A program made the position numbers and the translations under genes. From contig JAJIRX010000940.1 of assembly GCA_023853785.1 (NCBI GenBank), forward strand, positions 49,581 to 113,580: a stretch of 64,000 bases of DNA, written 5' to 3'. The stretch comes from Psilocybe azurescens (taxonomy: Eukaryota > Basidiomycota > Agaricomycetes > Agaricales > Agrocybaceae). The notes under the pieces were generated by a model that made no database searches, had not been told where the DNA came from, and saw only the letters and a program-made list of their open reading frames with translations. This document shows positions 1 through 64,000 of this stretch, piece by piece. Position 1 is the stretch's first letter, and each line of letters opens with the position of its first letter.

Positions 1-1321
1 CTAGGATGAGCTTAGATGGTGGTGGATGAAGGAAGAGATAACAGATCATGCAACTTGTCAAGTTGGGCAGACATTACATAAGCCCTTTCTCACTGGAAAC
101 TGCTGTTCTCAAAAATATTCCAAGTCCAACCTGACGGAAATTTCTGTTTTATGCTAACCCAGACATTCCAAGAGCTTGGAAATAGTAGATAACAAAGCTA
201 ACTACAACATGTATGTATAGGAAAGTAACTACACTACAAAATTGGACAGGGTGGGTGTGAAACAGAGGGCAATGGCACAGGATAAATTTATCTGTGATGA
301 GAGAATGTGGGTGGTTGGATAGGCTGGTCTAGCCACTGATGAACGTTTTGAATAACTGGAGTGATTGTTGAATTTCGTGCTGAATACTGATAGAGATTGA
401 TTGAATGCGTGCTTGGAGTGCTGGACTGAGTACTTGATAACTTGAAATCTTTGCTGTGAAGAAAGTTGCAGCTTGTAACTTCCTTGCATTCCAAGCGATA
501 CTACTACATGGTTTATATACCAGAAAACATAGAAAAATATTTAAAAGAGATCAAGCGTCCAAACTATACTAATCTTTCTGTAGAACGACACCCAGTAGTC
601 CCATCTGTCAACTACATACAATAGATTGAAGGCTGACGGAGTTTAGGAGTGAAAAATAGAAGGATGAGTAAGTAAGTAACATAGGATGAGTAAGAAGTAT
701 AAGCAGGATTATGAAAAGCGAAGTGAGATGAGCAAGAAAGAAGCGAAGCTGAGTAATTACAATAAGCAAGAATGACAAAAGGAAGGAAGGATCAATCATA
801 TGAAAGTGTCAGACAATAGAAAAGGAGCCAAAATAGCGAACAAGTACCATGCTAATGAATAGAACCAGTCTATTCATGGCACAGCTCAGTCATCCATTAC
901 CAAGACTGCTGAGTGAGACAAAGATTTGCTGCATATGTGGAATCCAGTTAAGGACCAAATAGTTATAGATGACCAAATGCTGATGACAATGGTGATATAT
1001 GATGCTGTGCAGTGCTGTGCATACTAGGATGGATAGGAATGATGTCCAGGAATAAGCTATGTATAGCCTTGAGGTTTGAAATAGATAGACAATTGAATCA
1101 CTGATAGGGAATGTAGCTGATCAAATAGTTGAAGTGGAGATTGAAAGTTGTAATGGAGATTGAAGTGGACTGTGAATGGGCTTTGACGTTGAATATTGAG
1201 GGATGTGCTTCAGATAATAATGCAAAATAATAACCCTGGCTTCTGCATGCAATGGGGAGTCAAGACAGACGCTCTAAGCTTATAGATAAATCTCATATCC
1301 AATCAAAATTGGTGTATGACA
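1..1321 (-). repeat. Left (3') LTR of the Gypsy element, incomplete in window
   Basis: From about 285 to 1321 this matches 15590-16628 almost base for base, with only scattered substitutions. The LTR edge is at 1321, just left of a purine-rich tract on the minus strand (GGGTGGA), the candidate polypurine tract. The stretch 1-284 does not visibly match the corresponding part of the right LTR (15300-15590), so this LTR is chimeric, rearranged or interrupted there. Confidence 0.85.
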
Positions 1322-1412
1322 TCCACCCAAAACTTGAGAAAAGAACCGTCCTCGGTTGATAGGCAACATGCGGAAATGAAGAGGAGGTTACTTTAGGTCT
1401 CGGGCAAACAAT

Positions 1413-1821
1413 TTACTGATCGTCGTCCAAGGTATCGTCCATATCTTCATTGTTGTTCTGAGTGTATTCAAGATTTTCCACTATATTGTCCAGTTCAGCT
1501 CTAGGAATGACTGATCCATCTCGAGGGAAGTAGCGTAGAAGTCGGAAGGCAGCAACACCTTGAACCATTGGAGTACCATCAAGTTCCTTTAGCACATAAG
1601 AACCACCACGAGTTTGTCGAATAACCTCATAAGGACCAAGATATCTGGGCTTGTGTTTGCGATTCATCTCTTTCTCTGACGTGAGTGTTGCGGACAAGGA
1701 CTAGAGTTCTGGGCTGAAATGCTGTCTGACGAATACGATGCACAAAGCGTTGTTCAAATATGGCCTTTGATTGCAGACGGGATTGTCGCAGGACTTCAGC
1801 AATATTAGCTAGGTCTTCATC
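1413..1821 (-). pseudogene. Gypsy integrase C-terminal domain, severed
   Basis: Reading minus from 1821 gives the continuation of the integrase (DEDLANIAEVLRQSR..., then PRYLGPYEVIRQ, the GPY/F module) and an acidic tail to the stop at 1413. It joins in frame to the core at 6806 if the inserted DNA and one GCGCT copy are ignored. A frame slip near 1700 is needed. The module normally helps DNA binding and target choice. Confidence 0.85.
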
Positions 1822-2159
1822 GCGCTGAAAGGGTGTAAACCATTCTGAGCTTACAATTCGTAGTGAGATACAGAGGCCCTTATTTTTGCGATTGTTATCT
1901 ATAATAAACTAGTACATTATACTAGTGAAGGGTAGGAGATACGCCAGACTATTAGGCTTTGCGGCTTTACTTCCTAGTGGGCCAACAAGAGTAATAGACC
2001 TTACAAACTAACTAAGGTGTAGTGTGGCCTATTAATCAGTGCTACGAATCAAAGACTACCTTTAGTTTCCTACACAGCTATCAAAGGAGGTCTTTACACT
2101 CCCCACAGGTACTGATCGGAATTTTATTTGGCAGTGTCCCTGCCAAATTAGCAGTAAAA

Positions 2160-2350
2160 TGTCCAAATTTTTCCCGACCGATTCCGACTGGATTCCGATC
2201 GGAACCACCAGTACCGACCGGTTCCACTGTTAACAAGTCCAACCAAAATCCGATCGGAATCCGACCAGAATCCAACTGGAATCCAAGTGGAATTCATCAA
2301 ATTTGAAACCCACTAGACCCAATTCCGAGTGGAATCCGAGTGGTACCAAG
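2160..2350. repeat. Subterminal minisatellite, left end of hAT-like element
   Basis: A degenerate decanucleotide of the form GATTCCGACC/GGTTCCGATC repeats along this stretch. It faces a second array at the other end of the same element. Confidence 0.8.
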
Positions 2351-2937
2351 CGAACTATATTATGTCAGCATACTATTTACAGCTCACCAAGTAATAACAC
2401 AAAAAGTATACATAGATCTCAACAGTTTGTGACAAATTTGGTATTGTTAGAATTGTAAAATTGAGGAGAATATGTTTATGTAATAGTTATATAAAATTAA
2501 AAATTTTCTAATAAAGAAATACCTATTTTCATATAAATCTGTGCTTATATAATCTAAATGTCTTGAATAAAATTAATCTTTGTATTCCATTAATTTCTAT
2601 TATTGTAAAACTATTAATATATAGCTAACAGAGTGCTATTTTGTTGCAAAATGTAGTTTACAATATCTATATATATATAAATTTACAGTATTTTGTATAT
2701 TGAACATGCTGACATAATATTCTGATGATGGTGTAATTACAGATGCATTGCCCTCAATTTTCTGATCATTTTGATATATAATATGTGGGTATAGCTTCAG
2801 AGGAAGTGCCAGAATATATTATTGGGTGTTGTAAAGAATGGTATATAATTCATAAAATGTTGGTAATACCACAAGCAATAATAGTGTAGTTGGTAATGTG
2901 TGTATAGAATTAATATATACGGCTTTATGACCGCTGC

Positions 2938-3245
2938 TACGCTGTTGGGGGATTCGCTTCGCTCACCCCCTGTGCTTCATGGCAGGGTCAGCTTATGGGG
3001 GCTGCACCCCCAGACCTCGCTTTGTCGGCGCCCTGCGCCTCCTCATTGAAAGATAAATAATACCAATTACAATTATTATATCTTGGGGGAATGAGCTTCG
3101 CTCATCCCCCTTTTATTGTCACTCCATGTCTCATGAAAATAATAATAATAGCAGTCACTCTTGGGGATGAGCTGCACTCATCCCCCTTGCTTCACACCTC
3201 CTAATATAATGTGTTGGAGGGGATGAGCACAGCTCACCCTCCCCT
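2938..3245. repeat. Cluster of GC-rich hairpins in AT-rich DNA
   Basis: Several palindromes follow each other: GGGGGATTCGCTTCGCTCACCCCC (2947 on, imperfect), GGGGGCTGCACCCCC (2997), GGGGGAATGAGC...GCTCATCCCCC (3084), GGGGATGAGC...CTCATCCCCC (3162), and GGGGATGAGC...GCTCACCCTCCCC (3219). The stem is related each time and the surrounding DNA is strongly AT-rich. Confidence 0.8.
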
Positions 3246-3597
3246 ACTTCACAGCCTGCCCTACAGCTTGTTGGGGTTGCACTCTTCCATCCCACTATGG
3301 AGCCACACAGCATCTTCATAGTCAGATTATATATACTCAGTCAATAACAGTGAACAAATACACAAATATTTATACACAGCACTCTATATTCTGTGTCCAT
3401 TAAATTTCTTTTGCTTCAACAATCTCAAACAAAATTTTTAAACCATATTAAACCCATTCCAACTAATCCACAGTACCTTTGCCACCATGTCTGTTTTAAT
3501 ATTCACACCCATATCCACTCCCAATCAATTATTATTCTACTTTGTATTTTATGCAATACTGCACTACTCATTTACTATCTATCACTCACCTCATAAG

Positions 3598-4860
3598 CAC
3601 AGCACCATAGGTGCCATGCTATGTTAAATTTCATAGCTTACACTTTCTCTTCACAACCAAAATATCTGTCTCTACACCCCACTACTTTAATTCTACAAAA
3701 TTTAATCACATCAATCTACACCCTATAGTACATTACAATCTAAAATCAATTTTCATAACATATCACAGAGCATTCACCCCACTCACCACTTCTGCTTCAT
3801 CCTCAGGCCTACATCTTATCACTGCTCCATCTCTCTATCTCACTATAGACATTTGTAGCACCTCCATACTCACTTTTTTTTTACTGACTGTCAATAACAG
3901 TGAACATTTCTGTCTCTATCTAACAATCTCACAAATCTCCAACCAAAATTTAAAACCATATTACACCCACTCCAACTAATCCACCACAACTTCACCCCTG
4001 TACTCAGTCAATCTACATCCCTGCCTATCACCACTCCCAATTATTTGCCAATTATTGCCTCTATTACTTATAATACTTGACTGCCCTTTCATTACCCACC
4101 AATATCTTGATATGCACAGCACCTGCAGCGCTGTGCCATTTTAAATTTTATAACTTACACTTTTTTCTTCAAAATCCAAATAGCTATTCCCAGCCCCCAC
4201 CACTTTGGTCCTGTAAATGAATTAATCACAACAATCTATATCCTATAGTACATTAAAATTCAAATGTGAATTCCCACTCCTATTAGTTAACACACTCTTT
4301 AATTTTACCCACTACATGGGCAAAGCATACTCCAGCTTTATTCTCAAAAATTAATTTTACTACCTATACAGCACTGTATATCACCTATTTTCAATTACAA
4401 AGGCATGTCTCAGTTCTATCTTTCTATCCAAATCTTTATTTAAATAGCACCCACATATCCACAAATCCCCTGCTGCTATGTGTCAGTCATAAAGCTAAAC
4501 AGCACAGTGCATCTGGGATTTGCTAAGTTGGTGCTCTACATCTCCATACCAAATATAATATCAATATTTCATCACTTCACCCTTTCTATGTCTAATGAAA
4601 CACATTTGGGTATTTCTCTACAAAAGCATGCCACCTTTAGCGCTATGTCCATGCTACTATACATTTCCACAATATTTCCCCACCCACACTTGAACAATTA
4701 TTGTGTAGATTACTTGTAATAACATTCTTTTGCATAGAGAACTGGAATATTCTACTATGCACAGCACCTGCAGCACTGTATCATTTTAAAATTTACAGAT
4801 TACACTCTTCACAATTAAAATTTAAAATAGCTGTCCCCTAACCTTTCCCATTGTAAAATT
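3598..4860. repeat. Diverged tandem repeat, 0.52-0.64 kb period
   Basis: The block starting CACAGCACC(A/T)G and running through a TTAAATTT(C/T)ATA(A/G)CTTACACTT stretch recurs at about 3598, 4116 and 4758. A second shared block (CCTATAGTACATTA) follows at 3722 and 4248. There is no coding potential. It forms the filler of the hAT-like element. Confidence 0.7.
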
Positions 4861-5654
4861 GTGTCCCAGTGCTATCTTTCTGTCTACACCTTTATTTAAA
4901 CAGTTCCAACTATAGTTCATTTCATACTAACTTTTCCACTGTCCACAATGCCCCTGTTTTGATATTTATTTAGTTGTATTTATTACAGCCTTTTTAACTC
5001 TTTTATCCAATACATAGTCTCCATTACAAAGGTGTCAACCAACCACAATATCTGCAGGCAGAAATGTCCCATTCAAATAGTCTTTGATACAGATTTATTG
5101 ATCCACTTGCTCATAGTGCACTGTGCACTATGCATGCAAGAGTGTGCATATTTTTTTGTTTTCAGAGCCACCCAAAGCAGCTTCAATACAGCTGGGTATG
5201 GCTAATAGACACATTGAGGGTTCATTATTTAAGCACAGAATGTTTCCAGGCTTTGTGGCACCCATTTTGTTGTTTGCCATCAGCCACTGGTTGTTTGTTT
5301 CCAAAGGCCCGCGAGCGGCGGCCCCAAAACACAGCGGTCTGCTTAATAATAATTAGTCATGCTTTAGGTAAAATTAAATCTCCTTTTCGGAATTGCTTAG
5401 TCATTGAGCTCTCTTATATTATAGATGAAGCTGTTGGTTCAATTCCTGTTGAGTGCATTTTATAATTTCGCATTTATTACAAATATCATGTGATCTAAAT
5501 GATTACTTAAGAGCTTATATAAGAAATATTATGTAATACCTGACTAAGCGAGACTATATCATGTGATTTCAATATATTATTTATAAGCTTATGTAAGCAA
5601 CTATTATGTAATGCTGACTAAGCATTGTATTATACACTGATTAAGTACATTATG

Positions 5655-5818
5655 AGAAATTCTGACCAGATTCCGACCGGTTCGAGTGGGTCCGAGTGGA
5701 TTCCGATCAGATTCTGACCGGTTCGACCAGATTCCGACCAGTTCTGATCGGATTCCGATCGATTCCAACCGGTTCCGATCAGTTCCGACTGGGTCCAAGT
5801 GGTTCCGACCGGTACCCG
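5655..5818. repeat. Subterminal minisatellite, right end of hAT-like element
   Basis: About 15 head-to-tail units of 10-11 bp (GATTCCGACC, GGTTCCGATC, AGTTCCGACT) end directly at the terminal GGTACCCGTGGGGCACTG. Transposase-binding subterminal repeats are common in hAT elements; that role is inferred here. Confidence 0.85.
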
Positions 5819-6805
5819 TGGGGCACTGTAAAGTACTGTATCAAAGCAACCCTAACCGAAGCTCCAAAGCGATTGCCTGCTCCATTGATCATACTATTAG
5901 TCCCATGCAAAGAAGAAACTCTTAAGAAATGACCTTGGCTCTTACAAGGGGTAACACCCACCAGTGTCTTACCAAGCGATCGCCAAGTGATGAAAACCTT
6001 ATTAATTAGCAAAGCGATCACTGTGTCCAGGCCTCACAAAGGCTGTTCACTAAATTAGGCAATCAACCGCTCGGGGATCAGGCATCGCTGTGCCACACAG
6101 GTGATCGCCCCTCAGACCGAATGTATTGGCAATTGAAATCTTGTGTACAACTCAGCATATGGCGGTCTACTAGATCCGACTATAAAACTTGTAATTTGCA
6201 ATGCAGCCAACGTGAGTGAGTGATCGCCCAGCCAGCAATCGCCACACAATACTAGAGGTAACTTGCCTCATGATAAGGGCACCTGCTGTTCCAGGGGTCC
6301 TAAACCAATAGCAACTGTGGTAACTAGGGACGACTGTCAGAGAAATCTGACTGTTTTCAGGACGTTGCCTATAGTAAACTAAGGACTGTGGACTAGTGTG
6401 CCCAGTTGCTTATAGGAACCAAGGATCTACTACATGTTAATACGGGTGATCGCTTATAGTGTTTGACAAAGTTTGAGTTTGGGTTTTTTAAAAAGAGAAA
6501 CTGTTAAGTGTCCCGTGTACACTCGCCCCCCAAAAGCGATCCCCCCTGATATTGGTGATCACCCTCATATAAGAGAGATCACCCTTACTATTCAAGTGCC
6601 TTGTGTGTACTAGCCTGTAAAAGTGTTCTCTAGCTACTAGTGATCACCCCAGAGCGATCGTCTAAGTCTGTACTCTGCTAAACTAGTTATTGTAATAAGC
6701 CTTACGAGCTTACCCTCCCAGATCGAACTGATCAATATAAATATTTGATTGGGTGTTGTGTATTGGGCAATTACAAAGTGACCCCGCACTAAACATCTCA
6801 GCGCT

Positions 6806-7844
6806 TCATAAGTTGTCGGATTCGTTGGGCCAGCAAATCTTCGGATGTCATTCCACTAGTGAAGCCATCAACTAGAAAGGTCGCTTCCATAAGGTCAAAG
6901 GGAAGAACAGGATGAAGGCCATGCATGACGTAGAAAGGGGAATGTCCAGTAGATCGTCGAGTGATACATTTATCGGCAAAGATAGTATGATGAATGTACA
7001 GTGGCCAGTCTTGAGATCGGTCTCCACAGGCTTTGAGGATAGATTCCCTGAAGTCAATATGTCCTTGTTCGACTGATCCATTGGCTTTGGAATTGTAAGG
7101 CGAGATGTGAACATGAGGGATGCCATACTTCTCCATGAGATATGCAAAAGCTCCAGCGACTTCAGATCCGTTATCTGTTCGAACTTGTCCTATGGCTCCA
7201 TAGCGACATATAATCTCTTCCCAGAAAAAGTTAGCCATCTCTTTAGACTTGATGGTCTTGAGAGCGCGTCCTTCCGGTGCACGTGATAGATCGTCTTGTG
7301 CTATAACTATGTATCAGAATTTACCAGATCTAGGCATGAAGAGAACATCGACATTGATGATGGTGAAGATGGACGGTGTGGCTGAAATGGAAATGGGGAC
7401 TTCAGACTTCTTGGTGGATCGAACTTGACATTGGTGGCAGGTAGCGAGATGATGTTTAATATCCTGGAACATGAAAGGCCAATAGAAACAAAGGCGTATA
7501 ACTCCAAAGACTCCATATAGACCACAATGACCTAGTTCTTCATGTGCTTGAGTTAACACTAGAAGGTGTTTGTTGGCATCAAGAATGACTTGGAGTGGGG
7601 ATCGTCCAAATTGTTGTTTATACATGAGGTTGTCCTTGAGATAAAATTGAGAGGCACGTGCGAGGAATCGTTGTTGAGCTTGAATGGTGTTGAAGGCAGG
7701 CATAATTTGGTCTTGAAGGAATTGATAAATTTTGTGAAGGCTTTCGTCTTGATGATTCAGCGGTCGAAATAAATGAAGGAAGTGAGGAAGGATGATAAGA
7801 AGGAAGTGAAGCGGGACGTCTAAAGAAAACAGGAAAAAGGGCAT
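6806..7844 (-). pseudogene. Gypsy integrase, zinc-binding and catalytic core
   Basis: The N-terminal HHCC zinc-binding region is visible (HEELGHCGLYG... HHLATCHQC). The DDE core follows: Asp in NVDVLFMP, Asp in RTDNGSE and Glu in NGSVEQGH, so all three catalytic residues are present. An in-frame TGA at about 7314 interrupts it. The reading ends at LLAQRIRQLMKR. The next residues (DEDLANIAEVLRQ) lie 5 kb away at 1821, beyond the insertion. Confidence 0.9.
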
Positions 7845-8077
7845 AGGTGGTTAAGAGAGCAATATTGTCAAGCCAATCATCTTCTTCTTGTGGCTCATTG
7901 AGTTCGTCTTCAGTAGGCTCTCGTCAGGAAAGACCGTCAGGTCCACGATGACTGCCTGCTTTAACATGAATGAGAGTGAAGTCAAAGAGTAGAATGCCTT
8001 GGATCCAGCGGTTCATAGAAGCGTTAGGTTGAAGGTCAGGTTCGTTAAGCATGCCTTTGATGTATTTGGCGTCTATT

Positions 8078-9841
8078 TCAACGTGAAGATTCTTGACTCC
8101 AATAAGATGCAAACGGTAGTGACGTGAGAGCACGGAAAAGACCATAGAGCTCCAACTTGGGTTGACTATAACGAGCTTCTCGGGGATTCATGGGTATGGA
8201 ACCATAGCGAGCAGGATGACGGCGTCCAGAGGGGGCAATTTGAGATAAAATAAATCCAACGGCAATTTGAGAAGTGTTGACAGAAAGGATAACTGGGAGT
8301 TCAGAAGTATAATCAATGGAGCGGAGAATAGGGGGATCAATAACAATTTCTTTGAGTGTTAGGAAGGCAAGTTCGCGAATATCAGTCCAAATAAAAGGTT
8401 CGTCCTTGCGATAGAGTTCGGTGAGAGGTCGGATGAGTGTGGAATAATTCTTGATCCAAATGCGGACTGTTCCGCAAAGTCCTAGGAAAGCACAGACATC
8501 ACAAATATTCTTGGGTCTAGGCCAATTGATGATCTTCTCGACTTTGGAATCGTCAGGCAGGCAACCTTCTGGTGTACATTTTTGCCCAAGAATAAGTACT
8601 TCAGGCTGAGCGAGCTGAGTTTTAGACCCAGAAAACGTGGCTCCAGCACATCCCATACGATGCATGATTCGGTGAACGTCCTGAGCATGTTCCCAGACAA
8701 AGCGTCAGATCCCTGGATTTTCTGGAATGGTTTCTGGATTTCCTGAGGCGTCCAGGTACTGCGTGAGAGGGCCTTTGATAGGTACATCATTGATGAAGAC
8801 GTTGGCAACATGAGGAATTTCATCGTGTAGAATGAAGGTGGTACAGGCTTGAAATTCAGCAACTGCATTGGTATATCCCATAAGCATAGAGGTGAGTCGT
8901 AATGGACCAATAGGTGACTGAAAGGTGGTAAGATCACAGCTGTCTGGATGAATTTTATGCGCATCATATCCCCAATATAAGTCAAAGACTGTGTAGATGG
9001 AATGACCAGCGAAAGGAACAACGAAGTCATCAAGAACAGGAGGTACACCAGAATCACGATAAGAAATGGAGTTGAGGAGTTGAAGGTCATGGACAAGACG
9101 GATAGCACCAGTCACTTTCTTCTTGACCCAGAAAATAGGTGATCGATAAGGAGCTTGACTTGGTTCGTACACACCGGCTGTGACTTTTTCACGTAAGAGC
9201 TTTGTGACGACTTCTTGAAGGCCTGGAGGAATAGGAATATTGTGTACAACCCATGGTTCATGATCTTCAACAGGTAGAATATAAGGGGAAAAATAGTCTT
9301 CGGAAAATGTGCCACGTTCTGATTGGTGAAAGGCTAAGGAACGTTCATTGAGCTGAAGGATGTGGAGAAATTTTTTTTCTTCTTTGGGCCATAGGAATTG
9401 GTTGGTGTTGATTTTCATGGATTGAATACGTTCAGGTGTTAATTTTGCGGTATAGGTGAAGTCTGAAGGACGGGTAGGCAGTAAAGGAAGTGATAGGAGG
9501 GGGTCGACGGGAATACATTGAGTAAATTTGGCATACACCAGAGTGACTTTGTTGATAGGTTTAACTTTGCGATCCACTCGCTACGCAGTGTAGGAAATGG
9601 ATGATGGGATTTCAGAGATAAAGGTAGATATGGAAGTGGGGAAGGAATATATGTACAAATAAGGATGATTTGAATAATCGGACATTCCAATTGTCTTTGG
9701 CTGTGGTTTGCTGTGTGGCTGTTGTTCGGAGGATCCACCCATTCTTTGAAAGTAAGCTGAGGATTCAGGTATCGAGGTTGATGATAGACACAGATAGATT
9801 TCATCTTTCCGCATTAGTGGGAAAGGTGACACTCTGGACAT
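8078..9841 (-). pseudogene. pol: Gypsy reverse transcriptase and RNase H
   Basis: One minus-strand frame covers the RT, interrupted by in-frame stops, including a TGA at 8705-8707 between the RT core and its connection domain. RT landmarks are KKKVTGAIRLVHDLQLLN, TVFDLYWGYDAHKI (first catalytic Asp) and SPIGPLRL. The YXDD box reads FIND (codon 8789-8791 is AAT), so the first Asp of the catalytic pair is Asn. The RNase H/tether part follows (FIWTDIRELAFLTLKEI, ILSVNTSQIAVGFILSQ). The usual RNase H DAS motif reads NTS. This copy would be catalytically dead even without the stops. Confidence 0.9.
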
Positions 9842-10239
9842 ATCGAGCCAGCGATGATGTTATGGATTCCGTTTCCAGTAATACCATCAACGAACTCTTT
9901 AACCGCAAGCAAACAGAGGATATGTGCGAGGGAAGCTGTTGATGAGGAGGAGGTCCTGCGTGTGACCAATGTAATTCTGATCTGATAGCAAAAGTGGGTT
10001 GAGACGAGAGGGATAGCAATTTTCTTCCATAGACTTGAGCAATGGAAGGACTTGAACTGCAGAGGGGGAAGAAATGGAAGAGGAAAAAGATAATGCAGAA
10101 GGAGAAGGAAAAAGAAGTTGAAAGTGTAAAACAAAAGACCTGAAAGAAACTGGACAATGGAAGCAATGAGATAAATGAACGAGAAGAGTAGGGAGTCAGA
10201 ATGAAAATAAAACAGCGATAAAATAAAAAAGAAGTTGAT

Positions 10240-10455
10240 GAATAAATAAACGTTAGTTTAGCGACATTTTGGTCGATGAAACCAACTATATATACAAAGG
10301 GAACATTAAGAAAAAACATGGAGAATAAATAAACGTTAGTTTAATGACATTTTGGTCGATGAAACCAACTATATATACAAAGGGAACATTAAGAAAAAAT
10401 ATGAAGAATAAAAAACGTTAGTTTAATGACATTTCGGTCGATAGAATAATGTACA
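10240..10455. repeat. 83-bp tandem repeat, about 2.6 copies
   Basis: The motif CGTTAGTTTA recurs at 10251, 10334 and 10416, a spacing of 83 and 82 bp. The units share GACATTTTGGTCGATGAAAC and ACTATATATACAAAGGGAAC. The third copy is partial. The array lies inside the Gypsy internal region, between the protease-side spacer and the start of pol. Confidence 0.9.
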
Positions 10456-10517
10456 TAAGTGTCCGTGATGTAAACCAAAAAGAACGATATGGAAAAACAA
10501 TTAACTAACCCATGCAG

Positions 10518-11632
10518 TCAATACACACCCATTCCATGGTAAGAGTCGTCCTCAGAGTTGTCTGGATCTGCTGGAGAATCCACATTGCTAGTGTTGAGAA
10601 TAAGCTCTTCTGTGTGAAAACTTGGAGATTCCATATCACTATCTTCGTCCTGAGGATGAAGCGATTCTCCACGGTCGTTCAAAACAGCTGTCGCCGAGAA
10701 ATCTTCTTCTACACGGCCCAGATTAAGAAGAAGGACACGAACAACCTCCATAACGTCCAAGATGTTGACGTCATCCGTAGAGGAAGTGCATGTGCCAGAG
10801 GCAAAGGGACAGCATTCCCGATCTGTCGATCTGCATCGTTGAGGGAATCGGTGGGGAAGTAGGACAGTCTCAGACTTGGAGTGCGTAAGAGCGAGAATTC
10901 CTCTGTGATGGCAGGCAAATTGATTGACTGACGCACACCCAACTCTTCTATCTGCTGGTCGTTTTCAGAAGCGTCCAGACTAATTGTGTCGGCAGAGTCG
11001 GCAGTGGTCGTTGTTTGAGTTGTGACGGAAATTGAGATAGGAGGGGGAGGGAGCAGAGGCTGCAGGCGTTGAGAATCTTTGACCCATTGGCTTCTCAGTG
11101 GAAGTGACGATGAGGGGGGATGTTGGGTCTGCAGGAGCATGAATGATTTCAGGGGGAGCAGGACTGGCGTTATATGAGGCAGGAGAGTTGTCCATGTTAC
11201 CATAAATAAAATGCACAAAAGCCGTCCCTTGTTCGAATGTATAAGTTTCATTGATGCAGGCTCATCGAGTGGTGTCCCTGAGAGTCCAGTCTTCAAAACG
11301 GGCGACCGTCGTCAAGTCCTGTGGCGGTAATGTGAGCATTAGGGGAATAGAATGTTGTTTGGTGATTAATATATCCATTTGGGGATTGTAAGGGAGGAGG
11401 CTCGTCCAGGTCTTCTTTGTCTTCTTGTTGTTTGCTCCGGCTCCAAGTAGTGATCTTCGGCTGAGTATTCAGTATCATCATGTGTGCGGACATACGTGGG
11501 TTCAGGCCAGGGCGATCTCCATCCACGATCAGCTTCTGTGAGTCCTGGCCAATCATGTTCAATTGGGGTGCGCTGTCCAGGGATTGACGTCATTTCCTTC
11601 TTGGGCGGTTTCATTGTTCTGCGAAGCATCAT
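10518..11632 (-). pseudogene. Gypsy region between protease and RT, poorly conserved
   Basis: Short overlapping minus-strand readings rich in S, T, P and acidic residues fill the space between protease and reverse transcriptase. None has a recognisable fold. The last (10518-10760) is acidic and ends at a stop just before an 83-bp tandem array. Frame changes are frequent. It is annotated as decayed polyprotein spacer. Confidence 0.4.
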
Positions 11633-11741
11633 GGGATTCCCCCTGAATCTGGCGGGGATAGTGTTTCGTGTGAATTATGTGAAGGTACCGCAAGTGAGTC
11701 ATGCGAGTCATAGAAGTCAGTGGCGTTTTCTGAGTCAGAGG

Positions 11742-12377
11742 TCATGGGAACGTCAGGGGATGAGTCATGGGATGAGTCATGGACAGGATTAGGATGTGTG
11801 AGAAGAATAGATGGCTGGGTAGACTGGGGGTCTCTTCTGGATATTGTAAATCATCGAGCTCTTCGCCGTCTTCCAAATTGAGGTCTTCGGCAATTTCCCC
11901 TTCTTCCAGATCAGGGTGCTCATTAAAAATGTCAATGCCATAAGTGGCGAGAAACAAGGTGGAAGGGGTTTCTTCTGTGATGAACGCCATAGAGTTTGGA
12001 TGAGAGTCAGGGAGGGCAAGGAATTTGCAAACATGAGTTTCATCTCCAGGGTCATAAAAGGATAGGAATGTCCCTTCAGGTCGCTCCAAAACATCAACAA
12101 AGTTGTCACGGGTCCAGGGTCGTCCAACCAGAACATCGAATTTAACCCTATCGGATACAAAACAATTAGCCCAAGTTTGGACACTTCCTACATTCAATGG
12201 GATCTGTTCAACAAAGCCAAGCATCCTAGATTGGCCACCATGAATGTCGTACATCATGATGGTCTTCTTATTGTCCATAGGGAGATTCGCAACTTCTTTC
12301 CATACACGTTCACTGATAATATTCTGTGTAGCACCTGAATCAAGGAGGCCTTCCAGAAGCTTGCCATTGCAGGTCAT
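11742..12377 (-). pseudogene. Gypsy aspartic protease
   Basis: The protein has the retropepsin active-site signature LLDSGATQNIIS near its start and the downstream FDVLVGRPW, matching the hydrophobic-G-R flap/substrate end of the family. It would cleave the Gag-Pol polyprotein. An acidic tail (EEGEIAEDLNLEDGEE) follows the fold. It is read in a different frame from the preceding linker. Catalytic residues look intact, but the protein cannot be made in one frame with its neighbours. Confidence 0.85.
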
Positions 12378-12432
12378 GCTGATCCGAATAAGAGGTGCAT
12401 GTGCCCGGAGAAGGTGTCCAAAATAAACAGCA

Positions 12433-13261
12433 TCAGGGCGGTAATTCAGGTTTGATATTTGTAAAGGCCGTATAGATATTGATATTGGGATCGTAAGAAG
12501 CGAATTTGGAGCGGAATTCTTCCACGGAAATAGTTTTTGCCTTGATTAGGGACCCAATACAGTTCTTGACATCTTTGGAGACACCCATGAGTTCGCCAAG
12601 CGTGACATCTGCAGACCGATTAAGGCAACGCTGAGCTATGGCCATAGGATCAACTCCATGTGAAACTTTGGCAATCCGCTTTTGGGCAGGAACACATGGC
12701 TTGGCAGGTGATTTATTCTTGTTGGGTTTAATGGTGGCGTCTTCCATGATTTGATCATCGTCAGAAGGGTCAAAGGAAACGTGGGGTCTAGAAGTCTGGG
12801 GTAACGCCCGGAACAATAGGATTATTGACAGGTGGTGCAATAGGTTGTTTGACAGATGGAGTTTCTTTGACAGTGACAGGCTGATTGACAGTTTGATTGA
12901 CAGGAGGGGCAACAGGAGGGTTAATGAGGACAGGAGTGGACGAGTTAGGAATTTCCGGCTTCTCAGGTGCAGTGGGGCGTTTCAAAATGGAAATGGATGG
13001 AACCGTGTTTTCCTTTTCCTTCATCTTCCCTTTGGCCTCAAGGCGTTTGGCTTTGATGTAGGCTGGCTTGGGAACGATGACACCGTCAAAAACTTGCTTC
13101 CTGGCTGTGCGAATTTTCCTTTCTGGGACAATGCGGTTACTCGGACCTGCAAGAATATAATCAGAGTCGCCAAGATAGGAACCAATATCATCCTCATCAT
13201 CTTCCCTCGAATATGTTTGCGTTGTACTTCTCTTCCATGTAGTAGGGGTCACAAATGGCAA
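12433..13261 (-). pseudogene. Gypsy gag-pol linker (low complexity)
   Basis: Two overlapping readings (12788-13261 and 12433-12912) continue the polyprotein after the zinc knuckle. The first is lysine-rich, then rich in proline and valine with repeated APPVNQ-like motifs. The second ends in a more ordered helical stretch just before the protease. A frame change near 12800 separates them. No catalytic motif is visible. By position this is the spacer that precedes the protease in many fungal Gypsy elements. Confidence 0.6.
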
Positions 13262-14601
13262 GGTTCGAAGTGGCTATAGGTGCTGGAGCAGGACGCTGAT
13301 GTTGTACTGCCTGAATTATAGATTCTCCCATAACACAAAAGATACATGATCCGTCTGCAAAGACTATGCGGTTGCTGCTGTCCCGAGTGATGACCTTCTT
13401 GCTAGCGAGATCTGCGAGTCCTGGACAAGTGTTCATGCCATGACCTTGCTGATTACATCCATAACAAGTCATATCAGCAAGAGAGGTACATGCAGCGCTG
13501 CATATATTGGGTTTGCTGAGGTGGAGGAGGTGCAAAACTAGAGGGTTGCTTAGGTTGTTGTGGTACAGTTGCATTCATGATAGCAGGTGCGACAAGCATT
13601 CCGGCCAGAGAAGGTTCCAGTTTTACGGCTTGAAAATAATAGACAGCGTAGTTGGGTTCGGAAATGGTGAGCTTGGTCATCTCTTTGATAAGATTCTCCA
13701 CTTCGTCAGCCTGATGCACTTTGATCTCTTTCTTTTCCAGGTCCTTGAATATTCTGCAAGTCTCTTCCGGTGGCCTAACAGCATGATCATCTGATACATT
13801 GTGGGCTCCATTGCTGGGAATAATGGCCTGGATGTAGCGCTTGATTTTGTTGAGCAAAGAGGAGTTCTCTTCCTTGATGTCGTTAGATGGAAGGAGTGAT
13901 GCATAGGGTTGGGCAGAAGGATTATCGAAGACTCCCATGTCAAAGCGATCGCGTTTGTAGATGAGTTCTGTAGCTTTAATAACATCGGCCATTAGGAATG
14001 GTACTGAAGGATCTGCATCTCTGTTAAGAATAAGAAGTTTGGCCTCCAGCTGTGGGCGCAAATTCAGACTGATTCCAAGCCAGAAATATTGATTGTATTC
14101 GTCCCCAGAGATCTTGTTGTTATTGCGAAGCCAACCAGCAATCCGAGTGTATTGTCTTTGATATTCCCTGAACTCATCAAGAGATCGGAGGGGCTGCTGA
14201 GAGTGTTGAAAGGTATAAGCTCGTAAAGCACTGAGGGTGAATTTCTGGGTGTTGCGATCATGATCAAAGATAGCTAGCATCTGGGCTTTGAGTCCATTCC
14301 ATTCCTTGGTGTGGTAGTCGCTAAGGCCTTCAACAATTTCGCAGCTTTGACGATTGCAGCAAAGATACATGTAGCGGACCTTCTCATCGTCTGTGGTGAC
14401 ACTGTACTGAAGGAATAGACAGTCACATTGGTCTAAGAAATTCTTGACCTCTGTGTAAGATCCAGAGAACTTTGGAGCACCAGTTGCGGTAGGGACAGGC
14501 ATATCAACAGGAGTGCGCTGAATAATTGTTGTACCCATGGTGGGAAGAGGAGCAGGAGTTAAAACAGGAGCAGGAGTCGCAGAATCAGATGGATTGGTCA
14601 T
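13197..14601 (-). pseudogene. gag: Gypsy gag (capsid and zinc knuckle)
   Basis: The reading starts at the ATG at 14601 and gives a proline-rich N-terminus, then a retrotransposon capsid-like region of about 250 residues. A shift of frame near 13490 is needed to continue into a zinc knuckle, CYGCNQQGHGMNTC, of the CX2CX4HX4C type. Capsid and knuckle together package element RNA. The knuckle frame then runs to 13197. The first ATG lies 253 bp inside the LTR edge, a normal leader length. At least one frameshift makes this copy non-functional. Confidence 0.85.
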
Positions 14602-14834
14602 AGTAGAAAAATAATGGAACCAAGAGCAAGATACAGTCGCCTAGAAAGAGCCTAAAGGGAGCCTAGAAAGAACCAAGAAAGAACCAAGAAAAAACCTAAA
14701 ACAAAAGCTAAAAAAAAATGGAAATGGAACGGTGGAGAGTGCTAGAGGGATGTGGGGAAGGAGTACAGGTGATAGAATTTGATTTGAAGGCTGGCAAGTT
14801 GATAAAGTGTTGGCTATGAACCTAGAGAAACCCT

Positions 14835-14852
14835 CCCTCGTGGTGGGCTCCA
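14835..14852 (-). promoter_or_regulatory. Candidate tRNA primer-binding site
   Basis: Two bases inside the 5' LTR the minus strand reads TGGAGCCCACCACGAGGG. It starts with the TGG complementary to a tRNA CCA end, at the standard position for a minus-strand primer. I cannot name the tRNA. Confidence 0.55.
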
Positions 14853-14854
14853 GA

Positions 14855-16628
14855 TGAACTATGTAGTGTGTGATTTGATATATAAATCAAAAACCAAAAC
14901 ACAAACCAGAGAGGAATGGTCTAGACTAGATAAGACGACTCTCTCCCTGTTGAGTTAAAGTGAGGGCTGGCTTTGCCACTAGGTTGTGTAGATGTATGTG
15001 GTCTGAGGAGGGCAGGGACATATGAAGGAGGAGGAATGGATGAGGGGATATAAAATGCCCTTGAGTATTTACTGGGAGGAAGCAACCCGACTTGATTAGG
15101 GTAGAACGGTGTGAATGAGGTGTGATGACTGTGGAGGGGCCAAATGACTAGATAAATCGTAGGGATTGATACGGGGGCAGGAGTGAGAATGTAGTCTTGA
15201 TCCTAGTGCGCTTCAAGCAAGTCTGCAGTGTCTGCAAAGCTAGAAGTAAAGCCTGCTGATAGAGTAATGACTTGAGCGGCCTGGAGTGATAGATGATGAA
15301 GGATTGTGCGATGTTCTTGAACCAAAAAATCAAACAGAGCGGTGAGGTGAATGAGGGATGACTAGGGCGATCGAAGGTGACAACCTAAGCGATATTCCTC
15401 AGCCAAAAAAAATCAAAGAACATAGAGAAGCGGATAAAGGGTGTCTGGAGCGATGGATGAAGATGACAACAAGACCAAAATTGCTGAATAAAATATTCCG
15501 GAGCAACTGAAGCGATGGGGAGTTGAGGATCTTGATGTAGAGGGAAGAATGAAGGGTCTGGAGGATGGTAGGATCGAAATGAACTGGACAAAATTCTCTG
15601 TGATAAGAGAGCGAGAGTGGTTGGATAGGCTGGTCTACCCTCTGATGAACGTTTTGAATAACTGGAGTGATTGTTGAATTTCGTGCTGAATACTGATAGA
15701 GATTGATTGAATGCGTGCTTGGAGTGCTGGACTGAGTACTTGATAACTTGAAATCTTTGCTGTGAAGAAAGTTGGGGCTTGTAACTTCCTTGTATTCCAA
15801 GCGATACTAATACATGGTTTATATACCAGAGAACATAGAAAAATATTTAAAAGAGATCAAGCGTCCAAACTATACCAATCATTCTGTAGAACGACACCTA
15901 GTAGTCCCATCTGTCAACTACATACAATAGATTGAAAGCTGACGGAGTTTAGGAGTGAAAAATAGAAGGATGAGTAAGTAAGTAACATAGGATGAGTAAG
16001 AAGTATAAGCAGGATTATGAAAAGCGAAGTGAGATGAGTAAGAAAGAAGCGAAGCTGAGTAAGTACAATAAGCAAGAATGACAAAAGGAAGGAAGGATTA
16101 ATCATATGAAAGTGTCAGACAATAGAAAAGGAGCCAAAATAGCGAACAAGTACCATGCTAATGAATAGAACCAGTCTATTCATGGCACAGCTCAGTCATC
16201 CATTACCAAGACTGCTGAGTGAGACAAAGATTTGCTGCATATGTGGAATCCAGTTAAGGACCAAATAGTTATAGATGACCAAATGCTGATGACAATGGTG
16301 ATATATGATGCTGTGCAGTGCTGTGCATACTAGGATGGATAGGAATGATGTCCAGGAATAAGCTATGTATAGCCTTGAGGTTTGAAATAGATAGACAATT
16401 GAATCACTGATAGGGAATGTAGCTGATCAAATAGTTGAAGTGGAGATTGAAAGTTGTAATGGAGATTGAAGTGGACTGTGAATGGGCTTTGACGTTGAAT
16501 ATTGAGGGATGTGCTTCAGATAATAATGCAAAATAATAACCCTGGCTTCTGCATGCAATGGGGAGTCAAGACAGAGCGCTCTAAGCTTATAGATAAATCT
16601 CATATCCAATCAAAATTGGTGTATGACA
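14855..16628 (-). repeat. Right (5') LTR of the Gypsy element
   Basis: A 1774-bp LTR with TG...CA ends on the minus strand. The inner edge at 14855 is set by the primer-binding-like sequence just beyond it, and the outer edge at 16628 by the match with the left LTR. Beyond 16628 the sequence changes abruptly to LINE endonuclease coding sequence. The target duplication cannot be tested because the other flank is outside the window. Confidence 0.85.
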
Positions 16629-17516
16629 ACGTGGGGGAGTAGCAGTGGTACTTAATAAGCAGAAAATATGTACTGAGGGACTTAACAATCCAATTGAGAT
16701 TGTACCAGGCAGAGCAATTCTGATGCGACTACAAATACATCATGGAGACTATATACGCATCCTTAATGTGTATGCCCCAAATGACACTACACAAAACAAA
16801 GAGTTTTGGGAGAGTCTGAAGCCTACTTCTGAGATCATCCTGCACACAAACCTGATATTGTAGCAGGTGACTTTAATGTTGTGGAAGACTGAATTGATTG
16901 CCTTTCTATGCATAATGATGGTGATCCTGAACAAACAGTCAAGGCATTGGAAGATCTAAAGAGTTATCTGAACATCTGTGATGGTTGGTGCCAAACATTC
17001 CCCACACAGAAAGAATGGACATATAGACAACAGAGAGCTGAGGGGGCCAAATCCCGTATAGACCACATTTATGTTAAAGATGCAATACTTGAGACAGCTA
17101 GAAGCTGAAAATTTGAGCCATGCCATCTGAGCAACCACAAGTTAGTATCAGTGGATGTGGTAAATAAAAATGCACCAGAAATAGGAAAAGGATGCCGAAC
17201 ACTCCCAATCCATCTACTCAATGACAAACTATTAATAAAGCATATTAATAAAAAAGGATGTATCCTGCAGACCAAAATTGAAAATTTAACAAAATACCCC
17301 CAACTATGTTCAACAGAAAACAATGCACAGACCCTTTTCCACAAATTTAAAGGGGAGGTGATGGGCATGGCAAAAAAACGAGAATGTGCAATTACACCTA
17401 GAGCTGCAGAGAAGCTCTGCAAGCTAGAGGCACTACTGATGGAAATCAGTAACAATAATGACTGCACTGAGATGGAGAAAATTTTAGCTACCAATGAGCT
17501 TCAAACAAGTACAGTA
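16629..17516 (+). pseudogene. LINE apurinic-type endonuclease domain, partial
   Basis: The reading begins in mid-domain with RGGVAVVLNK and continues through ILNVYAPND, a near-stop region near 16861, then SRIDHIYVKDAILETA and the start of the LSNHKLVSVDV block, the SDH-like C-terminal signature of LINE endonucleases. The domain nicks target DNA for reverse transcription. Its N-terminus was removed by the Gypsy insertion. The linker region after it (17151-17516) is Lys-rich and ends where the mariner element is inserted. Confidence 0.85.
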
Positions 17517-19107
17517 GCTCAAAAAACTGTCCCAATGTTTGGCACTTTCTCACTAATTGTTTAATAACTTCGGAAATAAATTATTTAAAAGTCTGAAAAT
17601 ATTATATGTTATAGTTTAACATGTGACTAACATATTTCTCACCAAGATCACATGATTTTAACAAAAACTGATTAAGTAATGGAATTTACAAAATAATAGA
17701 GCATTGGGACAGTTTTTTGACTCTCTATCTAGCACTTAGTATGACCTCCCTTTGCCTTGATAACAGCCTCCATTCTCCTTGGCATGCTTTCTATAAGCCT
17801 TTGGCATGTTTCTGAAGGTATTTCAGTCCATTCCTTTGCCAATCTCTCCCACAATTCAAATGCTCCTTTGGGTGGTGTCTCATAGGTGTTCATTTGCCTT
17901 TTAAGGTAAACCCAAAGGTGTTCAATGGGGTTGAGATCAGGGGATTGGGGTGGCCACTCCATAACTTCAACATCATTGGCCAAAAACCATTCTTGAGCTT
18001 TTTTGGAGGTGTGTTTGGGGTCATTATCCTGCTGCAAAATCCTTTCCCCTCTGCCATCTCCAAGTTGTCAAAGCTTTCATCCACCCCATGCTCCAAAATT
18101 TCACAGTATTGGTCTGCATTCATCTTTCCCTCAACCTCAGTGAGTGTTCCAACATCATTCCACTCCATACAACCCCATACCATGAGATTGTTGCCCCCTC
18201 CATGCTTGACAGTTGGTGATGTTGTTCTATCTGAGATTGCTTCACCCTTGGGTTTCCATGTATAGACCCTTCCATCTGAGCCAATCCTGTTTATTTTTGT
18301 TTCATCTGACCAGAATACTCTTTTCCAATCCTCCACAGTCCAGCCAACATGATTCTGGGTGAATTTTAGGCGTTTTTGACAGTGGATAGCCTTGAGGAGG
18401 GGCCGTTTTGATTTAACAACAGAGCAGAAGTTGTTTTCTTTGAGGGCATTTCTGACTGTTTGGGCACAAACAGGAGAGGGAATAGCATCATTGATGAAGT
18501 GTGTTGCCTGGACAGCATTGTCCAGCTTTCCTGTTTTGATTTGATGAAAAAGGACCTGTTTATCCCTGGGAGTAAGCTTGGAGGGATGTCTACCTTTGTT
18601 CTTTTGGGGGTTTTATTTGTTGGCATCCACTTCCCTCTTGATTCTTCCAACATTATACTTTCCCAAACCAGTTTTAGACTCTATTTGATGAAGAGAATAG
18701 CCCTCTTCAAGAAGATTGAGGACAGAATTGTACTGAGAAGGTGTTGCAGGCTTCATGATGTGGTGGTTAAAGAGAAAGATGGTTGAACTTGAATTCAACA
18801 TTGCAAATGTGTACAAACAGTGTCACATGACCTTGTTTAATTTTTTCACAATTTATACAATGCAATTTGGCTTTCTACAAGCATGTAAAGCTATTATTTT
18901 ATAGGGTCAAAAAACTGTCCCAATGTTTTATTATTTTGTAAATTCCATTACTTAATCAGTTTCTGTTAAATCATGTGACATTGGTGAGAAATATGTTAGT
19001 CACATGTTAAACTATAACATATAACATTTTCAGACTTTTACATAATTTATTTCCCAAGTTATTAAACAATTAGTGAGAAAGTGCCAAACATTGGGATGGT
19101 TTTGAGC
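17517..19107 (-). mobile_element. Tc1/mariner DNA transposon 1
   Basis: It is flanked by TA at 17515-17516 and 19108-19109. Terminal inverted repeats of about 205 bp (17517-17723 and 18903-19107) pair almost throughout. Each repeat is itself bounded by the same short motif in opposite directions (CAAAAAACTGTCCCAATG outside, CATTGGGACAGTTTTTTG inside). The total of 1591 bp and the single transposase on the minus strand are normal for Tc1-like elements. Confidence 0.95.
17729..18756 (-). pseudogene. Tc1-like transposase (DD34E), one stop and one frameshift
   Basis: Starting at the ATG at 18756 the protein has an N-terminal helix-turn-helix (EEGYSLHQIESKTGLGKYNV). The catalytic core follows: FWSDETKINR (first Asp), QQDNDPKHTS (second Asp) and SPDLNPIEHLW (Glu), with 34 residues between the second Asp and the Glu. 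The length would be about 340 aa, the family norm. The reading is broken by a TAA at about 18613 and by a 1-base frame change at about 18037. Otherwise it is well conserved, so it died recently. Confidence 0.92.
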
Positions 19108-19109
19108 TA

Positions 19110-21717
19110 CAAAATACAGATAAGCCAACACCAGGCAAAGAGGCACAGGGCTGCAGTCACAAACAGGCTGTATGGTGAAACCATTAGCAGATACTGGTCA
19201 CAACTGAATACTGTGAAGACCCCACATGATCTGATATATACACTGTGTAAACCAGAGGTACAAGTTGGTGAAGACCCACATGAGAAGAACTCAGGACGAA
19301 TGGCAGTGATGCTTGGAAAATACCATGCAAATCTTCAGACAGAAGGTATGGCTGAACAAAACCTACCATCCCGTGATGAAGCAGTTAATGCAGTCCTAGA
19401 AGCAATTGAATGCAAATTTTCACCTGAAAGTGTGGAACTGTTAGCACAACAAATATCAGATGCTGATGTGGGAGCTGCACTCAGAGTAGCATCAAATTGG
19501 AAATCCCCTGGTTTGGATGGCATTCCCTATGAGCTTTGGAAATCAATGAAGGTGCAGTATGATAAGCAACCCTCTAAAAAAGAGAACAACAGCACACAAA
19601 ATAGTCCTGAGCCAGAAAATAATGACATTGTGGACACTTGTAATAGCAACAATGAGTGGACTCCTCTCCCACAAAATCATTCCCCAGAGGCCAATTTTGA
19701 AGATGGTGAAGACTTAAACTCAGATGGCAGTGATAATAGTCAGACTGTGGACAGTGAGAGTGAAAGCTCTGGTACTGAAACTGACTCAGTAGAGGATGAG
19801 GACACAGCCCCTGACATTCTTGGAATTCTAGCAGCTGTCTTCAATGATATTGAAGATCATGGGGTGTCAGAACTCACAAGCTTTGCTGAAGGCTGGCTGT
19901 GTCCTCTTTATAAGAAAAAAGACAGAGATGAGATGGCTAATTACAGGCCTCTCACTATTCTGAATACAGACTACAAACTTATTACCAAAATTCTAGCATC
20001 CAAACTTGGAGATGTAGCAACTGAGGTGTTACATGAAAGCCAAGCTGGCTTTGTGAAAGGAAGGCAGATAACTGACCAAACATGTTTAATTGAAGTGGTT
20101 CTAGAATATGCAAAGGCAACTGGAACAAATGGTCTAATAGTGGCCCTTGACCAGGAAAAAGCTTATGATAAAATAGCCCATGATTATCTATAGTTGGTCC
20201 TAGAGAAATATGGAATTCCAATGTCCACTATAAATTTAATTCAAACACTGTACTCTAGAGCTGAAACACATGCTATGGTCAATGGGCATTTAGGCCATGG
20301 ATATATAGTGAACTGTGGAGTTCATCAAGGTGACCCAATGTCCTGCCTTTTGTTTGACTTAGCAATAGAGCCATTGGCATCTCTAATGCATCAATCTTCT
20401 AAACTAAAAGGGCTCAAAATCTCTGGGCTGAAAGAAAAACTGATTGTGAACCTCTTTGCAGATGACACAACAGTGTTTCTAAATAATGCAGATAAGTTTG
20501 AAGATCTCCAGGCCATACTTGATAAATGGTGTACAGCCTCAACTGCATGCTTCAACATTGGAAAAACAGAAATCATCCCTCTGGGAAGCAATGAGTATAG
20601 AACGCAAGTGATTGATACTTGGAAAACAAATGAAGAAGCTCTGCCTATTCCAGCTAACCTACATATTGCTTTTGGATGGTGAGGCAACCCGAATATTAGG
20701 GACCTGGCTAGGAAATAATGTCAATGTTTCCCAGGTATGGAGCCCAGTTCTGGAAAAAATAGATCAAAGATTAGAACAATTGGAGGGCAGTTTCCCTACA
20801 CTTGAGGGCAGATGACTTATTGTCTAAATGATGGCTGGTGTCATCTCACAGTACCTCACTCAGGCACAATGCATGCCTCAAGATATTGAAGAAAGGTTAA
20901 TGAAGAAAATTCGTAGAATTTATGTGGGGGGACAAGACAATGTCTCCAGTCAATGAAGACACTCTCTTTGCACCTCTTGAAGTGGGAGGTAGAAAACTAC
21001 TAGATACAGTATAGCAGCTAGAAATGAAGCCATTGAGCTCATGAGGCTGAAAACATACCTTGGACTAGGCAAAAGAGACCACATTGGGCCTTTGTGACTG
21101 ATGCCCTGCTGGCACATAGGGTGCCCCAATCTGAACACCTGGAAAAGGCAGCAAAATTAAATCTATTCCTGCAAAGATGGAAACCATACTCTGGCATAAA
21201 ATGTCCTTGGAGTGTTCGGAGGCTATTGACAACAGCTAAAAAACACTGTCTGAAAATAGAAGGACTGGAAATACCAGATGACATCCTCAGACAAATGCCA
21301 GCATGGCACCACAGAGAAGCTGGCTCATCTCTGCGCAGACTTGCCTTTACTAAATATGGCAAATGCCTCATCAACAAACACAAAGCCCTGACTATAGGAG
21401 ACATTATGGAAGTTGCATGTGTAGCTGATGACCCTGACCATGAAGAACATGTCCAGTGCCAGTGTGTGGGATGTAGCAAAGCAGGAGGGGACATGTGGTG
21501 TGATTACCCCTACAAATGTATTAAAATGGCAAAACAAGTCATGAACTCAATTCACCCAAAATGGAAACCAATAAAGAATAGGAAAATTTGGGAAACAACC
21601 CTAGATCTAAATGTTATACCTAGCTGCAATGTAGTGGAAGTAGATGCAGATCTACCACACATGAATCACCTGGCAGATGTCTTTTGGGTATTCACAAAGC
21701 CAGGCAAACAATGATGA
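19110..21717 (+). pseudogene. LINE reverse transcriptase
   Basis: RT landmarks in order: SPGLDGIPYELW, CPLYKKKDRDEMANYRPLTI, GFVKGRQITDQ, IVALDQEKAYDKI, HQGDPMSCLLFDLAIEPL, and the catalytic box LFADDTTVFL at about 20455. A TAG replaces the expected Trp codon at 20191-20193. A frame change near 20680 leads into RILGTWLGNN and ends the fold. An acidic, Ser-rich insert of about 90 residues separates the first two RT motifs. The stretch 20815-21060 has several stops. A Cys-rich patch (CQCVGCSKAGGDMWC) precedes the 681-bp insertion. Confidence 0.92.
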
Positions 21718-21724
21718 GTGTTGC

Positions 21725-22405
21725 TGCTCGCTGCCCACGGAAAACCCTAAAATTTGTGATACGGGGTGGCCAGCGCTGCCACGATTCCCATTTCGAATAC
21801 AACACAATATAAGAGCAGCTCCGAAACCGTGCTCTCATTTCCCTGAACAGCACCTACAAGACAATTCCTGATGATTCATTATCCTGGACCTCAAAAACAA
21901 CGATCTGTGAGGTTTATATCATTGGCTGGTGTGGGTTTCCCCCTTCTTTTTTAGTTTCTTACAATACTTCTACTTGCTCTTCGCGTTTTTTTTCTCTCCC
22001 TCTTCTTTTTGCTTGCCAATATTGGACATTTTCCTGGTCATTTCAGACATTTTTGTGGTAGTATAAAAGACATTTGTATTCAACTTGAACAGACCAGAAT
22101 ATACAGACTGTTTCTCCCCATCCCACTGCACTGAAAACCCAAAATTCTTACCACAGATATCTTTGTTGTGTTGCCCTCGTTTTCTGCAACCTTTGTTACA
22201 AATCGTCTATTGCTGCCCTTGCTGTCTGCAGTCCCACTCGTACTTCATACCTTGCCTTTTGCACCACGGTTCCTTCTCAGGGAAATTAACTTTGAAGGCA
22301 ACCTCTCTTTGTTAGACAGCCTAAACCCCCATTCTCAACCTTGGAGCCGCACATTGCAACATCCTGTGTCTTCTTATTCTTTTTGTTTGTTCTGCATGGC
22401 ATAGC
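21725..22405. mobile_element. 681-bp unclassified insertion in the LINE
   Basis: GTGTTGC occurs at 21718-21724 and 22406-22412, and the LINE reading continues in frame across one copy. The insert has no coding capacity. It contains a TATAAAA at about 22061 followed by a pyrimidine-rich stretch and a compact inverted repeat (TGGCCAGCGCTGCCA) near its left end. It could be a solo LTR or a short non-autonomous element; the 7-bp duplication fits neither class cleanly. Confidence 0.7.
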
Positions 22406-22412
22406 GTGTTGC

Positions 22413-23848
22413 AGGCCCATCAACGAGCCACACTGCAGCCAATGTATGATAGGAGTGGTTCAGATATTGTCCCAGAGCCTACCCACACTGCCCACATTGG
22501 GAGCTTTACCCAAACAGAGGGAGAATCCACAATTGGTGGAGCTGGACTGACATTTGAGGTGCTGGAAAGGAAATCTAGACTGCTAGAAGCAATACATGTA
22601 CCAAAAGTGGTTTGTAAACACCCTGATGGGGCAGACCTATCAGCAGTTAAACTAGCACTCAATCTAATGCCCAACAAGGCCCATCTCACCCTCAGCACTA
22701 CATCACGCAGAGTATTCAATGCAGTTACCAGAGATGTACCTGTCAATGAAGATAGTGGATACCTTAATATACCAAATTCAAAACTATTAAAATCAATCAC
22801 AGCTGCTATGAGGAGAAGGCAAGGGAAAACAGTAATCACACTGGTATCTAGAAGTGATCCACACTGCCTAGAAGCAAGTCAAGCAGCTGAGGAGGCATCT
22901 GTCTTCAATACTCAGACTGTGGTCTCAACAAATATTCGATGCACATTTGAACTTACAGGGGCAAGGCTGGCCTCACTAACCCAGGCAAGAGCATATAAAC
23001 AAGTCCGAGCTAAAAAACAGCAGGATTACCAGCCCAGATGCCATACTGAACTTCGAATGTCCAAAGTCCAACTTGAAGCTAAAGACATACTGGGTATCAA
23101 CATGCAACCAGCAGAAGTCTGGTTCTCAGTCTGGTTCTCAATTTGTAGCAAGGACTTGGTAAGAAACACCAGGTACTTCCTATGGATGACATTATATGAT
23201 GCATACATGATTGGATCAAATTGGCTAAGGCCTGGCTTTGCAGCAGAATACCAATCAAGAAGTGAATGCACTGTATGCCATGTCCTAGAAACTATGGAAC
23301 ATATCCTCTTTGAATGCTTAACACCAGGCAGAGACACTGTTTGGCAAGCAGCAGAGGAACTATGGAACCTATGCACCCAAGAGCCTGAGAATGAATGGCC
23401 AAAACCATCACTGGGCAGTGTGATAGGTGCTGGAAAAGCTGTGTTTAAAACAGAATGGTGGAAAAGCCCTACATGGCTGAGTCACATGTACAGCATACTA
23501 ATGGCAGAATCAGCCCACCTGATATGGAAATTACGATGTGACTGAGTAATCAACCGTGAAGGCTATCCAATAACTGAAATTGAAGCACAAAATAAATTTG
23601 TGGCTACCATGAACTTGCACTTACAGATGGACATTGGAATGTGCCATCCACAGTACCTTAAGAAAGCACTAAGCTCTAGCCTAGTTCTGGAAACATGGAG
23701 AGGTACTCTATTAAATGAGAAATCCCTGCCTTGGGACTGGACCAAGAATGGAAGGGGAGTTTTAGTGGGTATTGAGGTTTGCAAGGATGATGGAAGAGGA
23801 AGGGACAGGAGCCTGAGCCCTGATCCACATCAGAACAAGCCACCATAA
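22413..23848 (+). pseudogene. LINE C-terminal region with CCHC motif
   Basis: This continues the LINE polyprotein after the 681-bp insertion. It contains the sequence CTVCHVLETMEHILFEC (CX2CX7HX4C), the zinc motif found after RT in many fungal LINEs, then AHLIWKLRCD, an in-frame TGA at about 23543, and a further readable stretch to 23848. Most of the frame is open, so it is better kept than the RT part. Confidence 0.8.
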
Positions 23849-24020
23849 CCATAGTGGACTTACTCTGAGCCCCACACTTAGTGCCTAAAAGCATTTCTCC
23901 TTGGTGACCATATCTAGGTTTGATAATGATACTAACTGCCAAGGTGAGAACCCTTGGAAACAATAAGCGGACTGCAAGGTGACAACTATGTTGCCGCCAA
24001 ACAGTTGTAAATGCTCCACC

Positions 24021-24037
24021 AAAAAAAAAAAAAAAAA
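24021..24037 (+). other. LINE 3' poly-A tail
   Basis: A run of 17 A follows about 170 bp of 3' untranslated sequence and marks the 3' end of the LINE insertion. Confidence 0.85.
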
Positions 24038-24538
24038 GACACTGGCTTAGGCCCATAGGTGTGTAACTTCAAATTGATATATGGACCCTTGGCGTTTCAA
24101 CCCCAGTAAGAACCAGTTCTGTGCCCCGCTGCGTGGAACTGGCAATATCTGGTCCGGTCCAAAACTGCAGAGTCGCCCAGACCAGCCCGGCCAAATTCCC
24201 CCTTTTTGCTTGAGATCTGCAACAGTACATTTTTGTCCTCTGGAGAAGCATAGATATTTCTGCTTGACTCTGCTTAGGTCCAGTGTGATCTGTTTGAATC
24301 TGTAAATATCTGCACAATCTGCATGGTATGAATCATTTGATTATCTGCGCATATCTGTGTGTATCCGAGTACATCTGGGGTAATTACTAGTAATCTGCAG
24401 GCTACCCTTTTGTCCATAGCACGGTTGCGTAGTCCAGAGAGCGAAGGTAGAAGGAAAATGAAAAATGGAATATCAAGCTTACAAGTGCCGCATTGGTTTC
24501 CGCTGCAGTATAGTTCATATCCGTGAGTCTTCGTAGCT

Positions 24539-26922
24539 ACTAGATACGTTTGGCTTTCTGTTCACGAGAGAGCGCCTCAAATTTCTGGGGGTACATGAGC
24601 AAGTCAGAAAGCGTATAGGGAACAAGATACATACCTTGATGGTGAGTTTGTTGAGGGCATCGTAGACTAATTTAAATTCATTGACTGTTGGGGAATGTGT
24701 TTTGAGGTACTCAATACAAAAGAGGTTTCTGTATTATTTTGTATACATTAGTGTGAATGTCAGAACTCAGAGAATGAGAAACTGACCGTGCACTATCAGA
24801 CTTTGTTGCTTTCATAGGTTTATCTCCTTTCTTCACCGACCCACTGGCGGTGACAGCCCCTCGATGTTGAGACTGTAGCAGCATTGGTCACTTCTTGTAC
24901 TTGGAGGTCTTCTGCTGGTCTTGGTATTGCCAGGTTCGATCTAGATCATCATTATAAAATGTTGAATCAACGAGAGTACTTTCCACTTACAGTATATTGG
25001 CCTGTCCGATGATGGCAAGTGTGTCAGTGATAATGCAAAGGAGAGAGTGGATGACAGACACTTTAACTGGCATGGGTACGTCATGAATTATCTGCGGCGC
25101 TCTCGTTATGTCTTTCAGTTGATTGGGTCATTGGCGCTACCATGACTTTGACAAGAGGCTATGTATTGCACATGGGGAATTAAGGAAACAAGGTAATAAA
25201 GTTTGAGAAAAGTACATACAACAGTCTGGTTGCCTGGATTTTGCCTTGGCATATGATGCGACGGGCGAGCTGGAGATGTGTGTAGCAAGAGATTGCTTTT
25301 GCCATACCCATCGAACAAAGTAAGCATCAATGTAATATAAATTGACTTACTTGAGTTTGGTCTGGTGCAACTTGGACTTCCAGCATTGAACAACTGGTGG
25401 ACCGGGAAGTTGTGGAGACCAACTAGAATGGATCAGGCAGAGTGTGACCAAGAATATTTGACTTACTGGAATGACTGTACCACCGGTGGTGTCAGTAATC
25501 TCAGTAGTCAGGGTGGCAGGTTCCAGGGTTGTGATGACTACCGGAGAAGCAACCTGAAATAAGTTAGATACGACCTCGTTGAAGAATAATGACATACTGC
25601 AGGAAGAACTACTCTGCCAGAAGCTCCAAGGGTCGAAGGAACCGGACTAACAGATACTGATGGTTCATGGACCATCAACAAGCTCGATGATGCATCTCCA
25701 TCACATGGACGTGAAAGCTGAGCAGGTTTCGGGCAAGGTCTAGCATTACAAGCAAGAGGGACTCTTGATGTTGATGCGACAGGGGGCAGTGGCTGAATTT
25801 TGACTTCAGATTCTGGATCTAGATCGATGACTTCTTGCTGAGCCGTTTTCTGCTTTTTGGGTGGCTGTGGTTTGAAACTCTTTGGGTGAGTGTTGTTGTT
25901 GATGTCAGATTTTCGCTTGACATTATTATGCAATGATGGGATTCGCCCTTGACAAAGGAAATGAGCTGTTCCATGATGCTAGAAGGAATCATTACTCACG
26001 AACAAGCTGACCTGAGGCACGTTTATTATGCACAAAGTCTGGGTAGCGAATGGTTGTGAATGCCTTGATCTTCCAATCATTCTCGCAATATTGAAACTCG
26101 TTGAATTTAAGGCGCATTGAATTACTGAAAAATTTGGAGGCGGTTTGCGTTTTGCCTTTCCAGGAAGCAGGATCTTGTCGATCGTGATACAGTTGTGCCC
26201 AAAGCTCATGTGCACATTTTCTGATTTCTGTCAGCCGGGCTTCTGAGGCCATTGTACCGTCCTCGTAGCACACAAATCCTAGTTTATGGAGAGTTGTACC
26301 CTTTGTGCACTGGTTTTTGGCAAATTTGTTCCATTCTGGTTGTTTCCAGAATTGAACATGTTCATAATCGTCTTGATTGCAAGGAGGTGGTGGGTCTGGG
26401 ATAACGAGGGTATTCGTTGAAGGCTGGCTGAGAGTCAAGGAAGACCCAGAAGAACGGGTGGCAATGGCGGCCTTATCCACATCCTTAAAGTCGGCAACAA
26501 GTTCCCTTGCAAATATGTTCATGAGTAGATATATGCACATATAGTTAGTATAAACATACTTTTGCACCGCTATGTCCGCTTTGAGGCACATATTTTCCTC
26601 AAAAAAGCCTAAAGTAAGCAATATTTCCTGAGGCAAGCAACATTTCGCATGATGCTGAGTTAATGATGGTCAGTGTATTGTCTTGAAGATGGTTCCTAGG
26701 TACATTGTGACTGTGATATTGTACCTCAGAAGGTATGTATACCTAGGTATGTGATGATTAATTTGGCCTGTTAAATCATCGAAGACTCACTGCATTTGAC
26801 CGATTTTGGTTGTACTCGGCAAGCTGGAAGAGCCCTGATGGCTGCCCAGAAGAGTTGTTCTGTCCATTGGATATGGAGGGCACAGAAGAGCTGTGGTGTT
26901 GGTAATATTGGGAATGGGACAT
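24539..26922 (-). pseudogene. Agaricomycete orphan gene carried by element A
   Basis: Multi-exon reading from the ATG at 26922 (MSHSQYYQHHSSSVPS) to a stop at about 24539 (EALSREQKAKRI). Recognisable pieces are a short coiled coil (ENMCLKADIAVQK, then ELVADFKDVDKA after an intron) and a central block with FWKQPEWNKFAKNQ, YEDGTMASEARLTEIRKCAHELW and a Tyr/Trp-rich end. A Lys/Pro-rich linker follows (25538-25933), then the C-terminal EYLKTHSPTVNEFKLVYDAL. I recognise this arrangement as a repeated orphan family in mushroom genomes but know no function. It may be a second gene of the transposon. Intron borders were judged by eye; whether it is intact is unclear. Confidence 0.55.
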
Positions 26923-27420
26923 TGGGAAAGAGGAAAGAGATGGGAGGGAAGAGAGAAGGAACAAGCGAACAGAGTCCAAGTTCTTTCCGGACGCAATGCA
27001 ATCATGTGTTCTGGCAGCCAAGGTCCGGACCGATGGTGGATAGACCACATTGAGGTTACTGTGTTCGACTATTGGGCATTCTCATGCCGCAATACATACT
27101 GTAATGAAATGTGGAGTACCTGTGTTCTTGTGTTCTTTCTTGGTGGTGTTAAAATCAAGATTCAACGGCTCTAAGATTCAACGGCTCCAAAGCTTTTTGG
27201 GGTAGGATTTAGGTCAACTCGCAGAGACAAACCATACTGATTCCCTTTCATATTATGACCCAAAGGCACAACTGGCAAGATGAGAAGTGTACGTGGATTA
27301 TTTCAGGTGTCAATTTAATATAAATCTTATCTAGAGGCACTCCCAGTCAATGAAATATTGTCAAGAAGAGCATAAACTAAACTGTGCCATTCTCTCCATA
27401 CGGCACAAGCTCTACATCAT

Positions 27421-29553
27421 TTAATCCGGATTTTTGACAACAAACCAAAGGTCTTTGGGATCACCTGGTCGACTAGGAAGTGGTTGCATTGAAATAACTG
27501 AGTCAATTAACGATACTGGAAGACAATGTAGGTTCCCTTGCCCAGTATACTCACATGCATGTAAGGTGTGCGATGATTCATTGAGCATTTCTTGGTTTGG
27601 TGGACCGTACAAGGAGAGAACAGCATGAGCAACTTGTTCACCAGGTTCGTTGCTATCTCTGTCAAGGAAAAAATATTGAACCTCAGCAAATTGAACCTTG
27701 CCATCAAGATGGATCTTTATTTCAAATCAACAAGGGGTTTAAAGTGATTAGAATAAGATTTACCTTGACATTACGTGTAACCCTTGTGTCCTCAGAAGTC
27801 TTTCTTTTTTCTGAATATTGACTCCTGGCAATTTGGCCATTGGGGAGCTGAAGATGCCCCCACTTTTGTCGCCTTTCTTTATTGCATACCTGTTTTATTA
27901 CCTCAGATTCAGCCTCAGAAAAACTGCTTGCTAATCTCTCCCAAGGTCGAAGTAATGCATACCCGGCACCAAGATCATGAGAATATCGTGGGAGGTGAGG
28001 AATATTGTCACAAAGTTCTGGGAAAGCTGCCTTGAGAGCATTGACCTGAGCACGCTGGAGAGAAAGTTGGTATAGATTTCCATATGGGTTTGATGGTTGC
28101 CTGATTCCTTTCCCAAGCTCCCTGATTGCTCGTTCTATGGTGTATTGATCCATAAGACACCCATTCCCAAATCGAAGGACTTCAGCCGCTGTATGGAGAA
28201 GTGTGTGGAGTGATGGTTGAGTAAAATGTAATTGATCCATTCGGCGTTGGTAATAGAGATGCTCGTACTCTTCAACAAATTGTACCAGATAAGAATGAGC
28301 TTCTTTGACTTGTTTTCCAGTGATTCGTCGTTGCATGATGATATGGACACCACAAACTAGTTTGCAGAAGTTCTTCCAATATTTCTTGGGAAGGACTGCT
28401 CAAAAAAAATCCAGGGCCAAGGCTGAATAAATAGAGATAGTATTCAGTTGCTTTGTAGCTGCTGGATATCTTTTCTGCCGGGTTGTGAGGTGGGCAATGG
28501 AAAAAAGATGGAAAGAATTTTGTTGCTGCCACAACAAGCTTTCCATGAGACTGCCAAGTAGCACCAACTAGAGTTGCCCAGTCCCAGGTAGACTTGTCAT
28601 CAGTTGATTTGCATTTGAAAATTCCATGCCAGATTGGAATAAGAAGTTCTCCAAGGTTTAAACCAAAAAGATGCATGGTATCGATGGTAAAACAGAGCAG
28701 AATAGAGAGGATATAGGATAGGTGTAATCCACTCAAAACTGATGGTTTACTGATCCCAGTAAGCTTGCAATTCTTCTCATAAGAATTTTGGTCGATTGAT
28801 TCAAGAACTAGAGTGAGATTAGATTTATAGTCGTTGGGAGAAATCTGGAACATGAAATCATGAAAGTTAAAGTTAGGATGATTACAATCATCAATGTCAC
28901 AGTTATTTGGCTTCAGGTGAGCTGCAAAATAATGGCCACTGGATGGTTTGTGTTGTCCTTTCATTGGACACCCTTTCCTGCAACCATGAGTGCCATGATG
29001 ACCGACACAACCATCCATGTCAACCAAACCAGGTGCATCTGAATTTGCAGCAATAACAACTGTCCGAGCCGAGACTATAGCATCTTTGGCAGCATCATAA
29101 ACCTTGATTCCAGAACCATTATCTTCTTTTGAATCGCAGATAGATGGTGTAGACTGCGAAAAGACAAGAATCCATAATCTTGCATTTATTGGGACCAGGT
29201 GTGATAAACGCAGGGAGGATACATTTGGATTGGTATCGCGTTTTTGGACTATAGTTAGCAACTATCCATATACCTATCCAGGTATCCGATTTCTTGTTTT
29301 GATAGAGCTGTGCACCATCAATAGAGAGGATGATGGTAGTGTCATCGCTGGTCAGATTCAGCTCATCCGAAAATTTCCTGATATCTTCACCGCAGAAGAT
29401 GTCATCGTAAACAGCTTCCGATGGGTCAATTAATTCAAGTCTTCCAATATTTCAGCGATTTTTTGTTCTTGATAGGCCTTGGCCTTGGCACCTTGAACTG
29501 AGCGCCGTGAAAGCCTGGATTTGAGGACCAAGTGGAAAGGTGCACATTTTTGC
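27421..29553 (-). pseudogene. Tnp2-type transposase of element A, C-terminal part
   Basis: Reading minus from 29553 gives TFPLGPQIQAF, then YDDIFCGEDI, ILSIDGAQLYQNK (a catalytic Asp region), ILPAFITPGPNKCKIMDS, DMDGCVGHHGTHGCRKGC, LCFTIDTMHLFGLNLGELL and a long C-terminal helical region. The last exon ends at 27421 (FVVKNPD). These are the landmarks of fungal CACTA/Tnp2 transposases. Frame changes near 29140 and 28380, plus missing sequence, make it a pseudogene. The N-terminal half is not upstream here but 21.6 kb away at 51159-52292, in the same orientation. Confidence 0.85.
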
Positions 29554-29556
29554 CTA

Positions 29557-29900
29557 GGTACATCAGCAAAATCAGAAATACTACAGAGCGCTCGGGTAGT
29601 ACTCTATAGCATCCGAGTAGTTTAGCAAAGGTCCCCATTTAGATAGTCTTTCGTCACTTGTATGTAATTTATTCTGGTTGTTATGGAGTGCTATATACCT
29701 CTCGATAGCATGTGCTACGAAAGCCCATAGCATTCCATAGCACCATCTAATTATGTTCATAGCACTGCCTAATTATGTCCATAGCATTACATACCATAAT
29801 CCATAGAATCCCATATCACAATCCATAGTATCATCTATTAGAATTCATGGTAATCTGTAGCATCCCTCATCCTACTACATAGCAGTATATAGACAAGGGC
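29557..29900. repeat. Element B left terminus and subterminal TAGCA repeats
   Basis: The terminal repeat is followed by CATAGCAT-like units at about 29608, 29707, 29738, 29747, 29762, 29783, 29857 and 29879. The opposite end carries the complementary motif, as expected for transposase-binding subterminal repeats. Confidence 0.7.
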
Positions 29901-30179
29901 AGCATTACAAACCACTTACCATCCTCTAATATTATACCTTGATTAGCCAATTGAAAGGCCTGTACAATGTGGGGTTCAAATGAAATGACCAGGTAAAATT
30001 TCGTATGCATTAAATTAGTTCTACGACAATTACTGTAAAGAGGACTACCACTTCTGAGACAATACGAAGAAGAAATATGATAGATACAGCCCACACAATC
30101 AGTCAAGTACGGGTTCAAAGTTATATGGGTTGACCATATCATCACAAGCCTGAAGTTGCCTCCTATTACTCATACATTT

Positions 30180-33100
30180 TGAGGTGAGTTCAGAGGAAAT
30201 AGTGTATTGATTACTTACATCCCCATTGCTGCCCAACAACAACGATTGTCCTCAAGAGCACATTTATGGTATTCATATGTTCTGACCTTGTCTATCAGCG
30301 CTAGCATGGCAGAGTGTATCTGGCCATATGCTTTTTCGCTGAAGTTGTTTTTGTCATGGGTTCCAGATCGCCATTCATCGAGGCAGCTGCGAATCTGATA
30401 GAGTGGTTAGCACTTGGCATGCCATGGTAAACAGATTAAAATGTAACATACACACGTCATGACCAGGGCAATAGCACCATCCGGTACCATGTCCTTAAAC
30501 TGGTCAGGGAATGACTTTGCTATACCGTTGTCTCGATTGTAGTAGAATTGAAGGATGAGGTTTTGAATACATGGGTGCAAGATGTTCAAGCGTTTACCCT
30601 TCACAGATGAAAACTTAGTAACATCGATTAAGTGGATGAGGAGATTTACTTACCTCAGTGTTTGGTGGACCAACCAGGAACAGACAGTTTGGTTGTAAAA
30701 CCACATGGACCTGACAAGAAATTACCACCTCCAAGTGTTTTTGCTGGGGGATGGTGGGTCCAGCATAGGTGAGGACATCTACATAGTGTAGCATGACGAG
30801 TTGACGGCAAAGTTGTTTCATTGCACACCGGTAGCTGGCAGCCTCCTTGTATACCTAGACAACATATCAATAAAGATAGAAACAAGAAAATGAAATCAAT
30901 CTTACAACTATAGACATGGGCCTGGTAATCGTGTACCCTGAAAGAATCAAGCACATTAGTAGAAAGAATGATCGAATATAATTATAGACCTTACTGTCAC
31001 TGAGCTCTATACCCTTTTCTTTGTGAGCTGCTAAGGATTGCATTAAACATGCTCTAGCATCCAAAATATCGAATGAGCGCATAGGAAAGGCCTTTTCTAC
31101 AGCGATGTAAAACCGGAATCGTTCTTTAGCATCCTGGATGACAGTTTGCCAGGTTTTCGGATAATATCGAAGGCAAGTGTTGTTGGTATGAGCTAATTGT
31201 CCTACTACTTGTCCCTGTTCCTGATTGTTACCCTCCCGTTCATTTGATTGGGCCTCAGAGTCCACAGTATCCTCTTCTTCACCACGTTGACTCAAGGCCT
31301 GCTGATTTGAAGCAGCAGCAGCAAGCCTTGTAGGAGAAGGTGGGCAATTGGGACGATTTCGGCGGCGGTGTTCTTCAAGGATATCGCAAACGCCGTAGTC
31401 CTAAAGGACAAGCTCAGTACATGCACTTTGAACAGGTAAGGTCATACCTCTTGCGCAGCCAAGTTGGGATTTTGAGAGTAGCTTCGAAGATATTCAAAAG
31501 CGCACCTTTCGTCTTCATCGTCAGATACTTCGTCAACAGGGACTATAAATTTGTAGGTTCCTTAATCTTAGTGTATGGAGAGGAAAGGCTTGCACTTACG
31601 GCCATCCCCATTGCCCTGAGCGTCAAGCTGACCTCCTGGGAAGAACCTGACGTCGTAAGGATTGTTGAAGTCATCATCGTCCTGAAGATAAATAATTAGT
31701 AAGATGTGATTCGAAAGCTTACCACTCACATGTTGATCATTTTGTGAGCGATCTTTGTCACGCCACTGACTTTGGTGATTCTCGTCATTGCTCCAGCAGA
31801 ATGGTCTGAGTCGTGCCTCGTCTTTGTCTTTGTCTTTGTCTTTGTCTTTGTCTTTGTCTTTGTCTTTGTCTTTGTCTTTGTCTTTGTCTTTGTCTTTGTC
31901 TTTGTCTTTGTCTTTGTCTTTGTCTTTGTCTTTGTCTTTGTCTTTGTCTTTGTCTTTGTCTTCATCTTCATCTTTGTCTTTGTCTTTGTCTTTGTCTTCA
32001 TCCCTCGTTTTCGTTCATCACGTAGTCTTCTTCATTGTCGTTGTCATTGTCCTTATCACCATCGACATCGTTCTCACCGATGAGTTGACCATGGAGTCCG
32101 CTGGTTTCAGTAACTTTGTTCTCTTGAGCGGGTGGATCGTCGTATATGTTGTCATGCGTTGCCTATATAAATTCCATATCGGTATCGAATATAACAAACA
32201 TATATATATATATTAAAAAAGAAACATACGTCCATCATATAAAGCGTTGAATTCACTTGAGGTACTATTAGCGGGCTTCTTCTGTGTTTAAAAGAGTAAG
32301 CTATACCTCACGGAGTCCGTCCTGAGGCTTCTATAGGCCTCTGCTGCTGCAAAGGGGTTCACAAAGTTGATTCGCAATGGCCCCTTGCTGAGAAGGGGAT
32401 TGCTGTTGAACAAGAACCGGTTGGCGCTGTTGTTGTTGAGCAAGGCCCAGGGGCGGTTGACGCTGTTGCTGCTGAGCAAGGCCCGGGAGTTGGCGCTGTT
32501 GGTGCTGAGCAAGGCCCAGGGGCAGTTGACGCTGCTGCTGTTGAGAAAGGCCTGGAGGCACTCGACGTTGATGTTGCTGAATGACAGGAGGTTGACGTTG
32601 TTGCTGCTGGACAACAAATGGCGTTGGTGATGCCTTTTCAGTCTCCTCGTTCCGTTCGCAGAATTGATTCAACAAGGTAATGGGGCTCCCCTTAAGGGTG
32701 GGTCGACCTGATTGACTTTCGTGACCTGTAAAGGCTGTAAGACAACATTGAGATATACAATCTTCAGAACACTCACATCGCCACGAACGCACTTGGCAGG
32801 AGGGGCCATGTCATTATTGGACAATTCACCTGCGAAATTTTCGAGTTTGGTGGGCTCAGCACCTACAGCGCGTGCCTCGTTGGGCGCTTCTGGATCTTTG
32901 CCTCAAGGTCCTGACCAACGGCTTGGGCTGCCTTCTGCAGCTGAGCTATGTGACCACCTTGGCCACGGGTACTGCAAATTGGCCTACAATTACCGGTAGG
33001 AACGTTCTCTTTAATACAAAGATAAGTAAAAGTTGGTCCTGTATATTCTGGAATGCATACCCTTATTCACTGTCGCTTGAGTGCCATCTGGCACTGGTAT

Positions 33101-33330
33101 TCCCATAACCGCCGGGCTATCTTCAAGGTCTACTGCAGCAGAATATGTACTAGTATCAGTATGAGAAACAATGTTAGCAGGCGGAAAAAAACCTCGTGTG
33201 TCCACTTCAGAGGCCCCACTGGGACACACCGAGTCAGGTATAGCTTTGGTCGTCCTTTTCTGACGTTCTGGTCGGTCAGGAAGAGGCTTTTGTATTGCTT
33301 TTGGTGGATGCTTTCTTTGTGTTAGCCATG
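30180..33330 (-). pseudogene. DUF6532-type basidiomycete gene in element B
   Basis: A multi-exon minus-strand gene. The candidate start MANTKKASTKS at about 33326 leads to a Ser/Thr-rich exon (33011-33229) and a Gln-rich exon (32331-32792, repeated GLAQQQQRQ units). A Lys/Asp-rich part over a hexanucleotide repeat follows, then the conserved domain: LRYYPKTWQTVIQDAKERFR, AFPMRSFDILDARACL (30990-31295), VKGKRLNILHPCIQNLILQF (30407-30604) and CLDEWRSGTHDKNNFSEKAYG (to about 30210). The order and spacing resemble proteins with DUF6532, a basidiomycete domain of unknown function often found in repeat-rich regions. The start region needs a frame change, so it is probably a pseudogene; the conserved domain exons are open. 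Confidence 0.65.
31819..32001. repeat. (TTTGTC)n hexanucleotide repeat
   Basis: About 30 units of TTTGTC, with a few TTCATC variants towards the right end. It is open in all frames and would encode Lys-Thr/Lys-Asp runs on the minus strand, in line with the DUF6532-type gene around it. Confidence 0.97.
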
Positions 33331-33699
33331 TTGAAAATTTTCTGACACTCTCTATGTGATTAAGAGTTAATGGGGTGAAGCTGAGCTATTCGGATGGTTC
33401 ACTTTTCAACATGTTACCCCTCAGACTGCCCCTTTTTGTGACAATAGATCTGACCCTACTTCACTCCAAGCTCCGGCCTCCCCCCCCCTGTAACATAAAC
33501 AAAGAGTTTTGATGGTTTCTATCTAATTAAGAGAAGAAATTTTGTGGTACAACATATATAGGGGCTTAGACGTCTGCTAGTCCAGAACCATACCAATAAT
33601 CCCAAACAACGCCGATGCAAAGCTTTAGAAATGGTTGAGCTTGAAGAATGGCAAGAAGAAATATTGTGGTACAGCATATATAGGGGGTATAGACATCTG

Positions 33700-34062
33700 T
33701 TAATCCAGATTCACACCAATAGTCCCAAACGATGAGTGAGAGAACATATGCAAAGCTGTAGAAACAGTTGAGCTTGAAGAATGGTGAGCGAAAGGAGGGG
33801 ATAACTCACAGCCCTCTACATGCTCCGTAAGTTTCTCAGATTCTTCAACAGCTTCACCAGGCTCATGTATAGGCACAACAATCCCAAAAGATATTAAAAT
33901 ATGTTGGATTTGACCCAGGGCAAGTTGTGCATTGAAAAGCTCCATATCAGCCGTTTTCAAAGCTGAAATCGCCGCTTCCGCCCGGACACACAGCTCCGCC
34001 TGTTTACGTCGGCACGCAGCCTCCTTTTCTTTGGCTTCTTGCAGCATTGTGTATGCTTGTTC
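33700..34062 (-). CDS. Small coiled-coil protein, unknown family
   Basis: The reading gives YTMLQEAKEKEAACRRKQ, AELCVRAEAAISALKTADME and LFNAQLALGQIQHILISFGI, a strong heptad-like helix, then an acidic Pro-rich tail. It may be one exon of a longer gene: the upstream side at about 34062 has an acceptor-like AG and the downstream side is not resolved. I have a faint memory of similar agaricomycete proteins with no known function. It lies inside element B. Confidence 0.4.
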   Translation of the reverse strand, partial: EQAYTMLQEAKEKEAACRRKQAELCVRAEAAISALKTADMELFNAQLALGQIQHILISFGIVVPIHEPGEAVEESEKLTEHVEGCELSPPFAHHSSSSTVSTALHMFSHSSFGTIGVNLD

Positions 34063-34923
34063 AGGGCAGGTTACCTAAATGGTTGGTTGAGAGCTGTACC
34101 ATGACGATGTGAATCGGTAGCGTACACTGACACCAAGTCGTGATGTTCGTGATATAGAAGTAGGCAACATGATTAATTTGAATTCCTGATATCAGTTGAA
34201 GCAAAACGACAAGGACTGAAGTCTGCATTACAGGTAGAGAAACAAAGGTTTTGCAGAAAATTCGCGGCCACCGCTGGTGCCGACGTGTTGATATTGATCA
34301 CATGATATTCCAGTTATGGATTCATCTCTAAATGGCAAGTTTTTGCGACAAATTCCTGCTGGGGATGCGATGTGTCATGAGAAACGAGGAGGATCAATTG
34401 ACCTTGCAGGAAATCTTGGTCGACTGAATTTCTAGAGAGCCAACATGCCCCCGACTAGGGAAGTGATAGAAATTATATTGGATGAAGACTTGAGCGCGGG
34501 AAAGCTTGGGAATGGATATTAGAGCCTGCGAAGTGGGCTTGCCGTAGTCTGCAGAGTTGATTGATTGATTAACGAGCGGATTTCAACAATGGTATCAACC
34601 GACAAAGACATATGTATGAAGGGGTAGGAAAGGTTCTTTCGGCAAGAGGGACATTGGAGGGGCAGCAAATGGTCTGGAATATTCAAAGGTAAGTAAGCTA
34701 AAGTAGAGTAGCCAGCAGATAACTTACTTCTGGACCCATGTTTCACCGACGAGCTTCAAGGCCTCAGATGGTGCAATGGCTTTGCAACCATGGCTATTTG
34801 CAACTTGTGGTCTGAGTACACAATTGGGCCATATCGAATAAATCGGGTAGCGATGGAGGTAGCGAACAGGAAGAGGTGACGAAGAGACCATGTAATAGGG
34901 ACAATAGAGGGCGGATGGCGACA

Positions 34924-35636
34924 TCGGAAGGAGTCGGTCAAGGACTCAAAAAAGATGGAGAATGTTAGAGGAGACAGTAGGATGTAGAAGAAGTGCTCCT
35001 CCGCATCCTCATCTTTATTAACATATATGAAGGCGGCAGAGAATGTAGATCCCGTAGATCCTGCTGCCTGGATGGCAATATCGGAAGGAGTCGAGGACTC
35101 AAAAAAGATCAAGGACGTTGGAGACAGCAGGATGCAGAAGAAGCGCTCTTCCGCATCCTCACCTTCATCAAGCGCCATTGAAGGCGGTAGCAAAGGTAGA
35201 ACCAGTTAATCTTGCTGCCTGGATGGCGATATCGGAAGGAGTCGAGGACTCAAAAAAGATCGAGGACGTTGGAGGAGACAGTGGGATGCAGAAGAAGCGC
35301 TCTTCCGCATCCTCACCTTCATCAACGCCAATGAAGGCAGTAGCAAAGGTAGAACCGGTTAATCTTGCTGCCTGGATGGCGATATCGGAAGGAGTCGAGG
35401 ACTCAAAAAAGATCGAGGACGTTGGAGGAGACAGTGGGATGCAGAAGAAGTGCTCTTCTGCATCCTCACTCTCATCAGAGACAATAAAGGCGGTAGAAAA
35501 GGTAGAGCTCGTAGATCCTGCTGCCGGAGTCAATAGGGTTGACCCCAATCCCAAGGCAACGTACCTTGGGATTGGGCAAAGGAGGTTGAGAGGAGAGTGT
35601 GAAGAGATCGATGACTGTCGCGAGGTGATCATGTGA
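34924..35636 (+). CDS. Tandem 51-residue repeat ORF
   Basis: TCGGAAGGAGTCGAGGACTC starts four units at about 34924, 35081, 35232 and 35385 (spacing 157, 151, 153 bp). In the plus frame 35118-35636 the units encode ISEGVEDSKKIEDVGGD, SGMQKKRSSASSPSS and VAKVEPVNLAAWMA. One strand's frame is open over the two 153-bp units, but the first unit differs in length and breaks it. The minus strand is also open (35168-35644), so the coding strand is uncertain. No function is recognised. Confidence 0.4.
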
Positions 35637-35736
35637 ATATTCAAACTCCGTTGTACACGTGAATATTCAAACTCCGATGCACACGTGAATATTCAAACTC
35701 CGTTGTACACGTGAATATTCAAACTCTGTCGCACAC
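35633..35736. repeat. 26-bp tandem repeat, four copies
   Basis: GTGAATATTCAAACTCCG starts at 35633, 35659, 35685 and 35711, an exact 26-bp period with TTGTACAC/ATGCACAC linkers. Confidence 0.95.
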
Positions 35737-35782
35737 AGGATTAGCGACGTTAACCTTTCGCCCCAAGTCCTCACCACTACAG

Positions 35783-35998
35783 TGATATAGACGAGCGTTT
35801 CTTCTATATCATAGTCTGTGGTCACCCCTCAACTTATTTATTTCCGTCAATCTCTCCTACTTCCTTGTTGTGCGGTATACTAAAAGCAGGACTCGTCATT
35901 CATTTTTTCTCTTTTTGTTCCTCGCCTAGTATCTTATTGTGCGCCTTCGAGTCGAATCGTTCAGAGCATGATATAGACGAACGTTTTCTTCTATATCA
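35783..35998. repeat. Two copies of one hairpin, 186 bp apart
   Basis: TGATATAGA...TCTATATCA, a perfect 9-bp stem with a short loop, occurs at 35783-35811 and 35969-35998, followed each time by (A/G)CTCGTGG- or GTCTGTGG-like sequence. It lies upstream of the decayed gene that starts near 36331, so a regulatory role is possible but unproven. Confidence 0.75.
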
Positions 35999-36330
35999 CT
36001 GCTCGTGGACTTTTCCCTCGTTCCTAGTACCGCTACATTTCATGACATACGAAGGATCCATTGTTTCTCTATTGTTTTCCTCGGCGATTTTATCTGTCCT
36101 GTTCTGATCTCTAGAATCGAACCGTACGTTTGAATTTCTAAATCTCTTTTTCTCTCTTTGATTTGATCACTCTTTTCTAGATCAGTATTCCTATCCTTTG
36201 ATAATCCACACTCTCTTCTGTATAGCTTCAGGATCCCATTGTGGTCATGTAAGTCAACAAGTCCATATCATGCATCTGAACGCAATTTCTAACACATCTT
36301 GTCTTCCATAGACAAGTGATTTTGTTCAAT

Positions 36331-39280
36331 GTCCTCCACACCTTTCGACTGGATGAACGGATGTGTTTTTATACAGAATGGCACCATCTACTGCTCTCCC
36401 AATTCAAGGCGTCCTGTGCTTATCCCCCCACACCCCCACTACCAGTCCCTTTGACGCTAAACTCCTGAACATCGCGATGTTCAAGCAGCCTGTATGGTGG
36501 TCGGATTTGTTTGGCTGAGCTTTCATTCGTGCCCTTGGCACCCTCCTTTCTTTCATACCCGTTCCAAGACTTATGCTGGATTCCACATACCAAGGAAACT
36601 ACTGCCTTGGGAGGCGATGGTTATCGATACGAGATGGATGAGGACAGCTGCATGAAGTGGGAAGAGGCAGAAACCTGCTTGGTGGAAGCTGTACACAGAC
36701 TCCCGAATGGCGTACAACATCCGCGGTACAACGCCTCCTCCCCATCTTTGTTCAACTATTCAAAGTCGCATAAATCAGCTGCGATTTCTGGAAAGATGAG
36801 CAAGTTGGCGCGGGACTGGTTTGCTATCTGGATGGGTCTTCTATCTTACATCCTGGCCCAAGCATCACTTCCCAAGAATTATAAAAGCGCCCAGTATGCC
36901 GCAAGACGAGAACTGTCCATATCCTTCCTGGTACATGAAACTCACAAAGGACCCCAAAATCTCTCTGGCATGGTTAGACGGGCTAAGCACCTCGACTGTC
37001 AATACTTTTGACGCCCAAAACCCCTCGTGCGGGTGTTGTATTACGATGGACCGAGACAGATAAACTACGGCCGTCTATCGATTTCTTTTGGATCATCACA
37101 TTCCAGTATACTACCCTTGGACAATAGCTGAGGAAGAAGCTGTTCATTGCGATGGTTCTTTGAGGCACCTTCAGCCGCCGGAACAGATGGTTAAATGAGC
37201 TTTAGATGCCATTTTCCAGGACCGCGATTTCGCATTGGGCGCTTTAATTATGAATTCTTACCTCTGGCAGAAAGAGAGTCCCCAAGATATTAGCATGCAC
37301 TTACTGGATATCAAATACGCTGACGTCCTTTGTTTTTCGACACGTGAGCCACAAGTTTGTGCGTGAAGCTAACCATGGCGATAGACCTTTCCAGGATCCG
37401 TTGTTGGCTCAAGACAAGCTTGAGCTCTTGATTGCTGAGCGTACATCAAAAGAAGAAGAGGCTGCTCGTGTTGCCTCCAATTTGCCCATGCGTAACATGA
37501 TTGGGTGGTTAAACGAAGAGGAGAAGGGCGCACTATACCAGGACTGGAAAACATTTTTCAACAAAAGAACAAAACACAATGCCGAGATCTTGGCTTTGGA
37601 GGATCCTTCTACTTGTCAAATCTTGCTGGAACAGGGTGCTCGTCCTCCTCTCGTTGATACCACAATGTATGAATGGAAGACGATTCGTTCTTCTAGAGGA
37701 AAAAGCTTTACATGCGAGTCCGTGTCAACAGCGCCAACCAGCAGGCCGTACATGGCTGTTATACCAAATCTCACAGGGTTTACGACGCTCTCAACAACAA
37801 ATGGGATCTTTGTAGGGACTTCACACCGCCACTTGAGTTAGCTGAGGGTGGTGACATGGATGATGATATCGATTACGGCGATCCCAACCTTGCTGACTAT
37901 GACGATGGCGATGTTCTCTATTCACCTTGCCAAATGCCGTCTACTTCCTTCACTCAGTTTCCTGTGTATGTGGATTATAAAGATGATGATTGGAACAGTG
38001 ACGAAAACTACGACAGAGACTGCCATGCTTGTATAAAACCTTCTGCGCCCGTTACAGAAGACGAAGACGCCCGAGCTATTGCCATCCATGAGGGAAACTG
38101 GTCAGAAACCGCAAGACGCTATCCTATCCCTGAAATATGGGTACGGATATGTACCACCACTGTCCACTGTCAGGTATGACACAAGCGTCGACATATGATT
38201 GGCGCACAGTATCTCGGGGCTTTGGATTCCTGCAAGGTGGCAAAGATGAGGAATTGGGACAGGCCGACTGTGCAGCTATACAGAGATTTTTTCTGCCATG
38301 GTGGCAAAAATTGATTCACAAATACCGACGGAGCTCTGGGATCTTAACGACACAAATCATCTGTCCCTCAGTCATTTGCAAGATTTCAATCTTATCGATA
38401 GGCCATCCGATAATTTATTTGTGTTCAGTAAGCCTCGGACAATAGTGTCAGACTGGATGCTCAGAGTGCAGTCCCCTGAGATCGCTCTGTATGTATGTTG
38501 TCTAATTTTATCTCATTCAGCACATACCATACAGACTGTCTCTCGTTGTCTCCTGCGAGAATGTATCCCATTCCGCACTCTGGTGCCCTTGGAAGTGAGA
38601 GCACGTGTTTTCACTGTAAAAGAGCCTTACGCACCCACATCCTTTCGCAAAGCGGGTTACATTTTTACTCTCGAGGACTTTGAGGCTGCCATGTCGCGGT
38701 GCAAAGAAGTTGTCAGCCAGCCTCACGGCCGTGCAGCACTGTTGATGGGGGATAATTTCTCGGATTGCTAGGCAATACGTGAGCCTCAACGCAACACTGC
38801 AGGGACCCTCTGTCAAAATTACGCAATACCAGATCAGATTCGTGTCTACTGCTGTTTCTAATGGATACTCATATTGTGACGACGAGCTAACTGCAAACGA
38901 GCTGGCAGCAATATGCGGAACATATTCTATGTATACTGGTAAATTACCATTACAACCAAACGGTTTCCCACTAACATGTCTGAACAGATCTGCCAGAGCA
39001 AATCACTGTCAAATCCTGGTTTCCTCCAGCTGCCATTTGGTCCTCATATAACGCATACAACTGTCCGGGATGGACTGAACGCAATGAACAATTTTTTTGG
39101 AACGTTTGCAAGACATTTACAAGGGTGCTCAACCTTACACCGTCACCGAATGGAAAAGAAAGCTCAGAGGGAATAAGCTGTACAGGCAACTTATCGCGAA
39201 CAATGCAAAGCGCGCCAAGCTTTTTATCAACAAACATCTGCCTGTGCAAGTGCCTGGATAGACTGGACATCTTTGCGTGT
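36331..39280 (+). pseudogene. Decayed orphan gene in element B
   Basis: Plus-strand coding remains can be followed in several frames: MSSTPFDWMNGCVFIQNGTI at 36331, MDEDSCMKWEEAETCLVEAV, NHGDRPFQDPLLAQDKLELL, NMIGWLNEEEKGALYQDWKT and RVRVNSANQQAVHGCYT. An acidic stretch (37850-38050) follows, then IPTELWDLNDTNHLSLSHLQ, EVRARVFTVKEPYAPTSFRK, YNAYNCPGWTERNEQFF and WKRKLRGNKLYRQLIANNAK near 39200. The order suggests one long protein of about 800 residues with introns. I recognise no domain. Frame changes and stops (for example near 36455 and 37012) show decay. Confidence 0.5.
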
Positions 39281-39935
39281 ACACAAGGACTGACATGCAT
39301 CTTGTTCCATCTCCCGACTGACTTTTTCGTCTATCTTCCTTGTAATCTTGTTCACCTCTCGTCTTCGAAATTGTCTGTCGCTGTCTGTCGTTGCCGGCCA
39401 TTTCACTCCGTCTTGCTTATCATATTATTTTGTTTGTCCATAGATTAATGTTGAATTCTGCGTAGTGGCCTATGTTTGAAGGTTTAACATTGTGAGCCTC
39501 TTGAGCATAGCAAACCCATGTACCTCCAATCATTCGATGCCGAGCCTCCTGGTCCTATGGTAATGTATTGGGCGTGGACTTCGTGGAAACTATTCCTCAT
39601 GCGAGCAAACTATCAGGTCACGTCTCGCGATTAAAGGTCAATTATCTATTTTCATATTCATGACACTCCCACTTACCTATCATTTTGGATGTTGGAAATG
39701 TTTGCAAAGCCATTGAACGAGTAAATTTGCTCACTGGTATTGTGAGTCCCTCATTTTTTCCGTTAATCGCTTATTTATTGGATGTGCCTAATATACAGTG
39801 ACTACAAATCTTCAAAACGATGGACTGTGTACAAGAAAATGCGCAATATATATATACAAGTTACAAAAATCGCTTCAAATCACTCTGCCACCTGTTTGTT
39901 CTGCACATTGATCTCCATAACGTGCACCCAGCTAT

Positions 39936-40466
39936 TCAAGATAGGTTTTTTCCTCTCCTATACTTCGATGATCGCCTGTCTAACTGTCGGCTTTGAAAGG
40001 TTGCCGCTTTGTCTTCGAAGAGATGAGCGCCACCAACGTAGTAGCCGGTCAAGTCAAAGACACGCAGCGTATAGTGATCAACGTTATGTGAATCGTCGCT
40101 GGAAACCTTTGTGGACTTGTGAAAAATCGAACTATGAGCCGGAATTAGCACTGAAGGACAAAGAAACGGACACGGGAGACTCACGTTATGACCATACACC
40201 CCCTCCATTACATCGGCGGCGACCTTGCAGTTCTTCTGCGCTGCCTTCTCAATGTCGTCGACAATATTTGGGGCCCACTTTGCGATGAGATCGACGATAT
40301 GCATTCGCGTTTTGTGTATTCGCGGCGGGAAGTAGTGTTTGTGGAATCGAATCGAGAGTTGCATAGCGTAAAGAGCTACAAAGACACGGTTAGTGAAGAA
40401 TATACATTGAATAAGCACTGACATACAGTAGCAGGTCCCAAGAGCTCCGAACCGCCACAAGGTCAC
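39936..40466 (-). pseudogene. Unidentified gene fragment, divergent to the kinesin copy
   Basis: The minus-strand reading contains IHKTRMHIVDLIAKWAPNIV, DIEKAAQKNCKVAADVMEGV, then after a likely short intron VLIPAHSSIFHKSTKVSSDD and TLRVFDLTGYYVGGAHLFED. It looks like a real conserved cytosolic protein fragment, but I cannot name it. It sits head to head with the kinesin-5 sequences, so the two may have been captured together from one chromosomal locus. Confidence 0.45.
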
Positions 40467-43007
40467 ACCGTTGGGTGCGACCCGACTTGAAGGTGGTGGT
40501 TGAGAAGCATCTCGAACGACTCACCGTTTTTCTTAAATATGTGACATCGCTTTTCTCTATACGTGACGCTCGGTGCATTATTTGATGAATTCGTGTCATT
40601 TTCGGTAGCTCGTCGTCCAGTCTCCGTTTGTACAGAATCAGTGCTATCAATTAACTCTCGACCTTATGCTTCCACCTCAACAACTACAGCGGTCAAGATC
40701 TGTCCCGGCCGCCATCTTTTTCTTCACAAGGAGTCGCTTCGGACACACGGGACTCTGCTGGAACATCTGGGAAACAACAAGGAAATCAAGACACGGAGAC
40801 ACACATTCAAGTCACATTGCGCTACCGAGCTCGATCTGAACGAGAAATAGACAAAAAATAGACATTTATTGTAGATATCGACAGCCCAAAGGAAGGCAAA
40901 GAACTGACCGTCCAGATATTAAAACTGAATTCGAGTCCGGGAATGCACACCCGAGCACCCACACGAACATTTCCTTATGATATCGATTTTGGTCCAGAAG
41001 CTAATCAAAGCATGATATTTCACGATGTTATTGCACCTATGGTAAAGGAGATTATTGAAGGATATAATTCTACTGTATTTGCGTACGGGTAAACAGGAAC
41101 GGGAAAAAGTCACGTGATACACTTGTCTGATATTCTGTTAGTTTTTGTGATTAAACACTTTGTTTCTAATGTTCTACACTTGATATTTGGACTTGTACAA
41201 ATGGACACCCAGTTAGAATTCGCTCTTTTCGGTGTTTTTGCACACTGTTCTGTTAATAACGTTTTGTAGAGTAAAGTTATTCAAATTCTGATCACTGATC
41301 CGGAATCCCCTCGTTGAGACGGTTCCGGTGATATATAATTTGTCACGTAATTATAGGTTTGGTGTTTTGACGCCAATATTGTGGACACCTATAGTCATGC
41401 CTCGCCATTTTTAGACACTTAGCCATGTAAAAGACCAGTATTCCTACTATGTCTGAGGAAACAAAGACACTAGAACAAGATTTGGAGTCTACAGAAGCAA
41501 TTTACTATTTTCACTCATACTTGTCATTGTTGCGCATTTGAGATTTGACTCTATTGTTACTCATCAGTATAGCTACTGATTTGTGCATTATTGTCTATTT
41601 CTAACATATTCTCACTCTTTGAACCTCCCCACAGATTCACCATCCCAGACGTTTTGGTCCCCATCTCAGTGGACGGCCCTGCTCTCACAGTAGGAATCAT
41701 TCCCGTGTCATTATTTCGTCTGTTTCATGAGCTCAAAAAGTATATACGGACTGTATAGCGATAATATCCTATATCGAACTCTACAACGAAGAGCTTCGGG
41801 ACCCAATTTCGACATGGCCGCTCGCCGTCCGGTCTCCACTCGCACAAGAATTAACAACAATCTCAACCCGATGCCTCCACCTCAACAACTACAGCGGCCA
41901 CAATCTATCATGTCCCGACCACCTTCTTCCTCTTTATAGAGAATTGCTTCAGATACATAGGCCCCTGTTAGAATATTCGGAAACAACAAGGAGATCGAGA
42001 TGCAGAGACGCATTCAAATTGTATTGCGCTACTGAGTTCGGTCTCAACGAGAAATAGACGAAGAACAAACGGTCATTGTAGATATCGACAGCCCAAAGGA
42101 AGGCAAAGAACTGACCGTCCAGATATTAAAACCGAATTCGAGTCCGGGAATGCACACCCGAGCACCCACACGAACATTTCCTTATGATATCGATTTTGGT
42201 CCAGAAGCTAATCAAAGCATGATATTTCACAACATTATTGCACCTTTGGTAAAGGAGATTATTGAAGGATATAATTCTACCATATTTGCGTACGGGTAAA
42301 CAGGAACAGGAAAAATGTATGTTATACATTGTCCGATATCGTCACCCGTTGAACTTTCCCCACAGGTTTATTATGCAAGGCGATTTGGTCCCCACCTCAG
42401 TGGGTGACCCTGCCCTCATGGCAGGAATCATTCCCGTGTCTTATTTTGTCTGTTTCATGAGCTCGAAAAAGTATATACAGACTGTATAACGATAATATCC
42501 TATATCGAACTCTATAACGAGGAGCTTCGGGACCCGATTTCGACATGGCCGCTCGCCGTCCGGTCTCCACTCGCACAAGAATTAACAACAATCTCAACCT
42601 GATGCCTCCACCTCAACAACTACAGCGGCCACAATCTATCATGTCCCGACCGCCTTCTTCCTCTTTACAGAGAATTGCTTCAGATACATAGGCCCCCGTT
42701 AGAATATTTGGGAAACGACAAGGAGATCGAGATGCAGAGACACACGTTCAAATCATATTGTGCTACCGAGCTCGGTCTCAACGAGAAATAGACGCAGAAC
42801 AAACAGTCATTGTAGATATCGATGGCCCAAAGGAAGGCAAAGAACTGACCGTCCAGATATTAAAACCGAATTCGAGTCCAGGAATGCACACCCGAGCACC
42901 CACACGAACATTTCCTTATGATATCGATTTTGGTCCAGAAGCTAATCAAAGCATGATATTTCACGACGTTATTGCACCTATGGTAAAGGAGATTATTGAA
43001 GAATATA

Positions 43008-44615
43008 CAGTGACTCAAAAAACTGTCCGGATGTTTTGGAAATTGAACTTAAATTGACTATAATGTCATATAATCTTTATGAAATTACATGATTTAAAAT
43101 GTACTGAAAAGCCCTGGATCACAGCTTTCAGGAGATATAGCATATGTTTGTATTTAGTTGGTTCATATATTATTATTAAATACTTTATAAAAATAACACA
43201 TCCGGACAGTTTCTTTGCACCCCATTGGAATTAACACAATAAGGTTTTTGTTATTGTAAACATGTAAAAAATATCAAATGAATGAAAACATGTTGGAAGT
43301 ATATAACAAAGACTGAAACTTTACATTCCCCCAAGTTTATAGCCCATTATTCTCTACTACACAGTCATGTATTCTCTCTCTTTTAAATTATACTCTAACA
43401 TCATCTTTATGCTAGAAAATGGTGATTCTATTTGTAAAACTGATGTCAAACATGGTGTTTTGAAGTCAAATATTTGGGTGATATGTTTTGGGATAGAGTT
43501 ATTGATGAAAAAAATCATGAAGACCATTTTCTAAGCTCACTCCCCATGACCACTGCCACCTAGTTTGACTTGTCTCCACTGGAAAGGCTGGTACTTCCAC
43601 ACAACTCTGCTGTCAGCTTCCCACTATCACTAACACATCTATCTCCATCTAAACCATTCAAAATTCCCTCAAAAAAGGATCTTGTAGCACAAGTCAAGAT
43701 CAAAAAGCCATTCCTCTCTAAGAACGATAGGAAGGCTTGCTTGAAATTTGTCCAGAAGTATGAAAACTGAACAGAAAAGACTGGAAACATGTTATGTTTA
43801 CAGATAAGACCAAGATCAATTGAATTGGGTCAGTTGGAAGGCAGTAGGTGAGGAAAAGGCTGGTTCTCCTCTCCAAACTCAGTGTGTAGAAAACCATCAA
43901 ATTTGGAGAAAGACATATGATGATTTGGAGTTGTATAACAACAAGTGGTATTGGCTACATGTGCAGGATAGAAGGCAAGATGTACAGAGAACTCTATGTA
44001 AGCATTTTGGATGACTGTGTCTTCCAAACTCTGAAGTATTACAACCTTAATCAGGATGATTTCATCTTTTAGCAAGATAATGACCTTAAGCACACATCCA
44101 AAAGGCTCAGAAATGGCTTAAAGACCATAAAATAGAGCTTTTGGACTTACTATCATAATAACTAGATCTCAATTCAATGAAAAATTTGTGGCATATTCTC
44201 AAAATGTGCTTTGTAGAATACAAAAATGCTCCAAAGGGTATCCAGGAGTTGTAGGGCTGAATACTGGAGGAATGGGAGGAAATACCCAAGGAAGACTATG
44301 TGAAATCAATGAATAGTATGTCTAGAAGAGTTTTAGATGTTTTGAAAGCAAAGTGGAGTCACACAAAGTACTAGTTTATATAGATACCCATATTCCAACG
44401 GGCCGCAAAGAAACTGTCCGGATGTGTTATTTTTATAAAGTATTTAATAATAATAAATGAACCAAACAAATACAAATATATGTAATATCTCCTGAAAGCT
44501 GCGATCCAAGGCTTTCTAGTACATTTTAAATCATATGATTTCATTAAGATTACATGTCATTATAGTCAGTTTAAGTTCAATTTCAAAAACATCCGGACAG
44601 TTTTTTGAGTCACTG
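43008..44615 (+). mobile_element. Tc1/mariner DNA transposon 2
   Basis: TA flanks at 43006-43007 and 44616-44617; removing the element and one TA restores the kinesin reading seen in the other copies. Inverted repeats of about 210 bp start CAGTGACTCAAAAAACTGTC. As in transposon 1, each repeat ends internally with the same motif inverted (CATCCGGACAGTTTCTTTG). Total 1608 bp. Confidence 0.95.
43570..44370 (+). pseudogene. Tc1-like transposase, heavily decayed
   Basis: Pieces of the family can be read in changing plus frames: FLSKNDRKACLKFVQKYEN, MFTDKTKIN (first Asp region), DDFIFQQDNDLKHTS (second Asp region) and a broken C-terminal stretch around 44150-44340. Many stops (for example 43767, 44130, 44162). 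It is much more degraded than the transposase of transposon 1. Confidence 0.85.
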
Positions 44616-47433
44616 TAATTCTACCGTATTTGCGTACAGGTAAACAGGAACAGGAAAACGTATGTTATACATTGTCCGATATCGTCACCCATTGAACTTT
44701 CCCCACAGGTTTATTATGCAAGGCGATTTGGCCCCCTCCCCAGTGGATGGCCCTGCTCTCACGGTAGAAATCATTCCCCATGTCATTATTTCGTCTGTTT
44801 CATGAGCTCAAAAAAGTATATACGGACTGTATAGCGATAATATCCTATATCGAACTCTATAACGAGGAGCTTCGGGACCCGATTTCGACATGACCGCTTC
44901 GCCGTCCGGTCTCCACTCGCACAAGAATTAACAACAATCTCAACCCGATGCCTCCACCTCAACAACTACAGCGGCCACAATCTATCATGTCCCGACCACC
45001 TTCTTCCTCTTTATAGAGAATTGCTTCAGATACATAGGCCCCTGTTGGAATATTCGGGAAACGACAAGGAGATCGAGATGCAGAGACGCATTCAAATTGT
45101 ATTGCGCTACCGAGTTCGGTCTCAACGAGAAATAGACGGAGAACAAACGGTCATTGTAGATATCGACGGCCCAAAGGAAGGCAAGAACTGTACCCTACCG
45201 GTGAGTCACACACCAATGGTTGCATTGTATTCTGACGATATGCTTATTGGTACCCTATCTACCCAGTGAATCAAAACTGACCAGGCTTCTGCAAGACTCT
45301 CTGAGAGGACGAACAAAGACCTGCATCATCGCCACAATATCTCCAGCTAGCCTTAATATCGAAGAAACACTCTCCACACTCGAATACGCTCTCCGCGCAA
45401 AATCCATCCGCAAGAAACCTGAGATTAATCAACGCATGACGCGCGAATTCGCTTCTGAAGGATCACATCGTTGAGATCGAACAGCTCGAAGCTGATCTCC
45501 TTGCTGCTTGCGAGAAAAACGGCATATGGTTTTCCGAGGAACACTGCAAGCAGCGCGTTGCCGAATCGGAACTGAGGGAAGCAAAATTGGTGGAAGCGAA
45601 GAAACAAGTAACAGTCATCGGGAACCAGATGGGAGCCGTCCAGCGATGAGTATGACCAGAGTATAGCCCTACTCAAGTCCAGAGAAGAAGAATTGGACGA
45701 GACCAGAATTATTCTTAAACAGACCGAGAACGTCTTATGCCAGCTTGAAGCTGATCTCCTACGTGTCACTGACGAATACAAAAGGAAGTCGTCATTCGCA
45801 AAGCTCATCAAGAGACGGAGGCGGCGATCAATAGTGTGGCAATAGGGCTAAAAAATGTAACAGAAGAAAGCCTGCATGATCTTGGAAATGTCTTCGAGAA
45901 GTTAGGTGAGTAGAACCGTCCTGTTTGATGAAGTCGCTCTTAATTTTTTGTAGATCACAAAAATAAAGTCTTAGTTTCAAACAGATAAATTGTTTCGGAG
46001 AATGAAGAACTTATTCACACCTTCGCAGATGCACTCGCTGAAGAAGCTGGCGGAGTTAGGTCAACTTATGAAGACACTGAGAAACAGCCTCAAAGACGAC
46101 ACAACAAATTTCCATTCTTCACAAAAACAGACGATATACAGTCAGGTGGAAAGGGTGAATGCCCATTTCGAAGGCACCCAGGATCTATTCCAACAAATCG
46201 AGAAATGTGAAGCAGTCGGTGACCGTGCGCTATCTGGTCTCAAAGAGCAACTCGAGAAGGCGTATTTGTCCTTCAATTCTGATGTATCTTCCTGTCAGGG
46301 AAAACGGTGGCAGATTGTGAACAACATTCCGGCAAAGCCATATCAGCCGGCTTCGACCAGCTCGAAATATTGGAACAATCAGCGACAATTTTGTCCTCCC
46401 TTTTGGACTCAATCCTCCACGACATCCAAGACTATCTCAGCAACGAAAGCGCCAGCGCTGACGGAGCTGCAGACATTGGGAGAAACTACGACCACGCAGG
46501 AATTACTACATCTTCAACATCAGAATGTCTTGTTGGCTCAGATGCTTGTCAACGAGCGGAAGGACGCCGATAAAGCCAAGAACGACCTGCTTCAACGTGT
46601 TTCGGGACTACTTGGCGAATTCATGCAAAAGCGCTGACGACTCTCTGAAGGGAATCCATGAGTAACTTGCAATGCAGTAATGCGGAGGTCAGAGAGCTAT
46701 TGAAATCGACGTATGAACGACAGTCTGATCTACACGATAGTCTGTCAACCACAAATGGTGAACTGCAAAATCAGATTGAAGCATCCAGGGATAAAGGCAG
46801 TGAAGAGAAGGAGAAGGCGGCGGTCCAGGTATGAAATTCTAGTTCTCCAACTTCGATGACTGGTTTATACTAATTATGTCTTGTAAGAATGCTGCAACTG
46901 CGAAGGAGGTGATAAGGGCTTCAATACAAGACGTGCAAAATGATATTACAAGTTCGGTTACAACCCATTCAAAGTGGGTTAATCGACAGATACGATCTAT
47001 GGACAAATCTTTGCAAAATGGTATGTTTATTTTCCTTGACCAATATTGAATATACTGACATCGTATGGGTAGCTTTTAAAGAATACAGTTGAGCAAAACG
47101 TGCCAGGATAGAGGCACCAGATGGAATACACGCGAACATTGAAAGTCATCATTCTGCCCAACACAATTTTGTCGTGTCAATTCCCCAGGCAGAAAAACAC
47201 GCCGACCAAGTTGCTTCTTCTAGGAGTCTCTTCTTGTAGTTTACATTTCACCGACCTAAAAATTCATGTCCCAGGCTTGTGTGCTTCTCGCATTACACCA
47301 CGCTAGGCTGGACGTGTTCCACTCTCAGAAGAACAAGGATCACACGTGTAACATCTATATCCAAACATAATTGTAATGCAGCAGGAAGCACATTTCCCTC
47401 ATCCACATCATCAAAAACATTTCTGCTACCACA

Positions 47434-50400
47434 ATGCTAGTTGACAAGATGCTTTGTCCTCGCTGCTCTGCCCCATTCGAGAATGAATCAAGGCTTTTAA
47501 GCCACATGAATCAGCCAAAGTCTTGTTGTCATCATGCCTATGAAAATGTTATTCACTTTCGATCCGGAGTTAGTGCCTTGGAAGCGCAAGCAATTGTGCA
47601 GGATACGGGCCTTGAAACAGACAATCCTATTCATTCAGTAGTCACAGCAGACTTCTCACCTGAAGATAACTCTATGGACATCAACCACCGTAATGATCAC
47701 TCAAATGATATGGATGTACACAAAATATTGCCTGAGTCCTCTAGCCCATACTTCAAAGTGGAGTATCCTGGGGCCTCCAAGCAGTACAGCAGAGATGCCA
47801 CTTTTATGGAGAAGTTCAACAAAGACAAATATGCAAACCAACGGATCACAAACCTTTATTATCCTTTTTCTTCGAGGGATGAATGGGAGCACGCACTTTT
47901 TCTCCTACACTCCTCCATGAGTATGAAGGCCATAGATGAATATATTAAATTACAGCTGGTAAGGTCTCCAGTGCACCTCAGACTCAGACCACACGCTAAT
48001 GTCTGATTTTACAGGTAAAGAAAATGTTCCTTTCGTTCTCCACGGCAAAAGATCTCAAGAATCGGGCAGAAATTCTGCCTAGTGGTCCTGCATGGAAAAT
48101 TCGGTCAATAAGTCCAGCGTATCCGACCAAAGCGGCAGTCGTTTTATATTATAGAGATTCGGTGGAATGTATGCAAGCTCTCGTCAGTAGCCCACTTCTC
48201 CAGGATCATATGCAGTACAAGCCTTTCCGTTTGTACAATTCAGCTACCAAAGTAATGTGGGTTTACACTGAGTGGCTGTCAGGCGATGCGGCGCATTATA
48301 TGCAGGTCTGTAATGATAAATTTTATCGCTATCTCGATGTCTCACCCAGAGCTTCTCAGGAAAAGATACCAGAGGGTGGTACCCTCATAGGAGCCATCAT
48401 TTCTTCGGACAAGACCCATATCTCAGCCCAGACAGGAAATCGCGCAGCTCATCCATTACTCCTCAGTTGCGCCAACATCAACATGAACGTTCGAAACAAG
48501 GCCTCAGGCCATTTGTTTGTTCTCCTTGCCCTTCTTCCAATACCAATATATCACCACAAGAAGTCGGTTATCCGAGGAATGCTAGAGAATCAGCTGTTTC
48601 ATGAATGTCTGGATATCATTCTGGGACCCCTCAAGAAGGTTGCAGAGATTGGGATGATGTTTGCTGATCCGTTAGGCAACCTACGGAGGTGCTACACCCC
48701 TATTGCTGCATATATTGTCGACACACCTGAATTGGCACTGATTGCAGGAGTCGGAGCACTGACTTCGTCTGTAACAATGGCAATGTACAAGAATTTTGGG
48801 GACGACTTTTGCCATCCACCAAGAACCGGTGCATCAACCCTTAAATCCATTGCAGCACTGGAGGCTAAATACGACCCATGGGAATTGGAAAAATTCAAGG
48901 AAATGTCATTCGAATTGTATCATCTTAATGGCGTGAATCGTCCTTTTTGGCTTGACTGGCCGCTATCTGATCCTTCAATATTTCTCACCCCGGAGCCCCT
49001 CCACCATTGGCACAAACAATTCTGGGATCATGACGTCAAATGGTGCATCAATGCTGTTGGAGCTGCCAAGTTGGACTTTCGCTTTTCAGTTCTTCAACCT
49101 CGGACTGGATACCGACATTTTAAGGAAGGGATATCAGCCTTAAAACAAGTAACAGGACGGAAACATCGAAACATTGAGCGCTACGTGGTGGCACTTATAG
49201 CTGAAGCAGTTTCCAACGATTTCGTTTACGCTGTTCGCTCTCTGATGGACTTTCGGTACCTCGCTCAGTCTCGCATTATCGATGAAGCAGAATGCTCCAA
49301 AATTTTGAGCGCCTTAAAAGGCTTCCATGATCACAAGGACGCTATCATAGCTGCTGGTGGTCGACGTGGAAAGAAGAATGTTATCATCAACAATTGGCAC
49401 ATTCTCAAAATCGAGTTTTTACAGAGTGTGGTTCCCAACATACGGTTAAACGGGGTTGCAATTCAGTGGTCGGCAGATACTACAGAGCATGCTCACATCA
49501 AAGTTGTGAAAGACCCTGCAGATACTGCCAATAATCAGCGCTACGAGCCTCAGATATGTCGTCATCTTGATCGAATGGATAAACTTCGCCGGTTTGATCT
49601 TGCTACGTCTATTCGGGAGGCAGGAATCAAATTTTGTGACCCGTCAGAGGAATTGGAATATGAATCAGATCCCGACGACGAAACCACCAAACTCACCGTC
49701 AACACTACTTCAGAACTTCTCAAGCTTATTAATTCTGTTACACCCATGGCTGGGTTGACTACGGGAAGGCTTGTCAATTATTTCTACAGAGCCAATCTCC
49801 TGAAGCAGGGATCTATCAACGCGCCTACACCACTAAGAACACATCAGAGCTCGAAGAACGTCGCTTTTCATCTTTCACGCGACCCCAGCTACAAGAGAAC
49901 AAGCATCGATGATGTTGCCCGGCTCTTCAATCTTCCCTGATCTACGTCCGGCAATCGCGAGATTATATAACGCGAGTTGTTAATCTGCATGAACGAGACC
50001 CCTCTGCAACCACCAATACTGCTCACATCGACAGCATCGGAGGCAAGCGCAATGCAGCCGCTGGTTGTGACCTCCCCTATACCAGTTTGGAGGTATGGAA
50101 CAAAATTTGCCTTCAAGCTACTGCATACCATTATCCCCACAATATCCTTCCACATGTAACAATCAATGCCTTTCCACCATCAGAGAAACGGGCGTATGGG
50201 TTTTTTTGACTCAGCAATTGCAAATATGGATCCAAACTACATATGGCCTCAAAGCAGCCTCAAAGGTGACTTTGAAAATTCTAAAGCTATAAAGAACCAT
50301 CTAATTCTATATATCTTAGGACATGCTGTGGTCGATATTCGTTTAATTTTTCAAATTGTTCCTATCTCTGCGAAGCTACCTTCCCGCGATATCACTGACA

Positions 50401-50721
50401 GATTTCTTACATATGCACAACATTTTGATATCATTCCTCAGCCTCCAGTTAGAGGAGCCAGGTTCCGAGGTCCTTATCCAGAACTGTCAACGTCAATGTA
50501 TATATTGAAAAGGAGCAAACGTGCAGGTGGGCGGCCCTATGGCGGACATCCTCCCATTAGATCAACTTCGTGCTCTCGCTGATTTGATTCCGCGGATGGG
50601 AGCTAAAGCTAATCATTGTCTTACAGCAAATAACAGTCATAGTTTGAGTCTTGATTTCCGTCTGAACAAATTCTTTGACAAAGAGATGTATTTGGCATTG
50701 TCATCAAAAGCTGTAGTATAG
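47434..50721 (+). pseudogene. Plavaka-family transposase
   Basis: Starts at the ATG at 47434 with a C2HC-like finger (CPRCSAPFENESRLLSHM). Exon 1 ends at 47958; a 56-bp intron (47959-48014) leads into the long exon. A second intron of 54 bp is at 50266-50319. Landmarks: YYPFSSRDEWEHALFLLHSS, VMWVYTEWLSGDAAHYMQ, GGTLIGAIISSDKTHIS (catalytic Asp region), FADPLGNLRRCYTPIAAYIVD and the C-terminal LNKFFDKEMYLALSS. Small frame slips at about 49938 and 49965, and another at about 50525, break an otherwise open 1000-residue protein. It ends 430 bp before the right end of element B, as expected for that element's own transposase. Confidence 0.92.
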
Positions 50722-50734
50722 AGCAGGTCTGCTA

Positions 50735-51155
50735 GTAGGCTGTAGTAGAATACTTGTACAGTTCTGTATTTGTATCCCAAATCTATCGCCTCATGCTGCC
50801 TTTCTATTTATAAGCTGAAGTGAACTGATCACTGGTACTGTAGTATACAGACTATTTGGACTGTGGAGATGAGGTATATTGTGTGCTGTTTCCTTGCTAT
50901 TCTCTGTTGTTCAGGCTCTCCTTATAGTTTGACCATCAAGTGCTGTATAATGCTAGAGATAATGTAATGAATACTATTGAACATTATACAACATTGGAGG
51001 TATACTATCGAGGAAAACCGATGCTACAGAATACTAGGGAGTGCTATGTATTGGTTGGTGATGTATTATGTAATACTTTGATGGTTTGATGCTACGCGAT
51101 TTAAGCGTGATGCTACGGCTCACTATAGCTGAAAATCAGGATTTGCTGATGTACC
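50735..51155. repeat. Element B right terminus and subterminal TGCTA repeats
   Basis: GATGCTAC/GTGCTATG units lie at about 50732, 50950, 51022, 51042, 51090 and 51110, ahead of the terminal GCTGATGTACC. They are inverted relative to the left end. Confidence 0.7.
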
Positions 51156-51158
51156 CTT

Positions 51159-52292
51159 TGCGGCCATTAGAAACAAAAGTATATCGTGGCTCAGAACAGA
51201 TAGTGCAGCTATCCAAATCGACGAAGGGCCCAGTGAATGCATGGCAGGAGTTTATACACATATCGTCATGGACAGAAACAACACCGCTGATTTCTTCAAC
51301 CTCTTTTGGCAAGATGATAGCTGAGGATGTTCATGCCAGGGAAGCATTGAACGATTGCCTGCCGAACTGCACTATATATCGCTTCAGAAGCATTCATGCA
51401 AGCCATATATAGGTTGACGGAAAGCCGGAGACCAGGATCGGAAAGGTCAATTGGCTCAGTAATTGGGTCTCGAAGGCGTTCAGTTGTAACTTCATCCAAT
51501 TTTCCGTTGTCAAGTGTCGCATTTTTTATCAGTTCAATAAAAGTCTGTGCAAGCTTGAGACTTTCAATGCATGAGGGAGTAGGAATATCTTCTATATCTT
51601 CGTCGTCGCTTTCAGATGCAGATGGTGAAGTCGGTACCACAGGAACTAGGCCAATGTTTAGTGCCTCGGTTCTCGCACGGAGCTCTTCCTCCTCGTCTTC
51701 GGATTCACTGGCAGGATCAAGAGGCTCGTTTTCTTCTGAATCTGATTCAAGTGCCTGAAGATGGCGGCGTGGGTGGTGTAGCATGTTCTTGTCAGGTAAA
51801 TCGAGTTCCTATTCATAATTCATAATTTGTGATTTCAAAGACCATAAGAGTTTTCAATTAGCTCACTTGAGAAAATTCGCCGTGATCAGAGGTGTTGTTC
51901 TGATTTATTTCTGGGCAGTCTTCCACAACCCCTCGTAAAACTCATCCATATCGTCTACTGTGTAGTCTTCATTTAGCACATGTTAAAATTATCCGTGAAA
52001 TTGAACTCTCAGTGCGACGTTCGTAGGCCAAAATTAAATGACTTACCAAACCAGGTTCGTCCTTTCTGCGCCGTTTGTTTGGCCACTCAACTTGTTCTCC
52101 TTCTGAATTCAAAGAGTTTCCGCTGTCGTTGTCACTATCATGCTTTGATTGCTCGGGGTATTGTCGTTGGTCTCGTTGTGCTGCGTCTGCAGCTGCTATT
52201 TGAGCCTGCCTTTCGGTGTGTTTCTTAACTGTTTTTGGATCACGCATAGCCCCGTTACAATTGGGAAAAAAGCAGGGCCTCTTTTTAGCCAT
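51159..52292 (-). pseudogene. Tnp2-type transposase of element A, N-terminal part
   Basis: Begins MAKKRPCFFPNCNGAMRD (C2H2-like start) at 52292. An exon follows at 51296-51784 with an acidic region and IELIKNATLDNGKLDEVTTE, SDPGLRLSVNLYMACMNASE and FPGMNILSYHLAKR. After a 1-base frame slip it continues EVEEISGVVSVHDDMCINSC, HAFTGPFVDLDSCTICSEPR and YTFVSNGRK, where element B begins. This is exactly the part missing from 27421-29553. A further frame slip lies near 51910. Confidence 0.82.
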
Positions 52293-52815
52293 TTAATACA
52301 ATGTGTAGAAACTGTGAAGGAGGTACGGGGACGTTGGATGCAAGGCAGCTGAACAGCAGCACAAACTCGAGCTAATCGATGGCAAAAACTATTTTTAGAT
52401 TTTCCTGTCCGTCTGCACTCATCCACCGATCATCCCAGCACAACCCAGATCTGACCAGTTCGTCTCGCTCTGCGCAGATCCCAGCAGAACCGATTCTCAC
52501 TGGGGTTCAACGTTTAATCCATCCAAACTCGTAGATTGCAGTTTATCATCATGCTATCGTCAGTGCCCAGGCTCCAGCGACCAAGCCTCTACGTTGCAAG
52601 TTGTGTAAATTTTTAAGGGCAATATATTGGCAGAATAATTTACCAGTCCGAAAAAAGGTTCAAATTACATAGAGAATTATACGCGTATGTATAGTACACT
52701 GAAAACGAAATGAAGAACCAAAAACACAGAAATCCGACCGCAATCAATCGCAAATAAGCTCGTCGGGATCGTAAACAACTTCAGCAGGACTCCTACCAAA
52801 TGGTCAGCTAACAAT

Positions 52816-55330
52816 TCAAATCGCTAATGGGCTTACAAAATTACCTTTGTTCGATGCCCTAAATGACAGTGATAGTATCAGCGCAAGTTGAAGGGGTGTC
52901 ATGGATACACACATTACTATCCTTCCAGGCAATCTGGCCTTCAATTCCGTCAGCCCAAATGATAATATTATATCATACAACACTTGATAGTACACCGGCC
53001 CAGAGTTGCACCTGAGGTGAGGGCGCATAGGAAGCTTCGACGTATCGGCCATCACGAGGCAAAGAGTGGAGTACATGTCTAGAGTCTATGTTCAGCCGTG
53101 ATGATGGAAAGGAGCCGTAAATTCTTGCCTGGATCTTCATCCACCCAGCGGGAGTTACTTTTAGGTCCACGATAACATCGTATTTTTGAAGTCACGGATT
53201 GAAGCTTTGACGCATCCTCTGACTGACGACAATAGGAGTCTCTGTATTCCTCAACTTCAGAAACCTTGGTATTCTGAAGTGGCGATGATCGTCGTTCATT
53301 GTCAAAAATGCGATGTTTGATCACATGGCAATTACATACATACATTGGGAAGAATGACACCGAATGCTCCAGAAATCAGAGTACGGCCATCCAGTTGAAC
53401 TAATTTTTGGGCCGAGCGTGCGATGTGCTCGGGATCCTCGGGGTTGAATAAAGGACACAAATTGGTACCATAGGCATATTTCGAGACTCTTGCCCCTACA
53501 AAATGATCCAGATAGAAGGAAACAGCACCATCCGCTACAGCCTGGTTCTTTTCATGATAGTTAGCATACAAATACCACGATCGATGTGTCAGACACTCAT
53601 ACATGGCGGTCAGGGCGGCATATATCCAGGGTATCATCAGAGAGCCTGGCCTTCAGGTTCACGAATAGCCAGTGGCTGGCCGCAAAGCCGCCGACAAGAA
53701 AGACAGACTGAACCACGATAATGTTTTGCCGTTCAGTGTATCCATCTCAGCGATGAGTGGTGGAATATAATTCACCGCAATTTCAGTCTTTGAATCCGCA
53801 CGCTGTTTCCCGATCGATTCCACTATACATTGAATGGATGGTTCAAAGAAGAAAGCTACATCGGAGCTAGATCAGATAACTGTCGCTCAGCGAAAAGATG
53901 AGCTCATAAACTTATGGCACTCACTCAGGTAATTTGAGTTGTCCACTTCGAATATTCAGTAAAGGGTCTCTATCCCCACGCCTTCCGAATTTAATGTACT
54001 GCGCGTCGTCGTCGTTGTGGAATCGGAGCTTGGTACCCTTGTCAAAACATTCAGCGATGTTCGGGATATCATCAATAAAGCGAGAATTTTCCAAAAGGTC
54101 TGTGACATTGAAAAAATATGGTTAAGTACATAATAGCAAGGAATGTTTAAGCCACAGACTCTCGAAGTAATTCCTCGCACTGCTGGTCACGAAGACCAAC
54201 CCACAGCTCGTAAGGAAGTTGGGTTGTGAACATAGTTTCAGAAGTCATACACCCTGGAGCAACCAATTCTTCGAACGATTGTGTGTCCTGGGATGTTTGT
54301 TTATACGCGGTGATATCGACGGTCCCTCTGCCTGCATCAACAATGAAGATGCCCTTTCCTTGCTATGAATAACCAGAAACTTTAGGTGGCAGATCCATTG
54401 TGCGAGGACGGACGATGCTCACCTCCATAACGTGGGTCATCAATCCCTCCTGAATACAGAAGTGCAAGCTAGCTTCACCCTCTGTAACGAACGAGAGACG
54501 CTGCTGCCCAGCCGGACTGTTTGGAATCAAGCCCGCCTTTACTGCAGCCCGCCGCATCTGGCTCTGCTGAATTCCTTCCCAGCCGTTCGGATGTGTGAGC
54601 ACAAAGTCGGTGCGGGTGTCGAGATTCTTCCACATGTCGGCCCCGTTGGGGTGTTTCCTCGATATACGTCCGCGCACATTGGTGGAGGTAGCGTAGAAAG
54701 TCGGCGAAGACGTCTATGACCGTCTTCCCTTTGGGAAGAGGTGGGATGGTGTGGCTGGCGATCAACGCAGAGCTGGGGCTTTGGGGGCGCAAGTGAAGTT
54801 TGAACCTGAAAGATCAAGGCACAAGGGTGAAAACTATGCACAATCTTTTGGAAGAACAAAGAGAACTTGCCATTCCGCCTTTGTCCATTCTTTGTCTTCA
54901 GCATCGGCTTCGATGCCCTCTCGCTTCGCTTCTGCACCCACAGCGCGCACTTCTCCGTGTTTATCGTAGTGGATAATTGTGGGTATCTTGGAGTTACCAC
55001 CAACATGGTCCTCAGCGGGAACCTGCGTTTCAATGCATCGTGAATAGACCTGACGTGAAAGGGCAAGTTGGAACAAGATATACACACCTTGTTACTGATC
55101 GAATCTCAGCAACTTCTCCCGGATTAAGAATACTGCCAAGCAGAACCCAGTGTTCAGATGAAAGATTAAGGAGTAGATATTGCACTAACCTGTATGAGAT
55201 GCCGCTGAAAGTAGTCTTAACGCCAAAGGCGAGGACAAGCTTGCCTTGGGTGCCGCTGTAAGGCTGCCTGGTTGATATAACTCGACAAAGAGATGAGTCC
55301 AGTAAAATAACAGGTATTCGTGTATCTGTG
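52816..55330 (-). pseudogene. Hsp70/HSPA12-like protein pseudogene
   Basis: An Hsp70 ATPase-fold family typical of agaricomycetes, read in order on the minus strand: STRQPYSGTQGKLVLAFGVK, TTFSGISY, NPGEVAEIRSVTR, EDHVGGNSKIPTIIHYDKHG, EVRAVGAEAKREG, ADMWKNLDTRTDFVLTHPNG, WEGIQQSQMRRAAVKAGLIP, FVTEGEASLHFCIQEG, FIVDAGRGTVDITAYKQ, YDIILSFGLTELKARLP. Introns of about 55-65 bp separate them. The first phosphate motif DxGTT reads GVKTT and the second DAGGGT reads DAGRGT, so nucleotide binding should be lost. A frame slip after RTYIEE (about 54660) adds to the decay. Confidence 0.85.
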
Positions 55331-55968
55331 CGATTTATATCATTATGCCCGCGGTGAGACATAACTGGCCATCCAGAAACTTTGGATCTGCGGTTTCCAT
55401 GAATTTCCAAGCACGATCGGCTACGATGATATCATTGTACATACCTGCAACATGTTCGCGTTAGCAACTTTGTTCCAAAGACCAGTGCATACAGCTTTCA
55501 TTCTCTACTTCAGAATCCCCGTCTTCATTTCAAGTCCCAGTATCGCATTTTTGCATGATGCATGTGTAGTACCGTGACACTCAAATTGAAAGGAGGATGC
55601 AGGAAACAACGGAGTCTACGGAGAAGATGCAACAACGCGCGACGCAGGACTGAACTGTGACGTAGCGTGATTTCCCACACAATGCACTCAATATCGAAGT
55701 CGTAACTGCTAACTCGTCTGTTTCTGGACGGGGCTCTTGGACCGGCGTCAGAGGTATTAGCAGTCAAAGAGTTGGATAGCGAACTTCCCTGAATCCTGAG
55801 CGCTTAGCCATAAAATACGTCTGGATCCGAAATTTTTCAAAACAATCATCCCAGTTTTTGTGATCGGGTACAACAAATATTGAGACACCAAAATAACCTA
55901 CACAACTCGAACAAAATCCCGAAACATGGATCAAAGGCGAGACTGCCACGAACAGCATTGACGGTTCG

Positions 55969-57100
55969 ATGATCTTGTCGATAGTGAATAAAGTTACCTC
56001 GATTTTGCAGTCTAGCAGCCAGGAACCCAGCGACGTACAACCGACAGGACAGCCAGGACTGAACGTTTGGGTTCAACACGACAAATCCCCAGATCTCGAG
56101 CCGAACGCTAAAATAACACACACCCATCTCGAAGGTAGCCAGGCAACCGATAATAGCACACCGGTGGCTATAGAAGTAAACGATGGAAAGACGAAGTAGA
56201 GAAGTCCCGTGAATTAGCTCGGTAAGTCGAGCGATTGAAAAGGTTGTTGCACTTGACAAGGGACGAACTGAATTCAATGAAAAAGAAATTGAAACACACA
56301 AACGGGACACTCGAGAATTATGACAGCTACTTGCACAGAAATATAAAGAAGCACGTCGCCGGACAGAGGCCGCGCAACAGCAGACACGGGAATACAGAGA
56401 ACATATCCACATGAAGGACCAAGAGAACGCCTTTTTCCAAGAAAAATACGCGCATCTGGATCCAAAGTCAATGAGATGGCGAGGGTATTGCAGGAACCAA
56501 ATGGTGAGCTAAAGGGGTCCACATGTTCTTGATCACATCCGACCAGTACTCTGGCGCCGATATCATCCAAATGGTCGACGCGTTGAATGTCAATATTTCC
56601 CAGCTTGCTACTTTTGTAGTTGAACTGATTGAGGATGAGACGATGTCGGTCAGCTATGAAGAGCGTACCCCGAAGCTGAAAACTTGTCAGCACCCTTTGA
56701 AAACAGTTTCCGACACAATCGGGACAAAGCTATGCACACATCTTGCCAACAATTCACCCAAGTCCGAACAAAGAAGATCCTCTACCGCTGCAGCTAGAAA
56801 TCCAAAGTTATTTGACGAATTGGTGCACACAAAGAATGTCTGTCTTTCCTGTAGAACTACAGAAGTCAGTCTTTGACGACTTATACGAGAGGATAAAATC
56901 ACCCGGTATGTCGCCAAATATATGCTGTTGCGTCTTTGATATTCTGACGGCAAAGTAGAGGCTAAAGCAGTGTCGCGAAGATGGAGAGCCATGACAAGTG
57001 CCCAGATACAAGATCCCGACAGTAAAGGGGTCGTCGAGGCCACAGCAAGACCACCCATTTTTGTTATACCTGTGCAGCTGGTCCTCTTCGGGCGCATAGT
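55969..57100 (+). pseudogene. Agaricomycete coiled-coil gene family, decayed
   Basis: The plus-strand remains start MILSIVNKVTSILQSSSQEP at 55972. A long coiled-coil part in shifting frames follows (QKYKEARRRTEAAQQQTREY, DQENAFFQEKYAHLDPK), then ADIIQMVDALNVNISQLATF and VVELIEDETMSV (56523-56700). The last block is a signature I recognise from many uncharacterised mushroom proteins. Stops are frequent between 56200 and 56520. Function unknown. Confidence 0.55.
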
Positions 57101-57475
57101 CGCATAAGTCGATGACGGCTATAGAAAATAAGTTATTTGTCACCATAAAGCAGAGCGCCCATTTGAAGAAGTCGATCCATCAAGGGATAACGACTGCTGA
57201 ACTGCTGACGTGGAAATTGATTTCATTCACAATCCGAAAGATTCATTTGACGGCGACGCCATGGACAACAGCTACAGCGATGGTGTCAGCGATTCTGTGG
57301 AGTGCGACGACGGGAAAGAAGCCACGCACTTTGTACAGTCGGAATGGGCCTGCGGAAGTCCGTGAGAAATAAGGAGAGCCACTAGATTCTCATATGAATG
57401 TGCTCCTGAAACCCAAAGTCGCGTTGAGCTCGGTTTTGGACGATCCCGTGGGTAGTGACGACAATGCATATCAGA

Positions 57476-58090
57476 CTACTTGAGGTGTTGAGATGGCGGA
57501 TGTTGGACGAGCTTGAGTTCGACGAGGTGAATGCGGACTTTTTGCATTTTTTTCATCTTTCTTCTGTTCCTGTTGAGAGAAACGAATGTCAACCTTGTGA
57601 GGATTATGATATGATGCTCTCCCGAAGAAATTGACATACCCCACTTGCGTTTAAAGCGAGCCAAAACCGAACTTGGTTTGCCCGCTTTCAAATCTGCTTG
57701 AGCCTCCATTAATTCAACAGAAGCAAGCAACATCAGAGTGAAGTGGATCTAAGATGGCCTGAGCATTCTTGGACGAGAGTTGCTGTGAGCACGACGTGTT
57801 AAGTTTTCCTCGCATGTATTCTGTAGCGATGGTGTTATCTCCTCGCATAACCTAATGTCAAGAGGGTGATGATGTTAAATGGTTTGGAGACCTGAAATCG
57901 ATGAGACATATGCCAGTCTGCGTAAATTAGATAAAAACTCACCTTTGTTTTGAGAGAAACAAGGTAACGGGGTATTTTTGCCCACAATCCCACCGACTGT
58001 AGAATAAAGATGTAGAACGACAATAAAACCATAACAATGCCAACTCGACCTCAAAGAATCGGCCCGATGACGTGGGCATGTTGTGGGCAC
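57476..58090 (-). pseudogene. Unidentified small gene, two or three exons
   Basis: Minus-strand pieces GDNTIATEYMRGKLNTSCSQ, SKNAQAILDPLHSDVACF, then in another frame ELMEAQADLKAGKPSSVLAR, FKRKWG, an intron of about 65 bp, and EQKKDEKNAKSPHSPRRTQA up to a stop at 57480. The basic, Ser/Pro-rich end is reminiscent of a nuclear protein, but I recognise no domain. At least one frame slip lies near 57735. A plus-strand reading at 58255-58602 just beyond has no recognisable features. Confidence 0.3.
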
Positions 58091-58609
58091 GACTGCATCC
58101 TGGGGTAGATGTTTTCAGATGATGCGAGCAGCGAATCCCTTCGGATCTTGTTGTCAATGTCAGTGAGAACTTGTCGCTTTGTGTAGCTCTCTGGCAGGAC
58201 AATCGGTCAACATCTGAACATAAGTCAAGGTGACGGTAAGTCGGATAAGATCAATTGAAAACACTGCCTCACCAATCAATTCAGAATCTTGTGAGCTTGA
58301 TCAGAACGATAGGCAAAAGTTTAACTATTCTTAACCAATTCATCTCTCAAAGCAATATTCAGGTCAAAAGTAAATCTGTAGGGGAGAAAGCAAGAGAGAA
58401 GTCATGGACTCGTGGCGGTTCTTGCCATCAATTCCATTTATTTCCACGGCAGGACTGGGGTTGGCTGCGGGATCAATCTGTAGACCGCCTAAGCCATACA
58501 TACACCACCTATGGCAGAAAGATATTCGTGGAACATATGCTCAAGTGCTTAAGCGCCGACACAATACCTGCTAAGGCTGCATTACTGCGAGTAAGTGTTT
58601 GATTGTTTT

Positions 58610-59722
58610 AAAGGTTCAGATTCTGATGTCCATCAGCGTTTCAACTTTCAAAGACAACCTTCGCCGAAAATGGTGATAATATGACAGGCGATTCTGGAAG
58701 TATGCGGTGTACCAGGAACTCAAGGCTTCAGGGACCAAGGCAGCTGCGAAGAGTAGTAACGATATCGCCGATCCACCTGGTGATAAATGCTATTGAAGGG
58801 AATGTCAGATGTTCTCGTAACCTATCGCGAGGGGGGGGTTAATAAGATATCTCCAGTTCGTTGACGGTTCCACTTTCCTTTGACTTTTGAGCTCATCACT
58901 GTGGGAAGTGGGAACAGTATTATGTGGTGTTAAATCACCGTTAAGTCAAATTTGCCGCTGATTAATGCTGCCGACCCGGATCAGTGCTTTCACACACCAA
59001 TTATTAGTATTACTTAAGACATATTAAATGGTGTTAGCTGCATCCATCATATTGTGACGTTTTAAGACACTGATTATTAATGAATCAAAATGCCTGGCAA
59101 CAAGCTGTGTGCAAAGCACTTATTATTAGCGAACCCATCAGTACAGCATATAAAGGTGCATGTTAGGCGGCATTTAATCCTCCTTATCATACAAGTGTTT
59201 TCTCAGCTCTGGGAGTCTCTAAAAATTGTATTTCCTCCCAGAATTAGTGATGTGCCAGCTTAGGCTTGGCCTGAAAGCCCCAGCTTTGGCCTGGCTTTAG
59301 GGGCTCAGGCTTCACAAAATTGTGAACCAGGCTCCAGGCCCAAATTCAGGCTTGGCCCGGCCTGGCTTGGGCTCAGGCTGGGGCTTTCAGCAGTAATTTC
59401 GCATTTTTAAGTGCAAAAAATTAATATATATATGTACTTGTATGCAGATAATATATTTTATCAACACAATACCATTAATTTTTCATGTATAGGGTGTAAA
59501 TCAGTCATGAAGCATTGAAGATAGAGTTGCTAACAATGTTTTTGATCAAATTAAAATTCCAATGAAACTTACCAAATTTGCTCTTCTGTATTGCATTGTT
59601 GTTTGTGGTGAGATATTTGCTGCAGAGTGTGCTTGCAGCTTAACACTTCAATCAAATTTTACAATGACTAGTTTGTCACTGGGAAGGAAGCTTGCGCTTT
59701 TAATAATCATACTACACAAAAT
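58610..59722. other. Non-coding stretch
   Basis: I see no gene here. A run of eight or nine G lies at about 58830. A block at 59244-59395 starts TAGTGATGTGCCAGC and is filled with GCTTGGCC/CAGGCTT units, which looks like one end of another element with a subterminal minisatellite; no partner end is visible. Confidence 0.5.
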
Positions 59723-59838
59723 TAGTGTTTGAAAGTCCGGTTCAGTTCAGTCTTTTGGCCAAATTTTGTAAGACCCAGACCAAGACCGGCCCATCTTTGT
59801 CCTAGGACCTCAAAAAACTGGACTGAGCTGCTTAAGAC

Positions 59839-60065
59839 TGTTGGAATATGGGAATCAAACAGCACAATTCCCGTGATCCCGTGCACTGAATACGCAGCCA
59901 CAAGTATGTAGATTTTATATATAAACTGAATTCTCCATTATAGAGTAAATTTAGTTAGTATAAATTGTATTTACAGTATATAAGTACAGTATTTACATTA
60001 TTGTACGCTATGCGTTTACCTCCCAATCACACGGTTTTTATCTGATTGATTTGGTCTTTTCAACA
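59839..60065 (+). repeat. Left LTR of the gag-only element
   Basis: 227 bp with TGTTG...CAACA ends. It contains TATATATAAACT and ACAGTATATAAGTACAG, candidate TATA boxes. Confidence 0.93.
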
Positions 60066-60389
60066 TAAACACGTGACCCTAACTGTCTCTGCTGCCAAGT
60101 TTTCTCGGCCGTCGCTTTGCGCTTTTCTTTGTTTCTGTTTGTTGTTCTTGCCTACTGGGGCCGAATCCCTTTTCGTCGAACTGTTATCGTCGTCATCATC
60201 ATTGTAACCTTGCTCGCCGAGAGCCGATATTGCTTGCAGAAGCTGAATCACCGCCAAACCTGAATTGCTTACGGAAGCTGAATCACCGTCGAACCTGAAT
60301 TGCTTGCAGAAGCTGAATCACCGCTGGAACCATCATTTTATCATTGTTACCATCGTTGCCATCATCAAATCTATTTTTAGTGCGCCATC

Positions 60390-61188
60390 ATGCCGTCTGA
60401 AACCACCTTCGATAAACTCACTGATGGGAATTATTTTGAGTGGAAGATTTACATGGAAGCCTTACTCACTCGCAAGGGCTTATTGGATTATGTGGATGGC
60501 ACTGCAGAACACCCTGGGGGGACTGAACAGACCAAGAAAGTCAAGGATTTATCGCAAGCAATCTGAGACTCGTGCAGAGCTCATTCTTTGTGTAACCCCT
60601 TCCCAGCTCGCTCACTGCCATAACCTGGACCCCTCTGTCATCTGGAAAACACTCTCAGATATTCATGCATCACGTGGTCGCTCCACCATTATTTACGGCT
60701 CTGTGGCCGTTTTTCACCGTCTCCGCCTTGATCGTGGTGAAGTCATGTCTGCCTACGTTGCCCATGTCCGCCATATCGCATTTCTTCTTGAGGAAGCAGG
60801 TGTGAAAGTCACTGAGGATGACATTATTCTTGCCATTACTTCAGGACTTCCCCATTCATATGACTCTTTTCTTATTTCGCTCGATGCCACCCCAGACAGT
60901 GAATATACGCTCACCTACGTTATCACCCGCATCATGAATGAATACCAGCGCCAACACCAATATCCCCATGCCAAGCACAAGCCTCTGAGGACCCCCAGAA
61001 TGAAGCTATGGCGTTACTGGTGCCCCTCTTGTGGTATTGCCCACATCACTTGTTTTTCATGCGGTAAGAAAGGTCATTATCAGTCCAACTGCACCAATTC
61101 TTCCAGCCCCCATCCCATCAAATCTGGATCTATAGGGCATGCTGCTCTTGCTTTGGAAGATGACTCTGATGATGATGAAGCTTTTTAG
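60390..61188 (+). pseudogene. gag: Copia-type Gag with zinc knuckle, one frame slip
   Basis: The ATG at 60390 gives MPSETTFDKLTDGNYFEWKI, the usual N-terminus of Copia-type Gag proteins. A 1-base slip at about 60543 is needed to enter the main frame: RKQSETRAELILCVTPSQL, then VIWKTLSDIHASRGRS, MSAYVAHVRHIAFLLEEAG and ILAITSGLPHSYDSF. The zinc knuckle CFSCGKKGHYQSNC (CX2CX4HX4C) lies near residue 260, and the protein ends in an acidic tail DDSDDDEAF. The domain order is that of UBN2-type Gag. The slip could be a recent mutation or a sequencing error, given how young the LTRs look. Confidence 0.88.
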
Positions 61189-61258
61189 TTTCTGAGGGTG
61201 CGATTTATTTCTTTTATTTTTGTCTTATTTTCTGGTCATTTTGCCGTTTGCGAGGGTG

Positions 61259-61485
61259 TGTTGGAATATGGGAATCAAACAGCACAATTCCCGTGATCCC
61301 GTGCACTGAATACGCAGCCACAAGTATGTAGATTTTATATATAAACTGAATTCTCCGTTATAGAGTAAATTTAGTTAGTATAAATTGTATTTACAGTATA
61401 TAAGTACAGTATTTACATTATTGTACGCTATGCGTTTACCTCCCAATCACACAGTTTTTATCTGATTGATTTGGTCTTTTCAACA
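61259..61485 (+). repeat. Right LTR of the gag-only element
   Basis: Same 227 bp as the left copy apart from two substitutions (near 61358 and 61453). Confidence 0.93.
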
Positions 61486-62559
61486 AAGACTGGTCTTTTG
61501 CAGTCCTTTGCAGTCCTGAACCAGTCTTGGTCTTAACCAGTCTTAACCGGTTTTAACCAGTATTACACCTAAAAATATGCAAAGTTATAGAGATAATAAT
61601 TGTAGAAGTAATTTATAGCTTTAGAACGATCTCAAAAAAATAATATTCTGTTAAAATTTGACAATTCTATGAAAATATTTTGCAAATTCTACCCTTTTAA
61701 CAAAATTTTAATGATTTATTTAATTCTCAGCCAAAAGTTGACCAAATATTATGGTCTTGGAGATATTTTAAAGGAAAAAGCAGGGCTACAAAATAGCTGG
61801 TTCAGACCAGTCTGAACAGCTGAAGATGATCTGAAATGTCTGGAGTTGGACACTGATCTGTTTTTATGGTGAGGACTGTGATTTGGGGTTGAAGTCAAAT
61901 AGTTTGCTTGCTGATTGATGTCAAGCAAGTTACAGGGGCCTGAGAGTGGGTTTGACTTGTAAAATAGTCCCGACAATGCAACTTGTTCAATGAGTGAGAA
62001 GGATGAAACAAGATGACAGGAGCGAATGGGTGGTGGCGGAGCGTGAGCAATTTTTCTGCACGACAAATATCAATGATGCTTATGACGTACAAAGAAGCAG
62101 TAGTATAGCAAGTTTTATTTTTGTGTTTGAGAGTTTTTGTTTTGGACTGGATATTTCTTGGTGCAATAAGAGAGTGACTTTGGTGTATATTTATCAGATT
62201 TTGTGGGGGAATCCAGTGTCTAAAACAGATACAAGTTGGCTACTTTAAATACATTTTCATACACTAAATTTTATGTGCTTGGTTATTCCAAGCTTTTGGT
62301 TTTTGATCATTGGAGGCATTGCAGCTCTGGATAATGGTTTAGTTTTCTCAGATGGTGGGTGCCATATGGATTTGCGGATACTGAGCATGTGTCTGGCTGC
62401 AGGGTGGCGTGGAGTGATGTGACATGGATGATATGTCAGGAATTAGTTGATACAATGATGATGTTGTTTCTTAGAGTGCCTAAAGTCTCTTCCACAGTTG
62501 CTGTTGTTTGCTGCTTTCTGTACTGAGACAGAACAAGAGTTCTACACCACAAAGACTGG

Positions 62560-62692
62560 TCCCCAAGACCAGTCTTTTCATCCTCAAAAATCAAAAGACC
62601 AGACTGCTGGTCTGGTCTTTTCTGGTCTTGGTCTGGTCTTGGTCTGGTCTTGGTCTGGTCTTGGTCTGGTCTTTTGCTGGTCTTAAGACTGA
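62560..62692. repeat. Subterminal GGTCTTGGTCT repeat
   Basis: GGTCTTGGTCT/GGTCTGGTCTT repeats almost without interruption at 62611-62690, next to the right end of the hAT-like element. Weaker copies flank the left end (59740-59830) and 61490-61560. Confidence 0.9.
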
Positions 62693-62714
62693 ACTTCCAA
62701 ACACTACACAAAAT

Positions 62715-64000
62715 CTTCAAACAGAAGGTGAATACAAGGGTTAGCTCACAAGGATTTCAGAGTAATATATATGTTTTTGTGATTTCTTGGTGGGTGCTGA
62801 GACTTTTACAAATCTCTACTCTAACACAATACTGTTTCCAGACCTTTTAGTGTCACTATCAGCAGATACACACATTGAGCTGACATGTGGGGTTCAAAAT
62901 TCAGCAGAATCTCTTCTCTAACACAGTACCATTTCCAGACCTTCTTGGGGTCACTATAAGCAGTACATGCTTTGAGCTAAATAATTTGGTGGTCTTCTTG
63001 ACCTAATAAAACACACTTCAGCCCTCTTGTTCTACCAGCTAAAGACCCTCTTGGCCTTGGGAATACAAAACAAGAGAGCTAGGTTATGAATCTAGCTTGC
63101 ATGCCCTATATCTCAGTTGCACTCTTGCTGGGTATAAAGTCAATATTTAGACTTGAGTTGTGTGAGATGAACTCTTCAAGTATTTCTAGCTTTCAAATGT
63201 GCAAAGCACTACTTTTAAATTCAAAGGTGAACAATAGATTGCTATTGCTTGACAAGCAATTAATGTTCTCAGAAGTTCTTAATACTTTCAGAAAATGCAG
63301 TTGCAGAATAAATCTGAACTGTATGTTCTTGGGGTAAAAATTACTTGTTTGATATCTACATAGATATGTTTAATTTATAGCTACAGGTACATACAATTTG
63401 GAGAATAATTTAGTAAATCAAATCACTATTACAAACCCCAAACTACATATTTCTCAAACCATAAGCCTTTCTACAACCAATTGGATCACTAATAAATAAT
63501 CTATGTGGTTATCACATGCCCAGCTAGTAATTGGCACTCTTCAGCTGTTATTTTTAGGCATACAGATCACAAATTTTGACAGTAAAATGTCTTCAGCATT
63601 TGCCTAGGAACCCAGCTGATGATGGGTTTGTCCAGTTAAACTGTGTTATTCAATTTGTTCATCAGCTCAGCACCTGTTGAACTCTTATTATGAGTCAACT
63701 GCACATTGGAGGGGCTGTGCACTATTCCATTTCTCCTATTAGTTGAGAATACTCTTCATATTCATATACTCTGATCCGCTCAGCTAGATGCACATGCATG
63801 GTTCATTATTGCTTCCAGAATATGAAGACTTGCTTGTAGTCCTCATTTTTCTTTATGTTTCAGACAGCTAAAGCTACCCTTGCCCCATACTGTGATCAAA
63901 CTCATTTAATGAGGGTCAAGATGGTTTGTTCTGACTGTCTGTGATGCATGAGGACCTGTATCGCACTCCACAAACCTCTCTAGAATACTTTGGTGCTAAG
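62715..64000. other. Non-coding tail of the window
   Basis: No convincing gene is visible. A diverged direct repeat of about 98 bp starts near 62810 and 62908 (shared CTCTAACACA and TTTCCAGACCTT). Otherwise it is AT-rich unique-looking sequence. Confidence 0.5.

Follow-up and report, generated by a model that had tools for sequence, protein, structure and literature searches.

The window analysed here, 64,000 bp in length (bases 49581–113580 of contig C808, in a genome assembly of 70.4 Mb and 937 contigs, presumably of a basidiomycete to judge by its Plavaka and DUF6532 genes), contains a 21,591-bp mobile element that is real, well preserved, and of a known kind. We interpret it as a CACTA-like DNA transposon (CMCT clade, PlavakaB lineage) with a captured fragment of a host kinesin gene, and give this account as a whole a probability of about 94%. 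It is a clean example of a host gene captured by a Plavaka element, with the parent gene still in place and several copies available, and the order of events can be read from it: capture, damage, spread, decay at CpG sites, and nesting of other elements. It also provides a lead on the role of DUF6532, a domain of unknown function.

Ends of the element and the gene at its insertion site

The element, its ends and the flanking gene parts are as follows.

29561–51151, plus strand (by transposase orientation): PlavakaB-type transposon, 21,591 bp, from its termini and aligned copies
29559–29560, no strand: left TA target site duplication, from aligned copies
51152–51153, no strand: right TA target site duplication, from aligned copies
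29561–29570, plus strand: left terminal inverted repeat, CATCAGCAAA
51142–51151, minus strand: right terminal inverted repeat, TTTGCTGATG on the plus strand
29561–29960, plus strand: subterminal cluster of nine TAGCA motifs
50752–51151, minus strand: subterminal cluster of six TGCTA motifs, mirroring the left end
51152–51784, minus strand: interrupted Tnp2-like gene, upstream part
28272–29560, minus strand: interrupted Tnp2-like gene, downstream part

The initial annotation, made from the window alone, had placed a 14-base inverted repeat, GGTACATCAGCAAA, at both break points of an interrupted gene, and within the 64-kb window this sequence does occur without mismatch only at 29557–29570 (plus) and 51142–51155 (minus). 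With up to three mismatches it has five matches in the window against 7.1 expected, so only the exact pair has weight. Aligned copies set the limits of the element proper at CATCAG from 29561 and CTGATG up to 51151 (first bases CATCAGCAAAATC, last bases GATTTGCTGATG), and the outer GGTA/TACC, four of the 14 bases, is target DNA, consisting of a TA direct repeat plus GG/CC. The mirrored motifs reported inside both ends are far more frequent than in shuffled sequence, with nine TAGCA in the first 400 bases (0.42 expected) and six TGCTA in the last 400 (0.47 expected), and in each case 0 of 10,000 shuffles reaches the observed count.

A single transposase-like protein, read on the minus strand, is encoded in part by each flank. 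We take it to be of the Tnp2 type; Pfam has no match for this gene or for its relative on contig C486. When the flanks are joined with a single TA, a 100-aa open frame spans the junction. In the C486 paralog the two parts are contiguous in one frame, uninterrupted across the insertion site, with 64% identity over the 50 residues upstream of the junction, but the conserved CTFPLGPQIQA just downstream lies in another frame in the joined window gene, indicating a frameshift near the junction. The proposal that the insert splits a transposase gene is upheld, with the frameshift as a qualification. An empty orthologous site, to which the initial annotation had attached most importance, was not found in this genome, where C221, the one further contig found to match on the right, has that flank together with the right end of the insert; the uninterrupted version found is the C486 paralog. 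The left flanks of the copies on C161 and C440 have TTTTTGCCTAG in common with the window. Site-specific targeting of Tnp2 genes was considered and rejected, as the joined Tnp2 flanks have no BLAST match in the C161 or C440 loci.

Copies elsewhere in the genome and their decay

Searches of the genome scored the best candidates only, and all counts from them are lower bounds. The second copies of the ends that the initial annotation proposed to seek are present, with at least 15 matches to the left end and at least 17 to the right, the window's own included and some of them short or diverged. Both ends are found on at least five contigs: C808 (the window copy, 21,591 bp), C527 (26,431 bp), C642 (17,952 bp, the shortest two-ended copy), C314 (34,766 bp), and C161 (25,003 bp). 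The first four are full-length and colinear in content at different sites, and all other copies are partial; in some, such as those on C603, C923, and C321, the copy begins or ends at contig base 1. Over aligned bases, identity to the window copy is 97.96% for C527, 97.75% for C642, and 95.54% for C314. The four full-length copies have the same end base on both sides and unlike flanks, and direct repeats of 2 bp are present at three of the five two-ended sites (TA in C808, CA in C527, GC in C642); at C314 there is no 2-bp repeat, but a 4-bp TTAT directly adjoins each end, and C161 lacks a direct repeat at its ends. That four copies at separate places in the genome have the two ends and the same order of content shows that the element moved as a block, as had been proposed. 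Binding of the subterminal repeats by the Plavaka transposase would have been followed by cleavage at CA/TG and by integration at cuts staggered by 2 bp.

A core of about 18 kb is common to the full-length copies, with DUF6532, repeats, a member of a multicopy gene family, the captured piece of kinesin, and the transposase. The further 3.6 kb of the window copy consists mostly of two nested inserts and tandem kinesin units, so that part of the 21.6 kb was added after the original cargo, a correction to the initial reading. C527 has a 7.7-kb insert and C314 has several. We also considered C161 as a copy with different cargo and rejected this: only its outer parts are kept (~0.9 and ~1.3 kb), and four of ten scanned ORFs inside match retroelement domains (Integrase_H2C2 twice, reverse transcriptase, and gag protease), with no match for the other six. 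It is probably a short derivative filled by retroelements.

The copies appear to have decayed mainly through C-to-T changes at CpG, a pattern that fits deamination of methylated CpG. Private C-to-T changes lie at CpG in 201 of 236 cases in the window copy, 64 of 81 in C642, 48 of 61 in C527, and 351 of 453 in C314, and in the window copy the private C-to-T rate is 11.3% of CpG compared with 0.30–0.75% of other C. Inserted copies were probably CpG-methylated and decayed in this way, and other transposons would have landed in them as they did so. Purifying selection among the copies was considered and rejected, since substitution counts over ORFs, taken against C527, C642, C314, C529, and C603 but not C221, gave a pattern that looked neutral, and indels are frequent. 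Between C221 and the window copy there are five substitutions over 2,743 compared element bases and yet the whole match is 98.98% over 5,099 columns, suggesting that some of the indels may be assembly errors; frame breaks were set aside as evidence on the intactness of copies.

Gene content and the captured kinesin fragment

The interior of the window copy contains the following features.

30287–30592, minus strand: DUF6532 domain (profile positions 111–193 of 194)
34913–35506, no strand: tandem repeat, 153-bp unit, 3.9 copies
36469–40285, plus strand: chain of ORFs, putatively joined into one gene, initially taken as an 'orphan'
40608–47264, plus strand: captured kinesin fragment, with tandem 5' units, a partly deleted motor, and the stalk, interrupted by two inserts
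41135–41605, no strand: nested insert 1, 471 bp, absent at the same place from C642 and C527
43008–44615, no strand: nested insert 2, about 1.6 kb long; its ends are CAGTGACTCAAAAAACTGTC in inverted orientation, and it has a TA repeat
47434–48006, plus strand: probable transposase N-terminal ORF, with a CPRC..H motif that by eye resembles a zinc finger
48000–49937, plus strand: Plavaka transposase ORF, 646 aa, with PF18759 complete and then the start of DUF6830
50160–50579, plus strand: ORF with a weak match, below the Pfam cut-off, to the end of DUF6830

The transposase reported as near-complete has a complete Plavaka domain in the window copy (PF18759, positions 1–325 of 325, E = 7e-82, 275.7 bits). 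Pfam searches of C642 likewise confirm the DUF6532-type gene, on the minus strand at the left end, and the kinesin segment, and both were also located in the window copy. Pfam identifies the latter as kinesin, and it is presumably of the kinesin-5 subtype, as the initial annotation has it and as features of that subtype suggest. Of the 'repeat proteins' listed there, the tandem repeats are present and are known here as DNA repeats only. A 22-bp tandem repeat includes part of the TAGCA cluster at the left end.

The supposed orphan is one member of a multicopy family: no fewer than 16 loci outside the element copies match its first ORF at the protein level, at 27–44% identity, and DNA matches to the 36.4–40.5 kb stretch are nearly all in element copies. 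None of the 16 loci has a Plavaka match within 5 kb, which speaks against a special link between this family and Plavaka. C758 was tried as the parent of the gene and not settled upon, with a match of only ~640 bp at 73%.

From the minus-strand ORFs of C642, the DUF6532 gene may extend from about 33,360 down to 30,200. The genome has at least 18 DUF6532 matches at 17 or more loci. Of the eight loci outside the window element's family, three (C860, C153, and C142) have a Plavaka match closer than 5 kb, at distances of 4.2, 3.2, and 2.6 kb, respectively, and the other five have none near. Copies of the family were removed before this count, in which the transposase relatives at C860, C480, and C157:77738 (81–85%) were treated as non-family Plavaka loci, and C580 and C860, which have identical match figures, may be one DUF6532 locus counted twice. 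The Plavaka match at C860 is an 81% relative of the family. The outward DUF6532–Plavaka layout of the window element recurs at C153 and C142 and is absent at C860. Under uniform placement the binomial tail for three of eight is 6e-6, a value that overstates the case because transposons cluster, and the proximity is suggestive only. It is possible, if on balance doubtful, that Plavaka transposons regularly have DUF6532 as a second gene, in a two-gene layout directed outward to both ends; its protein may then be, for example, a predicted binder of the subterminal repeats. The DUF6532 loci on C846 and C347 are ~2.5 kb or less from a right-end match of the window element's family. One report lists Plavaka and DUF6532 both among the extra domains of two Ganoderma species, and draws no connection between the two (PMC8955403).

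The resident kinesin gene is on C477, near 948.3–952.0 kb, with motor matches free of stops in four stretches. Judged by alignment, the carried piece is a genomic copy of a fragment of this gene with introns kept, consisting of segments 1816–2547 (83–91% identity) and 2995–5072 (90–92.5%) in the coordinates of locus L050. The intervening 2548–2994, part of the motor, is in none of the four full-length copies, and native sequence past 5072, including a further 156-aa ORF, is not carried. The captured blocks have the same rearranged order in all four, with segment 1816–2547 as tandem units: one and a part in C642 and C314, two and a part in C527, and three and a part in the window copy. The long block is about 92% identical to the resident gene; outside CpG it diverges from that gene by 4.95–5.09% in the window copy, C642, and C527. 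Of 279 private changes in the window copy only 78 are not C-to-T at CpG, which makes the capture older than the spread. Capture of the kinesin piece was probably a single event that preceded the spread of the family; the piece probably entered by aberrant repair during transposition, that is, by transduplication as in plant CACTA elements, and would have been carried passively afterwards.

The idea that the cargo is nothing but nested insertions that accumulated later, none of it captured from the host, is encouraged by the two inserts of the window copy, those of C527 and C314, and the retroelement ORFs of C161. It is nonetheless improbable, as the order DUF6532, orphan-family gene, kinesin fragment, Plavaka is kept in C642 and the alignment of the kinesin piece to the resident gene extends across introns. 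Still harder to credit is spread of the block by segmental duplication or ectopic recombination without transposition, which we regard as the least probable reading and as largely refuted by four colinear copies with exactly the same ends, differing flanks, and 2-bp repeats in three of the four. What such duplication would explain is that copies are long and alike, that C221 has the right flank in common with the window, and that C480, C846, C347, and C157:52398 have one flank common among themselves; this last shows that some ends spread within larger repeats.

A different view would make the carried kinesin a working cargo gene under selection, of the kind that Starship elements have. About half of its changes relative to the native gene are at third codon positions (37 of 74 in the window copy, 36 of 71 in C642, and 38 of 68 in C527), but constraint on the native gene alone could explain this excess. 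The missing motor part and the absence of native sequence past 5072 also weigh against function, as does an in-frame stop in the nucleotide-binding loop, which C642 and one of the units in the window copy have and the native gene lacks; a search for this stop pattern gave no match in C527 or C314. We consider a functional gene very improbable and favor a passively carried fragment.

Relation to PlavakaB and other mobile elements

The initial annotation knew of no named element with this content, but the kind is already in print. PlavakaB elements of Agaricomycetes have termini 5'-CATCA..TGATG-3' and target duplications of 2 or 3 bp (Kojima 2025, PMC12730594), and by its termini (CATCAGCAAA..TTTGCTGATG in the window and other copies), its 2-bp duplications (three of five two-ended sites), and its Plavaka transposase domain, the element fits PlavakaB. 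Capture of a TET/JBP dioxygenase gene is described in that lineage, and the word DUF6532 is absent from the main text of the same paper (Kojima 2025, PMC12730594). Unlike that capture, the extra content here consists of DUF6532, a member of a multicopy gene family, and part of a kinesin gene; among the titles and opening lines of abstracts searched, with parts of some full texts, none describes a Plavaka element with a kinesin fragment or a DUF6532 component. The motifs C(2)C and H(3-4)H, published for the region from the second D to the last E, were sought with simple patterns, which gave no match in the decayed 646-aa ORF.

The captain tyrosine recombinase of Starships corresponds to Pfam DUF3435, and neither a captain domain nor a TET/JBP domain was found in Pfam scans of C642 (left 8 kb in six frames, right 10 kb in plus frames). 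Starships are giant elements of Pezizomycotina classified by this recombinase (PMC12134995). The element is like them in being a large fungal mobile unit with extra genes and, as far as they are described there, unlike these Ascomycota elements in its Plavaka transposase, short inverted repeats, and 2-bp duplications. Helitrons, which are rolling-circle elements, were reportedly described with captured genes in Pleurotus ostreatus by Castanera in 2014. They share with the element the capture of host genes by a mushroom DNA transposon and differ from it in that the window element has terminal inverted repeats and target duplications.

The grapevine CACTA elements, of 10–25 kb, carry pieces of host genes, with Cactavine-5 at 21–25 kb (PMC2528002), and the transposon library of Marasmius oreades is reported to include elements of up to about 42 kb (PMC9674265); together these provide precedents for both size and capture. 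Cactavine-5, as described, resembles the window element in its large size, the same broad transposase clade, and host gene fragments in some copies, and differs in transposase lineage and kingdom, and in that the four full-length copies of the window family all have the same captured fragment. A feature of transduplicating CACTA elements, an internal fragment of a resident gene with introns, is present here as the two C477 segments, 1816–2547 and 2995–5072.

Flanking sequences of the element family

The first 7,556 bp of contig C221 (C221:1-7556, stretch L045), compared with the window from position 48409 onward, share both the insert end and the right flank, and C221 is probably a duplicate or other-nucleus contig carrying indel errors. 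Four right ends of the element family, on contigs C480, C846, C347 and C157 (stretches L019, L021, L022 and L025, respectively), have the flank TACAGAGATTGTAAGG in common, as if an old insertion had been multiplied by another repeat.

At the left side, the 11-mer TTTTTGCCTAG lies at window 29547-29557 and is also present in the left flanks on contigs C161 and C440, separated from the element start by three bases in the window and by five in C161 and C440; beyond this 11-mer, no similarity was found between the left flank in the window and those in C161 and C440.

Interiors of the C161 and C527 copies

C161:42800-72000, region of the C161 copy (stretches L029-L031)

Within this copy lie long inverted repeats, of 5.1 kb (99.4%) and 1.4 kb (96%), and some of its ORFs match retroelement domains. 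The C527 copy includes a 7.7-kb insert (about C527:73240-80900; L026 and L027), the ends of which appear to be inverse repeats.

Other mobile-element domains in the window

19081-20193 and 22406-23545, + strand, reverse transcriptase domain and below-cut-off zf-RVT match
60265-61188, + strand, Copia-type gag with zinc knuckle

The reverse transcriptase and zf-RVT matches probably belong to a single LINE-like element.
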